Source: Mesobacillus sp. S13 (GTDB lineage: Bacteria; Bacillota; Bacilli; Bacillales; Cytobacillaceae). From it: a stretch of DNA of 64,000 nucleotides. Location: contig NZ_CP084622.1 in the NCBI RefSeq assembly GCF_020422885.1, forward strand, positions 1,445,001-1,509,000, given 5' to 3'. The notes beneath the pieces are model-generated. The model saw nothing but the letters and a program-made list of their open reading frames with translations. It was not told where the DNA came from and searched no databases. Shown here in pieces: positions 1 to 64,000 of this stretch (positions are counted from its first letter, which is position 1; each line of letters starts with the position of its first letter). The translations under genes were made by a program, and so were the position numbers.

Positions 1-437
1 GTGATGCAGATACCAGTTCTGAAGAATTCATTTCTTGCTCCTCCAGTTTGGATTTGCTGACATGGTGTGTCGAAACCTTCTCCTTGATCACCGCGTGTTG
101 CCAACAACTCAATTTTCGCACAGCAGTTGTCGTCCACTGAAGTAACACGGAAGAAGAATGATCTGAAGCAATCGAGTCTTTGTGGACCTCCTCCATTTGT
201 ACGGATTCTAGTTCCAAATCCTTCGAATGGTACACAGTCACCGCAATAAAGAATTAGAGGGATTGTATCTAAATCCGTCGTTGGAGTTTGAGCGCCTGCA
301 AGTAATTCCTGGATAGACTTGTGGCAGCTGACATCGCAATCATTGTCTACATCCACTTCATCTTGAGCATCTGCTACTGCTCTAAGAACCTCGCAAACAC
401 AGCTGTCGCTATCATGTTTCTTTCCTTTGCAACCCAT
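1..437 (-). CDS. CotY/CotZ-family outer spore coat protein (3' part cut by window edge)
   Basis: Reading the minus strand from an ATG at 437 gives 145 codons open to the window edge, starting MGCKGKKHDSDSCVCEVLRA. The protein is cysteine-rich (for example VCEV, DCDVSCHK, YCGDC, DDNCCAK), as expected of CotY/CotZ, which form disulfide-linked outer coat and crust layers of Bacillus spores. The middle (DCFRSFFFRVTSVDDNCCAKIELLA) matches the family pattern of a Cys followed by a SxFFRV strand. An AAAAGGAGATGAAC ribosome site precedes the ATG. A consensus SigK promoter lies about 45 bases upstream, fitting late mother-cell expression. In B. subtilis the cotVWXYZ group adjoins yjcA, as here. CotY and CotZ cannot be separated without the C-terminus. 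Confidence 0.88.
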   Translation of the reverse strand, partial: MGCKGKKHDSDSCVCEVLRAVADAQDEVDVDNDCDVSCHKSIQELLAGAQTPTTDLDTIPLILYCGDCVPFEGFGTRIRTNGGGPQRLDCFRSFFFRVTSVDDNCCAKIELLATRGDQGEGFDTPCQQIQTGGARNEFFRTGICI

Positions 438-481
438 AACAAGTTCATCTCCTTTTAGTTGATATGACCTATTGTCCTTAA

Positions 482-508
482 TAGAATATGAATCGCCTCT
501 CTAATGGT
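482..508 (-). promoter_or_regulatory. SigK promoter of the coat gene
   Basis: On the minus strand AC is followed after 16 bases by CATATTCTA, an exact match to the SigK form AC-N16-CATANNNTA. It lies 45 bases before the CotY/CotZ start. Confidence 0.72.
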
Positions 509-580
509 GTGGGTGTTTGTCTAATTTTCATCAGGATTCCTATAAAAAATGATGACAGGAGCGGTCAGGCACAAGCCTAT

Positions 581-607
581 ACATAGGGGTTTGCCTCACA
601 TAAACTG
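581..607 (+). promoter_or_regulatory. SigK-like promoter of yjcA
   Basis: AC at 581-582 and CATAAACTG at 599-607 with a 16-base spacer. The -10 departs from CATANNNTA only in the last base. It would be back to back with the coat-gene SigK promoter, and ends 33 bases before the yjcA start. Confidence 0.42.
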
Positions 608-640
608 TAGAATCTAGAATTAATACTGGTGGTGAAGTGG

Positions 641-985
641 ATGGATAATTGGATGGATCTATTCCTTCTTGTATTTGCAAGCTTCCGTTTGACCAGGCTG
701 ATCGTCTACGATACAATCACTGAATTTATTCGGGAACCATTTCATGATACGGTGGTTGAGACCCAGGAGGATGGCAGCACGGAAACATATATTGAAATAA
801 AAGGAGAAGGGCTGAGGTATTGGATCGGCGAGCTGTTAAGCTGCCATTGGTGCACAGGTATTTGGTCGACAGCAGTACTGTATGCTGGCTACGTTTTACT
901 GCCGCAGCTATCAATGCCTGTCATCATAGTGCTGGCGATTGCCGGAATCGCATCGGTAATCCAGCATCATTTCATTAAAGACTGA
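641..985 (+). CDS. yjcA: YjcA-like DUF1360 sporulation membrane protein
   Basis: A 114-residue protein, MDNWMDLFLLVFASFRLTRL..., with an N-terminal hydrophobic segment that ends in FRLTRLIVYD, a hallmark of DUF1360. It also has a short Cys-bearing motif (LLSCHWCTGIW, about residues 65-75) and two further hydrophobic stretches at the C-terminus. The frame extends to a GTG at 629, but a GGTGGTG ribosome site is well placed for the ATG at 641. YjcA is a small membrane protein of sporulating bacilli of unknown biochemical role. Its place between a CotY/CotZ gene and yjcZ/spoVIF matches the order in B. subtilis. A SigK-like promoter precedes it. Confidence 0.82.
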   Translation: MDNWMDLFLLVFASFRLTRLIVYDTITEFIREPFHDTVVETQEDGSTETYIEIKGEGLRYWIGELLSCHWCTGIWSTAVLYAGYVLLPQLSMPVIIVLAIAGIASVIQHHFIKD

Positions 986-1075
986 TAAAGATAAATTAGT
1001 GAGTACGTCCAGAACCCCTTTGAAACCTTGTTCATAAACTGTCATATGGACTCTTTAAAAAAGGGGTTGTAGTAA

Positions 1076-1198
1076 ATGGAAGAAGAACAAAAAGCTCAAA
1101 GCAGCAACGATTCAAAGATTTCCAAGAAAAATGTGTCAGCCCGCCGTGTGCGGAAAAAACGTGGCTGTGGTTGTGGGAAAAAGAAAAAACAATCGTAA
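1076..1198 (+). CDS. Lysine-rich 40-residue microprotein with GCGCGKKKK tail
   Basis: A 40-codon ORF starts MEEEQKAQSSNDSKISKKNV and ends in RRVRKKRGCGCGKKKKQS. The N-terminus is acidic and polar; the C-terminus is strongly basic with a CGC pair. Support for a real gene: an AAGGGG ribosome site about 12 bases before the ATG, and a good intrinsic terminator seven bases after the stop. I do not recognise the family. The position, between yjcA and a spoVA operon, suggests a small spore or sporulation protein; the basic tail could bind nucleic acid and the two cysteines could bind metal or cross-link in the coat. Those roles are inference only. Confidence 0.62.
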   Translation: MEEEQKAQSSNDSKISKKNVSARRVRKKRGCGCGKKKKQS

Positions 1199-1204
1199 AC
1201 GAAG

Positions 1205-1236
1205 CGTCTGCCTAATATTCTGGCAGGCGTTTTTTT
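1205..1236 (+). terminator. Intrinsic terminator after the 40-aa gene
   Basis: CGTCTGCC (1205-1212) pairs with GGCAGGCG (1222-1229), one G-U pair, followed by seven T. It separates the microprotein from the spoVA operon. Confidence 0.82.
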
Positions 1237-1455
1237 ATGAAGATTTTGCTGATTGAGCATTCTATAAAAAAGGTGTCGAGCTTAAGCTTATGAATACTTT
1301 TTCGAAAGTCCATTAACGCGAGACAATTTGTTCTGTAATGGGTCATATCAAGTGTTTACATTACTTGGAAATAAAACCTGTGCTGAAAAATTCATAAATT
1401 GGGTTTTTAACGTGGAAAATAATTTTATCAGATGAACCATAGGAAGGGATTTAGG

Positions 1456-1944
1456 ATGAATATGAAACAGGCAGTAAATATTTTGGCAATATTAATCATG
1501 CTCGGAGCCGGAACAGCTGGCTGTTCTTCTTTCGGAAAAACCTCACCAGAGAGCAGAGCATCCATGATTCAATCAATTAATCCTGACCCAGGAGCGACAA
1601 ATGATCTGGATGAGAAGAATCTCGAGCTGGCTAAAAAGGTTAAGAAAGATATTGCGGCACTAGATGCTATATATGATGTGGCCGTCATTGCAGGGAAAAA
1701 AGAAGTATTAGTCGCATACAAGGTCAAGCATATGAAGAGATTTGGCATGAAGCAGATCGAGAAAGAAATCAATAAGAAGTTAGAAAAAAACTATCCTGAT
1801 GAAGATTTCATTGTATCCAGCGACTATAAAATTTTTATTGAGGCTGTCGAGCTTCGGGAGAGAATGAAGGATCCGTCCTTTCCGGATAAGAAAGCAGAGG
1901 AGCAATTGCAGCGGATTATTTCGTTGAAAAAAGAATTAACATAA
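1456..1944 (+). CDS. YhcN/YlaJ-family sporulation lipoprotein
   Basis: 162 residues with a lipoprotein signal peptide (hydrophobic NILAILIMLGAGTAGC, lipid-accepting Cys at about residue 23). The mature part is alpha/beta, lysine- and glutamate-rich, with the YhcN/YlaJ-type core LDAIYDVAVIAGKKEVLVAYKV and KQIEKEINKKLEKNYPDEDFIVSSD. The ATG at 1432 is in frame, but AGGAAGG at 1441-1447 fits the ATG at 1456. Proteins of this family are made in the forespore and sit in the inner spore membrane. A member commonly leads the second-type spoVA operons, as it does here: spoVAC starts 15 bases after its stop. Its exact function is unknown. Confidence 0.86.
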   Translation: MNMKQAVNILAILIMLGAGTAGCSSFGKTSPESRASMIQSINPDPGATNDLDEKNLELAKKVKKDIAALDAIYDVAVIAGKKEVLVAYKVKHMKRFGMKQIEKEINKKLEKNYPDEDFIVSSDYKIFIEAVELRERMKDPSFPDKKAEEQLQRIISLKKELT

Positions 1945-1959
1945 GAAAGGATGGGTGTG

Positions 1960-2439
1960 ATGGGGGATAAAAAAAAGCAAAAAATGACACCAGAGCAGCA
2001 GCAATATCAGCAGTTGGAACAAAAACATGAAATTAAACGCCCAGTTGTAAAAAATTGCATTAAAGCATTTCTGGTTGGTGGATTGATTTGTACAATTGGC
2101 CAAGCAATTACCTATTTTTATATCTACTTTTTTAATTTCACCGAACAAACAGCCGGAAATCCGACAGTTGCGACAATGATCTTCCTTTCCATGCTGTTGA
2201 CCGGTTTTGGTGTATATGACCATATTGGACAATTTGCAGGAGCGGGCAGTGCTGTACCGGTAACTGGCTTCGGGAACTCCGTTATCTCGGCAGCGATTGA
2301 ACACCGTACTGAAGGATTTGTCCTTGGTGTCGGTGGAAATATGTTTAAACTGGCAGGGTCAGTCATCCTGTTTGGTGTCTTTGCTGCTTTTGTCGTAGCA
2401 CTGGTAAAAACTTTGCTGACCATGATGGGGGTGCTGTAA
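1960..2439 (+). CDS. spoVAC: Stage V sporulation protein AC
   Basis: 159 residues. After a hydrophilic N-terminus (MGDKKKQKMTPEQQQ) come an amphipathic IKRPVVKNCIKAFLVGGLIC helix and four to five membrane segments, with the family motifs GFGVYDHIGQFAGAGSAVPVTGFGNS and EGFVLGVGGNMFKLAGSVI. SpoVAC is an inner-membrane component of the channel that moves Ca-dipicolinic acid into the forespore and releases it at germination; in B. subtilis it acts as a mechanosensitive channel. The ATG at 1960 is preferred over 1951 because AAGAAAGG gives proper spacing. Its TAA is followed immediately by the spoVAD ATG, so the two are translationally coupled. Confidence 0.95.
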   Translation: MGDKKKQKMTPEQQQYQQLEQKHEIKRPVVKNCIKAFLVGGLICTIGQAITYFYIYFFNFTEQTAGNPTVATMIFLSMLLTGFGVYDHIGQFAGAGSAVPVTGFGNSVISAAIEHRTEGFVLGVGGNMFKLAGSVILFGVFAAFVVALVKTLLTMMGVL

Positions 2440-3453
2440 ATGTTGGTTGGAAAGCAGTCATGGCAATTTTCGAACCGGCCTGTCATCGAATCATGGGGCT
2501 CATCAGGAGGGCCGTTTGAAGCAGAGGGGAAACTCGCTGCAGACTTTGATGTCCTTCATGATGATTTGTGGATGGGGGAAGAATCATACGAGAAGGCTCA
2601 TAGAGTTCTACTTGAAGAGGCAATCAAATCAGCGTTGCAGAAGGGGAATTTCAACAAAGAGGACATGCAATTCATGATGGCAGGGGATTTGATCAATCAA
2701 ATTACACCGACCAGTTTTGCGGCAAGAACGATGGCAATTCCTTATTTTGGCCTTTTTGGCGCTTGCTCTACCTCAATGGAGGGTCTTGCACTGGCATCGT
2801 TTATCGTCAACTACCAAGGAGCAAAGAAGGTTGTAACAGGTGCTTCAAGCCACAATTCAGCTGCAGAAAAGCAATTCCGCTATCCTACAGAATATGGCGG
2901 GCAAAAACCCCCGACTGCCCAGTGGACCGTAACTGGAGCAGGAGCGGCAGTTATAACAGACAGTTCGGATAAACAAGGAAAAATTGTTACGACTTCCGCC
3001 ACAATCGGTAAAGTAGTGGATATGGGGATTTCTGATCCATTTAATATGGGTGGTGCAATGGCACCTGCAGCCGCGGATACGATCATTGCCCACTTTAAGG
3101 ATTTAGCTCGGGAACCATCTTATTATGATTTGGTCGTGACGGGGGATCTTGGAAGGATAGGACAAGCTGCTACCTACGACCTATTACAGCAGTCTGGACT
3201 TGAGATAAATAAGGAACAATTTCAGGATTGCGGCCTGATGATTTATAACGAAGACCAGCCGGTTCAATCTGGAGGGAGCGGGGCAGGGTGTTCTGCATCC
3301 GTATTATATGGACATTTACTTAACCAGATGAATAGTGGGGTATATAAGAGAATCCTTGTTGTTGCAACAGGAGCCCTTTTATCACCACTGTCATTCCAGC
3401 AAAAAGAAACAATACCCTGCATTGCCCACGCTGTTTCAATTGAACTGAACTAG
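2440..3453 (+). CDS. spoVAD: Stage V sporulation protein AD
   Basis: 337 residues, the normal length of SpoVAD, a thiolase/ketoacyl-synthase-fold protein that binds dipicolinic acid on the outer face of the spore inner membrane. The fold is visible in FGLFGACSTSMEGLALASF (about residues 108-126, thiolase-like Cys region), TGASSHNSAAEKQFRYPTEYG, and the C-terminal GGSGAGCSASVLYGHLL. The ATG abuts the spoVAC stop, and a GGGGG-rich run ahead of it serves as the ribosome site. It is followed after 15 bases by spoVAE, giving the fixed AC-AD-AE order. Confidence 0.96.
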   Translation: MLVGKQSWQFSNRPVIESWGSSGGPFEAEGKLAADFDVLHDDLWMGEESYEKAHRVLLEEAIKSALQKGNFNKEDMQFMMAGDLINQITPTSFAARTMAIPYFGLFGACSTSMEGLALASFIVNYQGAKKVVTGASSHNSAAEKQFRYPTEYGGQKPPTAQWTVTGAGAAVITDSSDKQGKIVTTSATIGKVVDMGISDPFNMGGAMAPAAADTIIAHFKDLAREPSYYDLVVTGDLGRIGQAATYDLLQQSGLEINKEQFQDCGLMIYNEDQPVQSGGSGAGCSASVLYGHLLNQMNSGVYKRILVVATGALLSPLSFQQKETIPCIAHAVSIELN

Positions 3454-3468
3454 AAAGGAGGAATCGCT

Positions 3469-3825
3469 TTGCTACCAATGTTTTTCTGGGCATTTGTTGT
3501 CGGAGGCTTAATCTGTGTATTCGGCCAATTGATGTTTGATATTGTAAAATTAACACCAGGACACACGATGAGCCTGCTCGTGGTGATTGGGGCTGTCCTT
3601 GATGGTTTTGGATTATATGAGCCCTTGATTGATTTTGCAGGAGCGGGTGCTACGATTCCAATCACAAGCTTTGGCAATTCGCTCGTACACGGAGCGCTCC
3701 AAGAAGCAGAGCAGCACGGGCTCGTTGGGGTCCTGACAGGAATGTTTGAGATCACCAGTTCAGGTATCTCTGCTGCTGTTATCTTTGGCTTTATCGGCGC
3801 ACTTATTTTTAAACCAAAAGGTTGA
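3469..3825 (+). CDS. spoVAE: Stage V sporulation protein AE (SpoVAEb type)
   Basis: 118 residues starting at TTG 3469, seven bases after a perfect AAAGGAGG. It is a small polytopic membrane protein related to SpoVAC; the shared pattern is [34 protein letters not shown] against GFGVYDHIGQFAGAGSAVPVTGFGNS. It is the third subunit of the dipicolinate channel. No spoVAA, AB, AEa or AF is present, so this is the short operon type found as an additional spoVA operon in many bacilli. Confidence 0.94.
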
Positions 3826-3848
3826 TTTTTGGCACAAGGGATGATTAA

Positions 3849-4565
3849 ATGCCGGATATTCTTAGAACAATCATACGTTCCATTATGCTTATCATTGGCT
3901 TATTCATCATCACAAAGCTTCTTGGGAAAAAGCAGCTATCGAGTCTGTCATTTTTCGAATACATTGTAGGGATCACGGTGGGCGATATTGCCGGTACATT
4001 ATCGATGGATCCTGACTTGAGCTTAAGGGATGGGATTGCCAGCTTGGTTGTCTGGTCATTCGTTCCCTTGGCGATTTCAACAATTTCCTTAAGGAGCAGA
4101 GTGTTTCGCAGGATAGTGGAGGGGAAATCAACGACCTTCATCGAAAATGGAAATATTATAGAGGAAAATATGCGGAAAGAAAGATACAGTATTGACGAGC
4201 TGCTGGAGCAACTCCGCAAGAAAAGTGTATTCAAAGTGGCTGATGTTGAATTTGCATCTCTTGATTCGAACGGTGAATTGAGTGTTTTATTGAAAAAAGC
4301 AAAACAGCCGGTAAAATACGAAGACCTTGCAACTGAATGGGAAGAAGAATCGGCTACGGTTCCTGTTTTGATAGACGGTAAAATCATTGAGGAAAACCTT
4401 AGTCGAACTGGGCTGGATTGTAATGGATTGAAAGCAAAAATCCAGGATAATGGATATCAATTACATCAGGTTTTTTATGCAGAAGTGGACATAAAAGGAG
4501 AGCTTAATGTAGATCTATATGATGAATACATATCCAGCCATTTTCCGGATTTTGATCATATTTGA
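3849..4565 (+). CDS. DUF421 (YetF-like) membrane protein at the end of the spoVA operon
   Basis: 238 residues: two to three N-terminal membrane segments (about residues 5-80) including the DUF421 hallmark ITKLLGKKQLSSLSFFEYIVGITVGDIAG, then a soluble C-terminal domain with ENGNIIEENMRKERYSIDELLEQLR and the repeat-like motif LIDGKIIEENL. It starts 23 bases after spoVAE with AAGGGATG as ribosome site. DUF421 genes are a regular partner of the short spoVA operons, including the mobile spoVA2mob type, where the operon raises spore wet-heat resistance. The molecular role of DUF421 is not established. It probably acts in the spore inner membrane with the SpoVA proteins. Confidence 0.9.
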   Translation: MPDILRTIIRSIMLIIGLFIITKLLGKKQLSSLSFFEYIVGITVGDIAGTLSMDPDLSLRDGIASLVVWSFVPLAISTISLRSRVFRRIVEGKSTTFIENGNIIEENMRKERYSIDELLEQLRKKSVFKVADVEFASLDSNGELSVLLKKAKQPVKYEDLATEWEEESATVPVLIDGKIIEENLSRTGLDCNGLKAKIQDNGYQLHQVFYAEVDIKGELNVDLYDEYISSHFPDFDHI

Positions 4566-4599
4566 CCACAGTTTCATAAATGGGTGGGGGCTCGCCCAT

Positions 4600-4627
4600 A
4601 CAAAATCCCCAAACCTCACATATATTG
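4600..4627 (+). promoter_or_regulatory. SigK-like promoter of yjcZ
   Basis: AC at 4600-4601, spacer 17, CATATATTG at 4619-4627; one base off CATANNNTA. It ends 32 bases before the yjcZ start. Confidence 0.36.
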
Positions 4628-4659
4628 CTATTGAGTAATAAAAAGTGAGGTGAAGAAGA

Positions 4660-4794
4660 ATGGGCTACGGTTATGGTGGCTTTTGCGGCGGCGGCTACGG
4701 ATACGGCGGTGGCGGTTATTACGGTTCCACTTTCGTATTGATCGTCGTGTTGTTCATTTTGTTGATTATTGTAGGAGCAAGCTTCTACAACTAA
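4660..4794 (+). CDS. yjcZ: YjcZ-family sporulation protein
   Basis: 44 residues, [20 protein letters not shown] then a single hydrophobic helix ([22 protein letters not shown]). This Gly/Tyr-rich head plus one transmembrane segment is the YjcZ/YrkC-type small sporulation protein (PF09680). AAAAGTGAGGTG precedes the ATG. It sits next to spoVIF as in B. subtilis, and its own terminator follows. A longer overlapping frame (4650-4901) lacks family features and is not coding. A paralogue begins at 63915 near the right edge of the window. Confidence 0.92.
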
Positions 4795-4806
4795 GAGTAA
4801 AGAAGA

Positions 4807-4836
4807 AAAGCTGTTCCATTCGGGACAGCTTTTTTC
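4807..4836 (+). terminator. Intrinsic terminator after yjcZ
   Basis: AAAGCTGTTCC pairs with GGGACAGCTTT across a four-base loop, then a T-run. It isolates yjcZ from spoVIF, which has its own SigK promoter. Confidence 0.85.
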
Positions 4837-4873
4837 TGCATGGACTTATGCTCATATTACGAAGCTCCCTTTC

Positions 4874-4900
4874 ACCTTTTTTTGCTTCCTTCATACTATA
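4874..4900 (+). promoter_or_regulatory. SigK promoter of spoVIF
   Basis: AC at 4874-4875, 16-base spacer, CATACTATA at 4892-4900: an exact match to AC-N16-CATANNNTA, 30 bases before the spoVIF ATG. Confidence 0.75.
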
Positions 4901-4929
4901 GAGTAGTTAAAGAAGGAGGCGTGATTTAT

Positions 4930-5184
4930 ATGGATAATAATTTCTTCAAGAATATAGAAAAAAAGACTGGCGTAAATATGAATGATGTATTTGAGCTAGC
5001 GAATTCATTACAAAATGCGAACTTTAAAGATGAGCAAACAGTAAGAGGCGTGATCCGACGTGTGTCAAAAATGGCTAACAAACCTGTAAGTAAAGAAATG
5101 GAAGATAAGATTGTGGAATCCATTGTCAAGGATGGAAAGCAGCTTGACTTTGGGCAAATTTCCAAAATGATCAACAAGAAGTGA
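4930..5184 (+). CDS. spoVIF: Stage VI sporulation protein F (YjcC)
   Basis: 84 residues, MDNNFFKNIEKKTGVNMNDV, then helices containing NFKDEQTVRGVIRRVSKMANKPVSKEMEDKIVESIV and a C-terminal QISKMINKK. Length and sequence match SpoVIF, a small mother-cell protein needed for proper coat assembly that acts with GerE. An AGAAGGAGG ribosome site lies 10 bases before the ATG at 4930; the frame could extend to 4840, but the promoter lies inside that extension. SigK promoter immediately upstream; convergent with yjcD across a shared hairpin. Confidence 0.93.
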   Translation: MDNNFFKNIEKKTGVNMNDVFELANSLQNANFKDEQTVRGVIRRVSKMANKPVSKEMEDKIVESIVKDGKQLDFGQISKMINKK

Positions 5185-5194
5185 TTTTCTTGAA

Positions 5195-5244
5195 TGCCAA
5201 ATCAGGACCTGAGTTAAATTCCCAGGTCCTGATTTGGCATTTTT
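5195..5244. terminator. Bidirectional terminator between spoVIF and yjcD
   Basis: TGCCAAATCAGGACCTG (from 5195) pairs with CAGGTCCTGATTTGGCA (ending 5239), loop of about ten bases, TTTTT on the plus side. The yjcD stop codon (5214-5216) lies in the loop. Confidence 0.85.
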
Positions 5245-7532
5245 CGTTTTATGTTGGACAAGAAACGGGATGGGTTGGCTTTCCTTCCTCGTCTCTTTTG
5301 GGGAACGGATAAGAACAGGTTTTTCTCTGCCCTTGTCACTGCTACATAGAGTAGACGACGTTCTTCTTCAAGGGGCAGCTGGTCTCCATTACGATACGCA
5401 TCCAAAGCGTAATCATGTGGAATGCTGCCGTCAACTGTTCCAATAATATAGACAGTTCCATATTCCAGCCCCTTTGAACGATGGATGGTGCTGAGAGTGA
5501 TGGCGTCAGTAAGCTTTTTGCTGCTTCGTTTAATTTCGGCGTTCATGGCTGTCATGTGTTCAGCATGATCAAGGAATTCTCCAATGGTTTTAAAATTGCG
5601 CGCAGCCACCCTTAAATCCCGGATATCATCAGAGCCCTTTTCAAGCTGATTGCCTTCATTCCCACGCTTTTTGATGAAGTCCTGATAACCCAGATCTTTT
5701 TCAACTATATCTATTGCCGCAATGGGGGATAGCGAAGACAGAGAGCGGACAATTGGGATAAGTCTTTTTAGTTTCTGTTCCTGGAAGGCAAAACCGGTTT
5801 TTACATAGGTGAGCGCTTCAAGCATGGAACAATCGTTCAGGATACTATTTGCCTGTAAATCACGGAAAATCGACTGCTTCAAAAATAAGGATGGAAGAAT
5901 ATTTTTAATCGCCTCCGGGTCATCTGGGTTCATGCTAAGTCGAAGGAATGCCAGCATTCCTTTTGCGATGAAACGCTCATAAAATGATTCAATATCCTGA
6001 TCAAGCCGGAATGGCAAGCTTGAAGTTGCAAGCCTCTCGAAAACGGAGCGGCTTGCTGCATTCGTCCTGAACAGGATAGCAAAATCACCGGGGCGTTCCC
6101 CTTGTTCGATCCGTTCTTTTATGTCTGTCAAAATCATCGTCGCTTCTTCTTCTTCATCATACGGATGGAAGATGACCGGAGAACACTCTCCGGAAAACTG
6201 GGCCCGCATTTCTTTTTCATGGCGAGTGAGATTGGCTGATATTAACGTGTTAGCTGTCTCGACAATCTCATGCGGCGAACGGTAGTTTTGGTTCAAGATG
6301 ATTAGTTTGGTATTCTGGAAGTCTGTTTTGAACTTGAACAGATAGGCAGGATCACTACCCCGGAATGAGTAGATTGATTGGTCGTCATCGCCGACAGCGC
6401 AAACATTCCCGTGCTTCGTAGATAGCATTTTCATCAGTTCGTACTGAACTTTATTAATATCCTGAAACTCATCAATTAAAAAATGGTGAAAACGATTTTG
6501 ATAGTTTTGCAGTATATCGGGCTTGTCCCTGAAAAGCTGATAACAGCCGAGAAGCATATCATCAAAGTCGAATAAACTTTGCCTCTCTTTAGCTGTTTCA
6601 TAGTCTTTATACAGCAAAGCGACCTTTTCTTCCCAAGGGGATTCAGCTTTAACCTGATGCGGCATGATCATCGTATTTTTCCACAAACCGATTTGCTGTA
6701 GTGCTAAATCATAGGCAAACTCTTTTTCATCAAGCTGAAGCTTCCTCCCAGCTTCCTTAAGAATTTGTTCCCGTTGCCACTCTTTTTTCATCAGTTTGTC
6801 AGATGACCATTTTTCACGCTCGTGAAAACAAAGGATTCGATAGAAGATGCTATGGAAGGTGCCGGCGATCAGCTGATTGACCTTAGCAGGCGACATTCCC
6901 GGATAATCGGCAATCCGTTTCTTCATCTCAGCTGCAGCCTTCGCGGTGAAGGTAACAAGCATGATTGAACTAGGGTCAATTTTCTTTTCTTCAATCATGA
7001 AGGCGGTTCTCGCGGTCAGCACTCTTGTCTTTCCACTCCCGGCACCTGCCAAGATCAATAATGGCCCCTCTGTTGAAACAACAGCTTTTTCCTGGTTGCC
7101 ATCAAAATGGACCCCAGCTTCTTTTAACTGTTTTAAATAGTTTAACTTTACCCCTGGCTTCACCGGTGGGAGGGGAGTAAAAGTTGATGGAATCTTAACT
7201 TCACGAGGATAGAGGAATTTTTCTTCTCTTTCCGCTTCAGCTGTAATGGAACGGGACTTCGGAATACGGAATCCGTTTCGTTCGGTATATTCTGTTTCCT
7301 CGGTAGACTGAAGGGCTGGGAAGGATTCATTCTGATCGATACAGCCTTCCTTTGCTGAAAGGTGATGGTAGAAGTGAGGCTTTTCTTTAATACCTAAATA
7401 AAGACGTACAGGTTCTCCGCATACACTACATGTGAGCATCCCTTTTTTACCATCATCATAAAGCTTTTGGTAATCCTCACGGTTATAGTGTTCAAGGCAT
7501 ATGATTTGTTGATTATACTTGGCTGTTTTCAT
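5214..7532 (-). CDS. yjcD: YjcD, UvrD/PcrA-type superfamily 1 DNA helicase
   Basis: 772 residues. Helicase motifs in order: I LAGAGSGKTR (161-170), DEFQDINKVQYEL (motif II), GDDDQSIYSFRGSDP (motif III), QNYRS (motif IV), TIHRSKGLEYGTVYI (motif V), RRLLYVAVTRAEKNL (motif VI). This predicts a 3'-5' ATP-dependent DNA translocase. The first 60 residues carry CSVCGEP and PHFYHH (C35, C38, H53, H56/H57), a putative zinc-binding module like that at the front of CoiA competence nucleases. The start at MKTAK (7532) is chosen for AGGG at the right spacing; the frame opens at 7565. No experimental role is known to me; YjcD is conserved next to spoVIF. Confidence 0.92.
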   Translation of the reverse strand: MKTAKYNQQIICLEHYNREDYQKLYDDGKKGMLTCSVCGEPVRLYLGIKEKPHFYHHLSAKEGCIDQNESFPALQSTEETEYTERNGFRIPKSRSITAEAEREEKFLYPREVKIPSTFTPLPPVKPGVKLNYLKQLKEAGVHFDGNQEKAVVSTEGPLLILAGAGSGKTRVLTARTAFMIEEKKIDPSSIMLVTFTAKAAAEMKKRIADYPGMSPAKVNQLIAGTFHSIFYRILCFHEREKWSSDKLMKKEWQREQILKEAGRKLQLDEKEFAYDLALQQIGLWKNTMIMPHQVKAESPWEEKVALLYKDYETAKERQSLFDFDDMLLGCYQLFRDKPDILQNYQNRFHHFLIDEFQDINKVQYELMKMLSTKHGNVCAVGDDDQSIYSFRGSDPAYLFKFKTDFQNTKLIILNQNYRSPHEIVETANTLISANLTRHEKEMRAQFSGECSPVIFHPYDEEEEATMILTDIKERIEQGERPGDFAILFRTNAASRSVFERLATSSLPFRLDQDIESFYERFIAKGMLAFLRLSMNPDDPEAIKNILPSLFLKQSIFRDLQANSILNDCSMLEALTYVKTGFAFQEQKLKRLIPIVRSLSSLSPIAAIDIVEKDLGYQDFIKKRGNEGNQLEKGSDDIRDLRVAARNFKTIGEFLDHAEHMTAMNAEIKRSSKKLTDAITLSTIHRSKGLEYGTVYIIGTVDGSIPHDYALDAYRNGDQLPLEEERRLLYVAVTRAEKNLFLSVPQKRRGRKANPSRFLSNIKRKMPNQDLGI

Positions 7533-7746
7533 GTTTTCCCTCATCTCCGACCAAAAATAGCACAATCTTTATCATATCAGAATAAGATTTTTAACAAAAG
7601 GTGTTTTCTGAACCCTTTACCACTTTGTATTTCATTATGGATTCAAAGAAGAGTTTTCCATTAGTAGTTTACTACGGTCATAAACAGGGAAATGGAAAAG
7701 AAGAATATAGTGAGAGTATAAATAATATTGCTTGGGGGGTATCAAA

Positions 7747-8079
7747 ATGGGGTACATTCTTCCAGTGACAAATTATCAATATATACAATATGCTGAGCGG
7801 GAAATAGGAACAGACTATGATCCATTTATGATTCAAAAGGTTAGCAGGGTCCGCAAAGAAGATCCGGTAGAAAAAGGCCAGGAACAACAAGAGCAAGCCG
7901 TTGTACCTATGCAAAAACGGAAGGATCATCAGCCTGTAGCGAGAATGCAGCTAGCAGCCTCTGATATAAGGTACTCTAATACAGATCGGATGTATAAGAA
8001 AAAGGTGAATCCCTCAGTGGTCAGCAAGGCATATGCAGAATTGACAGGAAAAGGAAGGCACTACAGCGAGTCAGTCTAA
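7747..8079 (+). CDS. Hypothetical 110-residue protein between yjcD and yjcF
   Basis: 110 residues starting MGYILPVTNYQYIQYAEREI, charged and Gln/Lys-rich in the middle (DPVEKGQEQQEQAVVPMQKRKDHQ). No signal peptide or membrane segment. The ATG at 7747 is preceded by a GGGGGG ribosome site; 15 bases of extra frame upstream are ignored. A terminator follows. The N-terminal xLPVTxYQYxxY pattern recurs in small Bacillus proteins, but I cannot name the family. By position it could correspond to yjcE of B. subtilis; that is inference. Confidence 0.7.
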   Translation: MGYILPVTNYQYIQYAEREIGTDYDPFMIQKVSRVRKEDPVEKGQEQQEQAVVPMQKRKDHQPVARMQLAASDIRYSNTDRMYKKKVNPSVVSKAYAELTGKGRHYSESV

Positions 8080-8128
8080 ACTCAGCTGCAGTGCTTTTTA
8101 TTAATATGTAGAGGAAACAGACAAAAGC

Positions 8129-8160
8129 GAAACTCCACTCAGATGAGTGGAGTTTCATTT
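8129..8160 (+). terminator. Intrinsic terminator
   Basis: GAAACTCCACTC pairs perfectly with GAGTGGAGTTTC across a four-base loop, followed by ATTTCATTT. Confidence 0.72.
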
Positions 8161-8197
8161 CATTGGATAAGAAAGTATGAATTTTGCACTTAGATTA

Positions 8198-8250
8198 GTG
8201 TCTAGCTCCAGCGCTTGTCGGGGCTGACCAAGGCGCTTGCGCTTTTCTTA
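8198..8250. repeat. Dispersed intergenic repeat, copy A (short form)
   Basis: Begins GTGTCTAGCTCCAGCGCTTG and ends GACCAAGGCGCTTGCGCTTTTCTTA. Only the two conserved ends of the family are present. AGCGC(T) pairs with AGGCGCT, giving a terminator-like hairpin. The element abuts the stop codon of yjcF on the minus strand. Other copies: 10105, 49924, 63624. Confidence 0.85.
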
Positions 8251-8251
8251 T

Positions 8252-8683
8252 TCATATGGATTTTTTCATCGTTTTATGTGGGATTCCGGCATCCATGAAT
8301 TCTTCTGATACCGTTTCATATCCTAGCTTGCTGTAAAATGGGATGGCATGTGTTTGCGCGTTCAGTTTTAAGGTAGAGATGCCTTGTGACTTGGCATATT
8401 CCTCGATCTTATCCATGACAGCGACACCAGCACCGGTTTTGCGATTTTCTTTTAAGACACAGATTCTTTCAACCTTGCCGATTCCGTCCAATACACGAAA
8501 TCTTCCGGCTCCAGCAGGTTTTCCATGATCATCATATAACACAAAATGCACAGAATCGGATTCAAACTGATCAATTTCTTCTTCCTCAGGAACCTGTTGC
8601 TCATGAATGAAAACAGTCTTGCGCACCTCGAATGCGTCTGCTAATTCTTGTTCGTTCGTTACAATTTTTACTTCCACGTCCAT
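8252..8683 (-). CDS. yjcF: YjcF, GNAT-family N-acetyltransferase
   Basis: 143 residues with the GNAT core: N-terminal VRKTVFIHEQQVPEEEE, strand FVLYDDHGKPAGAGRFRVLDGIGKVERICVLKENRKTGAGVAVMDKIEEYAK (acetyl-CoA loop at RKTGAGV), then LKLNAQTHAIPFYSKLGYETVSEEFMDAGIPHKTMKK, typical of the YjcF/ElaA-like group. The substrate is unknown. The ATG directly abuts the stop of yjcG, with AAAGGA as ribosome site, so it is translated as the second gene of a yjcG-yjcF unit. A short repeat lies right after its stop. Confidence 0.92.
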   Translation of the reverse strand: MDVEVKIVTNEQELADAFEVRKTVFIHEQQVPEEEEIDQFESDSVHFVLYDDHGKPAGAGRFRVLDGIGKVERICVLKENRKTGAGVAVMDKIEEYAKSQGISTLKLNAQTHAIPFYSKLGYETVSEEFMDAGIPHKTMKKSI

Positions 8684-9196
8684 TTATTCCTTTCCAAGCC
8701 TGAATGTCTCATATACTGTCCATGAACCATTATCCAGCTGGTATAGTAAGTGTATCCTATCGGCAGTATCTTCATAATGAACTTTTGTCATACGCAGTGA
8801 ACCATATACATCGGAATGTTCATCGTCGGACATTTTTTGCCCGATGGTAATATGAGGCACAAAGTTATACTCCTGATTCCCACCATCAAATGTTGCATTA
8901 AGCTCATTATGAAGCTTTTCCAGCTCTTCCGGTGATTCAACCTTCAAGTAAATGACGTTGTTGACGGGCTTAAAGGAACCAATCTTAGTGACTTGTATAT
9001 TGATCGGCTTGAAATTCCTGGCGATTGTATCGAGTTTATTTGCGATTTCCTTGATTTCTTCCTCCGTTGCCTCAAAAGAGGACTTTAGAGTCACATGAGG
9101 AGGGATTAACGCATAGTGAGGATCATAGCGCCTTCTCATAGAATTTGCAAAATCCTGGATTTTCTTCGATGGAAAAATGACAATACCGAACTTCAT
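8684..9196 (-). CDS. yjcG: YjcG, 2H phosphoesterase (2'-5' RNA ligase-like)
   Basis: 170 residues with both HxT motifs of the 2H phosphoesterase fold, HVTLKSSF (about 40-47) and HITIGQKM (about 124-131). Proteins of this fold cleave or join 2'-5' or cyclic phosphate bonds in RNA or nucleotides; the natural substrate of YjcG is not known. The start at MKFGIVIFPSKK (9196) is chosen because GGGGGTATCTGAG precedes it and it gives the family length; the frame opens at 9229. The order yjcH, yjcG, yjcF on the minus strand is as in B. subtilis. Confidence 0.93.
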   Translation of the reverse strand: MKFGIVIFPSKKIQDFANSMRRRYDPHYALIPPHVTLKSSFEATEEEIKEIANKLDTIARNFKPINIQVTKIGSFKPVNNVIYLKVESPEELEKLHNELNATFDGGNQEYNFVPHITIGQKMSDDEHSDVYGSLRMTKVHYEDTADRIHLLYQLDNGSWTVYETFRLGKE

Positions 9197-9311
9197 CTCA
9201 GATACCCCCGTTTCATTAGTGTGGTGCACATGGATTAACTAAGAATACATAAATATGATTTACCATTCATTATAACAAAATTTCTAAATATATAATATAA
9301 AGAAGCATATA

Positions 9312-10037
9312 TTATGAAAACACTTGTTTTATGGCCCTTTTGAGGTCAGGCTGCCAATAAGTCCAAGTGTGATCCCCGCTGAACTCATCGTAAAAATAGC
9401 CAAACCCGTTTTTCTTGAATATCTTTGAAAGCTCCCTGTTGGGTGTAAGGAAGTCTTTATTTTTGGATGAACTCGTTTTTACATCTGTTTCTTGCTCCCC
9501 GACAGTGTGGTAAATGTTAAGCAATTCAGGTTGACGGAAATCCTCAACGGCCGAAAATACATCTTCATTTACATATGGTGACTGAAGGAGTACTCTTCCA
9601 AATGTGTGCGGATACTGTAATGCTGCGAGCAAGGAAACGGTAGCTGCGAGGGAATCACCAATCAATGCGCGGCCCATGCCCATTTGGTAGGTAGGATATT
9701 GTTCATCCAAATAAGGTACAAGCTCATGAGCCAGAAAACGGATATAGGCTTGATGCTGCTCTCCTTTTGGGTGATATTTGCGCCGCCTATCCTCAACCGA
9801 TTCATATGGAATCCCTACGATGATGACGTTTTCAATTTCCTTTTTGCCAAGAAGTTCGTCTGCAATCCTTCCCATTCGTCCTAACTGGAAATAGTCCCGG
9901 CCATCCTGTGCAATCAGCAATGAATATTTATATAAGGGAGAATAGTTGGCAGGCAAGTAAACCAGCAGGGTCACTTCTTCTCCGAGCTCCTTGCTTTTAA
10001 GGACGATTTCTTCTATTTTACCCATTGGAAAATCCAT
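9312..10037 (-). CDS. yjcH: YjcH, esterase D-like alpha/beta hydrolase
   Basis: 241 residues, putative esterase family (PF00756). The nucleophile elbow reads ALIGDSLAATVS (Ser about 129, of GDSLA type), followed by QSPYVNEDVF, a candidate acidic residue in the GEQETD region, and the catalytic-type His in SGDHTWTYW near the C-terminus. No signal peptide, so cytoplasmic. GGAGG sits ten bases before the ATG at 10037. It resembles the Fes/EstD group that hydrolyses acyl esters such as siderophore linkages; the true substrate is unknown. There are 115 bases between it and yjcG. Confidence 0.88.
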   Translation of the reverse strand: MDFPMGKIEEIVLKSKELGEEVTLLVYLPANYSPLYKYSLLIAQDGRDYFQLGRMGRIADELLGKKEIENVIIVGIPYESVEDRRRKYHPKGEQHQAYIRFLAHELVPYLDEQYPTYQMGMGRALIGDSLAATVSLLAALQYPHTFGRVLLQSPYVNEDVFSAVEDFRQPELLNIYHTVGEQETDVKTSSSKNKDFLTPNRELSKIFKKNGFGYFYDEFSGDHTWTYWQPDLKRAIKQVFS

Positions 10038-10104
10038 TCATTTACCTCCAAATACATTCTTTATCTGTTCCAATAAATAAGAATGTGTAAATTTCTTCGG
10101 AAAA

Positions 10105-10347
10105 TGTCCAGCTCCAGCGCCTAGCCCCTCGAGACGCTTGTCTAGTGTCGCCTCCTAGAAACTCCGAAACTTCAACTCTGCCGGCAGAAGCAAAAAGCGG
10201 TTCTTTGTCGGAGTCTCCAGTTTCTGCGTTTCTGTTCAGTCGGCTATACTTTTCGATTTCGGTCCGCCCAATGAAGTCAAAGAACGACTTCACCGGTCGG
10301 CCCTCCAGCGCTTGTCGGGGCTGACCAAGGCGCCTACGCCTTTCTTT
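10105..10347. repeat. Dispersed intergenic repeat, copy B (long form)
   Basis: Begins TGTCCAGCTCCAGCGCCTAG and ends GCTGACCAAGGCGCCTACGCCTTTCTTTT. AGCGCC and TAGCCCC near the left end can pair with GGGGCT and AGGCGCC near the right end. An internal inverted repeat flanks AATGAAGTC/GACTTCA (about 10274-10296). The centre differs from copies C and D. A minus-strand frame inside it (10042-10293) is not a gene. Confidence 0.85.
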
Positions 10348-10436
10348 TCACTAAGATTTTAGCATATGTATTTTAAAAAAGCTTTTTTGGCAATCTACTT
10401 TTAACGTGAAAGAAATATAGTAAGCAAGTAACATGT

Positions 10437-10467
10437 TTGACAATTGTGTGAAGTCTTATGTTAAGAT
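10437..10467 (+). promoter_or_regulatory. Possible SigA promoter of the TRAP operon
   Basis: TTGACA at 10437-10442 and TAAGAT at 10462-10467, spacer 19 (longer than ideal), 38 bases before the TAXI gene start. Confidence 0.35.
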
Positions 10468-10505
10468 TATGTTGAACAATTCTATTTCTATAAGGGGGAA
10501 TTCTG

Positions 10506-11507
10506 ATGAAAAAAAGAAAGTTTCTTTTATTCTCTGCATTGATGCTGGTCCTTTCAATGGTCCTGGCTGCATGTGGCGGCGGAGGCGGCTCTGACGAAGA
10601 GGGCGGCGGAGAAGGAAAATCAGAAGAAAAGCCAAAATACATGAGCATCCTTACTGGTGGTACGGGTGGTACATACTTCCCGTTGGGCGGATCGTTTGCC
10701 AAGATCGTATCTGACGCAACAGGGGTAAGCACAAATGCTGAAACAACAGGAGCTTCTGCAGAGAATATGCAGAGCATTAAAGACAATAAAGGTGAAATCG
10801 CCTTCACACAAACTGACATCGCTTCCTACGCAACGGAAGGTAAACTGATGTTTGACGGAAATAAAATTGATAACATCAAGGCAATCGGTACACTTTACCC
10901 TGAAACGATTCAAATCGTTACAACTGAAAAATCAGGGATTAAATCTGTAGCGGATCTTAAAGGCAAAAAAGTCTCAATTGGTGCACCAGGTTCTGGTACA
11001 GCGGCGAATGCTGAACAAATCCTTGAAGTTTATGGACTGTCACTTGATGATATTGAAAAGCAGGACTTAAGCTTTGATGAGTCTGTTAACGGAATCAAAG
11101 ATGGCAACATCGATGCTGCTTTCGTAACAGCTGGAACACCTACAGCTGCTGTTGAAGAATTGTCTGCAACAGAAAAGGTTGTTATTGTACCAGTTGAAGC
11201 TGACAAAGCTGAAGAGCTAATCGAGAAGTACCCATACTATGCTAAAGAAGTAGTACCTTCTGGAACTTACAAGCTAGATTCTGAAGTGCCGACAGTGGCA
11301 GTTCTTGCGATGCTCGTAGTAAAAGCAGACCTTTCTGAGGATCTTGTATATGACATCACAAAGTCAATTTTCGAAAATCTTGATCAGGTGACACACGCGA
11401 AAGCTAAGCAAATTAAGCCTGAAAATGCACTTAACGGTGTAGGTATCGAAGTCCACCCAGGTGCACAGAAATACTATGATGAAAAAGGTATCAAAGCAGC
11501 TGAGTAA
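10506..11507 (+). CDS. TAXI-family TRAP transporter solute-binding lipoprotein
   Basis: 333 residues with a lipoprotein signal (MLVLSMVLAACGGGGG; Cys about 23) and a Gly/Glu-rich linker. The mature protein starts with the TAXI pattern SILTGGTGGTYFPLGGSFAKIV, then TTGASAENMQSIKDNKGEIAFTQTD and VSIGAPGSGTAANAEQILE. It is the extracellular substrate receptor of a TRAP transporter, which uses an ion gradient for uptake. TAXI systems transport dicarboxylates or glutamate in some species; the substrate here cannot be read from the sequence. It is the first gene of a receptor-DUF1850-permease operon; a terminator after it probably sets receptor levels above permease. Confidence 0.94.
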   Translation: MKKRKFLLFSALMLVLSMVLAACGGGGGSDEEGGGEGKSEEKPKYMSILTGGTGGTYFPLGGSFAKIVSDATGVSTNAETTGASAENMQSIKDNKGEIAFTQTDIASYATEGKLMFDGNKIDNIKAIGTLYPETIQIVTTEKSGIKSVADLKGKKVSIGAPGSGTAANAEQILEVYGLSLDDIEKQDLSFDESVNGIKDGNIDAAFVTAGTPTAAVEELSATEKVVIVPVEADKAEELIEKYPYYAKEVVPSGTYKLDSEVPTVAVLAMLVVKADLSEDLVYDITKSIFENLDQVTHAKAKQIKPENALNGVGIEVHPGAQKYYDEKGIKAAE

Positions 11508-11615
11508 GAGCAAGAAAGAAATTGGCCGGACCGTGTCCTAAGGGCATAGTCCGGTCACTTCATCTTAAAAAGAAGGTTTTCACTAGAAGGCCACATGGGT
11601 GACAACCCAGGCAGG

Positions 11616-11646
11616 ATAGACCGAACTTCCAACCGGTCTATTTTTT
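11616..11646 (+). terminator. Intra-operon terminator after the TAXI gene
   Basis: ATAGACCG pairs with CGGTCTAT across ten bases, then a T-run. A second hairpin (GCCGGAC / GTCCGGT, about 11523-11557) precedes it. Partial read-through would supply the downstream permease genes. Confidence 0.75.
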
Positions 11647-11700
11647 ACTGTAATAACGAAAGAACTCCATTGGAGACAATGGACAGGCGAGGCTATTGAT

Positions 11701-12231
11701 ATGAAAAAAAACAGGAATAAACTAAAAATCTTCGTTCTGTCTGCCCTCATCATTTTTATTTTTATCTCAATCAATATCCCATACAAAAAAGCTCTAGTTT
11801 TTCTTGCACCAGAAAGTAATGATATACTCTGCTATGTACCGATTGATGCAGGGGAAACCTTTAAAATAAAGTATACACATTCGATCCATCTGTCAGATGT
11901 GATAGAAAGCTATAAAGTTACCGAAAGTGATAAAATCAGACAATATGAACTTGAGTATGAAGATTTTGCAATTGGTATGCCATCTGAAATTGCGGATGGA
12001 GAGAACTTTGAAATGAAGGATGGCAAATATTATATAACAAATATGGCCAGGGAATTCTCTCATTTCGATATGCGGCTTGGCCAAGTCCGGGCAAAACACA
12101 CCCTGATTTATGAAGACATAACGTACCCTTTGTCGAAGGCGATTGAGCCTGGATCCAGGATACGGATAAAGATTGAGAAAATTAGTTTATTGAAGCAATT
12201 GGAAGGAGTGAATATCCTTGACGACAAATGA
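11701..12231 (+). CDS. DUF1850 protein of the TAXI-TRAP operon
   Basis: 176 residues: one N-terminal membrane anchor (KIFVLSALIIFIFISINI), then an extracytoplasmic beta-rich domain with DUF1850 landmarks FKIKYTHSIHLSDVIESYKV (YTHSI, about 61-65), ELEYEDFAIGMPSEI and the C-terminal RIRIKIEKISLLKQL. DUF1850 genes are almost always found between the TAXI receptor and the fused permease, as here, suggesting an accessory subunit; its role is unknown. Its end overlaps the start of the permease gene by 14 bases. There is no good ribosome site before the ATG beyond a GGCGAGG-like run. Confidence 0.87.
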   Translation: MKKNRNKLKIFVLSALIIFIFISINIPYKKALVFLAPESNDILCYVPIDAGETFKIKYTHSIHLSDVIESYKVTESDKIRQYELEYEDFAIGMPSEIADGENFEMKDGKYYITNMAREFSHFDMRLGQVRAKHTLIYEDITYPLSKAIEPGSRIRIKIEKISLLKQLEGVNILDDK

Positions 12232-14176
12232 AGAAATGGTATCTCAAGAAAAACAACAAGAGCTTTTGGAAAAGTATGATCCGGAGGCGGCAACTAGAAA
12301 ATTGGCAGGTACGATGGGATGGATTGTCTTCTTCGGACTTCTGGCTTTCTCGTTATTCCAGCTGTACACCTCGATATTTGGTGTTTTGACTGCCCAGCTC
12401 CAGCGTTCGATCCACCTGGGATTCGCTCTCGCGCTTATTTTCTTGCTGTTCCCGGCAAGGAAGAAGAATCTCAAGGTGAAAAAAGTAGCATGGTATGATC
12501 TGCTATTGGCAGTGATCGCGGTTGCTGTCGGTGCTTATTGGCCAATGATGATAGATGACCTCGTAAACCGTGTCGGCCGTTTGACACCAATGGACTTCTA
12601 CATTGGTATCGCTGCGATCCTGCTGGTTCTTGAAGCTACAAGAAGGACAGTTGGCTTGCCGATTACCATTATTGCAGCTTTATTTATGGCTTATGCCCTT
12701 TATGGACCTTATATGCCAGGTTTCTTGGCCCACAGGGGACTGGATCTTGAATCTCTTGTCCAGACAATGTTCTTTACGACGGAAGGTATTCTGGGAACTC
12801 CGCTGGGGGTTTCATCAACATTTATTTTCTTATTTCTATTGTTCGGTGCATTCCTCGTAAAGACAGGGGTAGGACAATATTTCAATGACCTTGCTGTTGC
12901 CGTTGCAGGTAAAAGTACTGGTGGACCAGCCAAGGTTGCGATATTCTCCAGCGCCCTGCAGGGAACAATCAGCGGAAGTTCAGTGGCTAACGTTGTTACT
13001 TCAGGTTCATTTACGATTCCAATGATGAAAAAGCTTGGCTACCGCAAAGAGTTTGCCGGTGCTGTCGAAGCAGCGGCATCAACTGGTGGGCAGCTCATGC
13101 CGCCAATCATGGGAGCGGCTGCGTTCCTCATGGTTGAATTCATCGGTGGCGGAATTACTTATTGGGAAATTGCCAAAGCAGCAACCATTCCGGCATTATT
13201 ATATTTTACTGGAATCTGGATCATGACACACTTCGAAGCAAAGAGAATTGGGCTGCGCGGTTTAAGTGACGAAGAAATGCCAGACAGAAAAGAAGTGCTT
13301 AAAAAGATTTATCTTCTTTTGCCAATCTTGATTGTCATTCTTTTGATGGTAAGCGGTATGAGTATCATGCGTGCTGCCCTTTGGTCAATTCTATCGACCA
13401 TTATCGTCAGTGCTTTTAGCAAAGAGACGAGAATCGGTTTTAAAGATGCGATTGATGCGCTTGTCGACGGTGCGAGGACAGCATTGGGAGTTGCGGCTGC
13501 TACAGCAGCTGCAGGTATAATTGTTGGTGTCGTTACGAAGACAGGACTTGGATTGAAGCTTGCAAATGGCTTACTTGACCTTTCAGGCGGTTACTTGATT
13601 CCAACCTTGATGTTTACGATGCTGGCAGCAATTGTACTGGGGATGGGTTCGCCAACAACGGCCAACTATGTTATCACATCGACAATTGCCGCACCTGCGA
13701 TCATCCTTTTGGGTATCCCAGATTTGTCTGCTCACTTATTTGTTTTCTATTTCGGTATCATTGCCGATATCACGCCTCCGGTTGCGCTGGCAGCATTTGC
13801 AGCTGCGGGAGTGTCGGGCGGAGAACCACTGCGTACCGGTGTGAATTCTGCTAAGCTGGCAATTGCCGCTTTCATCATACCTTATATGTTCGTGTTGTCT
13901 CCTGAACTTCTTATGATCGATACAACCTGGACGTACTTGATTTGGGTCGTGTTTACCGCCATTTCAGGTATGCTGGCAATTGGTGCCGGTATTATCGGTT
14001 ACTGGCTGAGGAAATTATTCTGGTGGGAAAGAGTGCTTGGATTGGTAGCAGGTATTATGCTGATCTATCCAGAAGGTATGACAGATATCATCGGTCTCGG
14101 TCTATTCATACTCCTTGTTGCCCTACAAGTGATCATCAAGGATAAAGAATCAGTGAAACCAAAGACAGCAAATTAA
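12218..14176 (+). CDS. TRAP transporter fused permease (4TM/12TM, DctQM type)
   Basis: 652 residues and about 16-18 membrane segments. The small (DctQ-like) and large (DctM-like) subunits are fused, as usual in TAXI systems. DctM landmarks: SALQGTISGSSVANVVTSGSFTIPMMKKLGY, EAAASTGGQLMPPIMGAAAF, and the second repeat TGLGLKLANGLLDLSGG...GMGSPTTANYVITSTIAAPAI. The start is TTG at 12218, nine bases after GGAAGGAG, inside the end of the DUF1850 gene; an ATG at 12236 is the alternative. It couples uptake to Na+ or H+ flux and needs the receptor at 10506. A terminator follows. Confidence 0.94.
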   Translation: MTTNEEMVSQEKQQELLEKYDPEAATRKLAGTMGWIVFFGLLAFSLFQLYTSIFGVLTAQLQRSIHLGFALALIFLLFPARKKNLKVKKVAWYDLLLAVIAVAVGAYWPMMIDDLVNRVGRLTPMDFYIGIAAILLVLEATRRTVGLPITIIAALFMAYALYGPYMPGFLAHRGLDLESLVQTMFFTTEGILGTPLGVSSTFIFLFLLFGAFLVKTGVGQYFNDLAVAVAGKSTGGPAKVAIFSSALQGTISGSSVANVVTSGSFTIPMMKKLGYRKEFAGAVEAAASTGGQLMPPIMGAAAFLMVEFIGGGITYWEIAKAATIPALLYFTGIWIMTHFEAKRIGLRGLSDEEMPDRKEVLKKIYLLLPILIVILLMVSGMSIMRAALWSILSTIIVSAFSKETRIGFKDAIDALVDGARTALGVAAATAAAGIIVGVVTKTGLGLKLANGLLDLSGGYLIPTLMFTMLAAIVLGMGSPTTANYVITSTIAAPAIILLGIPDLSAHLFVFYFGIIADITPPVALAAFAAAGVSGGEPLRTGVNSAKLAIAAFIIPYMFVLSPELLMIDTTWTYLIWVVFTAISGMLAIGAGIIGYWLRKLFWWERVLGLVAGIMLIYPEGMTDIIGLGLFILLVALQVIIKDKESVKPKTAN

Positions 14177-14184
14177 TGAAGATA

Positions 14185-14217
14185 AAAAGGAGTCCTAGCT
14201 AAAGGGCTTCTTTTTTT
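14185..14217 (+). terminator. Terminator of the TRAP operon
   Basis: AAGGAGTCC (14187-14195) pairs with GGGCTTCTT (14204-14212), with G-U pairs, followed by a T-run that overlaps the stop of the converging gene at 14216. Confidence 0.68.
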
Positions 14218-14437
14218 AGCTTGATTTAAGCAATTTTCCCCTTTCGAGCATAACCGACAAGATGTTTTCCTTTTTGAAAAGGCGGTCAGCCTTTCTAAGA
14301 AAACAGAAAGCTTTAAAATAATGTTCGTGCATTTCTTTTACGATTATTCTGCGTTGGGTAATTTCGTTATTTGCTGCAAGATAAATCATCTCCACAGCAA
14401 GTTTTTCCTTAAGCGATCTTTCAAGCAGGCTTTTCAT
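14216..14437 (-). CDS. Small WYL-like domain protein
   Basis: 73 residues from an ATG at 14437 (AAGGAG at good spacing); the open frame extends to 14497. The sequence MKSLLERSLKEKLAVEMIYLAANNEITQRRIIVKEM...YFKAFCFLRKADRLFKKENILSVML has the pattern of the WYL fold (strand VEMIYLA, turn, RRIxV, AFCxLRxxxRxFKxxNILS). WYL domains act as ligand sensors in regulators. Stand-alone versions of this length are common in bacilli and their role is unknown. No DNA-binding part is present. It converges with the TRAP operon. Confidence 0.68.
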   Translation of the reverse strand: MKSLLERSLKEKLAVEMIYLAANNEITQRRIIVKEMHEHYFKAFCFLRKADRLFKKENILSVMLERGKLLKSS

Positions 14438-14558
14438 ATGCTCTCGCTCCTTATAATTTATATATCCATTATACCCGAACATAAGTTCTTTATTCAACCA
14501 TTTTCTAGAACGCTTGTTCGTATAATATTAATGGTATAATTAACTCGGAGGTGGAATC

Positions 14559-15176
14559 ATGGAAAAAGAACTGCTTAAGACATTTGATGAAAATGGGAAC
14601 GCAAGAGGAACCGCCACTAGAGCGGAAGTACATAGAGAAGGGCATTGGCATGAGACCTTTCATTGCTGGTTTACTGAGAAGATCGGAGATGAGCATTTTA
14701 TTTTTTTTCAAGTCCGCAGCTCAGACAAAAAAGATTATCCCAATTTGTTGGATATTACTGCAGCGGGCCATATTCTTGCAGAGGAAACCCATTTGGATGG
14801 TTTAAGAGAAGTGAAAGAGGAGCTTGGGATTGAATTTTCCCTGGAGGATCTGAAGTCATTAGGAGTAATCAAAGATTCATTGAAAAGTCCTGGATTTCTT
14901 GATAATGAATTGTGCCATGTGTTTTTATATGACAAGCATATACCATTCGATCATTACGACCTGCAAAGGGAAGAGGTCTCGGGCATTATGATGACAAGCA
15001 TGTCTGAATTCATAAATCTATGGTCTGGTAAGAAGCAGAAAATAAAAGCAGAAGGTTTTCTGTCCAGTGGGGACCATGAAAAGAAACCAAGTAGCTTGCT
15101 TGTTACAAAAAGAGACTTTGTACCCCATGAAGATTCATACATTTATAGAGTTATAGAGGCAATGAAAAATTCGTAA
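14559..15176 (+). CDS. NUDIX hydrolase (IPP-isomerase-like group)
   Basis: 205 residues. The Nudix box reads GHILAEETHLDGLREVKEEL followed by GI (about residues 69-90), with REVKEELG intact. The stretch between the first conserved Glu and the Arg is one residue shorter than in the textbook GX5EX7REUXEEXGU, as in the IPP-isomerase-like subgroup (WHETFHCWF ahead of it also fits this subgroup). Enzymes of this type cleave nucleoside diphosphates linked to another moiety; the substrate is unknown. GGAGGTGG precedes the ATG. It is a single gene upstream of the tRNA. Confidence 0.85.
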   Translation: MEKELLKTFDENGNARGTATRAEVHREGHWHETFHCWFTEKIGDEHFIFFQVRSSDKKDYPNLLDITAAGHILAEETHLDGLREVKEELGIEFSLEDLKSLGVIKDSLKSPGFLDNELCHVFLYDKHIPFDHYDLQREEVSGIMMTSMSEFINLWSGKKQKIKAEGFLSSGDHEKKPSSLLVTKRDFVPHEDSYIYRVIEAMKNS

Positions 15177-15201
15177 AACAGTTTTTTTATGCAATATATT
15201 A

Positions 15202-15230
15202 TTGACAATCCCATCATTTCAGTATATATT
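15202..15230 (+). promoter_or_regulatory. SigA promoter of tRNA-Val
   Basis: TTGACA (15202-15207), 17-base spacer, TATATT (15225-15230), 36 bases before the tRNA. Confidence 0.75.
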
Positions 15231-15266
15231 AGTATATGTCCTCACTAAACAGGACAAACACAATAG

Positions 15267-15339
15267 GATTCCTTAGCTCAGCTGGGAGAGCGCTACCTTG
15301 ACAGGGTAGAGGTCGCTGGTTCGAACCCAGTAGGAATCA
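15267..15339 (+). tRNA. tRNA-Val(GAC)
   Basis: A full cloverleaf: acceptor GATTCCT/AGGAATC, D-arm GCTC...GAGC, anticodon stem CTACC/GGTAG with loop TTGACAG (anticodon GAC, valine), T-arm loop TTCGAAC closed by GCTGG/CCAGT, discriminator A. The 3' CCA is not encoded. 73 nt, single tRNA with its own SigA promoter and terminator. Confidence 0.95.
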
Positions 15340-15343
15340 TACT

Positions 15344-15383
15344 AAAAAGCTTCAATCCTTTTTTAAGGATTGAAGCTTTTTTT
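15344..15383 (+). terminator. Terminator of tRNA-Val
   Basis: AAAAAGCTTCAATCCTT pairs with AAGGATTGAAGCTTTTT across a four-base loop, then T. It lies just before the stop of the converging catalase gene and could serve both. Confidence 0.88.
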
Positions 15384-15400
15384 GCATTCACCATCTTTTT

Positions 15401-16255
15401 TTACATTAAGTTTGGCGGGATCTGCTCAGTGTGTATAACAGCAGGAGGTGTATTGAAAACATAAGGTGGTGCTGGTTTTAGCTTTGGTTTTGGACCAAAT
15501 GGAGCCGGATTCTGGACATATTGGAATGCGCCCAGGCCATCCATACTCATTCCGCTTGCCCATCTGCCTGCAGCACTTTCGTCTCCCTCTGAAAGGTTAA
15601 ATAGCACGTAGGAAACTTCCTGTTTTTCTAGATGTTTCGGGAAGGTGCTTGGGACTACTACATTTTCCTTTGCCTCCAATTCTTTGATTGCGGCAATCCA
15701 CTGATTTTGGTGCATCGTGTCCCTCGCCAAAAGCCAGGATAGCATGTCCCTTACTCCACGGTCTGTCGTTTCATAATATAGCCTGGCAACCTGGAGCCTT
15801 CCCTGGGACTCAGCATTCAGATTAGCCCTGAAGTCAGCAAGAAGGTTGCCGCTCGCGGCGATGTACTCCGCAGTCCACCGGTTTCCAACACTGTCAGCAG
15901 GCATAGCGCCTAATCCTGATACGATGATATGCTGCGGATTCATTCCTCCTAAAATCGCTTTCATCATCGGATCCTTTGCCGCTTCCTCTTGTGCTCCAAC
16001 AGGTGCCCCATCCAAGAGCCTGGCGATCATGGTGGATAGCATTTCGATATGGGCCAATTCTTCTGTTCCGGTATCCATTAAAAGATCCCGATACTTTCCA
16101 TCCCCCCGCGTATTCCACCCTTGAAAAAGATATTGCATAGCCACAGAAATTTCCCCGAACTGTCCACCGAGCACTTCTTGAAGTTTCCTGGCATAAACAG
16201 GATCAGGCCGTTCTGGTTTTGCTTGATATTGTAACTCTTTTACATGGTAAAACAT
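15401..16255 (-). CDS. Manganese catalase (non-haem, ferritin-like)
   Basis: 284 residues starting at MFYHVKELQYQ (16255, behind GGGGAGGAATAGG); an in-frame extension to 16297 is not used. Dimanganese ligand regions are visible: GEISVAMQYLFQ (first Glu), GTEELAHIEML (E and H), ANLNAESQGRLQ (Glu) and RDTMHQNQW (His). The C-terminal lobe is Pro-rich (PAPFGPKPKLKPAPPY). It disproportionates hydrogen peroxide. Homologues YdbD, YjqC and CotJC in B. subtilis are stress- or spore-associated. No clear promoter class is seen here. Confidence 0.93.
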   Translation of the reverse strand: MFYHVKELQYQAKPERPDPVYARKLQEVLGGQFGEISVAMQYLFQGWNTRGDGKYRDLLMDTGTEELAHIEMLSTMIARLLDGAPVGAQEEAAKDPMMKAILGGMNPQHIIVSGLGAMPADSVGNRWTAEYIAASGNLLADFRANLNAESQGRLQVARLYYETTDRGVRDMLSWLLARDTMHQNQWIAAIKELEAKENVVVPSTFPKHLEKQEVSYVLFNLSEGDESAAGRWASGMSMDGLGAFQYVQNPAPFGPKPKLKPAPPYVFNTPPAVIHTEQIPPNLM

Positions 16256-16522
16256 CCTATTCCTCCCCAAACAAAAAATGCATTCCGCATTTATCATATG
16301 GGCAATTCGGGTTTTAGGAACTTGGATTAGTAAGAGGCCGAGGATTGTCGGGAATCTTCGAGCAAAGCATTGTACGTTGACTGGTTATTATCAGAAATAT
16401 TCCTTCATATTCTTATACTAAAATAACCGGATGAAAAGGGGGAATGGATCATTTCCTTTTTAAAAAGAAGAATAAAGTCACCCATTGAAGTAATCGAGGG
16501 TAATTTACAAAAAAGGCAGAAG

Positions 16523-17575
16523 GTGAAGCAGGTAAGGAACCCTACTGCAGAAGAGAAAAAAATCGTTTTTGAAATAAAGAGGAAAACGGAACAATTAAAT
16601 AAAAATAATATCACAAGAACGAAAGCATATTTGGACTTTTATTTTAAGCATCCGGAAATTCACTGGGCATTCCTAGCCCATATGGTTTCACGGAATGGTG
16701 GATGGAGCATGACTGATTTAAAAGCTGAGCTTTTAAAAAGACTTTTATCCAAAGGCGAAAAGGAATCCTACTTCTTATTCCTTGAACGAGGGAATTGGCT
16801 GATCTTCCAGGATGCCTATCCACAACTTCTGCTCTATGAGGAAAGTCTGAAGAGGAAAAAACCGCTGTTCAGTCTCCTTCCACACCTGAATGTTTCTGTT
16901 TTTATGGAAACGATTTGGGAGCACTTCTGGAAAGCTTCCAATCCATCTTTGCTCACAATCGGTTTGATCATCAATGAACAGCATTATATAGAAAATAGAG
17001 TCATCCGGAATAAAAAATATATCAAAGAGGTATTCAGTACCCTGGAGTTTGAAATACAGGATATATTGTCCTTCAATCAAATTCTTTTCCCATACAATGA
17101 TTATGGTGTTATTAAATTGGCTGGCCAGACAGTGAACCAATTCGAATCATTGCGTGAAAGAATCCAATTGGGTAAGAGACTTTATGCTGTTCTATTTGAT
17201 GATGGACTACTGAAAAAGGTGGAAGAGTGGGCAAGGTTGCATCCGCATACTGGTTCAAGAAAAGATTACTGGCCTCATATCTTCAATGATGTACATGAAG
17301 GAAGCCCAGGACTTAAATATCAAATTAAATTGCGTTCATGCAAGCTAAAACCAGGTGCAAGAAGGATTTATAGCCCCACATTGCAAAATGTATGGAAAAA
17401 CCGCCTGCATCCGGAGGCAGAGGCAGGAGAATGGTTTGATGATATTAAAGTCATAGAATATCTTAGGGAGATAGAGGCACCATCTGTTGGAAACATAGAA
17501 TTTGAGTATTGCCAAACACTTGAAAAGCTTGAACTAGCTGCTTTTGCTAAAAAGATAGTTTCTATTCTTGATTAG
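16523..17575 (+). CDS. DUF2515 (YppC-like) protein, 5' end uncertain
   Basis: 350 residues from GTG 16523. DUF2515 landmarks: NNITRTKAYLDFYFKHPEIHWAFLAHMVSRNGGWSMTDLK and NEQHYIENRVI, plus C-terminal AGEWFDDIKVIEYL. No signal peptide; function unknown. The start is a problem: the same frame stays open upstream to a TAA at 16424 and encodes family-like sequence (SFLKRRIKSPIEVIEGNLQ), but has no ATG, GTG or TTG. A well-placed AAAGGGGG + ATG at 16444 lies in another frame that runs through TTTTTAAAAA (16457-16466). One base fewer there would join the two, so a 5' frameshift (real or a sequencing error) is likely. Confidence 0.8.
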   Translation: MKQVRNPTAEEKKIVFEIKRKTEQLNKNNITRTKAYLDFYFKHPEIHWAFLAHMVSRNGGWSMTDLKAELLKRLLSKGEKESYFLFLERGNWLIFQDAYPQLLLYEESLKRKKPLFSLLPHLNVSVFMETIWEHFWKASNPSLLTIGLIINEQHYIENRVIRNKKYIKEVFSTLEFEIQDILSFNQILFPYNDYGVIKLAGQTVNQFESLRERIQLGKRLYAVLFDDGLLKKVEEWARLHPHTGSRKDYWPHIFNDVHEGSPGLKYQIKLRSCKLKPGARRIYSPTLQNVWKNRLHPEAEAGEWFDDIKVIEYLREIEAPSVGNIEFEYCQTLEKLELAAFAKKIVSILD

Positions 17576-17628
17576 CCAATGATACCTTAGTTTGGAATAA
17601 GGTAAAAGCTTCATGGAGAGCTGTTATT

Positions 17629-18148
17629 GTGACATGTTTCAAGTTTTAGAGCTTAAAGCTGTCAAGAAAACGGGGTTATTGTGACAGGTTTCAGGATATT
17701 GAAGTCAATGCTGTCAAGAAAACGAGGTTATTGTGACAGGTTTCAGGTTGTGGAAGTCAAAGCTGTCAAGAAAACGAGGTTATTGTGACAGGTTTCAGGT
17801 TGTGGAAGTCAAAGCTGTCAAGAAAACGAGGTTATTGTGACAGGTTTCAGGTTGTGGAAGTCAAAGCTGTCAAGAAAACGAGGTTATTGTGACAGGTTTC
17901 AGGTTATTGAAGTCAATGCTGTCAAGAAAACGAGGTTATTGTGACAGGTTTCAGGTTGTGGAAGTCAAAGTTGTCAAGAAAACGAGGTTATTGTGACAGG
18001 TTTCAGGTTGCGGAAGTCAAAGCTGTCAAGAAAACGAGGTTATTGTGACAGGTTTCAGGTAGTGGAGCTCAAAGCTGTCGAGAAAACGTGATTATTGTGA
18101 CAGGTTTCAAATAGTAGAGCCTAAAGCTGTCAAAAAAATGCAGTATTG
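17629..18148. repeat. Tandem array, 10 units of exactly 52 bp
   Basis: The motif GTGACAGGTTTCAG and its variants start at 17629, 17681, 17733, 17785, 17837, 17889, 17941, 17993, 18045 and 18097, a constant step of 52. Each unit carries TGACAG and, 20 bases later, CTGTCA, which can pair within a unit or across to the next. Outer units are the most diverged. The array fills the gap between the converging DUF2515 and membrane-protein genes. 52 is not a multiple of three, and no gene is seen in it. Confidence 0.95.
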
Positions 18149-18222
18149 ATGGCGGTTTAGAATTGTTGAACAGCATCTTGGTTTTTCTCTTATATAGCTC
18201 GGCTTTCAGGAGAATTTCACAT

Positions 18223-18254
18223 GAAAGAAACGGTTGTTTTCAACCGTTTCTTTC
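18223..18254. terminator. Hairpin terminator before the minus-strand membrane gene end
   Basis: GAAAGAAACGGTTG pairs perfectly with CAACCGTTTCTTTC across TTTT; it directly follows the stop of the gene at 18255. Confidence 0.68.
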
Positions 18255-18827
18255 TTATGGGTGATGTTTGTGTTCCTGTTGCGGCGTACTTCCCTTTAGG
18301 GTTTCGATCCAAGTGTGTCCAAGTTTGCTGCCCGAATAGAGGTAGAATACCAGGAATATGAAAGTGAGTAATGGTTTCATATAATATCTTTTGGATGTGA
18401 TGGCTGTTTCAGTTTTTGGTAGTATTTTAAAAAGGAATAGGGCTGCAAGTGTTACTGTCAAGAAAATGTTAATGAAGATCAGGGATTTTTCAGGCTGAAG
18501 CATTTCTCCAAGCATGGCCCCCATCATACCGCCCATTATGCCGGACATTAGACCTTCGATTGCAGCAGCAGAACCGAATGAAGCACCAGTAATCGTGCCA
18601 GCTGCTGCTCCTATCAGCATTGATAAAATGGTAGAAAGAAATAGGTCACCCCGAAAAACAGTTCCCAGTAAAAGTCCACTAGTCAATCCAATATTCATGC
18701 CGATAAACATTGGAATAATCATCCCGGTCATGCCTGCCATATCAGCCTTTTGACGAAGAGCAAGGATGATGGAAATCAGAATAACTGCAGAAAGAGTAAA
18801 AAAGACAAAAGTATTGTACAATAACAT
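18255..18827 (-). CDS. Glycine/methionine-rich membrane protein, unknown function
   Basis: 190 residues with six or so hydrophobic segments. The middle is unusually rich in Gly and Met (IEGLMSGIMGGMMGAMLGEML, GMIIPMFIGMNIGLTSG) and the C-terminus is a soluble His-rich tail (QQEHKHHP). The start at 18827 follows AAAGGGGG. I do not recognise the family with confidence. The Met clusters in membrane helices plus a His tail are what one sees in proteins that handle Cu or other soft metals, and the divergent neighbour is a copper-storage protein; a link to copper is therefore possible but is inference. Confidence 0.75.
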   Translation of the reverse strand: MLLYNTFVFFTLSAVILISIILALRQKADMAGMTGMIIPMFIGMNIGLTSGLLLGTVFRGDLFLSTILSMLIGAAAGTITGASFGSAAAIEGLMSGIMGGMMGAMLGEMLQPEKSLIFINIFLTVTLAALFLFKILPKTETAITSKRYYMKPLLTFIFLVFYLYSGSKLGHTWIETLKGSTPQQEHKHHP

Positions 18828-18966
18828 GGCTAGCCCCCTTTTTACCATCATATGAAAATAGAGGACAAACCATTCCCGAAGTTGACTCCATTAACATTTA
18901 ACGTATAATTCATCGAAATTCACAAAATATAAAGTGTGTTAAATGATATTAGGAGGAATAAGTGAT

Positions 18967-19311
18967 ATGGGAATATTGTCAGCGTCAACATCTCAAATGG
19001 ACAACTGTATTGATGCATGTGTGAAATGTGCAAGGGCGTGTGAGGAGTGCCTGACTGCCTGTCTTCAGGAGCCTGATGTCCAGGCACGAATCATGTGCAT
19101 TCAGACCTTGAATGACTGCGCAGAAATATGCCTTCAGGCTGTGGCTTATATGGCAAGAAACAGCCAGTTTGCCAAGCAGCATTGCCAGCTGTGTGCAGAT
19201 ATTTGTGATGCATGTGCAACGCATTGTGAAAAGTTCCAGGATGCCCACTGCCAGGAATGCGCAAAAATCTGCCGTCAATGTGCAGAAGCATGCAGAAACA
19301 TGGCATCATAA
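18967..19311 (+). CDS. Csp-type cytosolic copper storage protein (YhjQ-like, DUF326)
   Basis: 114 residues with 19 cysteines in CxxxC/CxxC spacing along four predicted helices (NCIDACVKCARACEECLTAC, NDCAEIC, QLCADICDACATHC, QECAKICRQCAEAC). This is the four-helix-bundle Csp fold, in which Cys line the core and bind many Cu(I) ions. No signal peptide, so the cytosolic Csp3 type, as YhjQ in B. subtilis. The ATG at 18967 follows AGGAGG; the frame opens at 18943. Divergent from the Met/His-rich membrane protein. Confidence 0.93.
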   Translation: MGILSASTSQMDNCIDACVKCARACEECLTACLQEPDVQARIMCIQTLNDCAEICLQAVAYMARNSQFAKQHCQLCADICDACATHCEKFQDAHCQECAKICRQCAEACRNMAS

Positions 19312-19330
19312 GTTTGCTTTAAGACTAAAT

Positions 19331-19358
19331 CCTTGCATTTGGAATGCAGGGTTTTTTT
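19331..19358 (+). terminator. Terminator after the copper-storage gene
   Basis: CCTTGCATT pairs with AATGCAGG (one bulged T), loop TGG, then a T-run. Confidence 0.7.
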
Positions 19359-19400
19359 ATTGGGGAATTTAATACGACATTATATCAATGAATTAGGCAC

Positions 19401-19428
19401 ACGAAAATTTCCTCTTACACATACAATG
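19401..19428 (+). promoter_or_regulatory. SigK-like promoter of the GerP-like pair
   Basis: AC at 19401-19402, spacer 17, CATACAATG at 19420-19428, one base off CATANNNTA; 32 bases before the start of the first GerP-like gene. The gerP operon of Bacillus is SigK-dependent. Confidence 0.42.
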
Positions 19429-19460
19429 CTAATATACTTGCCATTTTTAGGAGTGATCAG

Positions 19461-19682
19461 ATGCCTGTATTAATTGGCGGTATTAAGATTGGCGGTGTTC
19501 AATCGGGAGCATCAATGAACAACGGTGAGATTTTGTTCACCTCTACTCACAGTAAAATGAACATGCAGGCACAAGCGGGTTCATTTACCGTAGGGGATGC
19601 GAATTTTATCAATAATGCTGGCAGCGGGAATTTCTCGATACCACAAGTGAATGATCCCGATATAGCAGAGGTAGGAAACTAA
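19461..19682 (+). CDS. GerPA/GerPF-family spore germination protein
   Basis: 73 residues, MPVLIGGIKIGGVQSGASMN, then NNGEILFTSTHSKMNMQAQAGSFTVGDANFINNAGSGNFS. This matches the GerPA/GerPF fold: a strand ending in SGA, a central polar part and a GDAN-type end. GerP proteins lie in the spore coat and let germinants reach their receptors. AGGAGTGATCAG precedes the ATG. It is not part of a full gerPABCDEF operon; only the gene at 19695 follows, 12 bases downstream. Confidence 0.82.
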   Translation: MPVLIGGIKIGGVQSGASMNNGEILFTSTHSKMNMQAQAGSFTVGDANFINNAGSGNFSIPQVNDPDIAEVGN

Positions 19683-19694
19683 GGGGTGCAAGCG

Positions 19695-20057
19695 GTGAAT
19701 AATTACTTTTACCATTTAATTCATTCAGAAAAAGAATATTGGATACAGCTTGCCCTCTCTTACCAAACCAGAATAAGAGAACTCGAAGAAAAAGTAGAAT
19801 TAATGAAACCTGAACAAAACGGTGAACTCCAATCAGAAATCATTAACGATACAACCGGTAAAATTTCCATTCAAAATGTTAAAGTGAATCAAATACAATC
19901 CGGTGCTGCCTTTAATATTGCTGAGATGATATATAGTACTACCAAAAGCGATATGGACATGGATTTGGGGCCGAATTCTATGAATATTGGTGACCATAAT
20001 AGGATGGAGCATCAAGAGGGATATAGAGTGAAGTTGGGGCCAGTACAAGGGGTGTAA
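19695..20057 (+). CDS. GerP-like protein with N-terminal coiled coil (GerPC-plus-GerPD-like fusion)
   Basis: 120 residues from GTG 19695 (AAGGGGT at good spacing; the frame opens at GTG 19686). Residues 1-40 form an amphipathic or coiled-coil segment (YHLIHSEKEYWIQLALSYQTRIRELEEKVELMK) like the front of GerPC. Residues about 55-110 (KISIQNVKVNQIQSGAAFNIAEMIYST...NIGDHN) align with the neighbour at 19461 (IQSGAAFNIAEMI against VQSGASMNNGEIL; NIGDHN against TVGDAN). So it appears to fuse a GerPC-like head to a GerPA/PD/PF-like body. Predicted coat protein that partners the upstream gene. Confidence 0.75.
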   Translation: MNNYFYHLIHSEKEYWIQLALSYQTRIRELEEKVELMKPEQNGELQSEIINDTTGKISIQNVKVNQIQSGAAFNIAEMIYSTTKSDMDMDLGPNSMNIGDHNRMEHQEGYRVKLGPVQGV

Positions 20058-20115
20058 CTTTATATACTAGCTTTGTACGGGCCATCTTTCAACCTGTGAA
20101 CTGAGTGGCAGTTAC

Positions 20116-20140
20116 GTTTACCCTAAAATAAAAAGGGTAC
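20116..20140 (+). promoter_or_regulatory. SigB promoter of the 50-aa gene
   Basis: GTTTAC (20116-20121), 13-base spacer, GGGTAC (20135-20140); consensus is GTTTAA-N12-15-GGGTAT. 47 bases before the ATG. Confidence 0.65.
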
Positions 20141-20187
20141 GAACATAATAGAGGTTCATCAAAACTCAATCACAGGAGGTAGATCTT

Positions 20188-20340
20188 ATGGATAAAAATA
20201 AAGCTCCTAACAAAGGGTTGAATACTGATCAGAACAATGGTCTGACTGATACTCAGGAGGTGCTTTACGCAAAGGACTTCACTCGTGCAGTAAAGGCAGA
20301 AAATAAGTTCAGAGAAGAGAACGGAAACAAAGGTAAATAG
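20188..20340 (+). CDS. 50-residue small stress protein (YfhE-like, tentative)
   Basis: 50 residues, MDKNKAPNKGLNTDQNNGLT, then DTQEVLYAKDFTRAVKAENKFREENGNKGK; wholly hydrophilic. The segment TQEVLYAKDFTRA recalls the TQEVLYxxEFxxAD motif of YfhE-type small proteins, but the match is short. CAGGAGG lies nine bases before the ATG, a SigB-type promoter precedes it and a strong terminator follows, so it is a self-contained stress-responsive gene. Probably disordered. Confidence 0.75.
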   Translation: MDKNKAPNKGLNTDQNNGLTDTQEVLYAKDFTRAVKAENKFREENGNKGK

Positions 20341-20346
20341 ATAGAC

Positions 20347-20378
20347 AAAAAGATGGCTTTTAAGCCATCTTTTTTATT
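20347..20378 (+). terminator. Terminator after the 50-aa gene
   Basis: AAAAAGATGGCTT pairs with AAGCCATCTTTTT across two bases, ending in a T-run. Confidence 0.85.
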
Positions 20379-20405
20379 TCCATATTTAATGGAAAAGGAC
20401 TCTAT

Positions 20406-20430
20406 GTTTAGGCAGAAATGTGACGGGTAT
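20406..20430 (+). promoter_or_regulatory. SigB promoter of the 17M-type stress gene
   Basis: GTTTAG (20406-20411), 13-base spacer, GGGTAT (20425-20430). The gene starts 181 bases downstream, so the leader is long; it holds a TTGAGAATCTCAA palindrome and a TTACGCTCA/TGAGCGTAA inverted repeat. Confidence 0.6.
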
Positions 20431-20611
20431 TGGTTCTATGTAGGCACAATCACACAATTTTTATAATGGTAAATAGTTGTATTGGCATATATGTCTTAGT
20501 TTTGAGAATCTCAACTTTTAGACATTGGATGCCGCAACAGAAACCATTACGCTCAACCAGTTAAATATTTTAATTCGAATGAGCGTAAAAACTAGAATGG
20601 AGGTATAGTCA

Positions 20612-21154
20612 ATGGAAAAGACAATCGTAGGTGGAGTATTCAGGGACTCAGACGAAGCAATTGGTGCAATTAGAAGACTTAAGGAAATGGGCTTTGATAC
20701 GAACGATTTATCAATCTTCGCAAAGGACGATGATAAATTGGAGAACATTGAAGACCAGACGGATGTTGATGTAATTGAAAATGATTCTGGCCGAGGAAAA
20801 AATGCTGGCAAGGGTGCCGGTATTGGTGCTGGAACCGGTGGAGTTCTTGGAGGCATTGCTGGCCTGATAGCTGAAATCGGTCTGCTCTCAATCCCTGGTA
20901 TTGGTGTACTTGCTGCAGCAGGTCCGCTTGCAACAACTTTGAGCGGTGCAGCAATTGGCGCTACAGGAGGCGGAATTGTAGGTGCATTGACAGGTGCCGG
21001 AGTAACCGAGGATGACGCCAAGGAATATGAGAAATACTTGAAGGAAGGAAATATCCTGGTGTTGGTTGAGGTGGATGAGGAAAGAAGAGAGGAAATCCAT
21101 ACCACCTTTAGAGACTCCAATTCATTAAACACTGATATGTATGTGACTTCCTAA
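20612..21154 (+). CDS. General stress protein 17M-like (YflT domain) with glycine-zipper region
   Basis: 180 residues. The N-terminal YflT-type domain (KTIVGGVFRDSDEAIGAIRRLKEMGFDTNDLSIFAK, residues 3-38) is followed by a Gly/Ala-rich segment of about 70 residues (GKGAGIGAGTGGVLGGIAGLIAE...GAAIGATGGGIVGALTGAG) and a C-terminal part (VTEDDAKEYEKYLKEGNILVLVEVD) that also occurs in YsnF. The Gly/Ala region resembles a glycine zipper and may associate with membrane. A SigB-type promoter lies upstream; GGAGG precedes the ATG. Function unknown beyond the SigB general stress response of the family. See the related gene at 53886. Confidence 0.88.
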   Translation: MEKTIVGGVFRDSDEAIGAIRRLKEMGFDTNDLSIFAKDDDKLENIEDQTDVDVIENDSGRGKNAGKGAGIGAGTGGVLGGIAGLIAEIGLLSIPGIGVLAAAGPLATTLSGAAIGATGGGIVGALTGAGVTEDDAKEYEKYLKEGNILVLVEVDEERREEIHTTFRDSNSLNTDMYVTS

Positions 21155-21165
21155 GCTGGAGGGCA

Positions 21166-21200
21166 AGAGGCATTCCTTTGGATAGGAATGCCTCTTTTTT
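21166..21200 (+). terminator. Terminator after the 17M gene
   Basis: AGAGGCATTCCT pairs perfectly with AGGAATGCCTCT across six bases, then TTTTT. Confidence 0.9.
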
Positions 21201-21275
21201 ATGGATATAGGGATTAGTTCTGTATTTTAAAAAAACTATCTGTTCCAGTAGGACAGGCACTGCTTATCATGAGAC

Positions 21276-21755
21276 TTAACCGGTAAGCTTAGGCCATTTT
21301 TTATAACGCAGGACTTGGTAAATGGCCAGGCCGTCACTATAATTGCCATTTCCGTAATCGACTGGAATTAATGAAAAAGTAGCCAGCCAGACAGAAAAAT
21401 AGGAATAACGGACAAATATAGTATGAGGTTCTAAAAATCCTTGAGAAATGAGAATATTAAGGGCCAACACGGATCCAAGATTAAAGATGATGCCACCGGC
21501 ATGGACAAGGAAATGGGTTAAACGATTATTCCATTTAAGGTGCTCATACTCGCTAAAGGCATCCAAAAAATACATGCTGTTTAAACTGAATGGTCCCTTT
21601 TTGAAGATTCTTTTTCCGCGCCCAAGGGAGAAACTGAATTCCCCTCCAAATATCCATGCAAAGAAGGAATGCCCTAACTCATGAATTAGTGAAACTACTG
21701 GATAAATAAATAACAGTGCCAGAAGAAAGCCAACAAAGTCTGAAAAGCCGAACAT
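21276..21755 (-). CDS. M50-like membrane metallopeptidase
   Basis: 159 residues with three to four membrane segments. The zinc motif HELGH lies in the first helix region (VSLIHELGHSFFAWIFGG, about residues 22-39), and a candidate third-ligand motif NYSDGLAIYQVLR (Asp) near the C-terminus matches the N-x-x-DG motif of site-2 protease-type enzymes. GGAGG precedes the ATG. Enzymes of this fold cut substrates within the membrane; the family member here is short and lacks PDZ or CBS domains, so the substrate is unknown. Confidence 0.8.
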   Translation of the reverse strand: MFGFSDFVGFLLALLFIYPVVSLIHELGHSFFAWIFGGEFSFSLGRGKRIFKKGPFSLNSMYFLDAFSEYEHLKWNNRLTHFLVHAGGIIFNLGSVLALNILISQGFLEPHTIFVRYSYFSVWLATFSLIPVDYGNGNYSDGLAIYQVLRYKKWPKLTG

Positions 21756-21840
21756 GATTAGAGACCTCCTATCTTAAAAATGTTTTTTGTAATCAATGTA
21801 CAGATTTTACCCATGGTCAAGTAACCTAAACGAACATATA

Positions 21841-21878
21841 AGTTGAAAATATTACACATTTCCTTATTATTTTCAACT
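21841..21878. promoter_or_regulatory. Inverted repeat in the HtrA-like gene's upstream region
   Basis: AGTTGAAAAT (21841-21850) and ATTTTCAACT (21869-21878) are perfect inverted repeats 18 bases apart, 56 bases before the protease start. Possible operator of a two-component regulator; it does not match a site I can name. Confidence 0.45.
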
Positions 21879-21933
21879 ATTTACACAAATAGACAACTTA
21901 ACCAAATTATAAGCTGGAAAGGACAGGTGAAAA

Positions 21934-23106
21934 ATGGATAATCGTAAAAAGAATAATTTCAAGTCTTTGTTTTTGACAGGCATTGCCGGAATAGTCGTTG
22001 GAGCGATTCTTATCTTCTTGCTTGGTCCGTTTTCGTCTGAAAAAGATTTAGTGTCTACAGCCAAGAACGATCCAGAGGGAAAGTTTACTGCAAAAGTCAG
22101 TGCTGATGAGGGAGAAGAGGATCCCACTATAAAGGAAGCGGTTAACAAAAGTATGGATACGGTTGTCAGCGTGGTGAAATACGAAGGCGGAAGTATGTGG
22201 GAAGGAACTGAGCCACAAAAAGCCGGATCTGGTTCAGGAGTCATTTATAAAAAAGAGGGTAGCAAAGCATATGTAGCAACTAATCACCATGTTATTGCCG
22301 GCGCAAGCCAGATTGAAATTAGCCTTGGCAACGAAAAGAAGCTTCCGGCTAAGCTCTTAGGCTCCGATCCACTGCTTGATCTTGCTGTATTGGAGGTAAA
22401 TGGTGAAGAGATTAATGATGTTATTGAACTTGGCAAATCGGAAAAACTGGAGCCAGGGGAAACTGCGATTGCGATTGGAAATCCGTTAGGCTTCTTGCAT
22501 GGTACTATAACGGCCGGTGTAATCAGCGCTCCAGATCGAGTGATGCCTGTCGATATAGATCAGGATGGAAGCATTGATTGGCAGTCAGAAGTAGTCCAAA
22601 CCGATGCGTCCATTAATCCAGGTAACAGTGGGGGGGCATTAATCAATATTCAAGGAGAGCTGATTGGCATCAATTCATCTAAAATAGCCCAAGAGGCTGT
22701 TGAGGGGATAGGATTTGCCATTCCAGTTGATGTAGCAATGCCAATTTTGAAAGATTTAGAAGAATATGGGGAAGTAATGAGGCCTTATATAGGCATTGTT
22801 CCGATTTCACTGTCCGATATTCCATCTCAATATTACAGTGAGACGTTAAACTTGCCAGCTGGAGTGGAAAATGGAGTCGTCATCAAGGAAGTAGTATCCA
22901 CGTCACCTGCAGGAAGGGCTGGCTTAAAGGAGTACGATGTCATTACAAAACTTGATGACACAGAAGTGAAAACCGCAGGTGAACTACGTAAATATTTATA
23001 CACCGAGAAAGAGGTTGGCGATGAAGTAACAGTGACATTCTACCGGGATGGAAAAGAGGAAACTGCAACATTGAACCTGGTCGAAGATTGGTCACAAAGC
23101 AATTAA
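21934..23106 (+). CDS. HtrA/DegP-type serine protease with PDZ domain
   Basis: 390 residues: cytoplasmic N-terminus, one membrane anchor (LFLTGIAGIVVGAILIFLLGPF, about 13-34), trypsin-like domain with the triad His in TNHHVIAGA, Asp in LLDLAVLEV and Ser in NPGNSGGALIN, then a C-terminal PDZ domain (about 285-380; GVVIKEVVSTSPAGRAGLKEYDVITKLDD). S1C family, as HtrA/HtrB/YyxA of B. subtilis: a membrane-tethered quality-control protease facing the wall. It starts with GGAAAGGACAGG ahead of the ATG. An inverted repeat upstream may be its operator. Monocistronic, terminator follows. Confidence 0.95.
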   Translation: MDNRKKNNFKSLFLTGIAGIVVGAILIFLLGPFSSEKDLVSTAKNDPEGKFTAKVSADEGEEDPTIKEAVNKSMDTVVSVVKYEGGSMWEGTEPQKAGSGSGVIYKKEGSKAYVATNHHVIAGASQIEISLGNEKKLPAKLLGSDPLLDLAVLEVNGEEINDVIELGKSEKLEPGETAIAIGNPLGFLHGTITAGVISAPDRVMPVDIDQDGSIDWQSEVVQTDASINPGNSGGALINIQGELIGINSSKIAQEAVEGIGFAIPVDVAMPILKDLEEYGEVMRPYIGIVPISLSDIPSQYYSETLNLPAGVENGVVIKEVVSTSPAGRAGLKEYDVITKLDDTEVKTAGELRKYLYTEKEVGDEVTVTFYRDGKEETATLNLVEDWSQSN

Positions 23107-23127
23107 TCTATAGATCTATAGCCGTAT

Positions 23128-23181
23128 GAACTGCACTGAAATTGTTGGACGCAAAACTAACAATGGAGGTGCAGTTTTTAT
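23128..23181 (+). terminator. Terminator after the HtrA-like gene
   Basis: AACTGCAC and ATTGTT on the left pair with AACAAT and GTGCAGTT on the right, then TTTTATATT. Confidence 0.7.
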
Positions 23182-23290
23182 ATTGCCTTTTTCAATTGTT
23201 TATATAGTTGATTAAAATTAAAAACGCCTATACCCTTCCTGGAAGAACGAATAGGATAATACAGAATAATTAAATGTAGGAGGGGAAAAT

Positions 23291-23527
23291 ATGTCACGTG
23301 AAAAAGGAAAGGTTATTCATGTTGATAAGCTTACCATTCATGCAAAAGAAGTTGAGATCATTCAGGAAAGTCCTAGAAGGCATCACAGGGATAGAAGGCA
23401 TCCATTAGATTTCTTTGGTCATGGAAGAAGAGGAAGGCATGAAACCGAAGAAGGCAGACACATTGAGGATGAAAGCAGTTCGGATGAGAGAAGCAATGAA
23501 AAACACAGAGGACCAAGGTGGTTTTAG
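23291..23527 (+). CDS. Small His/Arg-rich hydrophilic protein
   Basis: 78 residues. The first 28 (MSREKGKVIHVDKLTIHAKEVEIIQ...) look like a short beta structure; the rest is rich in His, Arg, Asp and Glu (RRHHRDRRHPLDFFGHGRRGRHETEEGRH) and likely disordered. AGGAGGGG precedes the ATG. The family is not recognised; small proteins with the same opening (MSREKGKVIHVxxL) seem to occur in other bacilli, but I cannot confirm this here. The His content could bind metal. Convergent with the oxidoreductase gene at 23697. Confidence 0.72.
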   Translation: MSREKGKVIHVDKLTIHAKEVEIIQESPRRHHRDRRHPLDFFGHGRRGRHETEEGRHIEDESSSDERSNEKHRGPRWF

Positions 23528-23649
23528 TAAACAAACGACTTGAAAAATCCAATATTCTTTAATACAGAAAAGGTTATTCAAAATGGCTTTCCTGTTTCTT
23601 TGTTAAAAGAAAGAAAATCTAAATACAACCAGAAACTTCATTATTATAT

Positions 23650-23689
23650 AAAACCAGCTTGCAGACGTTAAAATCTGCAAGCTGGTTTT
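23650..23689. terminator. Bidirectional terminator
   Basis: AAAACCAGCTTGCAGA pairs with TCTGCAAGCTGGTTTT across eight bases, seven bases after the minus-strand oxidoreductase stop; usable in both directions. Confidence 0.85.
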
Positions 23690-23696
23690 ATAATTG

Positions 23697-26072
23697 TTAA
23701 GCTGGTGAGTCGAGTTCATCATCTACAATGCGTTTTTCGTGGTGTTCGACGTCTTTTCTGGCATTGAAGCGATCAGCTTTTTCCAGCGTGACTGTGATGT
23801 TGTAGTCTGGGATTCCGGCGTACTTTTCATAGCGGCCTCTTGGCAGAAGGAAATTTCCTTCCGGGAAATGAACCTGGACATTGCCCCGTGAAATGTCTAC
23901 GAATTTCGCTCTTCCCTGGAAAACACCAAAGCCGTTGTATAGAACAATTCCTTCGCCTTCAGCAATGCTAAGGTCCTGTGCGTCATCTGCATTCATCAGG
24001 ACATCATAGCGTCCAGCACCATTGAGCGGATCGACTTCATTGTAGACCATGGAGTTGAATTGCTTTCCTCGACGGGAAGTAACGATGAATTGTCCTTCTT
24101 TTTTACCGAGTTCTGGGATATCAACTGAAATCAGATTTCCTTTTCCGTCTGAAGTAGGGCAGATTCCATCTTCACATAACCAGGCTCCTCCCCACTGGAA
24201 CACATCTCCTGCTTTTTTAAGATGTTGTACTCCGTCATAATTTGGATTTGCCAGGGCGATTTCATTCCGAATCTCCTGTGCATCTTTAAAATCAACTAGA
24301 TGTGCAGTCTCAGGCTTGATGCGCTTTGCTAAATCAATGTAGATTTTCCACTCTGCACGAGCTTCTTCAACCTGATTTTTGTTGCCTTCAATTTCAGGGC
24401 TAAAATAAACCATACGCTCAGTTGAAGTGGATGTTCCGCCGCCTTCCTGCTCATAACGAGTCTTCGCCGGAAGAACGATGACAGCTTCCTTTGCATCAAC
24501 AAGGGTAGAAGTATTCAGGATGATATCCTGATGGACACGGATATCCAATTCGGACAATGCTTTCTCCACAAAGTTGGGGTCCGGCATTGTTTCAAGGAAA
24601 TTGCCACCCGACAGATAGTACATCTTAATCTTGCGTTCATGTTCCTCAGGAAGCAAAATATTCTCGAGAGTCACTCCGACGATGTCGCCTTGCCAATCCG
24701 GAAGTTCGAATCCCCATAGCTCCTCAATTCGCTTAATATTTTCTCCATAAAAATCTCCGCCTGGGAGAACGAAAGGATCTGCACCCATTTCACCGCTGCC
24801 CTGGACAGAAGAGTGTCCACGGAAAGGCATCAGACCTGCGTGCTTTCGGCCAAGGTGTCCCCTGAGCAATGCAAGGTTCGCCACTTGTGAAATATTATCT
24901 GTTGCAAATGAATGCATCGTCAAACCAAGTGCCCATGCATAAACCGCATTCTTGCTATTAGCGAGAAGTTCAGCCAACTCGAAAATGCGTTCTTGAGGAA
25001 TGCCAGAAGATGCGATAATATCGTCCCATTTTTGCTTCTGGACTTTGGATTTTAATTCTTCATAGCCATTTACATGTGCGTTGACAAACTCATGATTGAT
25101 GGCCGAACCGTGATGGCTCTCCTCCATTTCAAACCAATGCTTCATGATTCCATGCATAAAGGCAATATCTCCGCCGATGTTCACCTGGTAGAAATCATCC
25201 GCAATTTTCGTGCCGAAGAGAGCGGATTCTGGATTTGAAGGAATCCAGTATTCATCCATAGCCGGTTCCTTATATGGATTGACGACAATGATTTTTGTTC
25301 CTTTTTTCTTTGCCTCCAACATATATTTCGAAGAAACCGGTGAACTGTTTGATGCTACGCTGCCCCAGAACAACAAGACATCAGTGCCAATCCAGTCCTG
25401 ATAATTAGAAGTAGAAGCTCCAACGCCAATGGATCTTTTTAGGGCTGTTTTAGAAGGAGAATGACAAATCCGGCTTGCATTGTCAATATTGTTGGTACCC
25501 AGAAAGCGGGAGACTTTACCTGCTACATAGTAAGATTCATTTGTAATCCCCCGGCTTGTCAGGTAAAAAGCGTACTGTTTCGGATCCAGCTTTTTCGCTT
25601 TCTCTGCAATCATATCCATTGCATCATCCCAGGTAATGCGGGAGAACTTCCGCTCACCCTTCCTGCGGATCATTGGATAGGGGATACGTCCCAGTTTGCG
25701 AAGCTGGGTACTATCATATTTCCTGAGGTCATCAATATCGGAGTGAAGAATTTCCGGTTTAATAGCACCGGCAGTATTCAGCCTAAGGACATTCAATCTT
25801 GTTGTACAGATGTGGGGACCGGTTAACGTCTGGTCATTGAGACCTGATACACCCAGCGCACATCCGTCACAAACCCCTTTAGTCAGGATGTTGGTCGCGT
25901 ACCCAAAGTTATCCCTGTTGTCCCAAAGTGTTTTCATAGTATCTCTAATATGCTTAGGTTTCACTTTGCCAAGCCCAAAGGGAATCGGGCTGACCCAGTG
26001 TTTAGGTGCAGGCATTGCTGCTTTTTTCTGTGGTCCTGGATGTTTTGTTTTTCCCAATTGAAACACTCCCAT
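23697..26072 (-). CDS. FdhF/YdeP-family molybdopterin oxidoreductase
   Basis: 791 residues, the size of the YdeP-type formate dehydrogenase alpha-like proteins. An N-terminal cluster motif reads KGVCDGCALGVSGL...GPHICTTRL (three Cys, not the four of classical formate dehydrogenases). The Mo-pterin domains follow (FYLTSRGITNESYYVAGKVSRFLGTNNIDNASRICHSPS, Cys at the position of the Mo ligand; VLLFWGSVASNSSPVSS; LRGHLGRKHAGLMPFRGHSSVQGSGEMG) and a C-terminal MoaD-like dinucleotide domain (FIVTSRRGKQFNSM...). The physiological substrate of YdeP proteins is not settled; formate is suggested by the nearby OFA transporter and fdhD. No strong ribosome site is seen at the MGVFQ start. Probably cytoplasmic. 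Confidence 0.93.
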   Translation of the reverse strand: MGVFQLGKTKHPGPQKKAAMPAPKHWVSPIPFGLGKVKPKHIRDTMKTLWDNRDNFGYATNILTKGVCDGCALGVSGLNDQTLTGPHICTTRLNVLRLNTAGAIKPEILHSDIDDLRKYDSTQLRKLGRIPYPMIRRKGERKFSRITWDDAMDMIAEKAKKLDPKQYAFYLTSRGITNESYYVAGKVSRFLGTNNIDNASRICHSPSKTALKRSIGVGASTSNYQDWIGTDVLLFWGSVASNSSPVSSKYMLEAKKKGTKIIVVNPYKEPAMDEYWIPSNPESALFGTKIADDFYQVNIGGDIAFMHGIMKHWFEMEESHHGSAINHEFVNAHVNGYEELKSKVQKQKWDDIIASSGIPQERIFELAELLANSKNAVYAWALGLTMHSFATDNISQVANLALLRGHLGRKHAGLMPFRGHSSVQGSGEMGADPFVLPGGDFYGENIKRIEELWGFELPDWQGDIVGVTLENILLPEEHERKIKMYYLSGGNFLETMPDPNFVEKALSELDIRVHQDIILNTSTLVDAKEAVIVLPAKTRYEQEGGGTSTSTERMVYFSPEIEGNKNQVEEARAEWKIYIDLAKRIKPETAHLVDFKDAQEIRNEIALANPNYDGVQHLKKAGDVFQWGGAWLCEDGICPTSDGKGNLISVDIPELGKKEGQFIVTSRRGKQFNSMVYNEVDPLNGAGRYDVLMNADDAQDLSIAEGEGIVLYNGFGVFQGRAKFVDISRGNVQVHFPEGNFLLPRGRYEKYAGIPDYNITVTLEKADRFNARKDVEHHEKRIVDDELDSPA

Positions 26073-26249
26073 TTGTTACGATCTTTAAGTCAATAAAAGG
26101 TTGTTATCACCATGATTTTGTTGTTTTATGTCCTGTTTAAAAATCAAAAGGCGTTAGGGGCTCTTTTTAAAGATCCTTCTAATAAAGATTGCTTAAGGAC
26201 ACGTAAAACTTTTGGTTGAGAAAGCAACCAAGTTTACGAAAGAGCCTTA

Positions 26250-26301
26250 TAAAAAAACCACCGTTAGCCTGAGAATGATGCTTCAGGTGTTAACGGTGGT
26301 T
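26250..26301 (-). terminator. Terminator after the DUF2294 gene
   Basis: On the minus strand AACCACCGTTA/TAACGGTGGTT plus an inner CCTGA/TCAGG stem, then TTTTTTT (plus-strand A-run 26250-26257). It separates DUF2294 from the oxidoreductase gene. Confidence 0.82.
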
Positions 26302-26338
26302 AGTCTTTAGCAGGTTCGCTGCCAAGTGCCATACCTTT

Positions 26339-26698
26339 TCATTCACTGAATTTCGCTTGGATATCTTCATCGAAAACAAAGATGGACATTCCAAAATCAC
26401 GATCGATATCTATATCTACAAAAAGTTCTACCAACTTGCAGCCGAGAAAATCTTCCATCTCAATTGGAGGATTCTTTCGGTACATTTCTTTAACCATTTC
26501 CGTTCTTGCAGCTCTCAGTGCCTGTTTCCCTTCATTTGCGGAAGCAATGAACTTCTCAACAGGTGAAAGGTTTCCCTCCATCTCACAGATGGCCCATTTT
26601 TTACAGAAGGTAGTGGTTATTTTGCTTGGCCCTTTCCCCATATGCTTTTTGCGAAAGGAACGGACTAGATTACTGAATTCCGCCTCGTATTTATTCAT
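26339..26698 (-). CDS. DUF2294 protein
   Basis: 119 residues, MNKYEAEFSNLVRSFRKKHMGKGPSKITTTFCKKWAICEMEGNLSPVEKFIA..., with the conserved opening RKxxGKGPxxxxxxxxxxWAxxxxxGxLSPxE of DUF2294. These proteins are frequently found next to formate dehydrogenase or transporter genes in bacilli, as here between a YdeP-type oxidoreductase and an OFA carrier. Soluble, with one Cys pair (FCKKWAIC). Biochemical role unknown. It has its own terminator. Confidence 0.87.
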   Translation of the reverse strand: MNKYEAEFSNLVRSFRKKHMGKGPSKITTTFCKKWAICEMEGNLSPVEKFIASANEGKQALRAARTEMVKEMYRKNPPIEMEDFLGCKLVELFVDIDIDRDFGMSIFVFDEDIQAKFSE

Positions 26699-26771
26699 AT
26701 GATCCTCCTGTCATCAATACAGGTTATAAGACGATTGGTATTTTACCATATAAAGAGGCGATTACAAAGCA

Positions 26772-28034
26772 TTAACCAGCGAGTCTTTCACTCGCTTCAT
26801 TTTGTTTTCGCAGTTTATTAATGTCACGGCGAATTAAAATGGATACTGCCAGTGCAACAACGAACAGTCCGCTGAAGAACGTTAGGCTTGTTGCGTAGCT
26901 TCCAGTAGTGTCTTTCATCCAGGCTGCGAACATCGGTCCAGCCAATCCGGCAGCGGCCCATGCAGTCAGGATATAGCCGTGAATCGCGCCTAGTTGTTTT
27001 GTTCCGAATATGTCACCGATGAAAGCAGGGATCGCAGCAAAACCGCCTCCATACATTGTGTAAACCACCGCAAGCATAACCTGGAATAAGAAAGCTTCTT
27101 TTGTATGCGGCAGTAACATAAATAATACAATCTGTGAGGCAAAGAAAATGGTGTAAGTGTTTGGACGGCCGATATAGTCTGAAATCGACGCCCATGCAAT
27201 TCGGCCAAATCCGTTGAATAGACCTAAAACACCAACAAGTGCAGCAGCCTCGGCTGTAGTCAGGCCAATACTTTCTTCTGCCAAAGGTTTTGCGGCCGAA
27301 AGAATGGCAATTCCGCAAGTGACGTTGATGAAGAGCATCACCCACAGATAGTAAAATCGGGAAGTCTTTATAGCTTCATTTGCTGTGAGCTGGGAAAGGT
27401 CTTTCTTCACTTTCACTTTCCCTGAATCAGCTTTTTCCTTAAAGCCTTTTGGAGCCCAATCAGCGGGCGGCCTTTCAAGGTACAGTGATGATAGCGTCAT
27501 GATAATAAAGTAAGCTGCACCCAGAATGTAAAACGTATTGGCTGTGCCTACAGATTTAATCAGGGAGTCCATGACAGGACTGCTGATTGCTGCAGCAAAT
27601 CCAAATCCCATGATCGCAAGTCCTGTTGCCAGGCCGCGCCGGTCAGGGAACCATTTTACTAAAGTCGAAACAGGGGCTATATAACCCACTCCCAGTCCTA
27701 TGCCGCCTAAAACACCATAAGTTATATACAATAATGGCAATGATCCAAGATTAACCGCAAGGCCTGACCCTAAAATTCCTGCTCCGAAAAAGCCCGCTGC
27801 AAGAAGCCCAGCTTTTCTGGGTCCATGCTTCTCTACAAAATGTCCAAGAAATGCAGCTGATAGTCCTAAAAATAGGATTGCAAGGCTAAAGGTAAATTGT
27901 ACTTGCTTGGAAGTCCACCCAAATTCTTCGATTAATGGGTTTGTAAAGTTGCTCCAGGCGTACACTGAACCAATAGATATGTGAATCCCCACTGCAGATG
28001 CTGCAATAAGCCATCGGTTCTTCGTCTTTTTCAT
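26772..28034 (-). CDS. OFA-family (oxalate/formate antiporter-like) MFS transporter
   Basis: 420 residues, 12 predicted membrane helices. The OFA signature is at the N-terminus: SIGSVYAWSNFTNPLIEEFGWT (about 21-42), followed by MFS motif A-like GHFVEKHGPRKAGLL and GLGVGYIAPVSTLVKWFPDRRGLATGLA. OFA carriers exchange small carboxylates such as formate or oxalate; homologue YhjX of E. coli responds to pyruvate. A plausible partner of the formate dehydrogenase-like enzyme. Its start follows AAGGGGGAAAAAGC. Confidence 0.92.
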   Translation of the reverse strand: MKKTKNRWLIAASAVGIHISIGSVYAWSNFTNPLIEEFGWTSKQVQFTFSLAILFLGLSAAFLGHFVEKHGPRKAGLLAAGFFGAGILGSGLAVNLGSLPLLYITYGVLGGIGLGVGYIAPVSTLVKWFPDRRGLATGLAIMGFGFAAAISSPVMDSLIKSVGTANTFYILGAAYFIIMTLSSLYLERPPADWAPKGFKEKADSGKVKVKKDLSQLTANEAIKTSRFYYLWVMLFINVTCGIAILSAAKPLAEESIGLTTAEAAALVGVLGLFNGFGRIAWASISDYIGRPNTYTIFFASQIVLFMLLPHTKEAFLFQVMLAVVYTMYGGGFAAIPAFIGDIFGTKQLGAIHGYILTAWAAAGLAGPMFAAWMKDTTGSYATSLTFFSGLFVVALAVSILIRRDINKLRKQNEASERLAG

Positions 28035-28513
28035 GCTTTTTCCCCCTTACTTAAATTCTCCATAAAACAATTGCTATGACATTGAAGTTGATGGAATCTA
28101 TTATACTGCTTAATAGCTGATTCCAATCTCGATATGTATACTGTTGTACTTCGCTGTTCTCTCTCAAGAAACAGAAAACCGCCAATCTTTCCAAGCCCGC
28201 CAGAAAGAGGCGGACATTGACAGAAAAATTGACGGTTAGTAATAAGCAGGTATCGCTACTCATGGACCAACAGTTAATCGCTTACATTTCCATTACACTT
28301 TAACCGACGACAGGATCGCTATCTCGAAATCAAAACGTGACAGAATAGTGAACTTCGGGAAAATTTTATCATCTTAGAACTGGAGATGCAATACATTTTA
28401 CGTTGCTAAATCAATTTTACACTATGTATGTGTTGTAAATTTTTCTTGTGAAAAAGAAAAGAGTGTGTTTAGATTTTAAGTATTCTCAAAATCTAAAAAC
28501 TCAGGTGACGATT
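28035..28513. other. Gene-free divergent region between the OFA transporter and fdhD
   Basis: About 480 bases with no supported ORF. On the minus strand TATAAT (plus 28099-28104) is framed by GGAATC and GATTCC (28094 and 28119), a possible promoter-operator for the transporter. A CCGCC/GGCGG hairpin lies near 28171-28215. No riboswitch class is recognised. Confidence 0.45.
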
Positions 28514-29302
28514 ATGTTAGAAAATATGAGTGATAAATATACCATAACAAAATATCAGGATGGACAATTCCTGGATGTTGAGGATGTTATCGTCAATGAA
28601 TTCCCATTGACAATCTTTGTAAACGATATGGAGTTCGCAACCATGGTTTGCACTCCTACACATTTTGAGGAAATGGTTGTCGGTTTTCTGGCATCCGAAG
28701 GGGTTATCCGTTCTTACAATGACATCCATTCACTTAGCATTGATGAAAGCAGAGGTTATGCTTACGTTATGCTAAAAGTGAATATGACAACAAACCAGGA
28801 GTATTATTCAAAACGCTTTATCGGGTCCTGCTGCGGAAAGAGCCGTCAATTCTATTTTCACAATGATGCCAAGACAGCAAAAACCTCGATGTCCAATACA
28901 ACGATATCAGCGACCCAGAGCATTGCGTTGATGAACCAGATGCAGAGTAGCTCCCAGGTGTTCCTTGAAACAGGTGGAGTCCATAATGCAGCTCTTTGTT
29001 CACCTGATGAAATGATTGCGGTGCGCACGGATATCGGGCGTCATAATGCATTGGATAAACTATACGGATATAGTATTTTGAACCGAGTCCCTGTAAGAAA
29101 TAAAATCATTGTTTTTAGCGGCAGAATATCTTCGGAAGTGCTATTGAAGGCTGCAAAGATTGGGGTGGGGATTGTTTTGTCAAAATCAGCTCCGACAGAT
29201 CTTGCTATCAAACTGGCTAAGGATTTAAACATTACGGCAGTAGGTTTTATACGTGGAAAATCTTTTAATGTGTATTCCTGTCCAAAAAGAATTATAGATT
29301 AA
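28514..29302 (+). CDS. fdhD: FdhD, sulfur carrier for formate dehydrogenase maturation
   Basis: 262 residues from ATG 28514 (CAGGTGACG upstream); an in-frame GTG at 28448 would add 22 residues, but the shorter form is the family length. Landmarks: EFPLTIFVNDMEFATMVCTPTHFEEMVVGFLASEG, GSCCGKSRQFYF (the cysteines that carry sulfur in FdhD), FLETGGVHNAALC, VRTDIGRHNALDKLYGY and FSGRISSEVLLKAAKIGVGIVLSKSAPTDLA. FdhD passes sulfur from a cysteine desulfurase to the Mo cofactor of formate dehydrogenase-type enzymes. It is divergent from the OFA transporter and serves the oxidoreductase at 23697. Confidence 0.96.
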   Translation: MLENMSDKYTITKYQDGQFLDVEDVIVNEFPLTIFVNDMEFATMVCTPTHFEEMVVGFLASEGVIRSYNDIHSLSIDESRGYAYVMLKVNMTTNQEYYSKRFIGSCCGKSRQFYFHNDAKTAKTSMSNTTISATQSIALMNQMQSSSQVFLETGGVHNAALCSPDEMIAVRTDIGRHNALDKLYGYSILNRVPVRNKIIVFSGRISSEVLLKAAKIGVGIVLSKSAPTDLAIKLAKDLNITAVGFIRGKSFNVYSCPKRIID

Positions 29303-29345
29303 TTTGCTTTAATGAATGACAAAATTTTTATAGCACATATGAACT

Positions 29346-29382
29346 AAAAGCCAGGGACCGTATTCGGACTCTGGCTTTTCTT
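29346..29382 (+). terminator. Terminator after fdhD
   Basis: AAAAGCCAG pairs with CTGGCTTTT around a GGACCG..CGGACT inner arm, ending CTTTTCTT. Confidence 0.75.
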
Positions 29383-29768
29383 AGTATAATGAATTTTTTT
29401 CGGGAAAAATGTCGGACAAGAAAGAATCTGGAGTATATCAGAGGATATAGAGGGAAAACGGAGACTCTGCTGGCTCATTTGATGAGAACAAAGAATATCA
29501 AATGATATGAAGAATTATCAGATAATTTGGATTTTGATTGAATATTACAGAATTGTTACAATTATCTTCATAAACGAATTACAAGCCCAAGGGATCATAT
29601 TCAATGAATTAGGAAATATGAATCAAATCTGATAATAGTAGTTTACTATATTAGAGAACTGGGTAATAAGTATTAAGGTGAATGTTGCGGTTTTTTATAA
29701 TTAAGTTATAAGGACCGTTTAACAGAATAAATTTAAAAATATAGATTTTTGAGGGGGAGTTTTAAACA
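29383..29768. other. AT-rich gene-free leader of the amino-acid ABC operon
   Basis: No ORF is supported. A possible SigA promoter is TTGCGG (29687-29692), 16 bases, TATAAG (29709-29714), about 55 bases before the receptor gene. The rest is AT-rich with several imperfect ATATGAAT/ATTCAAT repeats; no T-box or riboswitch was recognised. Confidence 0.4.
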
Positions 29769-30554
29769 GTGAAGAAAATATTAACCTTATTTACTCTTAT
29801 GGTGACCATGATCGGTCTCCTGGCTGCTTGTGGCAGCGATGAAAAGGCATCCGGTGACGGCGGCATGAAGTTGGCCGAGGATGGCAAGTTCACTTTTGCA
29901 TCATCTGGTGAATTCAAACCATTCAGCGTAACCGATGGAGAAGGAAAAATGAGTGGTTTTGACATCGATGTTGCCGAAGCGGTGGCAAAGGAACTCGGCC
30001 TGGAACCAAATCAGAAAAAATTCAAGTTTGCCAGTATCGTAGAAGGTGTTAAGTCAGGCCGCTTCGATGCAGCTGTTGCCAGTCATACCATTAATGATGA
30101 TCGTAAGAAGCATGTGAATTTTTCTACTCCATACTACTACTCTGGACCACAAATTTTTGTTAGACCAGACAGTGATGCAGAAAAACTTGCTGATCTAGAG
30201 GGACTGGAAATCGCCGTTTCAAAAGGTTCTACTTATGCAAAGACTGCTGAAGATGTGACAGATAATATTGTGCTTTATGACAGTGACGTAACTGCTCTAG
30301 AAGCGTTAGCCAACGGAAGGCACGACGCTGTTATAACGGACTTTATTACAGGGAAAGAAGCGATTGGTGCTGGCCTGGAAATTGAAGGCAGAGAGCTTCT
30401 TGGACGAAGCGAGCAGGCAATTGCCATAGCCCAAGACAACGATGAATTGCTGGAGAAAGTCAACGAGGCATTGGAAACTCTAAGAGAAAATGGAACGTTG
30501 AAAGAAATCAGTGAAAAATATTTTGGTGAAGACATCACAGTTAAGCCGGAATAA
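29769..30554 (+). CDS. Polar amino-acid ABC transporter substrate-binding lipoprotein
   Basis: 261 residues from GTG 29769 (GAGGGGGAG upstream). Lipoprotein signal MIGLLAACGS (Cys about 21). The SBP family 3 fold is clear: FTFASSGEFKPFSVTDGEGKMSGFDIDVAEAVAKELG, VEGVKSGRFDAAVASHTINDDRKKHVNFSTPYYYSG, and the C-terminal EALETLRENGTLKEISEKYFGED. It delivers a polar amino acid (Gln, Arg, Cys or similar; not decidable here) to the permease/ATPase pair that follows. A hairpin lies between it and the permease gene. Confidence 0.94.
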   Translation: MKKILTLFTLMVTMIGLLAACGSDEKASGDGGMKLAEDGKFTFASSGEFKPFSVTDGEGKMSGFDIDVAEAVAKELGLEPNQKKFKFASIVEGVKSGRFDAAVASHTINDDRKKHVNFSTPYYYSGPQIFVRPDSDAEKLADLEGLEIAVSKGSTYAKTAEDVTDNIVLYDSDVTALEALANGRHDAVITDFITGKEAIGAGLEIEGRELLGRSEQAIAIAQDNDELLEKVNEALETLRENGTLKEISEKYFGEDITVKPE

Positions 30555-30571
30555 TAAGTTGTCATCTGGAG

Positions 30572-30607
30572 CGAATGTGCGGTAAAACTGCACATTCGTT
30601 TCTGCTT
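30572..30607 (+). terminator. Intra-operon hairpin after the SBP gene
   Basis: CGAATGTGC pairs with GCACATTCG across nine bases, then TTTCTGCTT. A partial terminator that would favour the receptor over the permease. Confidence 0.65.
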
Positions 30608-30652
30608 AAAAATGAATATTAGTGAAGAATAATTGAGCCCACAGGGAGTTGA

Positions 30653-31318
30653 ATGAATTTGCCAAGTCTATCGCATGTTATAGAAGTCTTTTTTGACACG
30701 TATGATATATTCCTCAAAGGCATGCTACTTACATTACAAGTTACAGCAGTATCGATCTTGATTGCTATTTTCATAGGATTGTTTTTTGCCTTTCTTAAAA
30801 TCTCTGGCATTAAAGTATTGGAATGGATTGCAAATGCCTATATTTATTTAGTCAGAGGAACCCCGCTAATCGTCCAAATCTTCATCTTCTACTTTGGAAT
30901 GACTAATCTGAACATTTCTGCTTTTTGGTCTGTTGCACTAGGACTAGCATTCCATAACGGTGCCTATATTGCGGAAATCTTCAGGGGAACAATCCAGTCT
31001 ATCGACAAGGGACAAATGGAAGCTGGCCGTTCACTGGGAATGAGCAGAGTCCTGACAATGCGGAGAATCATCCTTCCACAAGCTTTCCGCCGCGCACTTC
31101 CGCCGCTAGGGAATCAGTTCATCATTGGCCTCAAGGATTCATCATTGGCAGCTTTTATCGGCATGTATGAATTATTCAATGTCGCGACAACAAAAGGTGC
31201 AAACGATTTTGACAACATGACGTATTTGCTCATTGTTGCTGTGTACTATTTATTCCTTGTTTACTTGATATCTGCTTTGGTTGGACTGCTTGAGAAGAAA
31301 CTTTCGGTAAGTGATTAA
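30653..31318 (+). CDS. Polar amino-acid ABC transporter permease (HisM family)
   Basis: 221 residues, five membrane segments. Family landmarks: [19 protein letters not shown] (about 64-82) and the EAA loop [37 protein letters not shown] (about 121-157), the site of contact with the ATPase, then [15 protein letters not shown]. It forms the membrane pore, probably as a homodimer. A GGGAG ribosome site precedes the ATG. The ATPase gene starts 13 bases after its stop. Confidence 0.95.
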
Positions 31319-31331
31319 GGGGGAATTCGTT

Positions 31332-32069
31332 TTGGACGGAAGAGATATGATCAATGTGAAAAAACTGAATAAATCATTTGGCGATCTTCATGTACTGAAG
31401 GACGTTGATATAACAGTAAAAGAAAGTGACGTAGTTTGTTTAATTGGAGCCAGTGGATCTGGTAAAAGTACATTGCTGCGATGCTTGAACTTCCTTGAAA
31501 TCAAGGATAATGGACAGATCATCATTGAAGGGGAAGAAATAAACGCAGGTTCTCATGATCTGAACGAAGTGCGTCAGAAAATCGGCATGGTTTTTCAGCA
31601 CTTTAACCTGTTTCCACACAAAAATGTGATTGAAAATATCATAGAGGCACCAATCCACGTAAAAGGAATCAGCAGGTCCCAGGCCATAAAGGAAGCAAGG
31701 GAACTATTAGGGAAGGTGGGCCTTGCCGATAAAGAAAAGGTCTATCCATCGAAACTTTCCGGCGGACAGAAGCAGCGTGTAGCAATTGCTAGAGCACTGG
31801 CGATGAAGCCTGACATCATGTTGTTTGATGAACCAACATCTGCACTGGATCCAGAGTTGGTAGGAGAAGTGCTTGCAACGATGAAAGAGCTGGCGGAAGA
31901 AGGCATGACCATGGTAGTCGTCACACATGAGATGGGCTTTGCTCGTGAGGTAGCTGATTGGGTTGTCTATATGCACGGGGGACGGATCATAGAAGTAGGT
32001 CACCCTGAAGAAATTTTTGAAAATCCAGTCGAGGAACGGACTCGTGAGTTTTTAAGCAAAACATTTTAA
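31332..32069 (+). CDS. Polar amino-acid ABC transporter ATPase
   Basis: 245 residues from TTG 31332, seven bases after AAGGGGGAA; the frame opens at GTG 31311 within the permease gene, and an ATG at 31347 is another option. Walker [11 protein letters not shown]-loop VFQHFNLF, signature LSGGQKQR, Walker [14 protein letters not shown]-loop VTHE. GlnQ/HisP class: it powers import by the permease at 30653. Last gene of the operon; terminator follows. Confidence 0.95.
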
Positions 32070-32075
32070 AGGGAT

Positions 32076-32108
32076 GGACGCTTAGAGCACTCTAAGCGTT
32101 CATTTTCT
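32076..32108 (+). terminator. Terminator of the amino-acid ABC operon
   Basis: GGACGCTTAGAG pairs with CTCTAAGCGTTC across CA, then ATTTTCT. Confidence 0.8.
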
Positions 32109-32307
32109 CTTTGGTTATGTAAAATGAACATCTCGCTTAATTATCAGGTGATAAACTTGAATGGCATAGATGGTATGTGAAAATAAAGTTTCACAGTGGA
32201 TAATTAAGGGAAAAAGATTACAGAATAATTACATGGCAGCAGGCAGCTTGCTGTTGCTTTGTATGAGGTTATACATAACTGAAACTACATATTTCTTGGA
32301 GGCTGAC

Positions 32308-33870
32308 ATGCTTAAGAAAATATTCTCAAACTTTGTTTTTACTGTGTCAGCTGCGGTGATTCTGCTGTTCGTCGTAGTTGGAGCTATTGTACCGAAGAAG
32401 TTTGGTGCAATCGCTGGAGAACTTTTTAGTTTTACAACTTTTAATTTTGGCTGGTTCTATTTGCTGGCAGTGTTTATTATTGTTTTATTCTTGATTGGAC
32501 TGGCTGTCAGTAAATACGGAGCAATCCGGCTAGGCGGTGAAGGAGAGCGCCCTGAGTTTTCTTTCTTTACCTGGATCGGCATGCTTTTCTCAGCCGGTTT
32601 TGGAGCCGGGCTCGTTTTCTGGGGAATTGCTGAACCAATGAGCCATTTCTTTAACACGCCATTTGCCGATATAGAAGGAGAATCTAGGAATGCAGCCAGA
32701 GTCGCAATGGGCTATTCATTCTTTCACTGGGGAGTCAGTCAATGGTCCGTTTTTGCGATTGTTGGTTTAGTAATCGGGTTTCTTCAGTACCGCAAACAAA
32801 GAAACGGGCTGGTTTCTACTGCCCTTGAGCCGATTACCGGCACAAAACCTGCTGTGAAAAATACAATTGATACACTTGCTGTCGTAGCTACTGTAATGGG
32901 GATTGCCACGTCTGTCGGGCTTGGCGTCCTGCAAATGAATGGCGGCCTGAACGCTGTGTTTGATACAGGAAACTCCATCGGTATACAAATGATCATTATT
33001 TTAGTCATTTTCATTGCCTATATGATTTCGTCTTCAACCGGACTTGATAAAGGGATTGCGATGCTCAGCAACTTGAATCTAGGGATTGCAATCGTACTTT
33101 TGTTATTCGTTTTGATAGCTGGTCCTACAGTTTTTATCATGGAAAGCTTTACACTGGCAATTGGTGACTACTTCGCGAATTTCATCCAATATAGCCTGAG
33201 GCTGCAGCCCTACCAGGAAGGAACCTGGACAAGGGATTGGACGATCTTCTATTGGGCTTGGGCGATTGCCTGGTCTCCATTTGTTGGAGCGTTCGTAGCA
33301 CGTGTTTCAAAGGGAAGGACAATCAGGGAGTATATTTTTGGGGTCATGGTGATTCCACCTGTAATTGCCTGCCTTTGGATCGCAGCTTTCGGTGGAACTG
33401 CTTTATGGAATGACCTGAATTACGATACGGGGATCGCGGCAGCAGTAAACGAAGATTTAACTTCTGCCTTATTTAAAACATTTGAAGTGCTGCCAATGAC
33501 GTCGGTTTTATCGGTATTATCGATCATTTTGATTTTCACCTTCTTGGTCACATCAGCTGATTCGGCTACCTATATCCTGGCAAGTATGACGACATCTGGA
33601 AGTTTGAACCCTCCAAGATTCGCAAAAATCGTCTGGGGTTCATTAATGGCAGCTATATCTGCCGTGCTGCTATACGCTGGCGGACTCGAAGCATTGCAGA
33701 CTGCTTCGTTGATTGCAGCACTTCCATTTACAGTCTTGCTGCTATTGCTGATGTTCGCAATTCTTAAATTGCTGAAAAAAGAACCACTGCCGATCAGGCC
33801 AGCAGATTTAAGACGATTCCGCAGATTAGAGAAAGCGGCAAGCATAGAGCCAGAGAAACATAAAAAATGA
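32308..33870 (+). CDS. BCCT-family betaine/choline/carnitine transporter
   Basis: 520 residues and 12 membrane helices, from ATG 32308 (GGAGG upstream); the open frame runs back to 32170, but the first 46 codons are not family-like. Landmarks: WIGMLFSAGFGAGLVFWGIAEPMSHF, SFFHWGVSQWSVFAIVG, the GIATSVGLGVLQMNGGL segment, and the BCCT signature region DWTIFYWAWAIAWSPFVGAFVARVSKGRTIREY. OpuD-like: takes up a quaternary ammonium compatible solute, driven by Na+ or H+, in osmoprotection. The specific solute is not decidable. Terminator downstream. Confidence 0.95.
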   Translation: MLKKIFSNFVFTVSAAVILLFVVVGAIVPKKFGAIAGELFSFTTFNFGWFYLLAVFIIVLFLIGLAVSKYGAIRLGGEGERPEFSFFTWIGMLFSAGFGAGLVFWGIAEPMSHFFNTPFADIEGESRNAARVAMGYSFFHWGVSQWSVFAIVGLVIGFLQYRKQRNGLVSTALEPITGTKPAVKNTIDTLAVVATVMGIATSVGLGVLQMNGGLNAVFDTGNSIGIQMIIILVIFIAYMISSSTGLDKGIAMLSNLNLGIAIVLLLFVLIAGPTVFIMESFTLAIGDYFANFIQYSLRLQPYQEGTWTRDWTIFYWAWAIAWSPFVGAFVARVSKGRTIREYIFGVMVIPPVIACLWIAAFGGTALWNDLNYDTGIAAAVNEDLTSALFKTFEVLPMTSVLSVLSIILIFTFLVTSADSATYILASMTTSGSLNPPRFAKIVWGSLMAAISAVLLYAGGLEALQTASLIAALPFTVLLLLLMFAILKLLKKEPLPIRPADLRRFRRLEKAASIEPEKHKK

Positions 33871-33904
33871 ACTAGGCATATCTAAAATAGCTGGACATTA
33901 AATG

Positions 33905-33953
33905 ACAGACTGCAGACAGACTCGATTCGGGTTTGTCCACAGTCTGTTTTTTT
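33905..33953 (+). terminator. Terminator after the BCCT gene
   Basis: ACAGACTG pairs with CAGTCTGT around an inner CAGAC/GTTTG arm, then a T-run. Confidence 0.75.
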
Positions 33954-34158
33954 ATGTTGATATGCGATTTGGCCGTTGTGCTAAATTGATAAGAGTGACA
34001 CACTAAAACATGTTTGAAAATAAACCAATCAGGGGTGGGAAACTTTTTTAAAAGTGGAGAAGGAACTTCATTTAAAACCACTTAAATAAATGGGGCGCTA
34101 GCCGATATAATTACCATGTAATCAGCGTGAAAATACAGCTAAGGGATGTTTGCCAAGA

Positions 34159-36198
34159 ATGTTTATAACTCATAAACCTGAAAATATTGTTATTTTACAA
34201 GGAGAATATTCTCCGTCAATTGTATTTCTTTCGGTAGTCATCGCGTTTCTCGCTTCCTTTACTGCCCTTTCAATGAATGAGAGGATCAGAAAGAATGGTT
34301 TTTTTAGCAGGAATCTTTGGCTGGTCCTCGCGTCTATTGCTATGGGAATGGGGATTTGGGCGATGCATTTCATCGGAATGAGTGCTTTCAGGCTTCCGGT
34401 GACCATGGAATATAATTTTCCAGCCACTATCTTCTCTGTTTTTCCAGCGGTAATGGCTTCGTACCTGGCGTTTTATATCTCAAATCGGACCAACCTAACT
34501 CCGTGGCCTAAAATACTTGCCGGGATCATTATGGGAATCGGAATTGCTTCGATGCATTATATTGGAATGTCTGCGATGGAAATGGAAATCGAATATGCTT
34601 ATCGGCCAGTTCTATTCATTCTATCCATCCTGATTGCCATTCTTGTTTCCTATGTTGCGCTATACATATTTACCAGCCTGCAAAAGTTCATGGGAAACTT
34701 TTTTCTCAAGCTAATCACATCCTTATTGATGGGGATCGCTGTCGCCAGCATGCATTATATAGGTATGGAGGCGATTGTTTTTTATACGGAGGGAAATCCT
34801 CTGCCACCAACATCGCATACGCATCATATGAATTTGCAAATGCTCATTGTTTCTGTGACATTGGGCATTGGAGTGATCTTAGGACTTTCTGGTCTATCAA
34901 GCTTGCTCGATCGGTATGTCGATTTTCGTTTGAATCATTTCGATGCTTTGACAGGGATGCCAAATAGACGACAGTTTGAAAAAATGCTCAATGTCTCCTC
35001 GCCAGCAAGTTTGGCCATCCTCCACATACATGGACTGGAAAAGTGGAATAGACGATATGGCTATGAAGTTGGCGATGATGTGATTAAGACTATCAGCGAA
35101 ATTCTTGTCAAGCTCAAGCCCGCGTTCTGTATGTTGTACAGAATAGAAGGCAATCGCTTTGCCCTGGTCTTAGAGAATGAACCTGACACTGAAAAATTGA
35201 AAATTTCCCTGGAAAGAATCATGGCTTTTTTGAGTAAACCGTTAGTTATTAATGAAAAGAAATTGCCCATTGAAATGGTCTGCGCAGTGGCTTCTTCTGA
35301 AGCGAATGGCCGTCCAGAACTATTCTCGAATACGATGGCAGTACTTCAACATTCTAACACCGCTTATAATCATGCAGTGATTGAATATGACCCTAAAATC
35401 CATACCTTCGCTTTTGAGCGAAATCTGATTCAGGACATAGACAGGGCGATGCAGGAAGACGAACTTTTTGTTTTATACCAGCCTAAAATATGTTCCAAGA
35501 CTCGGGTCGTGTTTGGAGTTGAAGCTTTGCTTCGTTGGAAGCATTCCATACATGGTGTGATTTCACCAGGTATTTTTATACCGATTCTTGAAGAAAACGG
35601 GAAAATGCATGAAGTTACAGATTGGCTCATTGATCATGTATGCAAGCAAATCAGCTTTTGGAACAGTCATGAACTGCCAATTTTCAAGGTAGCGATCAAT
35701 ATACCAGGATCCTACTTTACATCACCACACTTAATGGAAACATTGAAGCAGAGCGTTTCGAAGTATGGGATCGAAAGCAATTATCTTGAGCTTGAAATTA
35801 CTGAGACGAGTGTAATTGATCAGATCGAAGATGCAATCAGGGCAGTTGGGGATTTCAAAGAATTTGGTTTTACGGTCGCCCTAGATGATTTTGGGACGGG
35901 CGTATCATCATTATCTTATTTAAAACGGCTGCCGATTTCGACCATGAAAATAGACAAATCCTTTGTGGATGATGTCCCTCAATCAGAAAAAGATTCTGCG
36001 ATCATGAAAGCCATCATTAGTCTCGGACATTCATTGAAATTAAAAGTGGTGATTGAGGGAGTGGAAAATGAAGAACAAATGAATTTCCTTTCCTCTAATT
36101 CCGAAAATCCAATTATTCAGGGTTATTTCTACTCTAAACCGCTAGATGCAGATGAGCTTGTTAGTTGGATCGATAATTTTAATGAGATTGCTGTCTGA
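34159..36198 (+). CDS. MHYT-GGDEF-EAL protein, predicted c-di-GMP phosphodiesterase
   Basis: 679 residues from ATG 34159 (AAGGGATG ten bases upstream; TTG 34150 is in frame). Residues 1-250: seven-helix MHYT sensor with three copies of the motif (AMHFIGMSAF, SMHYIGMSAM, SMHYIGMEAI), a proposed Cu/O2/NO-sensing module. Residues about 255-400: GGDEF-like domain whose active-site loop reads RIEGNRFALVL instead of GGDEF, so cyclase activity is unlikely. Residues about 415-675: EAL domain with EALLRW, ALDDFGTGVSSLSYL, MKIDKSF, VIEGVEN and QGYFYSKPL, all catalytic positions kept. Predicted to degrade c-di-GMP in response to a membrane signal. It resembles YkoW of B. subtilis in layout. Confidence 0.93.
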   Translation: MFITHKPENIVILQGEYSPSIVFLSVVIAFLASFTALSMNERIRKNGFFSRNLWLVLASIAMGMGIWAMHFIGMSAFRLPVTMEYNFPATIFSVFPAVMASYLAFYISNRTNLTPWPKILAGIIMGIGIASMHYIGMSAMEMEIEYAYRPVLFILSILIAILVSYVALYIFTSLQKFMGNFFLKLITSLLMGIAVASMHYIGMEAIVFYTEGNPLPPTSHTHHMNLQMLIVSVTLGIGVILGLSGLSSLLDRYVDFRLNHFDALTGMPNRRQFEKMLNVSSPASLAILHIHGLEKWNRRYGYEVGDDVIKTISEILVKLKPAFCMLYRIEGNRFALVLENEPDTEKLKISLERIMAFLSKPLVINEKKLPIEMVCAVASSEANGRPELFSNTMAVLQHSNTAYNHAVIEYDPKIHTFAFERNLIQDIDRAMQEDELFVLYQPKICSKTRVVFGVEALLRWKHSIHGVISPGIFIPILEENGKMHEVTDWLIDHVCKQISFWNSHELPIFKVAINIPGSYFTSPHLMETLKQSVSKYGIESNYLELEITETSVIDQIEDAIRAVGDFKEFGFTVALDDFGTGVSSLSYLKRLPISTMKIDKSFVDDVPQSEKDSAIMKAIISLGHSLKLKVVIEGVENEEQMNFLSSNSENPIIQGYFYSKPLDADELVSWIDNFNEIAV

Positions 36199-36291
36199 GA
36201 AAATATTCTATGAAACTTTTAATTTTTTCAAAATATACATGAGGTATCTTCATTTTTATGGCGATACATCTAAAACAAAGGAGAAAACTAG

Positions 36292-36981
36292 ATGAATTTA
36301 ACGATTTCACAGATCAAAAAGAAATCCCTTGCCACTTTAAAAGGAAAGTGGGGCCTTGCTGTCGCTCTTACTCTTATAGTTTTTCTGATCACGACGTTCG
36401 TGCCCACGATTGTAGAGATCTTGTTAAGTGGAGGATTTTCTCAGTGGTTTAATCAAACTGAAACGCCAGTAATTGCAGATATGGTTAATCTATTCATTTC
36501 ATTTTTATTCATCCCGCTGACGGTTGCCAGCTACTGGTTCTATTTAAGTATTGCCAGGTGGAATGACCCGAAAATCTCTGATGTATTTGCGGTATATAAA
36601 GAATGGGAGCTTTCACTTAAGTTAATCGGGACTTCGATCCTCGTTGGAATTTTTACGATGCTATGGGCTTTATTATTAATTATCCCAGGCATTATCAAAG
36701 GGCTATCCTATTCTCAAGTATTCTTCCTGCTTAGGGATAACCCGGAATTCTCGGCTCTTGAAGCGATTACGGAAAGTAAAGTCAGGATGAAAGGCTATAA
36801 GTGGAAATATTTCCTGATGAACCTCAGTTTTATAGGTTGGGCATTCATTGCCATCTTTACCCTTGGAATTGGTTTCCTTTGGCTGACTCCATACATCAGT
36901 ACAGCAAATGCAACCTTCTATAATGAATTGATCGCGCCGCAAGGCCATGAAGAACCGGAGTCAACGGATTTGGAAAGCTAA
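36292..36981 (+). CDS. DUF975 membrane protein
   Basis: 229 residues with the DUF975 opening TISQIKKKSLATLKGKWGLAV and four to five membrane segments; landmarks ALLLIIPGIIKGLSYSQVFFLLRDNPEFSALEAITESKVRMKGYKWKYF and LGIGFLWLTPYISTANATFYNEL. AAAGGAG precedes the ATG. These are widespread small integral membrane proteins in Firmicutes whose function is not known. It stands alone between the EAL gene and its own terminator. Confidence 0.9.
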   Translation: MNLTISQIKKKSLATLKGKWGLAVALTLIVFLITTFVPTIVEILLSGGFSQWFNQTETPVIADMVNLFISFLFIPLTVASYWFYLSIARWNDPKISDVFAVYKEWELSLKLIGTSILVGIFTMLWALLLIIPGIIKGLSYSQVFFLLRDNPEFSALEAITESKVRMKGYKWKYFLMNLSFIGWAFIAIFTLGIGFLWLTPYISTANATFYNELIAPQGHEEPESTDLES

Positions 36982-36992
36982 CATGAAAACGT

Positions 36993-37018
36993 CCAGCTAC
37001 TTGTAGCTGGGCTTTTTT
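36993..37018 (+). terminator. Terminator after the DUF975 gene
   Basis: CCAGCTAC pairs with GTAGCTGG across two bases, then GCTTTTTT. Confidence 0.85.
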
Positions 37019-37167
37019 ACGGACTTTCATTTATTAAGAAGTGTCTGTTTGCCATGTTTGTGTTCATGTAAAGCAGGCAGTCCAAACAAACGCAAAAAAT
37101 ATTGAAGGATAATTGTGGAAGATGCCGAATAGTATTAGTTCACGAAACTTAAGAAATGAGGGGAATT

Positions 37168-37719
37168 ATGGGAGTAGACAGATCTCAACTGTTTTTAATC
37201 GATCAGAAGGAAGGGTTCAAACCTACTTTCGGTCATCTGGTGTCTATGATGAATTATGTACGTTCCACTACCCTTGAAGCAGTAGAAGGCCTCACAAAAG
37301 AGGAACTGGATTTCCTAATTCATGATGAAGCAAATTCAATAGGCATGCTGCTTGCCCATATGGTTGCGGTAGAAAGAATCTATCAAATCGTGACTTTTGA
37401 GAGAAGGAATCCAACTGCTGAAGAGGAAGAAGCCCTTTCGGCAGGCCTAGAACTTGGGGGAAAAGGAAAGGCAGCATTCAAAGGGTTTCCTCTGGAACAT
37501 TATCTGGCTGATCTCGACGCTGCACGGGAAGATACGTACAATAAATTCCGGACACTTTCTGACGAGTGGCTGTTTGAGCAGACGAACTGGTGGTGGAACG
37601 AACAAGGAAACAATTACTTTAAATGGTTCCATGTGTTTGAAGATGAGATTAACCACCGAGGGCAGATTAGGATGATTAAAAAGATTTATAGTATAGAAAA
37701 AAATCATGTCGTTAAATGA
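37168..37719 (+). CDS. DinB/YfiT-like four-helix protein
   Basis: 183 residues from ATG 37168 (GAGGGG upstream; the frame opens at 37156). DinB landmarks: HLVSMMNYVRSTTLEAVEGLTKEELDF, the first metal His in IGMLLAHMVAVERIYQ, and the paired His in FKWFHVFEDEINHRGQIRMIKKIY at the C-terminal helix. Three His in such positions bind a divalent metal in this superfamily, which includes bacillithiol transferases and DNA-damage-inducible proteins. The substrate is unknown. Confidence 0.9.
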   Translation: MGVDRSQLFLIDQKEGFKPTFGHLVSMMNYVRSTTLEAVEGLTKEELDFLIHDEANSIGMLLAHMVAVERIYQIVTFERRNPTAEEEEALSAGLELGGKGKAAFKGFPLEHYLADLDAAREDTYNKFRTLSDEWLFEQTNWWWNEQGNNYFKWFHVFEDEINHRGQIRMIKKIYSIEKNHVVK

Positions 37720-37736
37720 CTCAATTTAAGCCTGTG

Positions 37737-37758
37737 GTACTCCGCGGGTGCTTTTTTT
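37737..37758 (+). terminator. Terminator after the DinB gene
   Basis: GTACTC pairs with GGGTGC (G-U pairs) across CGC, then TTTTTTT. Confidence 0.6.
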
Positions 37759-37820
37759 ATATTGAATGAATAATCAGAAAATAATATAATTAGTTAAAGA
37801 ATTAAAAAGGAGGTTTGCAT

Positions 37821-38432
37821 TTGAATAAGTTATATAAGGATTTTATATTTTTTCCTGATATTAGTATACTAATTGTTTTAATTCTTACGGGATTCGGAAC
37901 TTCTCTACTCAAGGGTATTACATGGTTCATGATTTTCTTTTTCCTTATTGGTATGATTGCCTTTGCTTTCAGCGAATACTTTACTCACCGTTTCTTTTTC
38001 CATATTAAGGCCCCGGAAAATCCTTTATTCCTGAGGTTCATGAAAAGAATCCACTATGACCATCATGCTGATCCTAACAACCTAAAGCTTCTTTTCCTGC
38101 CACTGTGGTACAGTCTTCCCGGTTTTTTAGTCCTGTCTTACCTCGTATATTTTATTTCCAATAGCTTCAATCTGTCCATAGCATTCGGTACCGGTCTGAT
38201 GACGATGCTATTGGTCTATGAATGGAAGCATTATGTTGCCCATCGTCCCATTAAGCCAAAGACCAAATTTGGACGTTGGGTAAAGCAAATCCATATACTT
38301 CATCACTACAAGAATGAAAACTTCTGGTATGGAGTCAGCACACCGTTTGCCGACTTTCTATTTGGAACCTTTAAGGATGAAAAAAATGTTGAAACAAGTA
38401 GAACAGTTAAGGAATTGGAAAAACGTGCGTAG
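37821..38432 (+). CDS. Fatty-acid hydroxylase superfamily membrane protein
   Basis: 203 residues from TTG 37821 (AAAAAGGAGG eight bases upstream; TTG 37815 in frame). Four membrane segments and the histidine boxes of the di-iron hydroxylase/desaturase family: EYFTHRFFFH (about 53-62), RIHYDHHADP (about 77-86), HYVAHRP (about 137-143) and HILHHYKNENFWYGV (about 156-170). Predicted to hydroxylate a membrane lipid using O2; substrate unknown. Single gene. Confidence 0.9.
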   Translation: MNKLYKDFIFFPDISILIVLILTGFGTSLLKGITWFMIFFFLIGMIAFAFSEYFTHRFFFHIKAPENPLFLRFMKRIHYDHHADPNNLKLLFLPLWYSLPGFLVLSYLVYFISNSFNLSIAFGTGLMTMLLVYEWKHYVAHRPIKPKTKFGRWVKQIHILHHYKNENFWYGVSTPFADFLFGTFKDEKNVETSRTVKELEKRA

Positions 38433-38518
38433 TCAGTATCAAGCCTGATTCCCTCTTAAGGAAATCAGGCTATTCAGTTGTTATCAGGTAGGAAAATAAC
38501 GAAATTTCTACAAATTTT

Positions 38519-38547
38519 TGAAACCTATTCCCATGACAATCGTATTA
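38519..38547 (+). promoter_or_regulatory. SigW promoter of the NfeD-flotillin operon
   Basis: TGAAAC (38519-38524), 16-base spacer, CGTATTA (38541-38547): an excellent match to the SigW form TGAAAC-N16-CGTA. 65 bases before the first gene. Confidence 0.85.
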
Positions 38548-38611
38548 CATATCAAGAAATAAATGGAATAAGGGAGGGTGCTTGTTCGATTTTAGCAAGG
38601 GGTGAGTAAAA

Positions 38612-39148
38612 ATGGAGCTGTTTGGCATACCATTAGAAACGATTTATTTTTACGGGTTGGTCATTTCGGGTGGTGTCACAATCATTTATTTATTTTTTGG
38701 GGATGCCCTTGAGGGACTGACAGAAGCTATTCCTTTTGTGAATCCAACTTTAATTTTTTCCTTTGTTGCGATTTTTTCAGCAGGTGGGTATTTAGGCGAA
38801 GTTTTTACAAAGCTGCACAGCGTTCTGATTGCTGCTGCTTCTGCAATTATTGCTCTTATTCTAGTCACTTTGCTGAATGTATTTGTGCTGATCCCACTAT
38901 CCAATGCTGAAGAGTCTCTCGTGTATAAAGAGAGTGACTTAAGAGGGAGGATTGGGACTGTCATAACTGGAATTCCGGTCGACGGCTATGGAGAGGTCAT
39001 GATTGAGAATATCAGCGGCCGCATCTCTAAGCCAGCTGTCAGCTTCACAAAAACTGAAATTCCATATGGAAAAAAAGTATTGATCATCGATATTGAAAAT
39101 GGAGTCCTGCAAGTCAAGATGTACGAAGAGTTAGAGACTTATATTTAG
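38612..39148 (+). CDS. yuaF: YuaF-like NfeD-family membrane protein
   Basis: 178 residues. Four membrane segments (about residues 10-100) are followed by a C-terminal OB-fold NfeD domain (LRGRIGTVITGIPVDGYGEVMIENISGRISKPAVSF). NfeD proteins are coupled to flotillins; YuaF of B. subtilis is encoded just before YuaG and is induced with it by SigW during cell-envelope stress. Here it lies 11 bases before the flotillin gene. The AAGGGGTGAG ribosome site precedes the ATG. Confidence 0.93.
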   Translation: MELFGIPLETIYFYGLVISGGVTIIYLFFGDALEGLTEAIPFVNPTLIFSFVAIFSAGGYLGEVFTKLHSVLIAAASAIIALILVTLLNVFVLIPLSNAEESLVYKESDLRGRIGTVITGIPVDGYGEVMIENISGRISKPAVSFTKTEIPYGKKVLIIDIENGVLQVKMYEELETYI

Positions 39149-39159
39149 GGGGAAAAGGT

Positions 39160-40707
39160 ATGGATCTTATGTTTATTGTTATTGGTTTTGTTGTTTTCCT
39201 TGTTATCGCAATGGTTGCCGTTTTCATCACCAAATATAAAACGGCTGGGCCTGACGAAGCCTTGATTGTTACGGGCAGCTTCTTGGGAAGCCGGAATGTG
39301 CACACGGATGAATCGAATAATAAAATAAAAATCATCCGAGGCGGCGGTACGTTCATCTTCCCTGTATTCCAGCAATCCCGCCCGTTAAGCCTGCTCTCGA
39401 GCAAGCTTGAAGTAACCACTCCGGAAGTTTACACAGAGCAAGGCGTGCCAGTAATGGCGGATGGAACGGCTATCATCAAGATTGGCGGATCCATCAGTGA
39501 AATCGCAACTGCTGCTGAGCAGTTTCTTGGAAAAACGAAAGAAGATCGGGAGAATGAAGCAAAGGAAGTTTTAGAAGGGCATTTGCGTTCCATTCTAGGA
39601 TCGATGACTGTAGAAGAAATCTATAAGAACCGTGATAAGTTCTCTCAGGAAGTCCAGCGTGTTGCATCACAGGATCTTGCAAAAATGGGACTTATCATTG
39701 TTTCATTCACAATCAAGGATGTCCGTGATAAAAACGGGTACCTTGACTCCCTTGGTAAACCTCGTATTGCCCAGGTAAAACGAGATGCGGACATCGCGAC
39801 GGCTGATGCGGAAAAAGAAACACGCATCAAGAAAGCGGAAGCGGATAAAGAAGCGAAGAAGGCAGAGTTTGAACGGGCGACTGAAATTGCCGAAGCTGAA
39901 AAAATCAATGGCCTTAAGATGGCGGAATTCCGCCGTGAGCAAGACATTGCCAAGGCACGTGCCGACCAGGCATATGACCTTGAAAATGCCCGTGCTCAGC
40001 AAGAGGTAACAGAGCAGGAAATGCAAGTAAAGATCATCGAGCGCCAAAAGCAAATCGAGCTCGAAGAAAAAGAAATTCTGCGTCGTGAACGCCAGTATGA
40101 TTCCGAGGTCAAGAAAAAGGCTGATGCTGACCGCTATGCTGTTGAACAATCCGCAGCAGCTGATAAGGCGAAGCAAATCGCTGAAGCAGATGCAAATAAA
40201 TACCGTATTGAAGCAATGGCTAAAGCGGAGGCAGAAAAAGTCCGTATGGATGGTATGGCAAAAGCAGAAGCCGAGCGCGCTCAGGGTGAATCAGAAGCTG
40301 AAATTATCCGCCTGAAAGGTCTCGCAGAAGCAGAAGCAAAAGAGAAGATCGCTGAAGCATTCGAACAGTTCGGCCAGGCTGCAATCCTTGACATGATTTT
40401 GAAAATGCTTCCTGAATACGCGAAGCAAGTTGCAGCGCCACTTGGAAACATTGACAAGATCACTGTTGTCGACACAGGAGGAAGTGACTCTAATGGCGGA
40501 GCGAACAAGGTAACGGGCTATGCCACCAATTTAATGGCAACACTTCAAGAGTCCTTAAAAGCTTCGTCAGGAATCGATGTCAAAGACCTAATCGAAAACT
40601 TCTCAGGAAAAGCGAATGTAAGACACAGTATTGATGCATTGACAGATGAAATTCGTGATACTAAGACCGAAAATAGGATTGAAGCTGTGATAAAACAGGA
40701 AGAATAG
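39160..40707 (+). CDS. yuaG: Flotillin (YuaG/FloT)
   Basis: 515 residues: N-terminal membrane hairpin (MDLMFIVIGFVVFLVIAMVAVFI), SPFH/PHB domain (about 30-210; GTFIFPVFQQSRPLSLLSSKLEV, RSILGSMTVEEIYKNRDKFSQEV), then a long Ala/Glu/Lys coiled coil (about 215-420) with the EAEAE-type repeats of flotillins, and a C-terminal tail. It organises functional membrane microdomains and helps the cell cope with envelope stress. Co-transcribed with the NfeD gene from a SigW promoter. A terminator and a phased 20 bp array follow. Confidence 0.96.
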   Translation: MDLMFIVIGFVVFLVIAMVAVFITKYKTAGPDEALIVTGSFLGSRNVHTDESNNKIKIIRGGGTFIFPVFQQSRPLSLLSSKLEVTTPEVYTEQGVPVMADGTAIIKIGGSISEIATAAEQFLGKTKEDRENEAKEVLEGHLRSILGSMTVEEIYKNRDKFSQEVQRVASQDLAKMGLIIVSFTIKDVRDKNGYLDSLGKPRIAQVKRDADIATADAEKETRIKKAEADKEAKKAEFERATEIAEAEKINGLKMAEFRREQDIAKARADQAYDLENARAQQEVTEQEMQVKIIERQKQIELEEKEILRRERQYDSEVKKKADADRYAVEQSAAADKAKQIAEADANKYRIEAMAKAEAEKVRMDGMAKAEAERAQGESEAEIIRLKGLAEAEAKEKIAEAFEQFGQAAILDMILKMLPEYAKQVAAPLGNIDKITVVDTGGSDSNGGANKVTGYATNLMATLQESLKASSGIDVKDLIENFSGKANVRHSIDALTDEIRDTKTENRIEAVIKQEE

Positions 40708-40712
40708 AAGGG

Positions 40713-40747
40713 AAACCCGCCTGGACACCGATTTCAGGCGGGTTTTT
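40713..40747 (+). terminator. Terminator of the flotillin operon
   Basis: AAACCCGCCTG pairs with CAGGCGGGTTT across eleven bases, then TT. Confidence 0.85.
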
Positions 40748-40827
40748 AATTGAGAAGGTACTATTATATAGTGATGAAAATCCATTTAATAGAGAAAATG
40801 TTATTTTTATATCCGAAAACAATTTTT

Positions 40828-40935
40828 TATAGCGACATATTCGATAATATAGCGACTTTTACAATTATATAGCGACTTTTTGATTTTTATAGCGAGTTTT
40901 TTTGTTTTATAGCGACTTTTTCGGTTTTATAGCGA
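40828..40935. repeat. Tandem array, 6 units of 20 bp
   Basis: TATAGCGA recurs at 40828, 40848, 40868, 40888, 40908 and 40928, an exact step of 20, each followed by C/G and a T-rich stretch. It lies between the converging flotillin and permease/peptidase-like genes. No ORF is supported in 40748-41020. Confidence 0.92.
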
Positions 40936-41020
40936 ACTGGAAAAAATCACTCGTTTTTTCCAGTTGCATTACAATAAAATCGCCTGAACTCACTAAAACA
41001 AGCTCAGGCGAACACAAACA

Positions 41021-43852
41021 CTATTCTTTTACCTCAGGTTTCAGCCATCCCTTGAAATATCCTTTTGCCTGTGGGTGGCCTGCTTTTTCAAAGAGTGTGA
41101 TTACATCGTGTCCAGATGCGTTTTTATTTGTATAGTCGTGGACATATGTTTTCATAGCTTTGTTTACTTTTCCGGCCTTCACTAAATAGTCCAGTTCAGC
41201 ATACATATTGTACCCTTGTATACCCATCATGACGGCGTAGTCATTGATATTTTTATAATCGCTTAATGGGCTGCTTAAATACTGGCCTTCTTTTTGGATT
41301 CTGGCGATTTCTTCTTGTTGTTTCATTTGTTCTTCTGCAGAGCTTCTGGCCATGTAGCCTTTTTCACCCATATAAGTTTTCAGGGAATAGCTCACGAGAC
41401 TTTCGTTTACCCACGGTTCTTTATATCCTTGGCTGCCGACCAAACCTGAAAGCCATTGACGAATCACGCCATCAGTCATGCTTAGTGATGTATAGCTGTT
41501 ATCAGAAAAATTATATCCAGCTGAGAAAATCATCCCCTGGTAAGCCATTTGTGGGTTGCCTTCCCCGGTACGGATGATATCCAGTTCTTTATAAGGTAAA
41601 GTTGAATCAAAAAACTCCTCAAAATAATCGATCGATTGACCGGCGCCCATTGCATTTCTGTTTGCTGTTTCTTGTTTATCAATGGCAGGGCGGTACCAAA
41701 CATTCACAAGTGTTTCATTACTGGTCATGAATCTTTCCGTTTGATAATACTGAGTATCCAATAAGACGATAGAAAAATCGCGGACACCCTCTACCTTCGC
41801 GCTATATTTCTTGTTTTCACCTTCGATTTCTGTTGTTGCATTTGCTTCTTCTGCATTCGAAAGAATCTCGTATTTAGCAGGGGCGTTAATGGCTACATCA
41901 TAGTTAGCTGTTTCACTATAAAAAGGAAATCCAAAAGGTGAATACGGATCCAGATTCCAGCCGTTTTTATCATGTACGGCCTGTATTGGCAGGAAACTGC
42001 CAAGCCATACTGCAGCATAATCATAGCTTGAATTGCTGTAATTCGAAGGGAGCTGAAAGTTGAATTGAATGTCCAGTTCAGCCGCAGACTTGGCTTTCCA
42101 CTCATCCATTTGTATTTCTAATATGGTGCCTTCGACTTTAAAATCTGCTTCCTGATTATTCACTTTGATGTCTTCAATCTCAATCCAGCCAGGTGTCGGT
42201 GAAGGGCCTCTGACAAATTCCCATTCCGGCCCATCAATCGGTTCCTTAAACTGGTTAGGGTACAGGTGGAAATAGATTTTATCCTGGTTGGCACCAGTCG
42301 TATTGGTTGTTGTGACATGCAGTTTTCCCTGCAATGTGGCATCAGCATCCAGATAGGTCAATTCGGCCTTATAATTGACCGGCTCATGCTCCTTATTGGT
42401 AAAGCTGTAACTAAATAAGTCTTTAGCCTCTTTGGGTTCAGTTGATGCACCGACACTTTTTTCCTCTTTCTTCGGATGATCCTCTGCGAAAAACTCCGCA
42501 TACGAAAATACACCCGCCCAAAGCACGAAGGCTACTGTCAATAATGCGGTAAATGCAGGCTTCGGGTATTCCGAGATACGTTCAGAAGCCCTTAGGACTA
42601 GCTTGTCAATGAATCGATAAACTCTATAGCGGTTCAAATACCTGCGGACCATCGTGAGTTTTTCTCTCATCAAGTCACTAATATATTTCTTCTTTTCATA
42701 CTCTTCCTTAGCTTGTTCGGGGACGCCTATTAGCACAAAATTTTTGGATTTGCGGGTGTTTGTTTTTACAACCTGCTCAGCTGCTGCTTTCACCCTATTT
42801 TTTACAGGTACGACTCCGGCTAAATTGTCCTCAATCCCTTTTTTCATCCAGTTTACGATGATGGCAATAAAAGCAATGATTAACATCGGACTGTAAGCCA
42901 TCCACGGGGCTCTTCGGATCAGCCAGAAGTTTTGTCCCGTCATACCGGCAAGCTCGTTGGTAATCGAACGGTAAATCATTCGTGGTGTATCAGTCAAAGG
43001 AGTCGGATGTGGCCCGCCTAAATACAATGAAAAGATTCCTAGAAACGTCAACAGCTGCAATATTGATAAAATTTGCTGTGTTGTCAATAAAAGAAAATGA
43101 GATTTGACGTTCGGCCATACATGCTTTTTCAACATGTGAAATTTGCTTGCTCCCATCAGTGTTGAGCTTAGCACATAAGGCTGTTTCTCAATTTCATCCA
43201 TCATATCAAGAATGTAATTATAGACGCCGGGAAGTCCGACCAGCAGCATGATGATCAATTGATATTCCAGTATGACCATTGCTGAAATACCGGTTGGGAA
43301 TGAAGCTACCGGAAGCATCAAAATAATCCCTACGAGCAATTGGGGAATATACCGGAATGGCCAAAAGAAAGCTAAGAAATATCGTCTAAAGCTCGGATAC
43401 AGTAACTTTGTTACAAGTGCCAGTAAGGTCCCAATCAATAATCGAGCAAGTGTTATCCCCATTACAGCACCGAGAGTATACTTAACTCCTACGAGCACCA
43501 AGTTAACCATGCTTCTTGCGCCCAAATCTGTCCCGAGCGGGAAGGTCAGTGAAGGGGGAGCTGGCGGTGCCGCGACAAATTTCCCATCCTCATCAAAAAT
43601 CAGCGGCTCATTACTCTCAGGCATCAGTTCTGTATTCCAGCTAATCAAGAATAAGGTGAGAAGTAGTGCTGAACCAACCATGATATTACGATGTTTATGA
43701 TGGTTGATATAGGAACTTATTTTCACGATCATCCTTAAAAGAGCCTTCATATAAAGGAATAATCCTATTTTTGCTTTTGGGGTATTAGCGCCTGCTTTAT
43801 TGTCAACAGACAATATTCCAGTCGGTAAAATTCTCTTTAATCTTCTTCTCAT
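41021..43852 (-). CDS. OppC-like ABC permease fused to an inactive M1-aminopeptidase-like domain
   Basis: 943 residues. Residues about 55-340 are a peptide-type (DppC/OppC) ABC permease with six membrane helices and a coupling loop (LSSTLMGASKFHMLKKHVWP, 228-247). A basic cytoplasmic linker (350-430) and one more helix (434-455) lead to an extracytoplasmic M1-peptidase-like part (about 485-943). Its zinc site is lost: where M1 enzymes have HELAHQW the sequence is DGVIRQW (794-800), though the third ligand Glu is kept at the exact spacing (VNES, E817). The substrate-binding GxMEN-type Glu is Ala (QMAYQG, A770). So it probably binds peptide without cutting it. Its ATG overlaps the stop of the upstream OppB-like gene by four bases. 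No ATPase or receptor gene is nearby. Confidence 0.85.
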   Translation of the reverse strand: MRRRLKRILPTGILSVDNKAGANTPKAKIGLFLYMKALLRMIVKISSYINHHKHRNIMVGSALLLTLFLISWNTELMPESNEPLIFDEDGKFVAAPPAPPSLTFPLGTDLGARSMVNLVLVGVKYTLGAVMGITLARLLIGTLLALVTKLLYPSFRRYFLAFFWPFRYIPQLLVGIILMLPVASFPTGISAMVILEYQLIIMLLVGLPGVYNYILDMMDEIEKQPYVLSSTLMGASKFHMLKKHVWPNVKSHFLLLTTQQILSILQLLTFLGIFSLYLGGPHPTPLTDTPRMIYRSITNELAGMTGQNFWLIRRAPWMAYSPMLIIAFIAIIVNWMKKGIEDNLAGVVPVKNRVKAAAEQVVKTNTRKSKNFVLIGVPEQAKEEYEKKKYISDLMREKLTMVRRYLNRYRVYRFIDKLVLRASERISEYPKPAFTALLTVAFVLWAGVFSYAEFFAEDHPKKEEKSVGASTEPKEAKDLFSYSFTNKEHEPVNYKAELTYLDADATLQGKLHVTTTNTTGANQDKIYFHLYPNQFKEPIDGPEWEFVRGPSPTPGWIEIEDIKVNNQEADFKVEGTILEIQMDEWKAKSAAELDIQFNFQLPSNYSNSSYDYAAVWLGSFLPIQAVHDKNGWNLDPYSPFGFPFYSETANYDVAINAPAKYEILSNAEEANATTEIEGENKKYSAKVEGVRDFSIVLLDTQYYQTERFMTSNETLVNVWYRPAIDKQETANRNAMGAGQSIDYFEEFFDSTLPYKELDIIRTGEGNPQMAYQGMIFSAGYNFSDNSYTSLSMTDGVIRQWLSGLVGSQGYKEPWVNESLVSYSLKTYMGEKGYMARSSAEEQMKQQEEIARIQKEGQYLSSPLSDYKNINDYAVMMGIQGYNMYAELDYLVKAGKVNKAMKTYVHDYTNKNASGHDVITLFEKAGHPQAKGYFKGWLKPEVKE

Positions 43853-44736
43853 ATATCCAGCCCCCGCACGCTTCCGAACTTTTTACCAATCAATGAAACG
43901 ATTCTTTCAACAATAATGACAGGAAGCATGAAAACTCCCACGTAATAAAAGATGCTTACTGGTGATGTGCTTCGCATCTGAAGCAGTTTATTGAGCTCCT
44001 TTATGTATCCATCTAGGACAAACATATGTTCAACTAGTACAAGGGTGGTTAAAACCATAAAGATAATGGTCTTAAAATGGATCGAGACAACCGGAACGAT
44101 ATTCCTGGTTAAATGCGAAAAAAGCAGATGCAGTCTAGATAACCCTTTTGCCTGGCCAAGGAGTATATAATGTTTTTCGAATTCTTCTTCCATAACCTTG
44201 ATCAAGTATTGAGCGAAAAATAACGACGGAAGGAGAGAGTTAATGATCATTGGGAAGATGATTGGTTCTTTGCCTGCCAGTCCGTACATGGTGACAAGGC
44301 GGATCTGGAACTCTCTGTAGAGCATGAACAAAAACAGTTGAATCATGAAAATGACCAGCAAATCCGGAAGCCCTTCAAAAAAGTTCAGGACATTCTTCAC
44401 TCTTAAACGGTATTTATACGGAAGATTCATAAATAAATAAGCAATCATACTTCCTATGAAAATAGTGAACAACAGACTGAAGAAAATAAGTTCAAGAGAA
44501 TATGTATAGCGATCAATGACACTTTCGGTGTTCCAGCTCTCAAAAAATTGCCAGCTGGAAGGCTTGAAAAATTGCATGACAGTATCCCTGATTACTTTTA
44601 AAAAGGATAACAAATTGACTCCAAGGTGTTCACTGTCAGGTTCCCGGAAGGTAAAAAGCCTTGGGAAGGCCATGAAAAATAAAAGACCTGCGATAGAGGT
44701 CAGAAATAAAAATGGGTAATGAATGATTTTTTTCAT
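43849..44736 (-). CDS. OppB/DppB-like ABC permease
   Basis: 295 residues, six membrane helices. The coupling loop reads HYILLGQAKGLSRLHLLFSHLTRNIVPVVSIHF (about 189-221), typical of peptide-transporter permeases (G-x-x-x-x-x-x-x-x-H-x-x-R-N). A long loop after the first helix (PDSEHLGVNLLSFLKVIRDTVMQFF) fits OppB-type proteins. It overlaps the fusion gene at 43852 (ATGA), so the two should be made in equal amounts and form a heterodimeric pore. The pair has no adjacent ATPase or binding protein; it would need one encoded elsewhere, or work in another way. Confidence 0.85.
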   Translation of the reverse strand: MKKIIHYPFLFLTSIAGLLFFMAFPRLFTFREPDSEHLGVNLLSFLKVIRDTVMQFFKPSSWQFFESWNTESVIDRYTYSLELIFFSLLFTIFIGSMIAYLFMNLPYKYRLRVKNVLNFFEGLPDLLVIFMIQLFLFMLYREFQIRLVTMYGLAGKEPIIFPMIINSLLPSLFFAQYLIKVMEEEFEKHYILLGQAKGLSRLHLLFSHLTRNIVPVVSIHFKTIIFMVLTTLVLVEHMFVLDGYIKELNKLLQMRSTSPVSIFYYVGVFMLPVIIVERIVSLIGKKFGSVRGLDI

Positions 44737-44833
44737 ACAATCTCCTTTGGAAAAAATTTCTTTTTTGTTTTGACGTAGTTAATTCATGAAAGGTTGCAAG
44801 ATTTTAAAATTTTTATTAATAATTTTGTGATAA

Positions 44834-44863
44834 TTGAAAAAATATTGTAATATGAATTATAAT
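44834..44863 (+). promoter_or_regulatory. SigA promoter of the M32 carboxypeptidase gene
   Basis: TTGAAA (44834-44839), 18-base spacer, TATAAT (44858-44863), 95 bases before the start codon. Confidence 0.6.
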
Positions 44864-44958
44864 AAACCGACTGGATAGTTTATTTAAATTTCTTATCAAC
44901 GCAAAATAGCTAGAATTCCAGGGGGAAATTCACTCAATCAGAAAGTGGGGAGATTGGC

Positions 44959-46491
44959 ATGGAAGCAAAGGTAATGAACCAATCAATCAAGTCTGCGCTC
45001 AAAAAGTTCAATGAATTAGATGAGAAGATTTCGCATTTTAATAGTATTTTAGGTTTGTTAAGCTGGGATCAAAAGGTCATCTCACCAAAAAAAGGACGTT
45101 CCATTTTTGCAAATGCTAACGGAACACTGAGAACAGAAGCGTTCAAGCTTACTGTATCAGAAGAAATGGGAGAGCTTCTAAGTACACTCAGCACACCTGA
45201 AGCGGAGGAGTACCTTGATGATACTGCAAAGGCAAAGGTACGAGAACGGCTAAGTTTTTATAAACGTTCAAACAGGATTCCGGCTGAAATGATTAAAGAT
45301 TTTTCAGTGCTTACATCAAAAGCGAATGATGCCTGGGAAGAAGCCAGGGAGAATAATGATTTTGATAGATATCTCCCGTACCTTGAGAAGATAGTAGATT
45401 TTAAAAGGAAAGCCGTAGAAATTTACGGTTATGAAAACCATCCATATGATGCGCTCCTTGATGAATTTGAGCCTGGTCTGACAGTTGAAAAGCTCGATCC
45501 ATTGTTTCGTAAATTACGAGAATCAAGTACTGATTTGCTAAAAAGAATTCAAGCGTCTTCTGACAAACCGTCAGTCGAAATATTCGAGCAGTCATATCCG
45601 GTAGAGAAGCAGAAAGAATTCAATCGGTACATTTTGCCGCTAATCGGCTTTGATATGGAAGCAGGAAGGCTGGATGAAACGGTCCATCCATTTGCACAAA
45701 CTGTGAATACAGGGGATGTCAGGATTACGACCAGGTATCTTGAAAATAATGTCCGATCGGCTATATTTGGAACAATTCACGAAGCTGGACATGGTATTTA
45801 TGAACAAAATATCAACCCAGAGTTCCAGGATTCAGTTTTACAGGAAGGTGCTTCATTTGGTATTCATGAATCTCAATCCCGATTCCTGGAAAATATGGTG
45901 GGACGCAGCGAGGAATTCTGGAAGTACTTCTATCCGAAGCTGCAGGTACATTTTCCGGAACAATTAGGGGATGTGGAATTGGACGATTTCTATCGTGCCA
46001 CCAATGCTGTCCAGCCTTCCTTCATCAGGGTGGAGGCAGATGAGCTTACCTATAATCTTCATATCATGGTTCGCTATGAAATTGAGAAAGCATTGATTGC
46101 CGGGGAAATAGAGGCAAAGGACCTGCCTGGAATCTGGAACGAAAAAATGAAGGATTATCTCGGCATCACACCATCCACTGACAGTGAAGGCGTCCTTCAG
46201 GATATCCACTGGTCATTTGGAGGACTGGGATACTTCCCATCGTACTCTCTTGGAAATCTATATGCTGCACAAATCTTGAATAAGATCAAGAAAGATGTAC
46301 CAGCTTTCTATGAAAGTATCGAGCAGGGAAATTTTGCAGTGATTCAGGAATGGTTGAAAGAAAATATCCATCAGTACGGAATGCTGTATACTCCAAATGA
46401 ACTGATCGTCAAAGCTACCGGTGAAGAATTGAATGCGGATTATCTGGTACAGTACCTGGAAGAGAAGTATAGTAAGGTATATAAACTTTAA
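44959..46491 (+). CDS. M32-family metallocarboxypeptidase (Taq type)
   Basis: 510 residues, all-helical. Zinc motif HEAGH in GTIHEAGHGIYEQNINP (about 272-276), third ligand region FGIHESQSRFLENMVG (Glu), and the M32 motif DVRITTRYLENN upstream. It removes C-terminal residues, with broad specificity, in the cytosol. GTGGGGAG precedes the ATG; an ATG at 44974 is also in frame. Same strand as the TetR gene that starts 27 bases after its stop, so the two may share a transcript. Confidence 0.96.
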   Translation: MEAKVMNQSIKSALKKFNELDEKISHFNSILGLLSWDQKVISPKKGRSIFANANGTLRTEAFKLTVSEEMGELLSTLSTPEAEEYLDDTAKAKVRERLSFYKRSNRIPAEMIKDFSVLTSKANDAWEEARENNDFDRYLPYLEKIVDFKRKAVEIYGYENHPYDALLDEFEPGLTVEKLDPLFRKLRESSTDLLKRIQASSDKPSVEIFEQSYPVEKQKEFNRYILPLIGFDMEAGRLDETVHPFAQTVNTGDVRITTRYLENNVRSAIFGTIHEAGHGIYEQNINPEFQDSVLQEGASFGIHESQSRFLENMVGRSEEFWKYFYPKLQVHFPEQLGDVELDDFYRATNAVQPSFIRVEADELTYNLHIMVRYEIEKALIAGEIEAKDLPGIWNEKMKDYLGITPSTDSEGVLQDIHWSFGGLGYFPSYSLGNLYAAQILNKIKKDVPAFYESIEQGNFAVIQEWLKENIHQYGMLYTPNELIVKATGEELNADYLVQYLEEKYSKVYKL

Positions 46492-46518
46492 TCATCGCGA
46501 AAAAATGGGGTAAATCAA

Positions 46519-47136
46519 ATGACGCCAATTGTTTCAGAGGAATATAAGGAAAAGAAGCGTCAGGAAATCTTGCAGAGTGCCCATGCTTGCTTTGCCGAAA
46601 AGGGATTTGAAGCTTCGACAGTTGATGATATTGTGGCCCGTTCCGGACTGAGCAAGGGGGCAATTTACAATTACTTCAAAAGTAAAGATGAAATTTATCT
46701 TGCTTTGATGGAAGGTCAAACAAATGACTCAGGAAGTAAATTTGCCAAAGCCATTGCGGAGCGTGAGACATCATTGGAAAAACTCAATTACCTGATTGAG
46801 GCCTACTTGAACAATGACCCCAATGATGAAGAGAATATCGGACATGCGATTGTCCATTACGAGTTCAGATTGTACTCGACACGGAACCCGAAGTTAAAGG
46901 GGATGTTGACTGAACGATACAGGGACTTCTTTGTCTCACTGCTGACAGGGATCATTAAAGAAGGTCAAACAGCTGGTGAATTCAACAAAGAGCTTGATCC
47001 ACAGACATATGCGGATATATTTTGGGCGATTGTTAATGGGGCCACATTGCAGGCTACCATACTTGAAGATTACCAATATAAACATATATTAAGAGAAATG
47101 CAGACGATATTCTTGGAAAAACTAAGCTTAAAATGA
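46519..47136 (+). CDS. TetR/AcrR-family transcriptional regulator
   Basis: 205 residues. N-terminal HTH of TetR type (RQEILQSAHACFAEKGFEASTVDDIVARSGLSKGAIYNYFKSKDEIYLALME, about 14-65), then a helical ligand domain with a TetR_C-like part (YADIFWAIVNGATLQATILEDY). The ligand is unknown. It lies close downstream of the M32 gene, and a strong terminator follows. No efflux pump is adjacent, so the target is not evident. Confidence 0.94.
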   Translation: MTPIVSEEYKEKKRQEILQSAHACFAEKGFEASTVDDIVARSGLSKGAIYNYFKSKDEIYLALMEGQTNDSGSKFAKAIAERETSLEKLNYLIEAYLNNDPNDEENIGHAIVHYEFRLYSTRNPKLKGMLTERYRDFFVSLLTGIIKEGQTAGEFNKELDPQTYADIFWAIVNGATLQATILEDYQYKHILREMQTIFLEKLSLK

Positions 47137-47138
47137 TT

Positions 47139-47168
47139 AAAAACCAGTGAGGATTCTCACTGGTTTTT
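47139..47168. terminator. Bidirectional terminator
   Basis: AAAAACCAGTGAG pairs with CTCACTGGTTTTT across four bases; between the converging TetR and antiporter genes. Confidence 0.9.
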
Positions 47169-47191
47169 AGTTTGCTGTTAGCGATCCGCAT

Positions 47192-48694
47192 TTAATTAAG
47201 ATCTAGCGTATCTTGTTGATATTTTGCTTTTTCCTTCAAAAGCTTCTTCAGTTTCGGTTTATTCTTCCTCCCTGAAAGGATGTAGAGGAAATCACCTGCC
47301 ATGATGACAGTATTGCCGGTAGGTGCAATCAGTTTGCCGTGGCGGATAATTGCATTCACTAGTGTTCCTTCAGGAAAGTGGATATCCATCAACGTTTTAC
47401 CGACAATCGCACTATCACTTTCCATTTCATATTCAATCATCTCGGCATCTGCTTTTCCAAGTGAAATCAGCTCAAGTGACTGCATTGGAATTGTTTTCTT
47501 AGGACCGTTCAATCCCAGCTTATTAGCTAGCATTGGAATAGTAGCCCCCTGGATCAGTGCGCTTGTCAGCACGACGAAGAAGACAACATTGAAGATTTGA
47601 TGGCTGCCCTCAATTCCAGCTAGTAAAGGGAAGGTAGCGAGGATGATAGGGACGGCACCTTTTAATCCTGCCCATGAAAGGAAAATACGCTCTTTTTGGG
47701 AGTAATCCATTTTTATTGTTGAAATAAACACAGCTGCAGGTCTTGCCACCATCATCAGGATCACGGATATCAATATGCCCTGAATCAAAATAGCCAGATT
47801 GAAAAGTTCAGATGGAAAGACAAGGAGTCCAAGAATGACAAACATTAGAATCTGCATCATCCAGGCGAAACCTTCGGTAAAACGGAAAATAGAATGCCGA
47901 TATGCAATCTCAGCGTTTCCAATGGTAATCGCCGCAATGTATACGGCCAAAAGACCGCTTCCATTCAAGAACGTAGTTACTCCATAAGTCAGCAAAGCAA
48001 ATGCGGTCGCGAAAACCGGATAAAGGCCACTGGAATCAAGGTTTATCGAATTCAATGATTTGACAGCGACCTTTCCAAAAATCACACCAAGTATCAGGCC
48101 AAGTCCCATCTGCAAAAAGAAGTCTCCAATCAACTTTAGGATACTAGCATCAGGAATCGTAATAAGTTCAATCATTGCTACTGTTAAGAATACTGCCATC
48201 GGATCATTGGATCCAGACTCTGCTTCGAGAGTAGAACCGAGTTTTGGTGAAATATTATGGCCTTTCAAGACTGCAAAAACAGCTGCGGCATCCGTGGAGC
48301 CAACAATTGCCCCAAATAAAATGGCTTCTAACCAATCAAGCCCCAAAATCATTTTCGCAGCGACGGCAACAATTCCAGAGGTGATTAGAACCCCAACCGT
48401 TGCAAGTGATAAAGAAGGGATAATGACTGGCTTGACATCTTTCAGATCAGTCTGCAGGCCGCCTTCAAACAGGATTATGACTAGGGCGATAACACCGATC
48501 ATCTGAGCCAGTCCTGCATTATCAAAATATATGATGCCAAGAACATCACTGCCCATGACCATACCGACCATGATAAAGAAAATCAAAGAAGGAACCCCAA
48601 GTCTGGTTGAAAATCTCGTGGTTAAAACTCCTACAATGAATAAAAATGCTAAAAGCAGGATAAAAGAGTCTGTACTAATTACATGTTCAGGCAA
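47192..48694 (-). CDS. K+/H+ antiporter (CPA1/NhaP2-like) with C-terminal RCK_C domain
   Basis: 500 residues from TTG 48694 (AAGGGGGAG upstream). Twelve or so membrane helices with the antiporter motifs GVIALVIILFEGGLQTD, ILFGAIVGSTDAAAVFAVLKG and LEAESGSNDPMAVFLTV (the ND pair carries ions), FLSWAGLKGAVPIILATFPLL; then a TrkA_C/RCK_C domain (about 400-480; SDSAIVGKTLMDIHFPEGTLVNAIIRHGKLIAPTG), a nucleotide or ligand sensor. It exports K+ or Na+ for protons in pH and ion homeostasis. Its start lies only 14 bases after a recombinase-like gene. Confidence 0.94.
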   Translation of the reverse strand: MPEHVISTDSFILLLAFLFIVGVLTTRFSTRLGVPSLIFFIMVGMVMGSDVLGIIYFDNAGLAQMIGVIALVIILFEGGLQTDLKDVKPVIIPSLSLATVGVLITSGIVAVAAKMILGLDWLEAILFGAIVGSTDAAAVFAVLKGHNISPKLGSTLEAESGSNDPMAVFLTVAMIELITIPDASILKLIGDFFLQMGLGLILGVIFGKVAVKSLNSINLDSSGLYPVFATAFALLTYGVTTFLNGSGLLAVYIAAITIGNAEIAYRHSIFRFTEGFAWMMQILMFVILGLLVFPSELFNLAILIQGILISVILMMVARPAAVFISTIKMDYSQKERIFLSWAGLKGAVPIILATFPLLAGIEGSHQIFNVVFFVVLTSALIQGATIPMLANKLGLNGPKKTIPMQSLELISLGKADAEMIEYEMESDSAIVGKTLMDIHFPEGTLVNAIIRHGKLIAPTGNTVIMAGDFLYILSGRKNKPKLKKLLKEKAKYQQDTLDLN

Positions 48695-48708
48695 TAAAAA
48701 CTCCCCCT

Positions 48709-49263
48709 TTATAAATTGATATCAATCTTAACGGGTACTGCTTCCACGTCCACTCCAATAAAGTGCTTCGTTTCGGAAGGTGAGGCATGCTGGAGTCTCT
48801 TTTGGATCAGTGAAATGGCAACGCCCTGGGAGTAGGCATGGTAGCCAAATGTTTTTCTGAGGGTGATCATACCTACCGGTTCATCAATACCGGCATTTTT
48901 TGCTGCGGCATTGATAATCCGGTAGGCTTGTTGCCGTGTAATAGGGTTAGAAGTTTTTCGTGATTTAAAAAGATAGTCTGAATCAATCAAAGTATTTTCG
49001 GATAAATACTTCTTAAGGGAACTCCTGATAGGAGCATTTAAGTAAACAGGGGGATTGCTATAGGAAGGAATAGAAAGCACATCTGCTACTTTTCCGTCCT
49101 GCTGGCACACATCGTGTACACGCAGGCTAAGTAAATCTTGAAGTTTGATTCCAGTATTGATCCCAAGTAAAAATAAACAAAAATCCCTGGTTGAGTGATT
49201 TTCGAGGAAATCTTTCATGAGCTTAATCTTATTTTTCGATTTAATTGGACTTACCGTCTTCAT
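48709..49263 (-). CDS. Degenerate tyrosine recombinase-like protein
   Basis: 184 residues from ATG 49263 (AAGGAG upstream; TTG 49266 in frame). Only the catalytic fold is present, without an arm-binding domain. Compared with active members: the first Arg is Lys (TGIKLQDLLSL for TGLRISDLL), the H of HxLR is Ile (GMITLRKTFGYHAY), and the nucleophile Tyr is Phe (SETKHFIGVD for TxxYIGI); the second Arg is kept. Strand-exchange activity is therefore unlikely, though DNA binding may persist. It is followed after 14 bases by the antiporter gene in the same direction. No attachment site or mobile genes are seen. Confidence 0.82.
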   Translation of the reverse strand: MKTVSPIKSKNKIKLMKDFLENHSTRDFCLFLLGINTGIKLQDLLSLRVHDVCQQDGKVADVLSIPSYSNPPVYLNAPIRSSLKKYLSENTLIDSDYLFKSRKTSNPITRQQAYRIINAAAKNAGIDEPVGMITLRKTFGYHAYSQGVAISLIQKRLQHASPSETKHFIGVDVEAVPVKIDINL

Positions 49264-49403
49264 CAAATCACTCCTTACGTAACTTAATTATATAATAAAT
49301 ATACTTTATGTAACATATAAAATGCTTGTGAATTTTTTGTTAAGCTGATATCAAATGTTATAATGAACAGTATCGAAAAAATAGGATTAATCAGGAGGCA
49401 ATT

Positions 49404-49874
49404 ATGCTGACTTTTGAACAAAAACTTGCAATCATTGAATCATTCCCTGAACTCGAACGGAAAAATGTCTCTTTAGGCCGTGTGAACTTTCATTTTGCGG
49501 AAAGTATTTATGACAAGAAAAATGTTGTGTATCATCTTCATCCTAATGGAAATGGCTTTGTCTATGGAGAGTTTTTAGATGGCTATGATGTCGATCCGAA
49601 GGGCTTGGTAAATATCCGAGATTTTACTGAGGAAGAATTGAAAAACATCATTGAACAATCGATTCAATCACTGTCAGCCAACAGTACCGTTGAATCTGCC
49701 ATCATTGAGGACAATGAGGAGGAGCGTTGGGTCAATTCAGAAAACCATACATTGATTCTTGTTCATGAAGATGAAATGTGGAACGTGTATGCCGGCCTGA
49801 ATCTTGACGGTACATTCCTTTCGTATAATGAGGCAAAACAGTATTTAGAAGAAGAAGGATTCAGAAAAAGGTAA
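49404..49874 (+). CDS. Hypothetical acidic protein
   Basis: 156 residues, MLTFEQKLAIIESFPELERK, rich in Glu, with aromatic-rich strands (VVYHLHPNGNGFVYGEFLDGYDVDPKGLVNIRDF) and a second half (TLILVHEDEMWNVYAGLNLDGTFLSYNEAKQYLEEEGFRKR) that looks like a small alpha/beta domain. No signal peptide or membrane segment. AGGAGG precedes the ATG. I do not recognise a functional family; the conserved-looking content suggests a cytosolic Bacillus protein of unknown role. Divergent from the recombinase-like gene. Confidence 0.82.
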   Translation: MLTFEQKLAIIESFPELERKNVSLGRVNFHFAESIYDKKNVVYHLHPNGNGFVYGEFLDGYDVDPKGLVNIRDFTEEELKNIIEQSIQSLSANSTVESAIIEDNEEERWVNSENHTLILVHEDEMWNVYAGLNLDGTFLSYNEAKQYLEEEGFRKR

Positions 49875-49902
49875 AAAGGATGCCCGCGGGCATCCTTTTT
49901 TC
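49874..49902 (+). terminator. Terminator of the hypothetical gene
   Basis: AAAGGATGCCC pairs with GGGCATCCTTT across two bases, then T-run; starts at the stop codon. Confidence 0.88.
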
Positions 49903-49923
49903 TATTGTACCTGGATAAGATTA

Positions 49924-50140
49924 GTGTCTAGCTCCAGCGCCTAGCCAGTTTTCATCCCCGAGATTGCTTCCTCGATTATCTTGCGAGAAGCTTTAGCTTT
50001 GAGCAGCTCGAAACGTTTGTCTAGCTGCGGCTCCTAACTCCTCGAGACGTTTCGGTCCTGCCAATGAAGTCAAAGAGCGACTTCATTGGCAAACCCTCCA
50101 ACGCGTATGGGGGCTGACCAAGGCGCTTGCGCTTTTCTTA
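49924..50140. repeat. Dispersed intergenic repeat, copy C (long form)
   Basis: Begins GTGTCTAGCTCCAGCGCCTAG, ends GACCAAGGCGCTTGCGCTTTTCTTA. Inside is an inverted repeat TGCCAATGAAGTC/GACTTCATTGGCA (about 50059-50091). Its last bases form part of the stop codon of the chemoreceptor gene at 50138. The centre is closely similar to copy D. Confidence 0.88.
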
Positions 50141-51943
50141 CAATAATTTAAAATTCCCTGTCAATTTCTCTAACTCCAAGGCTGTGCGTTGAAGGATTTT
50201 TGCACTCTCGTTTACATTCTCAGCAATCCTGAGTTGCTCCTGTGTGGACTGATCTGTCTGGCCGGTACCCGCAGCAATCTGCTGGGATGCCTGAGAGACT
50301 GTATCAAGAGAGTTGGTGATTTGTTCAAATGCGATGACCTGCTGCTCAATGGCAGTTGCAATGTTATTGGAGTTATCCTCGATTTCCAGTGTTGTTTCAT
50401 ATATTTGATTTAATGTATCTTTTGCCTTTACAGAAAGGTCTTTATTATATTGCACTGCTTCTCTCGTCTTCGTGATGTAATTGACTGCCGTACGAGTATT
50501 TTGGACATTCTCGTTAACGATGGAAATAATCGTCGAAGCTGATTTTGCACTTTCCTCTGCAAGCTTGCGGACCTCGTTAGCAACTACAGCAAATCCTTTT
50601 CCATGTTCTCCAGCCCTGGCAGCTTCAATTGCTGCGTTCAATGCCAGCAGGTTGGTCTGATCAGAAATGGTATTGATGATCTTGACGAATTGTGTGATTT
50701 TGTCTGATTGCTTTTCCAGAATCGTGATAATCTCAGCCAACTGGTTTGTATTTTCATCCACTCCTTCAAGTCCAGCAAGCATCTCGTCAATTCTTACTGT
50801 TCCTTCTTTGGATGTAAGTGTTGAATTTTTTGCGATGTAGCTTGCCTGCTGTGCAGAAGCATTGATTTCTTCGATACCTGCATTGATTTCTTCCAATGTT
50901 GCCTGCATTTCTTCAATATTGGCGTTCTGTTCCTGTGTACTGGCAGCCGCCTGCTGGTTGGCTGAGGTCAATTCCCTGATTGCTTCAACTGAACTCGAGG
51001 CTACCTTGGTTAAGCCAACTGTTTCACTCGAAACTTCGCTTGAAGTTGTCTGTACCTGGGAAACCAGCGTTCTAAGTGATGCAGCCATCGTATTGATACT
51101 GTCAGCCAGTGCTCCGACTTCATCCCTTGATTTGACGATAATATCTTCCTGTGACAAGTCACCTTTCGCGATGTTTGCTGTCAGTACCTTGATTTTATTA
51201 AGCGGTTTGATGAGCCTTGACACAAGGAAATACATCGCGGCGCTAGAGAGTCCCAGGATGATGAGGGAGAGGATCCAAATCCCGGCAACCTCAGCATTGA
51301 TTTTTTTATTTACCTGTGAAACGTCAAATTCGACACCATACAAGGCGATCGTTTTACCGGACATATCAGTAATGGGCGCAAATCCAGTCATTTTTTCTCC
51401 GTTTTGCGATTTGTATATGTCAGTCGTTGTCCGTTTATTTTCCTTAAACGCTTCAAGTGCGGCTTTATTAAATTCATTTCCGCCAGAATAACTCGACCCG
51501 TATGTGAGATCCTTTGTCATCATGTTAGAGCTCATGGTTGGGATGATGAATTGATTTCCATCCATCGTGATTAAGTAAAGATTATGTATCAACGGATTTT
51601 CCTTAAGTATTTGGTCCATTTGTTTTTGCATTGAGGTGGTCCCAGGGTTATTCTTTGAAGGGTTCGCAATGATCGTTTGTGCCTTGCCTGCAGAAACCTG
51701 GTCCGATAACAGGCTTGAAATTGTATTCAACTCAGCTTCCATCGACTCTAGATTGCTTGATTTGATCGTGTATTGAGCATAAGCAGTTGTTGCCAAAGCA
51801 AGGACCAGCATCGATATGATGCTTAAAGATACGATCTTTATTTTTAGGCTCATATTTCTTTTGAAGTATTTTCTGCTCGTTTTCTTTTTAGGTTCAGGAA
51901 TCTTCCCCATGTTTTTTTTCTTTTTGAAAAGCAATTTGTCCAC
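50138..51943 (-). CDS. Methyl-accepting chemotaxis protein
   Basis: 601 residues. Basic N-terminus, first membrane helix ([22 protein letters not shown], about 34-55), extracellular Cache-like sensor (about 60-220; [41 protein letters not shown]), second helix ([19 protein letters not shown]), HAMP (about 245-300), and a long signalling coiled coil with the tip motif [40 protein letters not shown]. The soluble ligand is unknown. The start is taken as GTG 51943 (AGAGGGA close by); ATG at codon 12 is an alternative. A SigD-type promoter lies about 100 bases upstream. Confidence 0.93.
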
Positions 51944-52042
51944 TCCCTCTGATCTTCGTAGGCGTTAAATATTAATCACGAACAAAATCTCATTCACCTT
52001 TTAAAAATCGAAAGCTAGGATTTTGTTCTCACATTATTGTTA

Positions 52043-52069
52043 TTTTCGGCAATTTTCAAAATTAGTTAA
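52043..52069 (-). promoter_or_regulatory. SigD promoter of the chemoreceptor
   Basis: On the minus strand TTAA, 15-base spacer, GCCGAAAA; consensus TAAA-N15-GCCGATAT. SigD drives motility and chemotaxis genes in Bacillus. Confidence 0.65.
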
Positions 52070-52433
52070 GCTAAATGGATGAGAATTAATTGTTTCTTTT
52101 TATTTAAATGCAGTAGAACGGAGGATGGCACACATCTGTTTCTAAGACCGAAAATATTGTCCATCGGTTTTTCTTGAGGAATTGCCTGAAAACTTTAAGT
52201 GTAGTCGTGGCAGGAAGCAGCTTTTATTCAAAATAAATTTTTGTCTGATGACCAATAATAAAAACGGTTTGATTCACGTTTTTTCTCTATTATGCGTTAG
52301 CTGTTTAGTATAAGGGTATAATTTAAAAAATGGCCAAAAGGTAATAAAGGAATATCCTTTTGCACATCATTCCATTTTAAATGCAGGAAATGTTTTTAGG
52401 AGGTGACTGCCTTACTGTTGTAGGGCTTGCCCA
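52070..52433. other. Gene-free region before the CorC/HlyC-family gene
   Basis: No ORF is supported. A TATAAT at 52317-52322 may be the -10 of the downstream gene, but its -35 is weak. A perfect AGGAGGTGA at 52398-52406 lies too far (28 bases) from the TTG start used below and is followed at 52418 by TTG-TAG. Confidence 0.4.
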
Positions 52434-53750
52434 TTGATAATTACTAATTTGCTTTTAGTGGTTTTATTGATCGCATTGACTGGTTTTTTCGTAGCGACAG
52501 AGTTTGCCATCGTTAAAGTCAGGAGTTCAAGAATTGACCAGCTGATTTCTGAGGGAAGGAAAGGAGCGCAATCGGCAAAGCATGTCGTCACTCATCTCGA
52601 TGAATATCTTTCTGCCTGCCAGCTCGGCATTACCATTACAGCTTTAGGCCTTGGGTGGCTGGGGGAGCCGACGGTTGAAGAAATGCTTCATCCTGTTTTT
52701 GAAAACTTTCATTTAAATTCGTCCTTAGCTGGAATATTGTCGTTCGGAATCGCCTTTGTTTCTATCACTTTTTTGCATGTAGTAGTTGGGGAACTGGCTC
52801 CAAAAACGGTCGCAATTCAAAAAGCTGAAGCCATCACCCTTGCTTTTTCCAAACCAATCATCTGGTTTTATAAAATTATGTACCCTTTTATATGGTTATT
52901 AAATGGTTCAGCAAGACTTCTTGTCGGGCTGTTTGGGTTAAAGTCTGCTTCTGAGCATGAAATCGCCCATTCTGAAGAAGAGCTGCGGATTCTTCTATCG
53001 GAGAGTTATGAAAGTGGAGAAATCAATCAAAATGAACTGAACTATGTGAACAATATATTTGAGTTTGATGAACGAATTGCCAAAGAAATTATGGTGCCCA
53101 GGACTGAAATTGTTACCTTTGATATTTCAGATGATATTGAAACGATTATCGATGTAATTCAAAAAGAGAAATATACACGTTATCCAGTAATTGATGGAGA
53201 GAAGGATAATATTGTTGGGATGATCAATATCAAGGAAATCCTAACTGCAAAATTAACACAAAAGGATCTCAAAAAAGAATCGATTCTGTCTTCATTCATT
53301 AAACCTGTCATTCGAGTAATTGAAACAATCCCTATTCATGATTTGCTTGTTAAAATGCAGAAGGAACGTATCCATATGGCCATCTTGATTGATGAATATG
53401 GCGGAACCTCTGGACTGGTAACTGTAGAGGATATAATAGAAGAAATTGTTGGAGACATCCGCGATGAGTTTGATGTTGATGAAATTGCTGAGATCAGAAA
53501 AGTGAAAGAAAACCATTATCTATTCAGTTCCAGAGTACTGATCGACGAAGTCAATGACCTATTAGGCATCCATATATCGGAAGAAGACGTCGATACCATA
53601 GGCGGATGGTTCATGACTAAGAATATTGATGCCCAAATTGGTGATGAAATTGAAGAGGAAGGTTATGTATTCAAGATTATCGAAATCGATGAGTATCATA
53701 TTGCCTATCTAGAAGTAATGAAAATGGACGAAGAGGAAAAGCCGGACTAA
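52434..53750 (+). CDS. CorC/HlyC-family (CNNM + CBS pair) membrane protein
   Basis: 438 residues. N-terminal CNNM/DUF21 membrane domain (about 1-190; [47 protein letters not shown]), two CBS domains (about 210-335; [83 protein letters not shown]) and a C-terminal CorC_HlyC domain (about 350-430). Such proteins are linked to Mg2+/Co2+ homeostasis. The start is unclear: TTG 52434 has only AGGG upstream, while a perfect ribosome site lies farther up with no usable start in this frame. A terminator overlaps the stop. Confidence 0.92.
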
Positions 53751-53766
53751 ATTCGGCTTTTTTTTT
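53737..53766 (+). terminator. Terminator of the CorC/HlyC gene
   Basis: AAAAGCCG pairs with CGGCTTTT around the stop codon, then a T-run to 53766. Confidence 0.82.
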
Positions 53767-53804
53767 GCATGGTTATTGTGGCTAATATTGGAAAGCCTAG
53801 GATA

Positions 53805-53831
53805 GTTTGAAGCCCTGTCCATGGCGGGTAA
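53805..53831 (+). promoter_or_regulatory. SigB promoter of the YsnF-like gene
   Basis: GTTTGA (53805-53810), 15-base spacer, GGGTAA (53826-53831); 54 bases before the ATG. Confidence 0.55.
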
Positions 53832-53885
53832 GAATACACTACCGGTGCAACCGGATGAACGATAAAATGAATGGAGGAATTTGAA

Positions 53886-54866
53886 ATGGCTAAAAAAGTA
53901 GTTGGAGTATATGATAATCAAACAGAACTGATAGAAGCAATTGAAGAATATAAAAACAACGGCTATGCCGTTCAGGATTTCTCAATCATCGGAGATACGA
54001 ATGATGTTACCACTGCACTTCAAAGCAGAACGGGTGTAACAACAGAAAATATTAGTTCTGATACAGAGGACCACAGGGAAGGCGGTTTTTGGCAAAGCCT
54101 GATGACAGCCTTTGACGCGGACAGAAATCTGGGTGGCAATGAGCCTTCCATTACTGACCGTTTAGTGGGAGTCGGATTAACAGATGATGCTGCAAGAGAA
54201 TATGAAGAGGATGTCCGAAATGGACGAATCATTCTCTTGGCTGAAACAACTGGTTCTGGACTAGATGTAGAGGATACTGGGTATGTTACCGACACATCCG
54301 TAACAGGTACTGGTGTACAAGGAAATTACGAAACAGACAATTATGATCGAAACAACCTTGAAAGTAATTCTTACAGCAATGATGAACAAAGGTTGGAGTT
54401 AAGGGAAGAACAATTGGATGTTTCAAAGGAAAGAGTCCAGGCAGGTGAAGTAGAAGTACACAAGGAAGTAGTCGAAGAACAGCAGAAGGTTAACATCCCG
54501 GTCACACGTGAGGAAGTTTACGTGGAAAGACGCGAGGTGAATGAGACTGCGTCAGGTACGGATGCTGCGATGGATGACGACGAAACAATCCGTGTACCAA
54601 TCATGGAAGAGAAGGTAGAGGTTACAAAGAAACCGGTTGTTTCTGAAGAACTTGTCATCGGCAAGCGAGAAGTGACAGATACCGAACAAGTTGTGGAAAG
54701 TGTTAAACACGAAGAAGCTCATATGGAAGCTGATGACGATCGTATCGTCAATGAAGCAGACCTTGATGGCAATCGCGATTCACTCAAGAACAATTCAGAT
54801 TTAGACCGTGATGGCTATAACAATCCATCAAGTATGTACCGTGACGATTATAAGGATCGAAAATAA
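53886..54866 (+). CDS. YsnF-like stress protein (17M-type head + DUF2382)
   Basis: 326 residues from ATG 53886 (GGAGG upstream; the frame opens at 53871). Residues 1-125: YflT-type domain (KKVVGVYDNQTELIEAIEEYKNNGYAVQDFSIIGD) with the GVGLTDDAAREYEEDVRNGRIILLAE end shared with the protein at 20612. Residues about 165-285: DUF2382 with its repeated pattern LELREEQLDVSKERVQAGEVEVHKEVVEEQQKVNIPVTREEVYVERREV. The tail is acidic and disordered. YsnF is a SigB general stress protein in B. subtilis; a SigB-type promoter lies upstream here. Molecular function unknown. Confidence 0.9.
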   Translation: MAKKVVGVYDNQTELIEAIEEYKNNGYAVQDFSIIGDTNDVTTALQSRTGVTTENISSDTEDHREGGFWQSLMTAFDADRNLGGNEPSITDRLVGVGLTDDAAREYEEDVRNGRIILLAETTGSGLDVEDTGYVTDTSVTGTGVQGNYETDNYDRNNLESNSYSNDEQRLELREEQLDVSKERVQAGEVEVHKEVVEEQQKVNIPVTREEVYVERREVNETASGTDAAMDDDETIRVPIMEEKVEVTKKPVVSEELVIGKREVTDTEQVVESVKHEEAHMEADDDRIVNEADLDGNRDSLKNNSDLDRDGYNNPSSMYRDDYKDRK

Positions 54867-54883
54867 AATCCTGGAATAATAAG

Positions 54884-54909
54884 AAAAGACGCCCAAAAGG
54901 CGTCTTTTC
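54884..54909 (+). terminator. Terminator of the YsnF-like gene
   Basis: AAAAGACGCC pairs with GGCGTCTTTT across five bases. Confidence 0.85.
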
Positions 54910-55114
54910 TGCGTATTGAGGCGACTGACTGCACGCCACATCGTGCATTTCCATAAAGGAGTGTCTGTCGGCTTACACAATTCAGCTCATCGCTTGATAA
55001 ATATAACACGATAGTGAAGGATAAGCAAGAGGAAGTTTATTGGTGAATTCTTCATGTTTCGTGTTCAACTCATGCAGGGTAAAAAGGGATAAAGAATTAG
55101 AGTAGGAGCACATC

Positions 55115-55822
55115 ATGAAGAAAAATACATTACTAATGTCCTCGTTTATCGTAATATTCATCTTGCTGTCTGCTTTCAGTATTCTCCATCCTGAAAAAGA
55201 GAAAGAAGACAGGCTGGTTTTAGCATTCGGCGATTCACTCACTTATGGATATGGAGACCAGAAAGGTTCCGGTTATATCGATACCCTGCAATCCAGCTTG
55301 AACAGCCATAATAAGGAAAATTACAAATTTGATAATGAAGCTATTTATGGGCTTGAATCCTCAGGAATCCTCAGCCAATTATCGGACATAAGTATAAGAG
55401 AAAAATTGGATGAAGCAGATTATTTTGTCCTTTTTATCGGCACGAATGATTTAATCAATAGCAATGGCGAGAATTTAGAGAATCTGAAACACGAAAAAAT
55501 AAAGAAAGGGCAGGCAGTTTATTTAAAAAATCTTGATGTCATCCTCAATATCTTGACGGATAAAAACGAGAAGGCACCGATCTTGCTGCTGGGCCTATAT
55601 AATCCTTACCCTGACAGCAGGGCTATTGAAGTGGTAATTGATGATTGGAATAAGAAAATCATGAAAGTGGCTGAAAATGAAAAACAGGTCGTGTTCATCC
55701 CAACCAATGACCTTTTCAAAGGAAAAGATAAATCACAGTACTTCAGTGACTCTCTCCATTTAAATGACAAAGGCTACAATCTGATCGCTGATCGGATTTT
55801 AAAAAGGTACACATTCGAATAG
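55115..55822 (+). CDS. SGNH/GDSL-family lipase or esterase, exported
   Basis: 235 residues with an N-terminal signal or anchor (LLMSSFIVIFILLSAFSIL). SGNH blocks: I AFGDSLTYGYGDQ (Ser about 41), III VLFIGTNDLINS (Asn), V SDSLHLNDKGYNLIADRIL (Asp and His). Block II Gly is at NEAIYGLESSG. Close in layout to YpmR of B. subtilis. It would hydrolyse an ester on the outer face of the membrane or in the wall; the substrate is unknown. GTAGGAGCACATC precedes the ATG. Own terminator. Confidence 0.92.
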   Translation: MKKNTLLMSSFIVIFILLSAFSILHPEKEKEDRLVLAFGDSLTYGYGDQKGSGYIDTLQSSLNSHNKENYKFDNEAIYGLESSGILSQLSDISIREKLDEADYFVLFIGTNDLINSNGENLENLKHEKIKKGQAVYLKNLDVILNILTDKNEKAPILLLGLYNPYPDSRAIEVVIDDWNKKIMKVAENEKQVVFIPTNDLFKGKDKSQYFSDSLHLNDKGYNLIADRILKRYTFE

Positions 55823-55843
55823 TTACGTGATCAAAAAATTCTG

Positions 55844-55872
55844 CCTGGCAAGTTTAATTGCCAGGTTTTATT
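55844..55872 (+). terminator. Terminator of the GDSL gene
   Basis: CCTGGCAA pairs with TTGCCAGG across six bases, then TTTTATT. Confidence 0.82.
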
Positions 55873-55954
55873 GATTTCAAAAACCTTCCATGAAACCATT
55901 TATGCAGGAAATTCGTAATATAATAGATTAGAAGAAAAGCTGAAAGGAATTTTA

Positions 55955-56524
55955 ATGGTGAAAAAAAAGCTATTTGGGAACGCATCCATCACGTTTCTGC
56001 TCATTTCTGCTGCGCTCCTCCTATATTATCAATTCCTTACAAAACCTGAATTGAATGAAAATGTACCATTGCCTCAGGGGTTGCATCCAGTGGTCGAGAA
56101 GAACAAGGATGTTCTGGTCCAGACGGCAGCAGAGAAAGGAATTCGAGTCTTGGTGACTGATGGGTTCCGCAGTTTTGAAGAACAGAATCAGTTATATGAC
56201 AAGGGTAGAACGACAGAAGGCCAAATAGTCACTCATGCAAAAGCAGGAGAGTCGTACCATAATTTCGGTTTGGCAATTGATTTCGCTTTATTGAATAAAC
56301 AAGGAAAGGCCCTGTGGGACACTGCTTATGACGGGAATGAAAATGGAAAGTCCGATTGGATGGAAGTGGTGGAAATGGCCAAGGAACTTGGATTTACGTG
56401 GGGGGGAGACTGGAAACACTTTAAGGATTATCCTCATTTAGAGATGCGTTTTGGCCTAACGATCAATGACTTGAAACGAGGGAAGCGCCCGCCGGGTGAT
56501 GCACTTACCGCCTCACAAAATTGA
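55955..56524 (+). CDS. M15-family peptidoglycan peptidase (CwlK-like)
   Basis: 189 residues with an N-terminal membrane segment (ASITFLLISAALLLYYQFL). M15C motifs: VTDGFRSFEEQNQLYDKGR, zinc ligands in ESYHNFGLAIDF (His and Asp, about 109-116) and in DYPHLEM (His), with the GGDWKHFKDYPH segment. CwlK-type enzymes cut L-Ala-D-Glu bonds of the peptidoglycan stem peptide (VanY-like D,D-carboxypeptidases are the alternative). GAAAGGAAT precedes the ATG. Confidence 0.9.
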   Translation: MVKKKLFGNASITFLLISAALLLYYQFLTKPELNENVPLPQGLHPVVEKNKDVLVQTAAEKGIRVLVTDGFRSFEEQNQLYDKGRTTEGQIVTHAKAGESYHNFGLAIDFALLNKQGKALWDTAYDGNENGKSDWMEVVEMAKELGFTWGGDWKHFKDYPHLEMRFGLTINDLKRGKRPPGDALTASQN

Positions 56525-56550
56525 AAAAGCATCAGTCTGATGCTTTTTCA
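56524..56550. terminator. Bidirectional terminator
   Basis: AAAAAGCATCAG pairs perfectly with CTGATGCTTTTT across one base; between the M15 gene and the converging NDH-2 gene. Confidence 0.85.
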
Positions 56551-56570
56551 GGAGGCTCAGTTAAGTCTGA

Positions 56571-57800
56571 TTACTTTTGTTTAGAGACAGCCAGCTCTGT
56601 GTGCGGCTTTCCAGCCTTAAATAGTTGCTTGATGACCAGTCCAGGTCCGCCAAGTACGAAGAGGTAACGCGCTTCGATCACTTGTTTCATTATGGCAGCG
56701 AATAGACCGCTGATTTTCAAACCGAAGACCTTGCCAACGGCTGCTTTGTTCCCAATGGAAGCGACTGTACCTTTATGGTGATATTCAAATGCTTTAAGCT
56801 GTTGTCCTCTCACGATCGCCACTAAATTTGGTCCGCATACCTCTGCCTGTTGGATCGCCACCTGCGCGGTTGGAGGAAGTGGATTTCCATCATTTTTCAT
56901 AAACAATGCTGCATCACCGATACAAAAAACATTGTCCATTCCTTTTACTCGTAAAAACTTATCAATCATGATGCGTCCCTTAGAAATTGGCAAATCCAAT
57001 TTTTCAAGAAGTGTGTTGCCGCGGACTCCTCCAGACCAGATCAATGTCCTGGACGGAAGTTCTTCACCATTGTCCAAAGTTATGGATGTCGGAGAGCATT
57101 CGAGTATCTTCGTAGAAGTCATCAGCTCAACGCCATTCTTACTTAAGTACCCTGCAGTAAAATCAATGGCCTCTTGATCAAAACCTGGGAGAACAGTTTC
57201 AGAGGCTTCTATATTAATAATTCGGGTGTCTGATACAGGTATACCATATTTGCGGCAAAGCTTAGGCATTGCTTCAATAAGTTCACCAATCATTTCAATT
57301 CCGGTAAAGCCGGCACCAGCAATTGCAAAAGTCAATCTTGAAGGGTCGTGGTCTTCTTTATAGGCAGCGAACTGTCTGAGCAAATGATTGTGAATTGTTT
57401 TTGTGCTTCTAAAGCTTTTGATTTTAAAGGCATTTTCTTCTACACCAGGAATTCCGAACGTACTCACATCAAATCCAAGGCCAATCATCAGGTAGTCATA
57501 ATCAATAAATTCACCAGATTCTAGCTTTACTTTTTTTGCAGTGAAGTTTACATCTTCTACAGTTCCTTTTTTGAAACGGATTTTGTCTGTTTTAAGAAGC
57601 TCAGGTATATGTAAGGTGATTTTTTCGTCCGGAGCTGTGCCAGCACCTGTCTTATGCAGTTGAGTAGAAATATAGTGATAGTCATGTTTATTGATCAAAG
57701 TTATTTCCGCTTCGCCGTTCTTAAGTGTTTTTTCCAACTGTCGGCTAGTGATGAGTCCGCCATATCCAGCACCTAAAATAACAATTTTTGGAGTTTGCAT
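56571..57800 (-). CDS. Type II NADH dehydrogenase (NDH-2)
   Basis: 409 residues. FAD dinucleotide fold at the N-terminus (KIVILGAGYGGLITSRQLEK), second fold for NADH (FAIAGAGFTGIEMIGELIEAM, about 158-178), the FAD-binding end VFCIGDAALFMKND (about 296-309), quinone-site region AQVAIQQAE, and a C-terminal membrane-binding helix. It passes electrons from NADH to menaquinone without pumping protons. Two Rex operator-like sites upstream point to control by the NADH/NAD ratio, as for ndh in B. subtilis. Confidence 0.95.
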   Translation of the reverse strand: MQTPKIVILGAGYGGLITSRQLEKTLKNGEAEITLINKHDYHYISTQLHKTGAGTAPDEKITLHIPELLKTDKIRFKKGTVEDVNFTAKKVKLESGEFIDYDYLMIGLGFDVSTFGIPGVEENAFKIKSFRSTKTIHNHLLRQFAAYKEDHDPSRLTFAIAGAGFTGIEMIGELIEAMPKLCRKYGIPVSDTRIINIEASETVLPGFDQEAIDFTAGYLSKNGVELMTSTKILECSPTSITLDNGEELPSRTLIWSGGVRGNTLLEKLDLPISKGRIMIDKFLRVKGMDNVFCIGDAALFMKNDGNPLPPTAQVAIQQAEVCGPNLVAIVRGQQLKAFEYHHKGTVASIGNKAAVGKVFGLKISGLFAAIMKQVIEARYLFVLGGPGLVIKQLFKAGKPHTELAVSKQK

Positions 57801-57828
57801 CGTAATTTCCTTCTTTCTGGCTGTTTTA

Positions 57829-57846
57829 TTGTGAAAGCATTCACAT
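57829..57846 (-). promoter_or_regulatory. Rex operator 1 upstream of the NDH-2 gene
   Basis: TTGTGAAAGCATTCACAT: an inverted repeat matching the Rex site TTGTGAANNNNTTCACAA at 17 of 18 positions (last base differs), 29 bases before the start. Confidence 0.82.
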
Positions 57847-57892
57847 GTTAATGCAAAAAAATAAGATGTCTACCTAGATTTATAATTTTATT

Positions 57893-57910
57893 TTGTGAAT
57901 AGTTTCACAT
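57893..57910 (-). promoter_or_regulatory. Rex operator 2 upstream of the NDH-2 gene
   Basis: TTGTGAATAGTTTCACAT: again matches TTGTGAANNNNTTCACAA except the last base. Centre-to-centre distance to operator 1 is 64 bases, about six helical turns. Confidence 0.8.
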
Positions 57911-58050
57911 AAAATGATCTACCAATAGATTACGATAATAATAATTTGATATCAATACGAAATGGTTTGATAAATTCAACAAAAGTTTGACAAATGGTTA
58001 AATTGAATACGAAATGGAGAAGAGATGGGGGTTCCATCTCCTCTTAGTAT

Positions 58051-58470
58051 TTATAAATTCAATGTTTCAGGCTCACCGTGATCATTCATCAGGCGAATCG
58101 TTTCAGGACTGATTTCAAGAATAATATAATCAGGATCTTTTGGGCTCTCGATCCATTTTTCCATCTTATTATTCCAGAATTTTTCCTTGAGAGACTGGTC
58201 TTCGCGAATGGATGCCTTACCCTGGACCTCAATATAGGCATCACCCATTCCTTCTCCTTCATATCCAAGAAGGATATGCACATACGGGTTCTTTTCGATC
58301 TCTTCCGCTTTATACGTTTCTTTACTTGTCGGTGTATACAAGGTCAAATCTTCATTGAAGAAGGTCATATAGCGGGAGTGCGGCTTATTGCCGACAACAG
58401 TTGCCAGCGTCCCAACCTTTGATTCACCAAGGACCTGAGTGATTTTATCCTTCAAATTTTGATTATCCAT
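58051..58470 (-). CDS. General stress protein 26-like (YdaG), pyridoxamine-phosphate-oxidase fold
   Basis: 139 residues with the split-barrel flavin fold: VGTLATVVGNKPHSRYMTFFNEDLTLYTPTSKETYKAEEIEKNPYVHILLGYEG. YdaG (GS26) of B. subtilis is a SigB-dependent protein of this kind. Flavin or F420-like cofactor binding is likely; no reaction is known. AAAAGGAGGAATCAG precedes the ATG. It is the last of three consecutive minus-strand genes with stress-type features. Confidence 0.9.
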   Translation of the reverse strand: MDNQNLKDKITQVLGESKVGTLATVVGNKPHSRYMTFFNEDLTLYTPTSKETYKAEEIEKNPYVHILLGYEGEGMGDAYIEVQGKASIREDQSLKEKFWNNKMEKWIESPKDPDYIILEISPETIRLMNDHGEPETLNL

Positions 58471-58504
58471 TCTGATTCCTCCTTTTATTTGTACCTATTT
58501 ATAA

Positions 58505-58529
58505 TTTTCCATTGTAGGTCTTAATAAAC
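58505..58529 (-). promoter_or_regulatory. Possible SigB promoter of the GS26 gene
   Basis: On the minus strand GTTTAT, 13-base spacer, GGAAAA; the -35 is good, the -10 departs from GGGTAT. Confidence 0.33.
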
Positions 58530-58562
58530 CAAAAAATGCCCTGGACTTACCAGAGCAAGTCA

Positions 58563-58802
58563 TTATAATTCATTGTCGATTTCGACATTGTACTTTTTTT
58601 CACTTGAAGAAGAATCCTTCGAGTGATGGCCATTCTTTTCTTCATGTTGTTCCTGCTTAAGGTCTTCCATCGGAATTGGATCGACTGTCAATTCATCTTT
58701 GAATTTGTCATGAAGACTTTTCGTCCTGGTTTCATATTGCTCTGGGTTGTCCATGTTTTGAGTATTATCGATTGGAATGTTCTTTTTATTTTCTTTTCCC
58801 AA
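58563..58802 (-). CDS. Small hydrophilic protein, 79 residues
   Basis: 79 residues from TTG 58802 (MGKENKKNIPIDNTQ), seven bases after GGAGAGGTG; a GTG at 58811 is also in frame but too close to the ribosome site. The sequence is Lys/Glu/Asp/Ser-rich (DLKQEQHEEKNGHHSKDSSSSEKKYNVEI) and predicted disordered. Not a recognised family. Position between two stress genes on the same strand suggests a SigB-dependent small protein. Confidence 0.65.
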   Translation of the reverse strand: MGKENKKNIPIDNTQNMDNPEQYETRTKSLHDKFKDELTVDPIPMEDLKQEQHEEKNGHHSKDSSSSEKKYNVEIDNEL

Positions 58803-58840
58803 GGTGATCACCTCTCCGTTAAATTTACAATCATGATTGA

Positions 58841-58969
58841 TTATTTATTTGTTTCCGATTCTTCCTGGGGTTTCACTGGATCCCTTTGAGGCTCAATATC
58901 CTTGTTGTTTTCCTGTTTCTTCTCCTGTTCAACCGAACCATCGTTCTTATCATGGGTGTTTTCCGGCAT
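58841..58969 (-). CDS. Small hydrophilic protein, 42 residues
   Basis: 42 residues, MPENTHDKNDGSVEQEKKQE, then NNKDIEPQRDPVKPQEESETNK: almost no hydrophobic residues, disordered. AAGGAGG lies nine bases before the ATG at 58969, and a SigB-type promoter 36 bases upstream, so expression on stress is likely. The open frame runs to 59047, but the promoter lies inside it. No known family. Confidence 0.68.
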   Translation of the reverse strand: MPENTHDKNDGSVEQEKKQENNKDIEPQRDPVKPQEESETNK

Positions 58970-59005
58970 AGTAAAAGCCTCCTTGTCTTTGTGATTATTA
59001 TGAAA

Positions 59006-59030
59006 ATACCCTTTTAAATGGAAGCGAAAC
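59006..59030 (-). promoter_or_regulatory. SigB promoter of the small stress genes
   Basis: On the minus strand GTTTCG, 13-base spacer, GGGTAT. It could transcribe the 42-aa, 79-aa and GS26 genes together. Confidence 0.65.
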
Positions 59031-59175
59031 AAAATACTTGTTGGCATTTAACGACCGTTAAGCAGTCAAAGGGATGTGCTTTGCATTAAACAATCCTGTC
59101 CAATGTCTTTTAGGCCCATCACCTTCATATAGTTAGAATGTATGCGTATCTAAAGGGATATGGAGGGGGAGAGTG

Positions 59176-59904
59176 ATGATAATCATCAGGTTTCCAGATG
59201 GTGCCAGCGCACAAAAACTGCAGAATCTATCTGGAAAACAGAAGGAAATATATGACCATCTAGACAATAGCCTGACGATGTTTGAGTATGACACAACATT
59301 TCAGCTTTTTTTTGAAATAAATCTTCGTGAAAAAATCATTGATGCCGCATTGAAACTTAAGGATGCTTCACCAGCCTTCACCTCCTACAAGTATTCAAAA
59401 TTCAATCCAAGATACTGGACGAAAGGACCCAGAGGCTATTTGTTGAATCCGACTGTCCTGCCTTCTTACGCCATCAATGATATATATGAAAATGGCCAGG
59501 AGTATGCTTTTGAATGCTCCACGGCAATGGTTGTCATTTTTTACAAGGCTGTTTTAGATTCCATTAGAGTGACGGATTTCAATTACTTATTCAGGGGATT
59601 GCTGGTTTGGAATTGGAACCATGATCCCGATTTAGCTATTATCACCCTGGAAGGAAGCGAGTTTATTCCCGGAGATGTGGTCTATTTCATGAATCCTGAC
59701 TTCGACAAGCCTATCTGGAGAGGAGAAAACGCTGTCGTCCTTGGGAATGGGTTATATTATGGGCATGGCATAGGCATTGGAACAGCAGAAGAAATGATCA
59801 ACGCATTGAATACTCTACGAAAAGAAGGTTCAACAACTTCAGCTTACATGCTTCAACAGCATAGCAGGCTGAACTTCAAATATTTATCCCAGTTCTCCAA
59901 GTGA
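59176..59904 (+). CDS. tgl: Spore protein-glutamine gamma-glutamyltransferase (transglutaminase)
   Basis: 242 residues from ATG 59176 (GGAGGGGGAG upstream; GTG 59173 in frame). Matches Tgl of Bacillus in length and sequence: FNPRYWTKGPRGYLL, the catalytic Cys in EYAFECSTAMVVIFYKA (about 111), PGDVVYFMNPD and YYGHGIGIGTAEEMI (His region). It forms glutamyl-lysine cross-links in spore coat proteins such as GerQ. No exact SigK promoter was found; CATATAGTTA at 59126 lacks the upstream AC. Confidence 0.95.
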   Translation: MIIIRFPDGASAQKLQNLSGKQKEIYDHLDNSLTMFEYDTTFQLFFEINLREKIIDAALKLKDASPAFTSYKYSKFNPRYWTKGPRGYLLNPTVLPSYAINDIYENGQEYAFECSTAMVVIFYKAVLDSIRVTDFNYLFRGLLVWNWNHDPDLAIITLEGSEFIPGDVVYFMNPDFDKPIWRGENAVVLGNGLYYGHGIGIGTAEEMINALNTLRKEGSTTSAYMLQQHSRLNFKYLSQFSK

Positions 59905-59920
59905 AAACCGGAAAAATAGT

Positions 59921-59951
59921 AAAAGGCTGGCTAAATTGCCGGTCTTTTTTT
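59921..59951 (+). terminator. Terminator of tgl
   Basis: AGGCTGGC pairs with GCCGGTCT (G-U pairs) across six bases, then a T-run. Confidence 0.75.
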
Positions 59952-60105
59952 CTATTTCCTTTTGCTCATTTTTTTTAAAAGGAAAACTTGTATCATTTAC
60001 GAGGCATAGTTTTAAAAAACGGGGGAATATAAAAAAAGACATATTATATACATTTCTAATTCCGGATGTGGAATCTTTAGGCATGTTAAAAAGGGAGTTT
60101 TGGAA

Positions 60106-61578
60106 ATGAGATTAACCAAGGTGCTAGAAGCACTCGGCGGCAGTGTGAAAAAATATAAGAATGATACAGATCCTTTCTTGACTGGAATTCAGATGGATTC
60201 ACGTAAAGTGAAGCCTGGAGATTTATTTGTCGCAATTAAAGGTTTTCAGATAGATGGCCACAAGTTTATTACTCAAGCTATGGACAATGGGGCTAGAGCA
60301 GTCATAGGGGAAAATGAGCTTGAACTTGAAGTCCCTTATATCCAAGTTTTTGACAGCAGGCAAGCATTAGGAAGGGCAGCGAGTGAATTTTACGATCACC
60401 CGTCGAGAAATCATACAGTAATCGGAGTTACAGGTACAAACGGAAAAACAACCGTATCATACATTTTAAGACATATTCTGGAGAGTGCAGGAAAAAGCTG
60501 CTCATTGCTCGGCACAGTATCTTATATTATTAATAATGAAGTGTACAAGCCCTCAAATACAACCCCGGATGCTTTGCAGATCCAGGAATTGATTTCAAAA
60601 AGCAAGGATGAGTTTGTAGTGCTGGAAGTGTCGTCACACGCACTGAAACAATATAGGATTGAAGGCCTGGAACTGGACTATGGCTTATTTACCAACCTAT
60701 CACATGATCATCTAGATTACCATCCGACCATCGAGGACTATTTCGAAGCAAAAACATTGATGTACAATTACATGAAAAAAGAGGGTTCAGCCGTCGTCAG
60801 CAGATTGGGCGAGTGGGGAGACAAACTTTCGAGTATTTTAAACGCTAAAGATATCCCTGTATATTCTCTCGGCTATGACGATTCCCATGACTTGAAAATA
60901 GAGGATATAAAATTGAATGGCCAAACAAGGTTTGATATCAAGATGGGAGGAATCACCTATCCGCTGACTTTCCCATCACCTGGTCTTCACAATGTCTACA
61001 ATGCAGCATTGGCCTTTTTAACAGCAGTGAAAATCGGTATCAGTCCTGATGTGATTACAGAGGCGCTTAAATCCTTCCCAGGAGTCCCGGGTAGATTCGA
61101 AATGATTTCCCATCCTGAAGGCGCTACTTTCATCGTCGATTATGCACATACAAAGGATGCGATTGAATACTGCCTGCAAGCAGCTCAAGAGCATGAGGCA
61201 GTAAAAATAAAGCATATATTCGGCTTCCGTGGAGAGCGAGATGAGACAAAAAGAGAACATATGGTCAAAGCCTCGGCTGCAATGAGTGATGAGTTCACCT
61301 TGACCTTCGATGACTTGAACGGCATATCCGAAGAAGAAATGGCCAAAGAATTACAGGATTTGAATGTACGGTTTGGCAAGAATAAAGGGAAAGTCATTAC
61401 CGACAGGACCATGGCAATCCGGAATGCATGGGAAAACGCCCAGAGCGGGGAGTGGATTCTCATCACTGGAAAAGGACCAGAGGAGTATCAATCAATGTAT
61501 AAGCTTCCAACGTCGACAGATAAGGAAACGTTGTTATATTTAAAAAAGATGCAGAACAAGGAAAAGGTAATTGGTTGA
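60106..61578 (+). CDS. MurE-like Mur ligase (UDP-MurNAc-tripeptide synthetase paralogue)
   Basis: 490 residues from ATG 60106 (AAGGGAG upstream; TTG 60100 in frame). MurE domains: N-terminal UDP-binding (DSRKVKPGDLFVAIKG), ATP loop GVTGTNGKTTVSYIL (107-121), NTTPDALQIQ, SHDHLDYH, carbamylated-Lys region YFEAKTLMY (K216), and VDYAHTKDAIEYCL. Two motifs depart from canonical MurE: the amino-acid-specificity motif DNPR is replaced by DDLN (about 402-405), and GKGHE reads TGKGPEEYQ. So it may add another amino acid, or act on another substrate, than the meso-diaminopimelate MurE of the dcw cluster. No other mur genes are adjacent. Confidence 0.88.
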   Translation: MRLTKVLEALGGSVKKYKNDTDPFLTGIQMDSRKVKPGDLFVAIKGFQIDGHKFITQAMDNGARAVIGENELELEVPYIQVFDSRQALGRAASEFYDHPSRNHTVIGVTGTNGKTTVSYILRHILESAGKSCSLLGTVSYIINNEVYKPSNTTPDALQIQELISKSKDEFVVLEVSSHALKQYRIEGLELDYGLFTNLSHDHLDYHPTIEDYFEAKTLMYNYMKKEGSAVVSRLGEWGDKLSSILNAKDIPVYSLGYDDSHDLKIEDIKLNGQTRFDIKMGGITYPLTFPSPGLHNVYNAALAFLTAVKIGISPDVITEALKSFPGVPGRFEMISHPEGATFIVDYAHTKDAIEYCLQAAQEHEAVKIKHIFGFRGERDETKREHMVKASAAMSDEFTLTFDDLNGISEEEMAKELQDLNVRFGKNKGKVITDRTMAIRNAWENAQSGEWILITGKGPEEYQSMYKLPTSTDKETLLYLKKMQNKEKVIG

Positions 61579-61586
61579 ATCTTTCC

Positions 61587-61618
61587 ACAGGCTGATTAAA
61601 AAATCAGCCTGTTTTTTT
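61587..61618 (+). terminator. Terminator of the MurE-like gene
   Basis: ACAGGCTGATT pairs with AATCAGCCTGT across four bases, then a T-run. Confidence 0.92.
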
Positions 61619-61777
61619 AGAATGTAATCCCCTAAGAGTAAACTGACACAAATTTTTCTTCAAAAATTGACAATAATATGAAACGTGAAGTCCGGCACTC
61701 CATTATTTTTCCACCATCATTTATGATAAAAGCAAGCAAGGCGCATCACCTGACTGTAGCGGGAGGAGGTACTCAAT

Positions 61778-62077
61778 GTGGATAAAAAAGAAATTTATAA
61801 AATGCTTGCAGAGGTAGAAGAACCGATGCTTGGAGTCGATATTGTGAACCTTGGCCTCGTCTATGAAGTCAGTGTCAAGGATGATAATGATGTCGAAATC
61901 GTTATGACCACGAGAAATGAAGACTGCATGCTTGCCGATTATATTGCTCTCTCTGCACGTGAACACCTGGCTGGACATATAGGGAACCTCGATCATATTG
62001 ATATTAAAATGGTCTCAGCTCCCAAGTGGACAAAAGAGCGCATGTCCAAGTACGCGAAATATTTACTGGATCTATAA
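61778..62077 (+). CDS. DUF59/MIP18-family iron-sulfur-cluster assembly protein
   Basis: 99 residues from GTG 61778, ten bases after GGGAGGAGGT. MIP18/PaaD fold: MLAEVEEPMLGVDIVNLGLVYEVSVKDDNDVEIVMTTRNEDCMLADYI, with the conserved D-x-x-x-LGLVY strand and one Cys (about 51) near the position used for cluster or metal binding. Such proteins help insert Fe-S clusters (SufT-like) or act in PaaD-type oxygenase assembly. It stands alone here. Confidence 0.88.
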   Translation: MDKKEIYKMLAEVEEPMLGVDIVNLGLVYEVSVKDDNDVEIVMTTRNEDCMLADYIALSAREHLAGHIGNLDHIDIKMVSAPKWTKERMSKYAKYLLDL

Positions 62078-62090
62078 ATACTCATTCTGG

Positions 62091-62119
62091 AAAGATTGCG
62101 CTTATCGCAATCTTTTTTT
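62091..62119 (+). terminator. Terminator of the DUF59 gene
   Basis: AAAGATTGCG pairs with CGCAATCTTT across five bases, then a T-run. Confidence 0.88.
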
Positions 62120-62202
62120 ATTGTTCGAAAAATCTAAGTGAAAATGAAGAGTGCGATTTGACTGAACTCTTATAAGGCTTGGGACAACATATTTATCCAA
62201 AA

Positions 62203-63070
62203 GATTTTGACCGAAGTCATATCAGATTCAGACAAAAAACAGGTTCTGCTTGGTGATTTTGTCCGAAGCCATATCAGGTTCGGACAAAACCTTGTCTTCT
62301 TCTGTTGATTTTGTCCGAAGTCACCCCAAGTTCGGACAAAGCCTCGTTCTCTCCTGATGATTTTGTCCGAAGTCACGCCAAGTTCGGACAAAACCTCGTT
62401 CTCTCCTGATGATTTTGTCTGAAGTCATATCAGGTTCAGACAAAAACCTGTCTTCTCCTGATGATTTTGTCCGAAGTCACCCCAAGTTCGGACAAAACCT
62501 TGTCCTCTCTTGATGAGTTTGTCCGAAGTCACCCCAAGTTCGGACAAAACCTCGTTCTCTCCTGGTGATTTTGTCCGAAGTCATATCAGGTTCAGACAAA
62601 ATCCTGACTTCTCCTGATGATTTTGTCTGAAGTCACCCCAAGTTCGGACAAAACCTCGTCCTCTTCTGTTGATTTTGTCTGAAGTCACCCCAAGTTCGGA
62701 CAAAACCTCGTCCTCTCATGATGACTTTGTCCGAAGTCATCCCAAGTTCAGACAAAACCTCGTCCTCTCCTGATGATTTGTCCGAAGTCACCCCAAGTTC
62801 GGACAAAACCTCGTCCTCTCCTGATGATTTTGTCCGAAGTCACCCCAAGTTCGGACAAAACCTCGTCCTCTCCTGTTGAGTTTGTCTGAAGTCATATCAG
62901 GTTCAGACAAAACCCTGTCTTCTCCTGATGATTTTGTCCGAAGCCATATCAGGTTCAGACAAAACCTTGTCTTCTTCTGTTGATTTTGTCCGAAGTCATA
63001 TCAGGTTCAGACAAAACCCTGTCTTCTCCTGATGATTTTGTCTGAAGCCGCACCAGGTCCAATAAAAAAC
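62203..63070. repeat. Tandem array of 17 hairpin units, 52 bp period
   Basis: TGTCCGAAG or TGTCTGAAG starts at 62260, 62312, 62364, 62416, 62468, 62520, 62572, 62624, 62676, 62728, then (one base missing) 62779, 62831, 62883, 62935, 62987 and 63039, plus a diverged unit at 62206: a step of 52. Each unit is a palindrome, TTTTGTCCGAA, 11-base loop, TTCGGACAAAA. Some units read TTTTGTCTGAA...TTCAGACAAAA, keeping the pairing. Two loop types occur (GTCACCCCAAG and GTCATATCAGG). No gene lies in 62120-63183. Confidence 0.96.
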
Positions 63071-63183
63071 AATTCAAATGCCAAAAACAACCTTTGGAAT
63101 TTTTCCCATACCCTAATATAATCTTACATTCATTCGAATTGTCTTTTAGAATAAGAGTTGGGGGAAAACTGGAGGCAATAAGA

Positions 63184-63546
63184 ATGATTTATAAAAAAAT
63201 AGCTGGTATCAGCATGTGGCAATTGAACAGGAACTTGAAAAAGCTGGCTTTCGCAAGAATGGAACTGGAAAAGCAGATGAGGAAGGAATTGATTGTGGTC
63301 CTGCTGGAGCCGAAAAAAGAAAAAGTTCTTGCGACTGCGGAAGAGACAAAAGAGATCGAGGAAGCAGTCCGTGAATTAAGTGGGTTTGAAACATTGAGGC
63401 TTTGCCTTCTTGAAGACTGCAAGCCAGTGTATAAAGAAAAAGTAACTAATAATGGTGTAACAAGATGGCTGGAGATACCGGTCAAACCTTTGATTACATA
63501 TGAGTTTTTATATGAAACCCAAGAGGATAAAGTGCAAATCGGATAG
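63184..63546 (+). CDS. Hypothetical 120-residue protein
   Basis: 120 residues from ATG 63184 (GGAGG upstream; the frame opens at 63094). A basic helical N-terminus (SMWQLNRNLKKLAFARMELEKQMRKELIVVLLEPKKE) is followed by an alpha/beta part (TKEIEEAVRELSGFETLRLCLLEDCKPVYKEKV...WLEIPVKPLITYEFLYETQEDK). No signal peptide or membrane segment and no family recognised. It lies between the 52 bp array and copy D of the dispersed repeat. Confidence 0.75.
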   Translation: MIYKKIAGISMWQLNRNLKKLAFARMELEKQMRKELIVVLLEPKKEKVLATAEETKEIEEAVRELSGFETLRLCLLEDCKPVYKEKVTNNGVTRWLEIPVKPLITYEFLYETQEDKVQIG

Positions 63547-63556
63547 GCACTATTGC

Positions 63557-63590
63557 GAAAAAGAGGACCAAACAAGGTCCTCTTTTTCTT
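63557..63590 (+). terminator. Terminator of the hypothetical gene
   Basis: GAAAAAGAGGACC pairs with GGTCCTCTTTTTC across six bases. Confidence 0.88.
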
Positions 63591-63623
63591 GGATAAAAAA
63601 GTATAGATTTTTCACGTAGAACA

Positions 63624-63806
63624 GTGTCTAGCTTCAGTACCTAGCCAGTTTCCATCCCCGAAATTGCTTCCTGGAGTATCTTGCGAGAAGCGTTAGCTTT
63701 GGGCAGCTCGAGACGTTTCGGTCCTGACAATGAAGTCAAAGAACGACTTCACTGTCAGGCCCTCCAACGCTTGTCGGGGCTGACCAAGGGGCTTGCGCTT
63801 TTCTTA
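63624..63806. repeat. Dispersed intergenic repeat, copy D (long form)
   Basis: Begins GTGTCTAGCTTCAGTACCTAG, ends GACCAAGGGGCTTGCGCTTTTCTTA. Inner inverted repeat CCTGACAATGAAGTC/GACTTCACTGTCAGG (about 63723-63760). The middle section closely matches copy C. Confidence 0.87.
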
Positions 63807-63914
63807 TTGTCCTTCTTCTAAATTTAATTGGGCTAGTATTTTTTTTGGTGTTTAATTGCACAAATGTCCTGACCTGAATAGGATATAGGGACACAAAAAA
63901 AGGAGGTTGTTACG

Positions 63915-64000
63915 ATGTCTGAAGGATGCGGCTATGGTGGCGGTTTCGCCCTGCTTGTAGTATTGTTCATTCTTTTAATTATAATCGGAGCGTCTTGGGG
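63915..64000 (+). CDS. YjcZ-family small sporulation protein (cut by window edge)
   Basis: The first 28 codons read MSEGCGYGGGFALLVVLFIL then LIIIGASW before the window ends. Gly/Tyr-rich head and single membrane helix, as in the YjcZ protein at 4660 ([14 protein letters not shown] against [13 protein letters not shown]). AAAAAGGAGG lies eight bases before the ATG. Confidence 0.85.
   Translation, partial: MSEGCGYGGGFALLVVLFILLIIIGASW

Follow-up and report, generated by a model that had tools for sequence, protein, structure and literature searches.

The 64,000-nucleotide stretch of DNA analysed here (the window) carries, on its reverse strand, an OppB-like permease gene overlapping a second gene whose predicted product joins an OppC-like permease to an M1-like ectodomain (Table 1). 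The initial annotation had described an OppC-like gene running on into an M1-like domain, and the open reading frame list of the window bears this out with a single unbroken 943-codon frame whose architecture recurs in other genomes. Pfam models place both parts slightly below their cut-offs, with BPD_transp_1 at 25.6 bits against 26.4 and Peptidase_M1 at 26.4 bits against 27.7 (residues 796-925); in a six-frame search of the genome the M1 match reaches 28.5 bits, above the curated cut-off. The permease part contains a segment, SSTLMGASKFHMLKKHVWPN, which we take to be an EAA-type coupling loop and which keeps the conserved Gly and HxxP. It is followed by a linker with low AlphaFold2 confidence in residues 347-389, and by an extra (seventh) transmembrane helix that would bring the C-terminal domain outside the cell. 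The divergent neighbouring gene presumably encodes an M32-type carboxypeptidase. Short repeats of the TATAGCGACTTTTT kind lie just downstream of the fusion gene (window positions 40830-40945), and the same gap holds other repeat-bearing frames at two further loci (L044 and L045).

Table 1. Coordinates of the gene pair and its features in the window, and of permease genes at other loci discussed in the text.
Feature	Sequence	Position	Strand	Basis or remark
OppC-like permease/M1-like ectodomain fusion, 943 aa	Window	41021..43852	-	Open reading frame, Pfam, homologues, AlphaFold2 model, structure comparison
OppB-like partner permease, 295 aa	Window	43849..44736	-	Precedes the fusion gene, 4-base overlap with it
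Permease domain, residues 57-345 (BPD_transp_1 match 139-340), with presumed EAA-type coupling loop	Window	42818..43684	-	
Cytoplasmic linker, residues 346-430	Window	42563..42817	-	Fast evolving; gene split here in two relatives
Extra transmembrane helix, residues 433-451	Window	42500..42556	-	Hydropathy; helix 432-455 in AlphaFold2 model
M1-like two-domain ectodomain, residues 488-943	Window	41024..42391	-	AlphaFold2 model, structure comparison, Pfam PF01433
Degenerate zinc motif D794-G-V-I-R798 at HExxH place	Window	41459..41473	-	Alignment
E817, kept third zinc-ligand position (38/39 rows)	Window	41402..41404	-	Alignment
A770 at place of GxMEN-type Glu	Window	41543..41545	-	Alignment
G877 at place of presumed catalytic Tyr	Window	41222..41224	-	Alignment
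Divergent carboxypeptidase gene carrying HEAGH	Window	44959..46491	+	Context only
Orphan OppB/OppC set, own genome	L049	7060-8996		
Orphan OppB/OppC set, own genome	L050	7333-10142		
Orphan OppB/OppC set, own genome	L052	7779-9553		
Orphan OppB/OppC set, own genome	L216	6481-8362		
Orphan OppB/OppC set, own genome	L217	7347-9165		
FtsX-M1 gene + adjacent ABC ATPase	L222	2133-6338 + 6361-7053		
FtsX-M1 gene + adjacent ABC ATPase	L223	3926-8911 + 8904-9599		
FtsX-M1 gene + adjacent ABC ATPase	L068	4527-9074 + 3838-4530		ATPase by motif
FtsX-M1 gene + adjacent ABC ATPase	L071	13421-17395 + 12726-13433		ATPase by eye

Fusions of this type (family A) are present in 13 of the 21 genomes of the genus. 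Eleven are fused and two (G016 and G019, both one-contig assemblies) encode permease and M1 part in separate overlapping frames that meet in the linker, possibly through sequencing error; the covalent joining stated in the initial annotation holds for most loci but may be non-essential. An OppB-like gene adjoins all 13 loci, as well as both copies in Peribacillus acanthi (P0037 and P0039); among the matches listed across 249 genomes of the order, these two are the only family-A copies beyond the genus. All 13 loci of the genus have the M32-type carboxypeptidase as a neighbour, whereas no such gene was observed next to the copies of P. acanthi (L058). Two homologue searches scored the nearest 7990 and 7998 candidates, respectively; in the former, the fused architecture was found at full length down to ~40% identity. 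P0037 gives no BPD_transp_1 match at an E-value of 0.1. A false join in the assembly was ruled out by the presence of the identical architecture in many genomes. Beyond families A and B (the latter described below), no further OppC-M1-sized frame appeared among the matches listed in 398 genomes of the class.

To examine the active site, we aligned the window protein and 38 homologues of the same architecture (P0001-P0035 and P0037-P0039; P0036, the M1 half of a split gene, was left out) with 11 unfused sister proteins (P0163-P0173). The window protein lacks the HExxH-x18-E zinc site, with D794, G795 and R798 in place of the expected residues and only E817 retained. The DGVIR motif, the Ala in place of the GxMEN Glu and the exact spacing of E817 had all been noted in the initial annotation and are confirmed by the alignment, which adds the loss of a Tyr that we take to be catalytic, located 84 residues past the first zinc His in the intact sisters. 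Across the 39 fused rows, which represent clusters with many close kin and are not to be read as independent events, the first zinc His position reads D/E/N/P (28/9/1/1), the general-base Glu position G/A/E (35/2/2), the second zinc His position R/S (38/1) and the third ligand position E/D (38/1). The GxMEN Glu, which usually anchors the peptide N-terminus, is replaced in every row by A/S/N (27/11/1), and the Tyr position likewise never holds Tyr (G/N/S/A/T/F in 21/12/3/1/1/1). All 11 unfused sisters are intact at all six positions. In most rows the residue at position 794 (D or E) and E817 are both acidic, a pairing that might coordinate a cation, so that hydrolysis through migrated residues or another metal can be envisaged; with the general-base Glu in two of 39 rows, Arg for the second His in 38, no Tyr at all and HExxH intact in every unfused sister, we regard a surviving hydrolase as very improbable. 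Six family-A proteins named "M1 family aminopeptidase" in the database (P0009, P0021, P0030, P0031, P0037 and P0039) should not, judged by their active sites, be aminopeptidases.

The fold, in turn, appears to have been kept. AlphaFold2 modelled residues 488-940 with pLDDT mostly about 90, and structure comparison of the model identified an M1 fold with N-terminal saddle and thermolysin-like domain, although such a model is favoured by the intact M1 relatives included in two of the input alignments (A1 and A4). The closest known structures are the two-domain M1 zinc metallopeptidase from Deinococcus radiodurans (6a8z) together with factor F3 (1z1w) and PepN (2dq6), both over their N-terminal and catalytic domains; at 12-15% identity, the window domain differs from these in standing behind an ABC permease and in replacing every tested catalytic residue but E817. 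Of 459 columns in the 39 rows, 103 are near-invariant, including those of R798 and E817, and co-conservation suggests a D794-R798-E817 salt bridge in the place of the zinc. We therefore consider it very likely that the ectodomain is a non-enzymatic M1 fold fused to a permease.

Selection on the different parts was assessed with Nei-Gojobori dN/dS on the coding sequences of the 11 fused genes in the genus, yielding 55 pairs that are not independent of one another. The permease is the most constrained part (median 0.069 over 44 usable pairs, with 11 of the 55 unusable), and the linker the least of those measured (0.327, 53 pairs), with the ectodomain at 0.100 (55 pairs) and its former catalytic part at 0.079 (54 pairs). 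To judge from its sequence, the ectodomain is dead as an enzyme, yet not drifting. Model confidence, structural similarity, dN/dS (0.10) and site losses together uphold the initial annotation's view of a pseudo-enzyme with its fold kept.

The nearest unfused relatives found are the 11 sisters, lipoprotein-type M1 proteins with 35-41% identity to the P0038 ectodomain; the two that are named both belong to Neobacillus. Their starts, such as LLAGC (by eye), suggest anchoring on the outside, a likeness to the window domain, from which they differ in being unfused and in carrying an intact HETAHQW. No permease-like frame indicating an OppBC pair was detected by HMM beside an unfused sister M1 in the 80 loci listed, some of them under 10 kb, or in ten loci from within the taxonomic family, and no OppC-like gene was found near the unfused M1 in eight loci of genus g42. 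The genome scan provides no rate of dead unfused M1s, because its patterns were such as HETAHQW. A plasmid origin of the M1 part was also considered and rejected, with tblastn against plasmids returning eight records, all under 60% identity. In seven of the eight g42 loci (L150-L157; probably Neobacillus) the lipoprotein-type M1 adjoins a multidrug-transporter-like gene (by eye), and two further proteins (P0174 and P0175) join a YceI-like domain (PF04264) to an intact M1 of the family-A kind.

A second group of OppC-M1 fusions (family B, P0046 type, about 800 aa) was first seen as five relatives from other genera with 795-820-aa fusions carrying HExxH, and occurs in Cytobacillus, Neobacillus, M. 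harenae and others. It shares with the window gene pair the order of parts and an OppB-like gene just upstream (287-303 aa, directly adjacent in all ten loci with wider flanks), and four of its proteins (P0046, P0107, P0111 and P0114) exceed the BPD_transp_1 cut-off. The 52 loci listed, from 51 genomes (193 genomes of the taxonomic family), comprise, as judged at five site positions, 46 that are intact and six that are broken; the 46 include L171, which has a stop, and L176, an M1 part alone, neither of them a clean full-length fusion, and the counts omit P0108, P0109 and P0112, which have no M1 site, as well as the re-fetched duplicates L210-L215. On the tree, the broken copies correspond to about four losses of the site. 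In the family-B loci with wide flanks (L038-L043 and L211-L214), visual inspection shows recU/ponA-like, small heat-shock-like and helicase-like genes around most copies, whether intact or broken, so that the broken ones appear to be orthologues occupying a common position; L039, a second copy in its genome (G027), is situated elsewhere. Two family-B-type proteins (P0108 and P0109, 649 aa) consist of two tandem OppC copies and have no M1 part.

A single fusion event for all OppC-M1 proteins was rejected by AU tests on both the M1 tree (p 3.4e-05) and the permease tree (p 2.9e-04), each comparing two trees from a quick search with long rows present, and with long branches meeting in the permease tree. 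Families A and B are, on this phylogenetic evidence, two independent fusions. Homologues with an intact HExxH in the same architecture, which the initial annotation had named as grounds for abandoning its reading, do exist (46 of 52 family-B loci), but they do not overturn the call on the window protein, because family B is a separate fusion on both trees; apparently functional enzymes also occur within the OppC-M1 architecture. What the analysis chiefly adds to the initial annotation is the evidence that fusion took place twice independently and that the site was lost repeatedly. Because joining and loss of this kind have recurred among related bacteria, the shape of the domain may serve the pore without chemistry. 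With intact and broken sites at one conserved place, family B offers a natural comparison for the role of the fused fold once its chemistry is off.

The M1 part of the broken family-B lineages is under weaker constraint, with dN/dS of 0.28 and 0.22 in two broken pairs versus 0.105-0.163 in six intact pairs. In the tree, the stem above the broken P0113 and P0114 has a length of 1.73. This faster drift, the lost catalytic residues, the two split family-A copies and the two permeases devoid of an M1 part would all fit an evolutionary relic, the M1 part being tolerated, decaying baggage on a working permease. In the clade of the window itself, however, the M1 part shows a dN/dS of 0.10 over 55 pairs, 103 of 459 near-invariant columns and full length held to ~40% identity, making a relic improbable.

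If the pair forms a transporter, the source of its energy would lie elsewhere. Visual inspection of the open reading frames of window positions 36000-50000 revealed no ATPase or binding-protein gene near the pair, and the only ABC ATPase that a motif scan picked up in the window (31311-32069) belongs to another gene set. The motif scans are crude; they overlooked at least two ATPases of exporter type that can be recognised by eye (L039, 5411-6343; L212, 2515-3177), each next to its own permease gene; these gene sets lie some kilobases off in two family-B loci, and no Opp-type ATPase or binding protein was seen by eye in the ten family-B loci with wider flanks. The 12 oligo_HPY ATPase matches of the genome occupy six places, all of which have one of the six SBP_bac_5 matches close by, so that among oligo_HPY-bearing ATPases no spare OppDF pair is evident. 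Five OppB/OppC sets without an M1 domain in the same genome (Table 1) likewise have no ATPase or binding protein seen adjacent. Such a lack therefore does not depend on having an M1 domain, and it lends no support to the proposal that the domain replaces a separate binding protein. Two proteins from two other families of the order (L046, 7885-9885; L047, 6688-8772) unite OppB and OppC in 666-694 aa, and the motif scan detected no ATPase in their vicinity.

Our best explanation, which we put forward tentatively, is a tethered non-catalytic M1 domain for docking or gating at the pore. In this view, a metallopeptidase resembling the lipoprotein-type M1s known from Neobacillus would have become anchored to an orphan OppC via a new seventh helix and would then have lost its zinc site and chemistry with the fold still under selection, leaving a module fixed where the pore opens to the outside, which may bind peptides or another protein. 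A working pore is favoured by the coupling loop, which has been kept, and by how strongly the permease is constrained; with no local ATPase, such a pore would need an OppDF-type ATPase shared from another operon. ATPase sharing is described as documented for sugar importers, with MsmX of B. subtilis as precedent, and as rather uncommon (PMC7658222). With the GxMEN Glu gone, the domain is less likely to bind peptides in the usual way, anchored by their N-terminus, and the odds of docking or gating are lowered by P0108 and P0109, which show that the ectodomain can be lost; the weaker M1 constraint in broken family-B lineages also counts against it.

The lost GxMEN Glu and the ATPase-less sets without M1 make a close rival of a membrane scaffold or sensor, in which the pseudo-peptidase would bind a protein, a peptide or a component of the wall outside the cell and would signal or regulate via the linker rather than transport. 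We consider this possible: like five other OppC-like genes of the genome, the pair has neither an Opp-type ATPase nor a binding protein next to it, all OppDF-type ATPases found belong to six other places, and pseudopeptidases are described as often being binding proteins, with yeast Tma108 (family M1) binding nascent chains (PMC11266112). The kept Gly and HxxP of the coupling loop and the permease dN/dS of 0.069, as expected if an ATPase is still contacted, speak against it. The docking or gating function proposed for the M1 ectodomain is a plausible hypothesis.

The permease itself resembles OppC/DppC importer subunits in its BPD_transp_1 region (matched just below the cut-off), its similarity to the DppC structure (8wd9_C, E-value 9e-5), its OppB partner and its coupling loop, and differs from them in the seventh helix, the M1 ectodomain and a locus without Opp-type ATPase or binding protein. 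The nearest functional precedent is HlyB, an exporter with a C39-like domain on the cytosolic side. That domain is, like the one described here, a degenerate peptidase domain on an ABC transporter, reported to tether cargo (PMC8277102), and the M1 shell might, in a similar manner, retain peptides or a partner where the pore opens. Unlike the N-terminal, cysteine-peptidase-fold domain of HlyB and of PCAT exporters, which have their own NBD, the window protein has a C-terminal M1 fold on an importer-type permease with no NBD. A single Chloroflexi protein (P0043, 846 aa) likewise places an exopeptidase fold behind an OppC, in this case of another kind, M28 (31.4 bits against a cut-off of 21.3). 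Its nearest solved relatives are chains of nicalin, which is inactive, and GG is read by eye at what we take to be the EE position of the M28 motif, which gives the metal site a degenerate look.

More broadly, OppC-type permeases may repeatedly have captured extracellular exopeptidases as covalent ectodomains that repeatedly turned into non-catalytic receptors, with M1 twice in Bacillaceae (one clade all dead, the other with about four site losses) and perhaps M28 once in Chloroflexi; we hold this to be doubtful. If true, it would constitute a third route to substrate recognition for ABC importers, besides free solute-binding proteins and the known fusions of such proteins to importers. No importer-type permease with an external M1 pseudo-enzyme was found by title and abstract in the literature searched, and the finding bears on orphan OppB/OppC pairs without an ATPase. 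Six FtsX-type permeases of about 800-1660 aa (L222, L223, L068, L071, P0153 and P0159; the FtsX assignment is by Pfam for the last two and by eye for the other four) also carry a C-terminal M1 domain, and the active site is intact in all six. The attachment of exopeptidases to ABC permeases thus appears to be a recurring arrangement, and the loss of chemistry was seen here in the OppC-linked cases.
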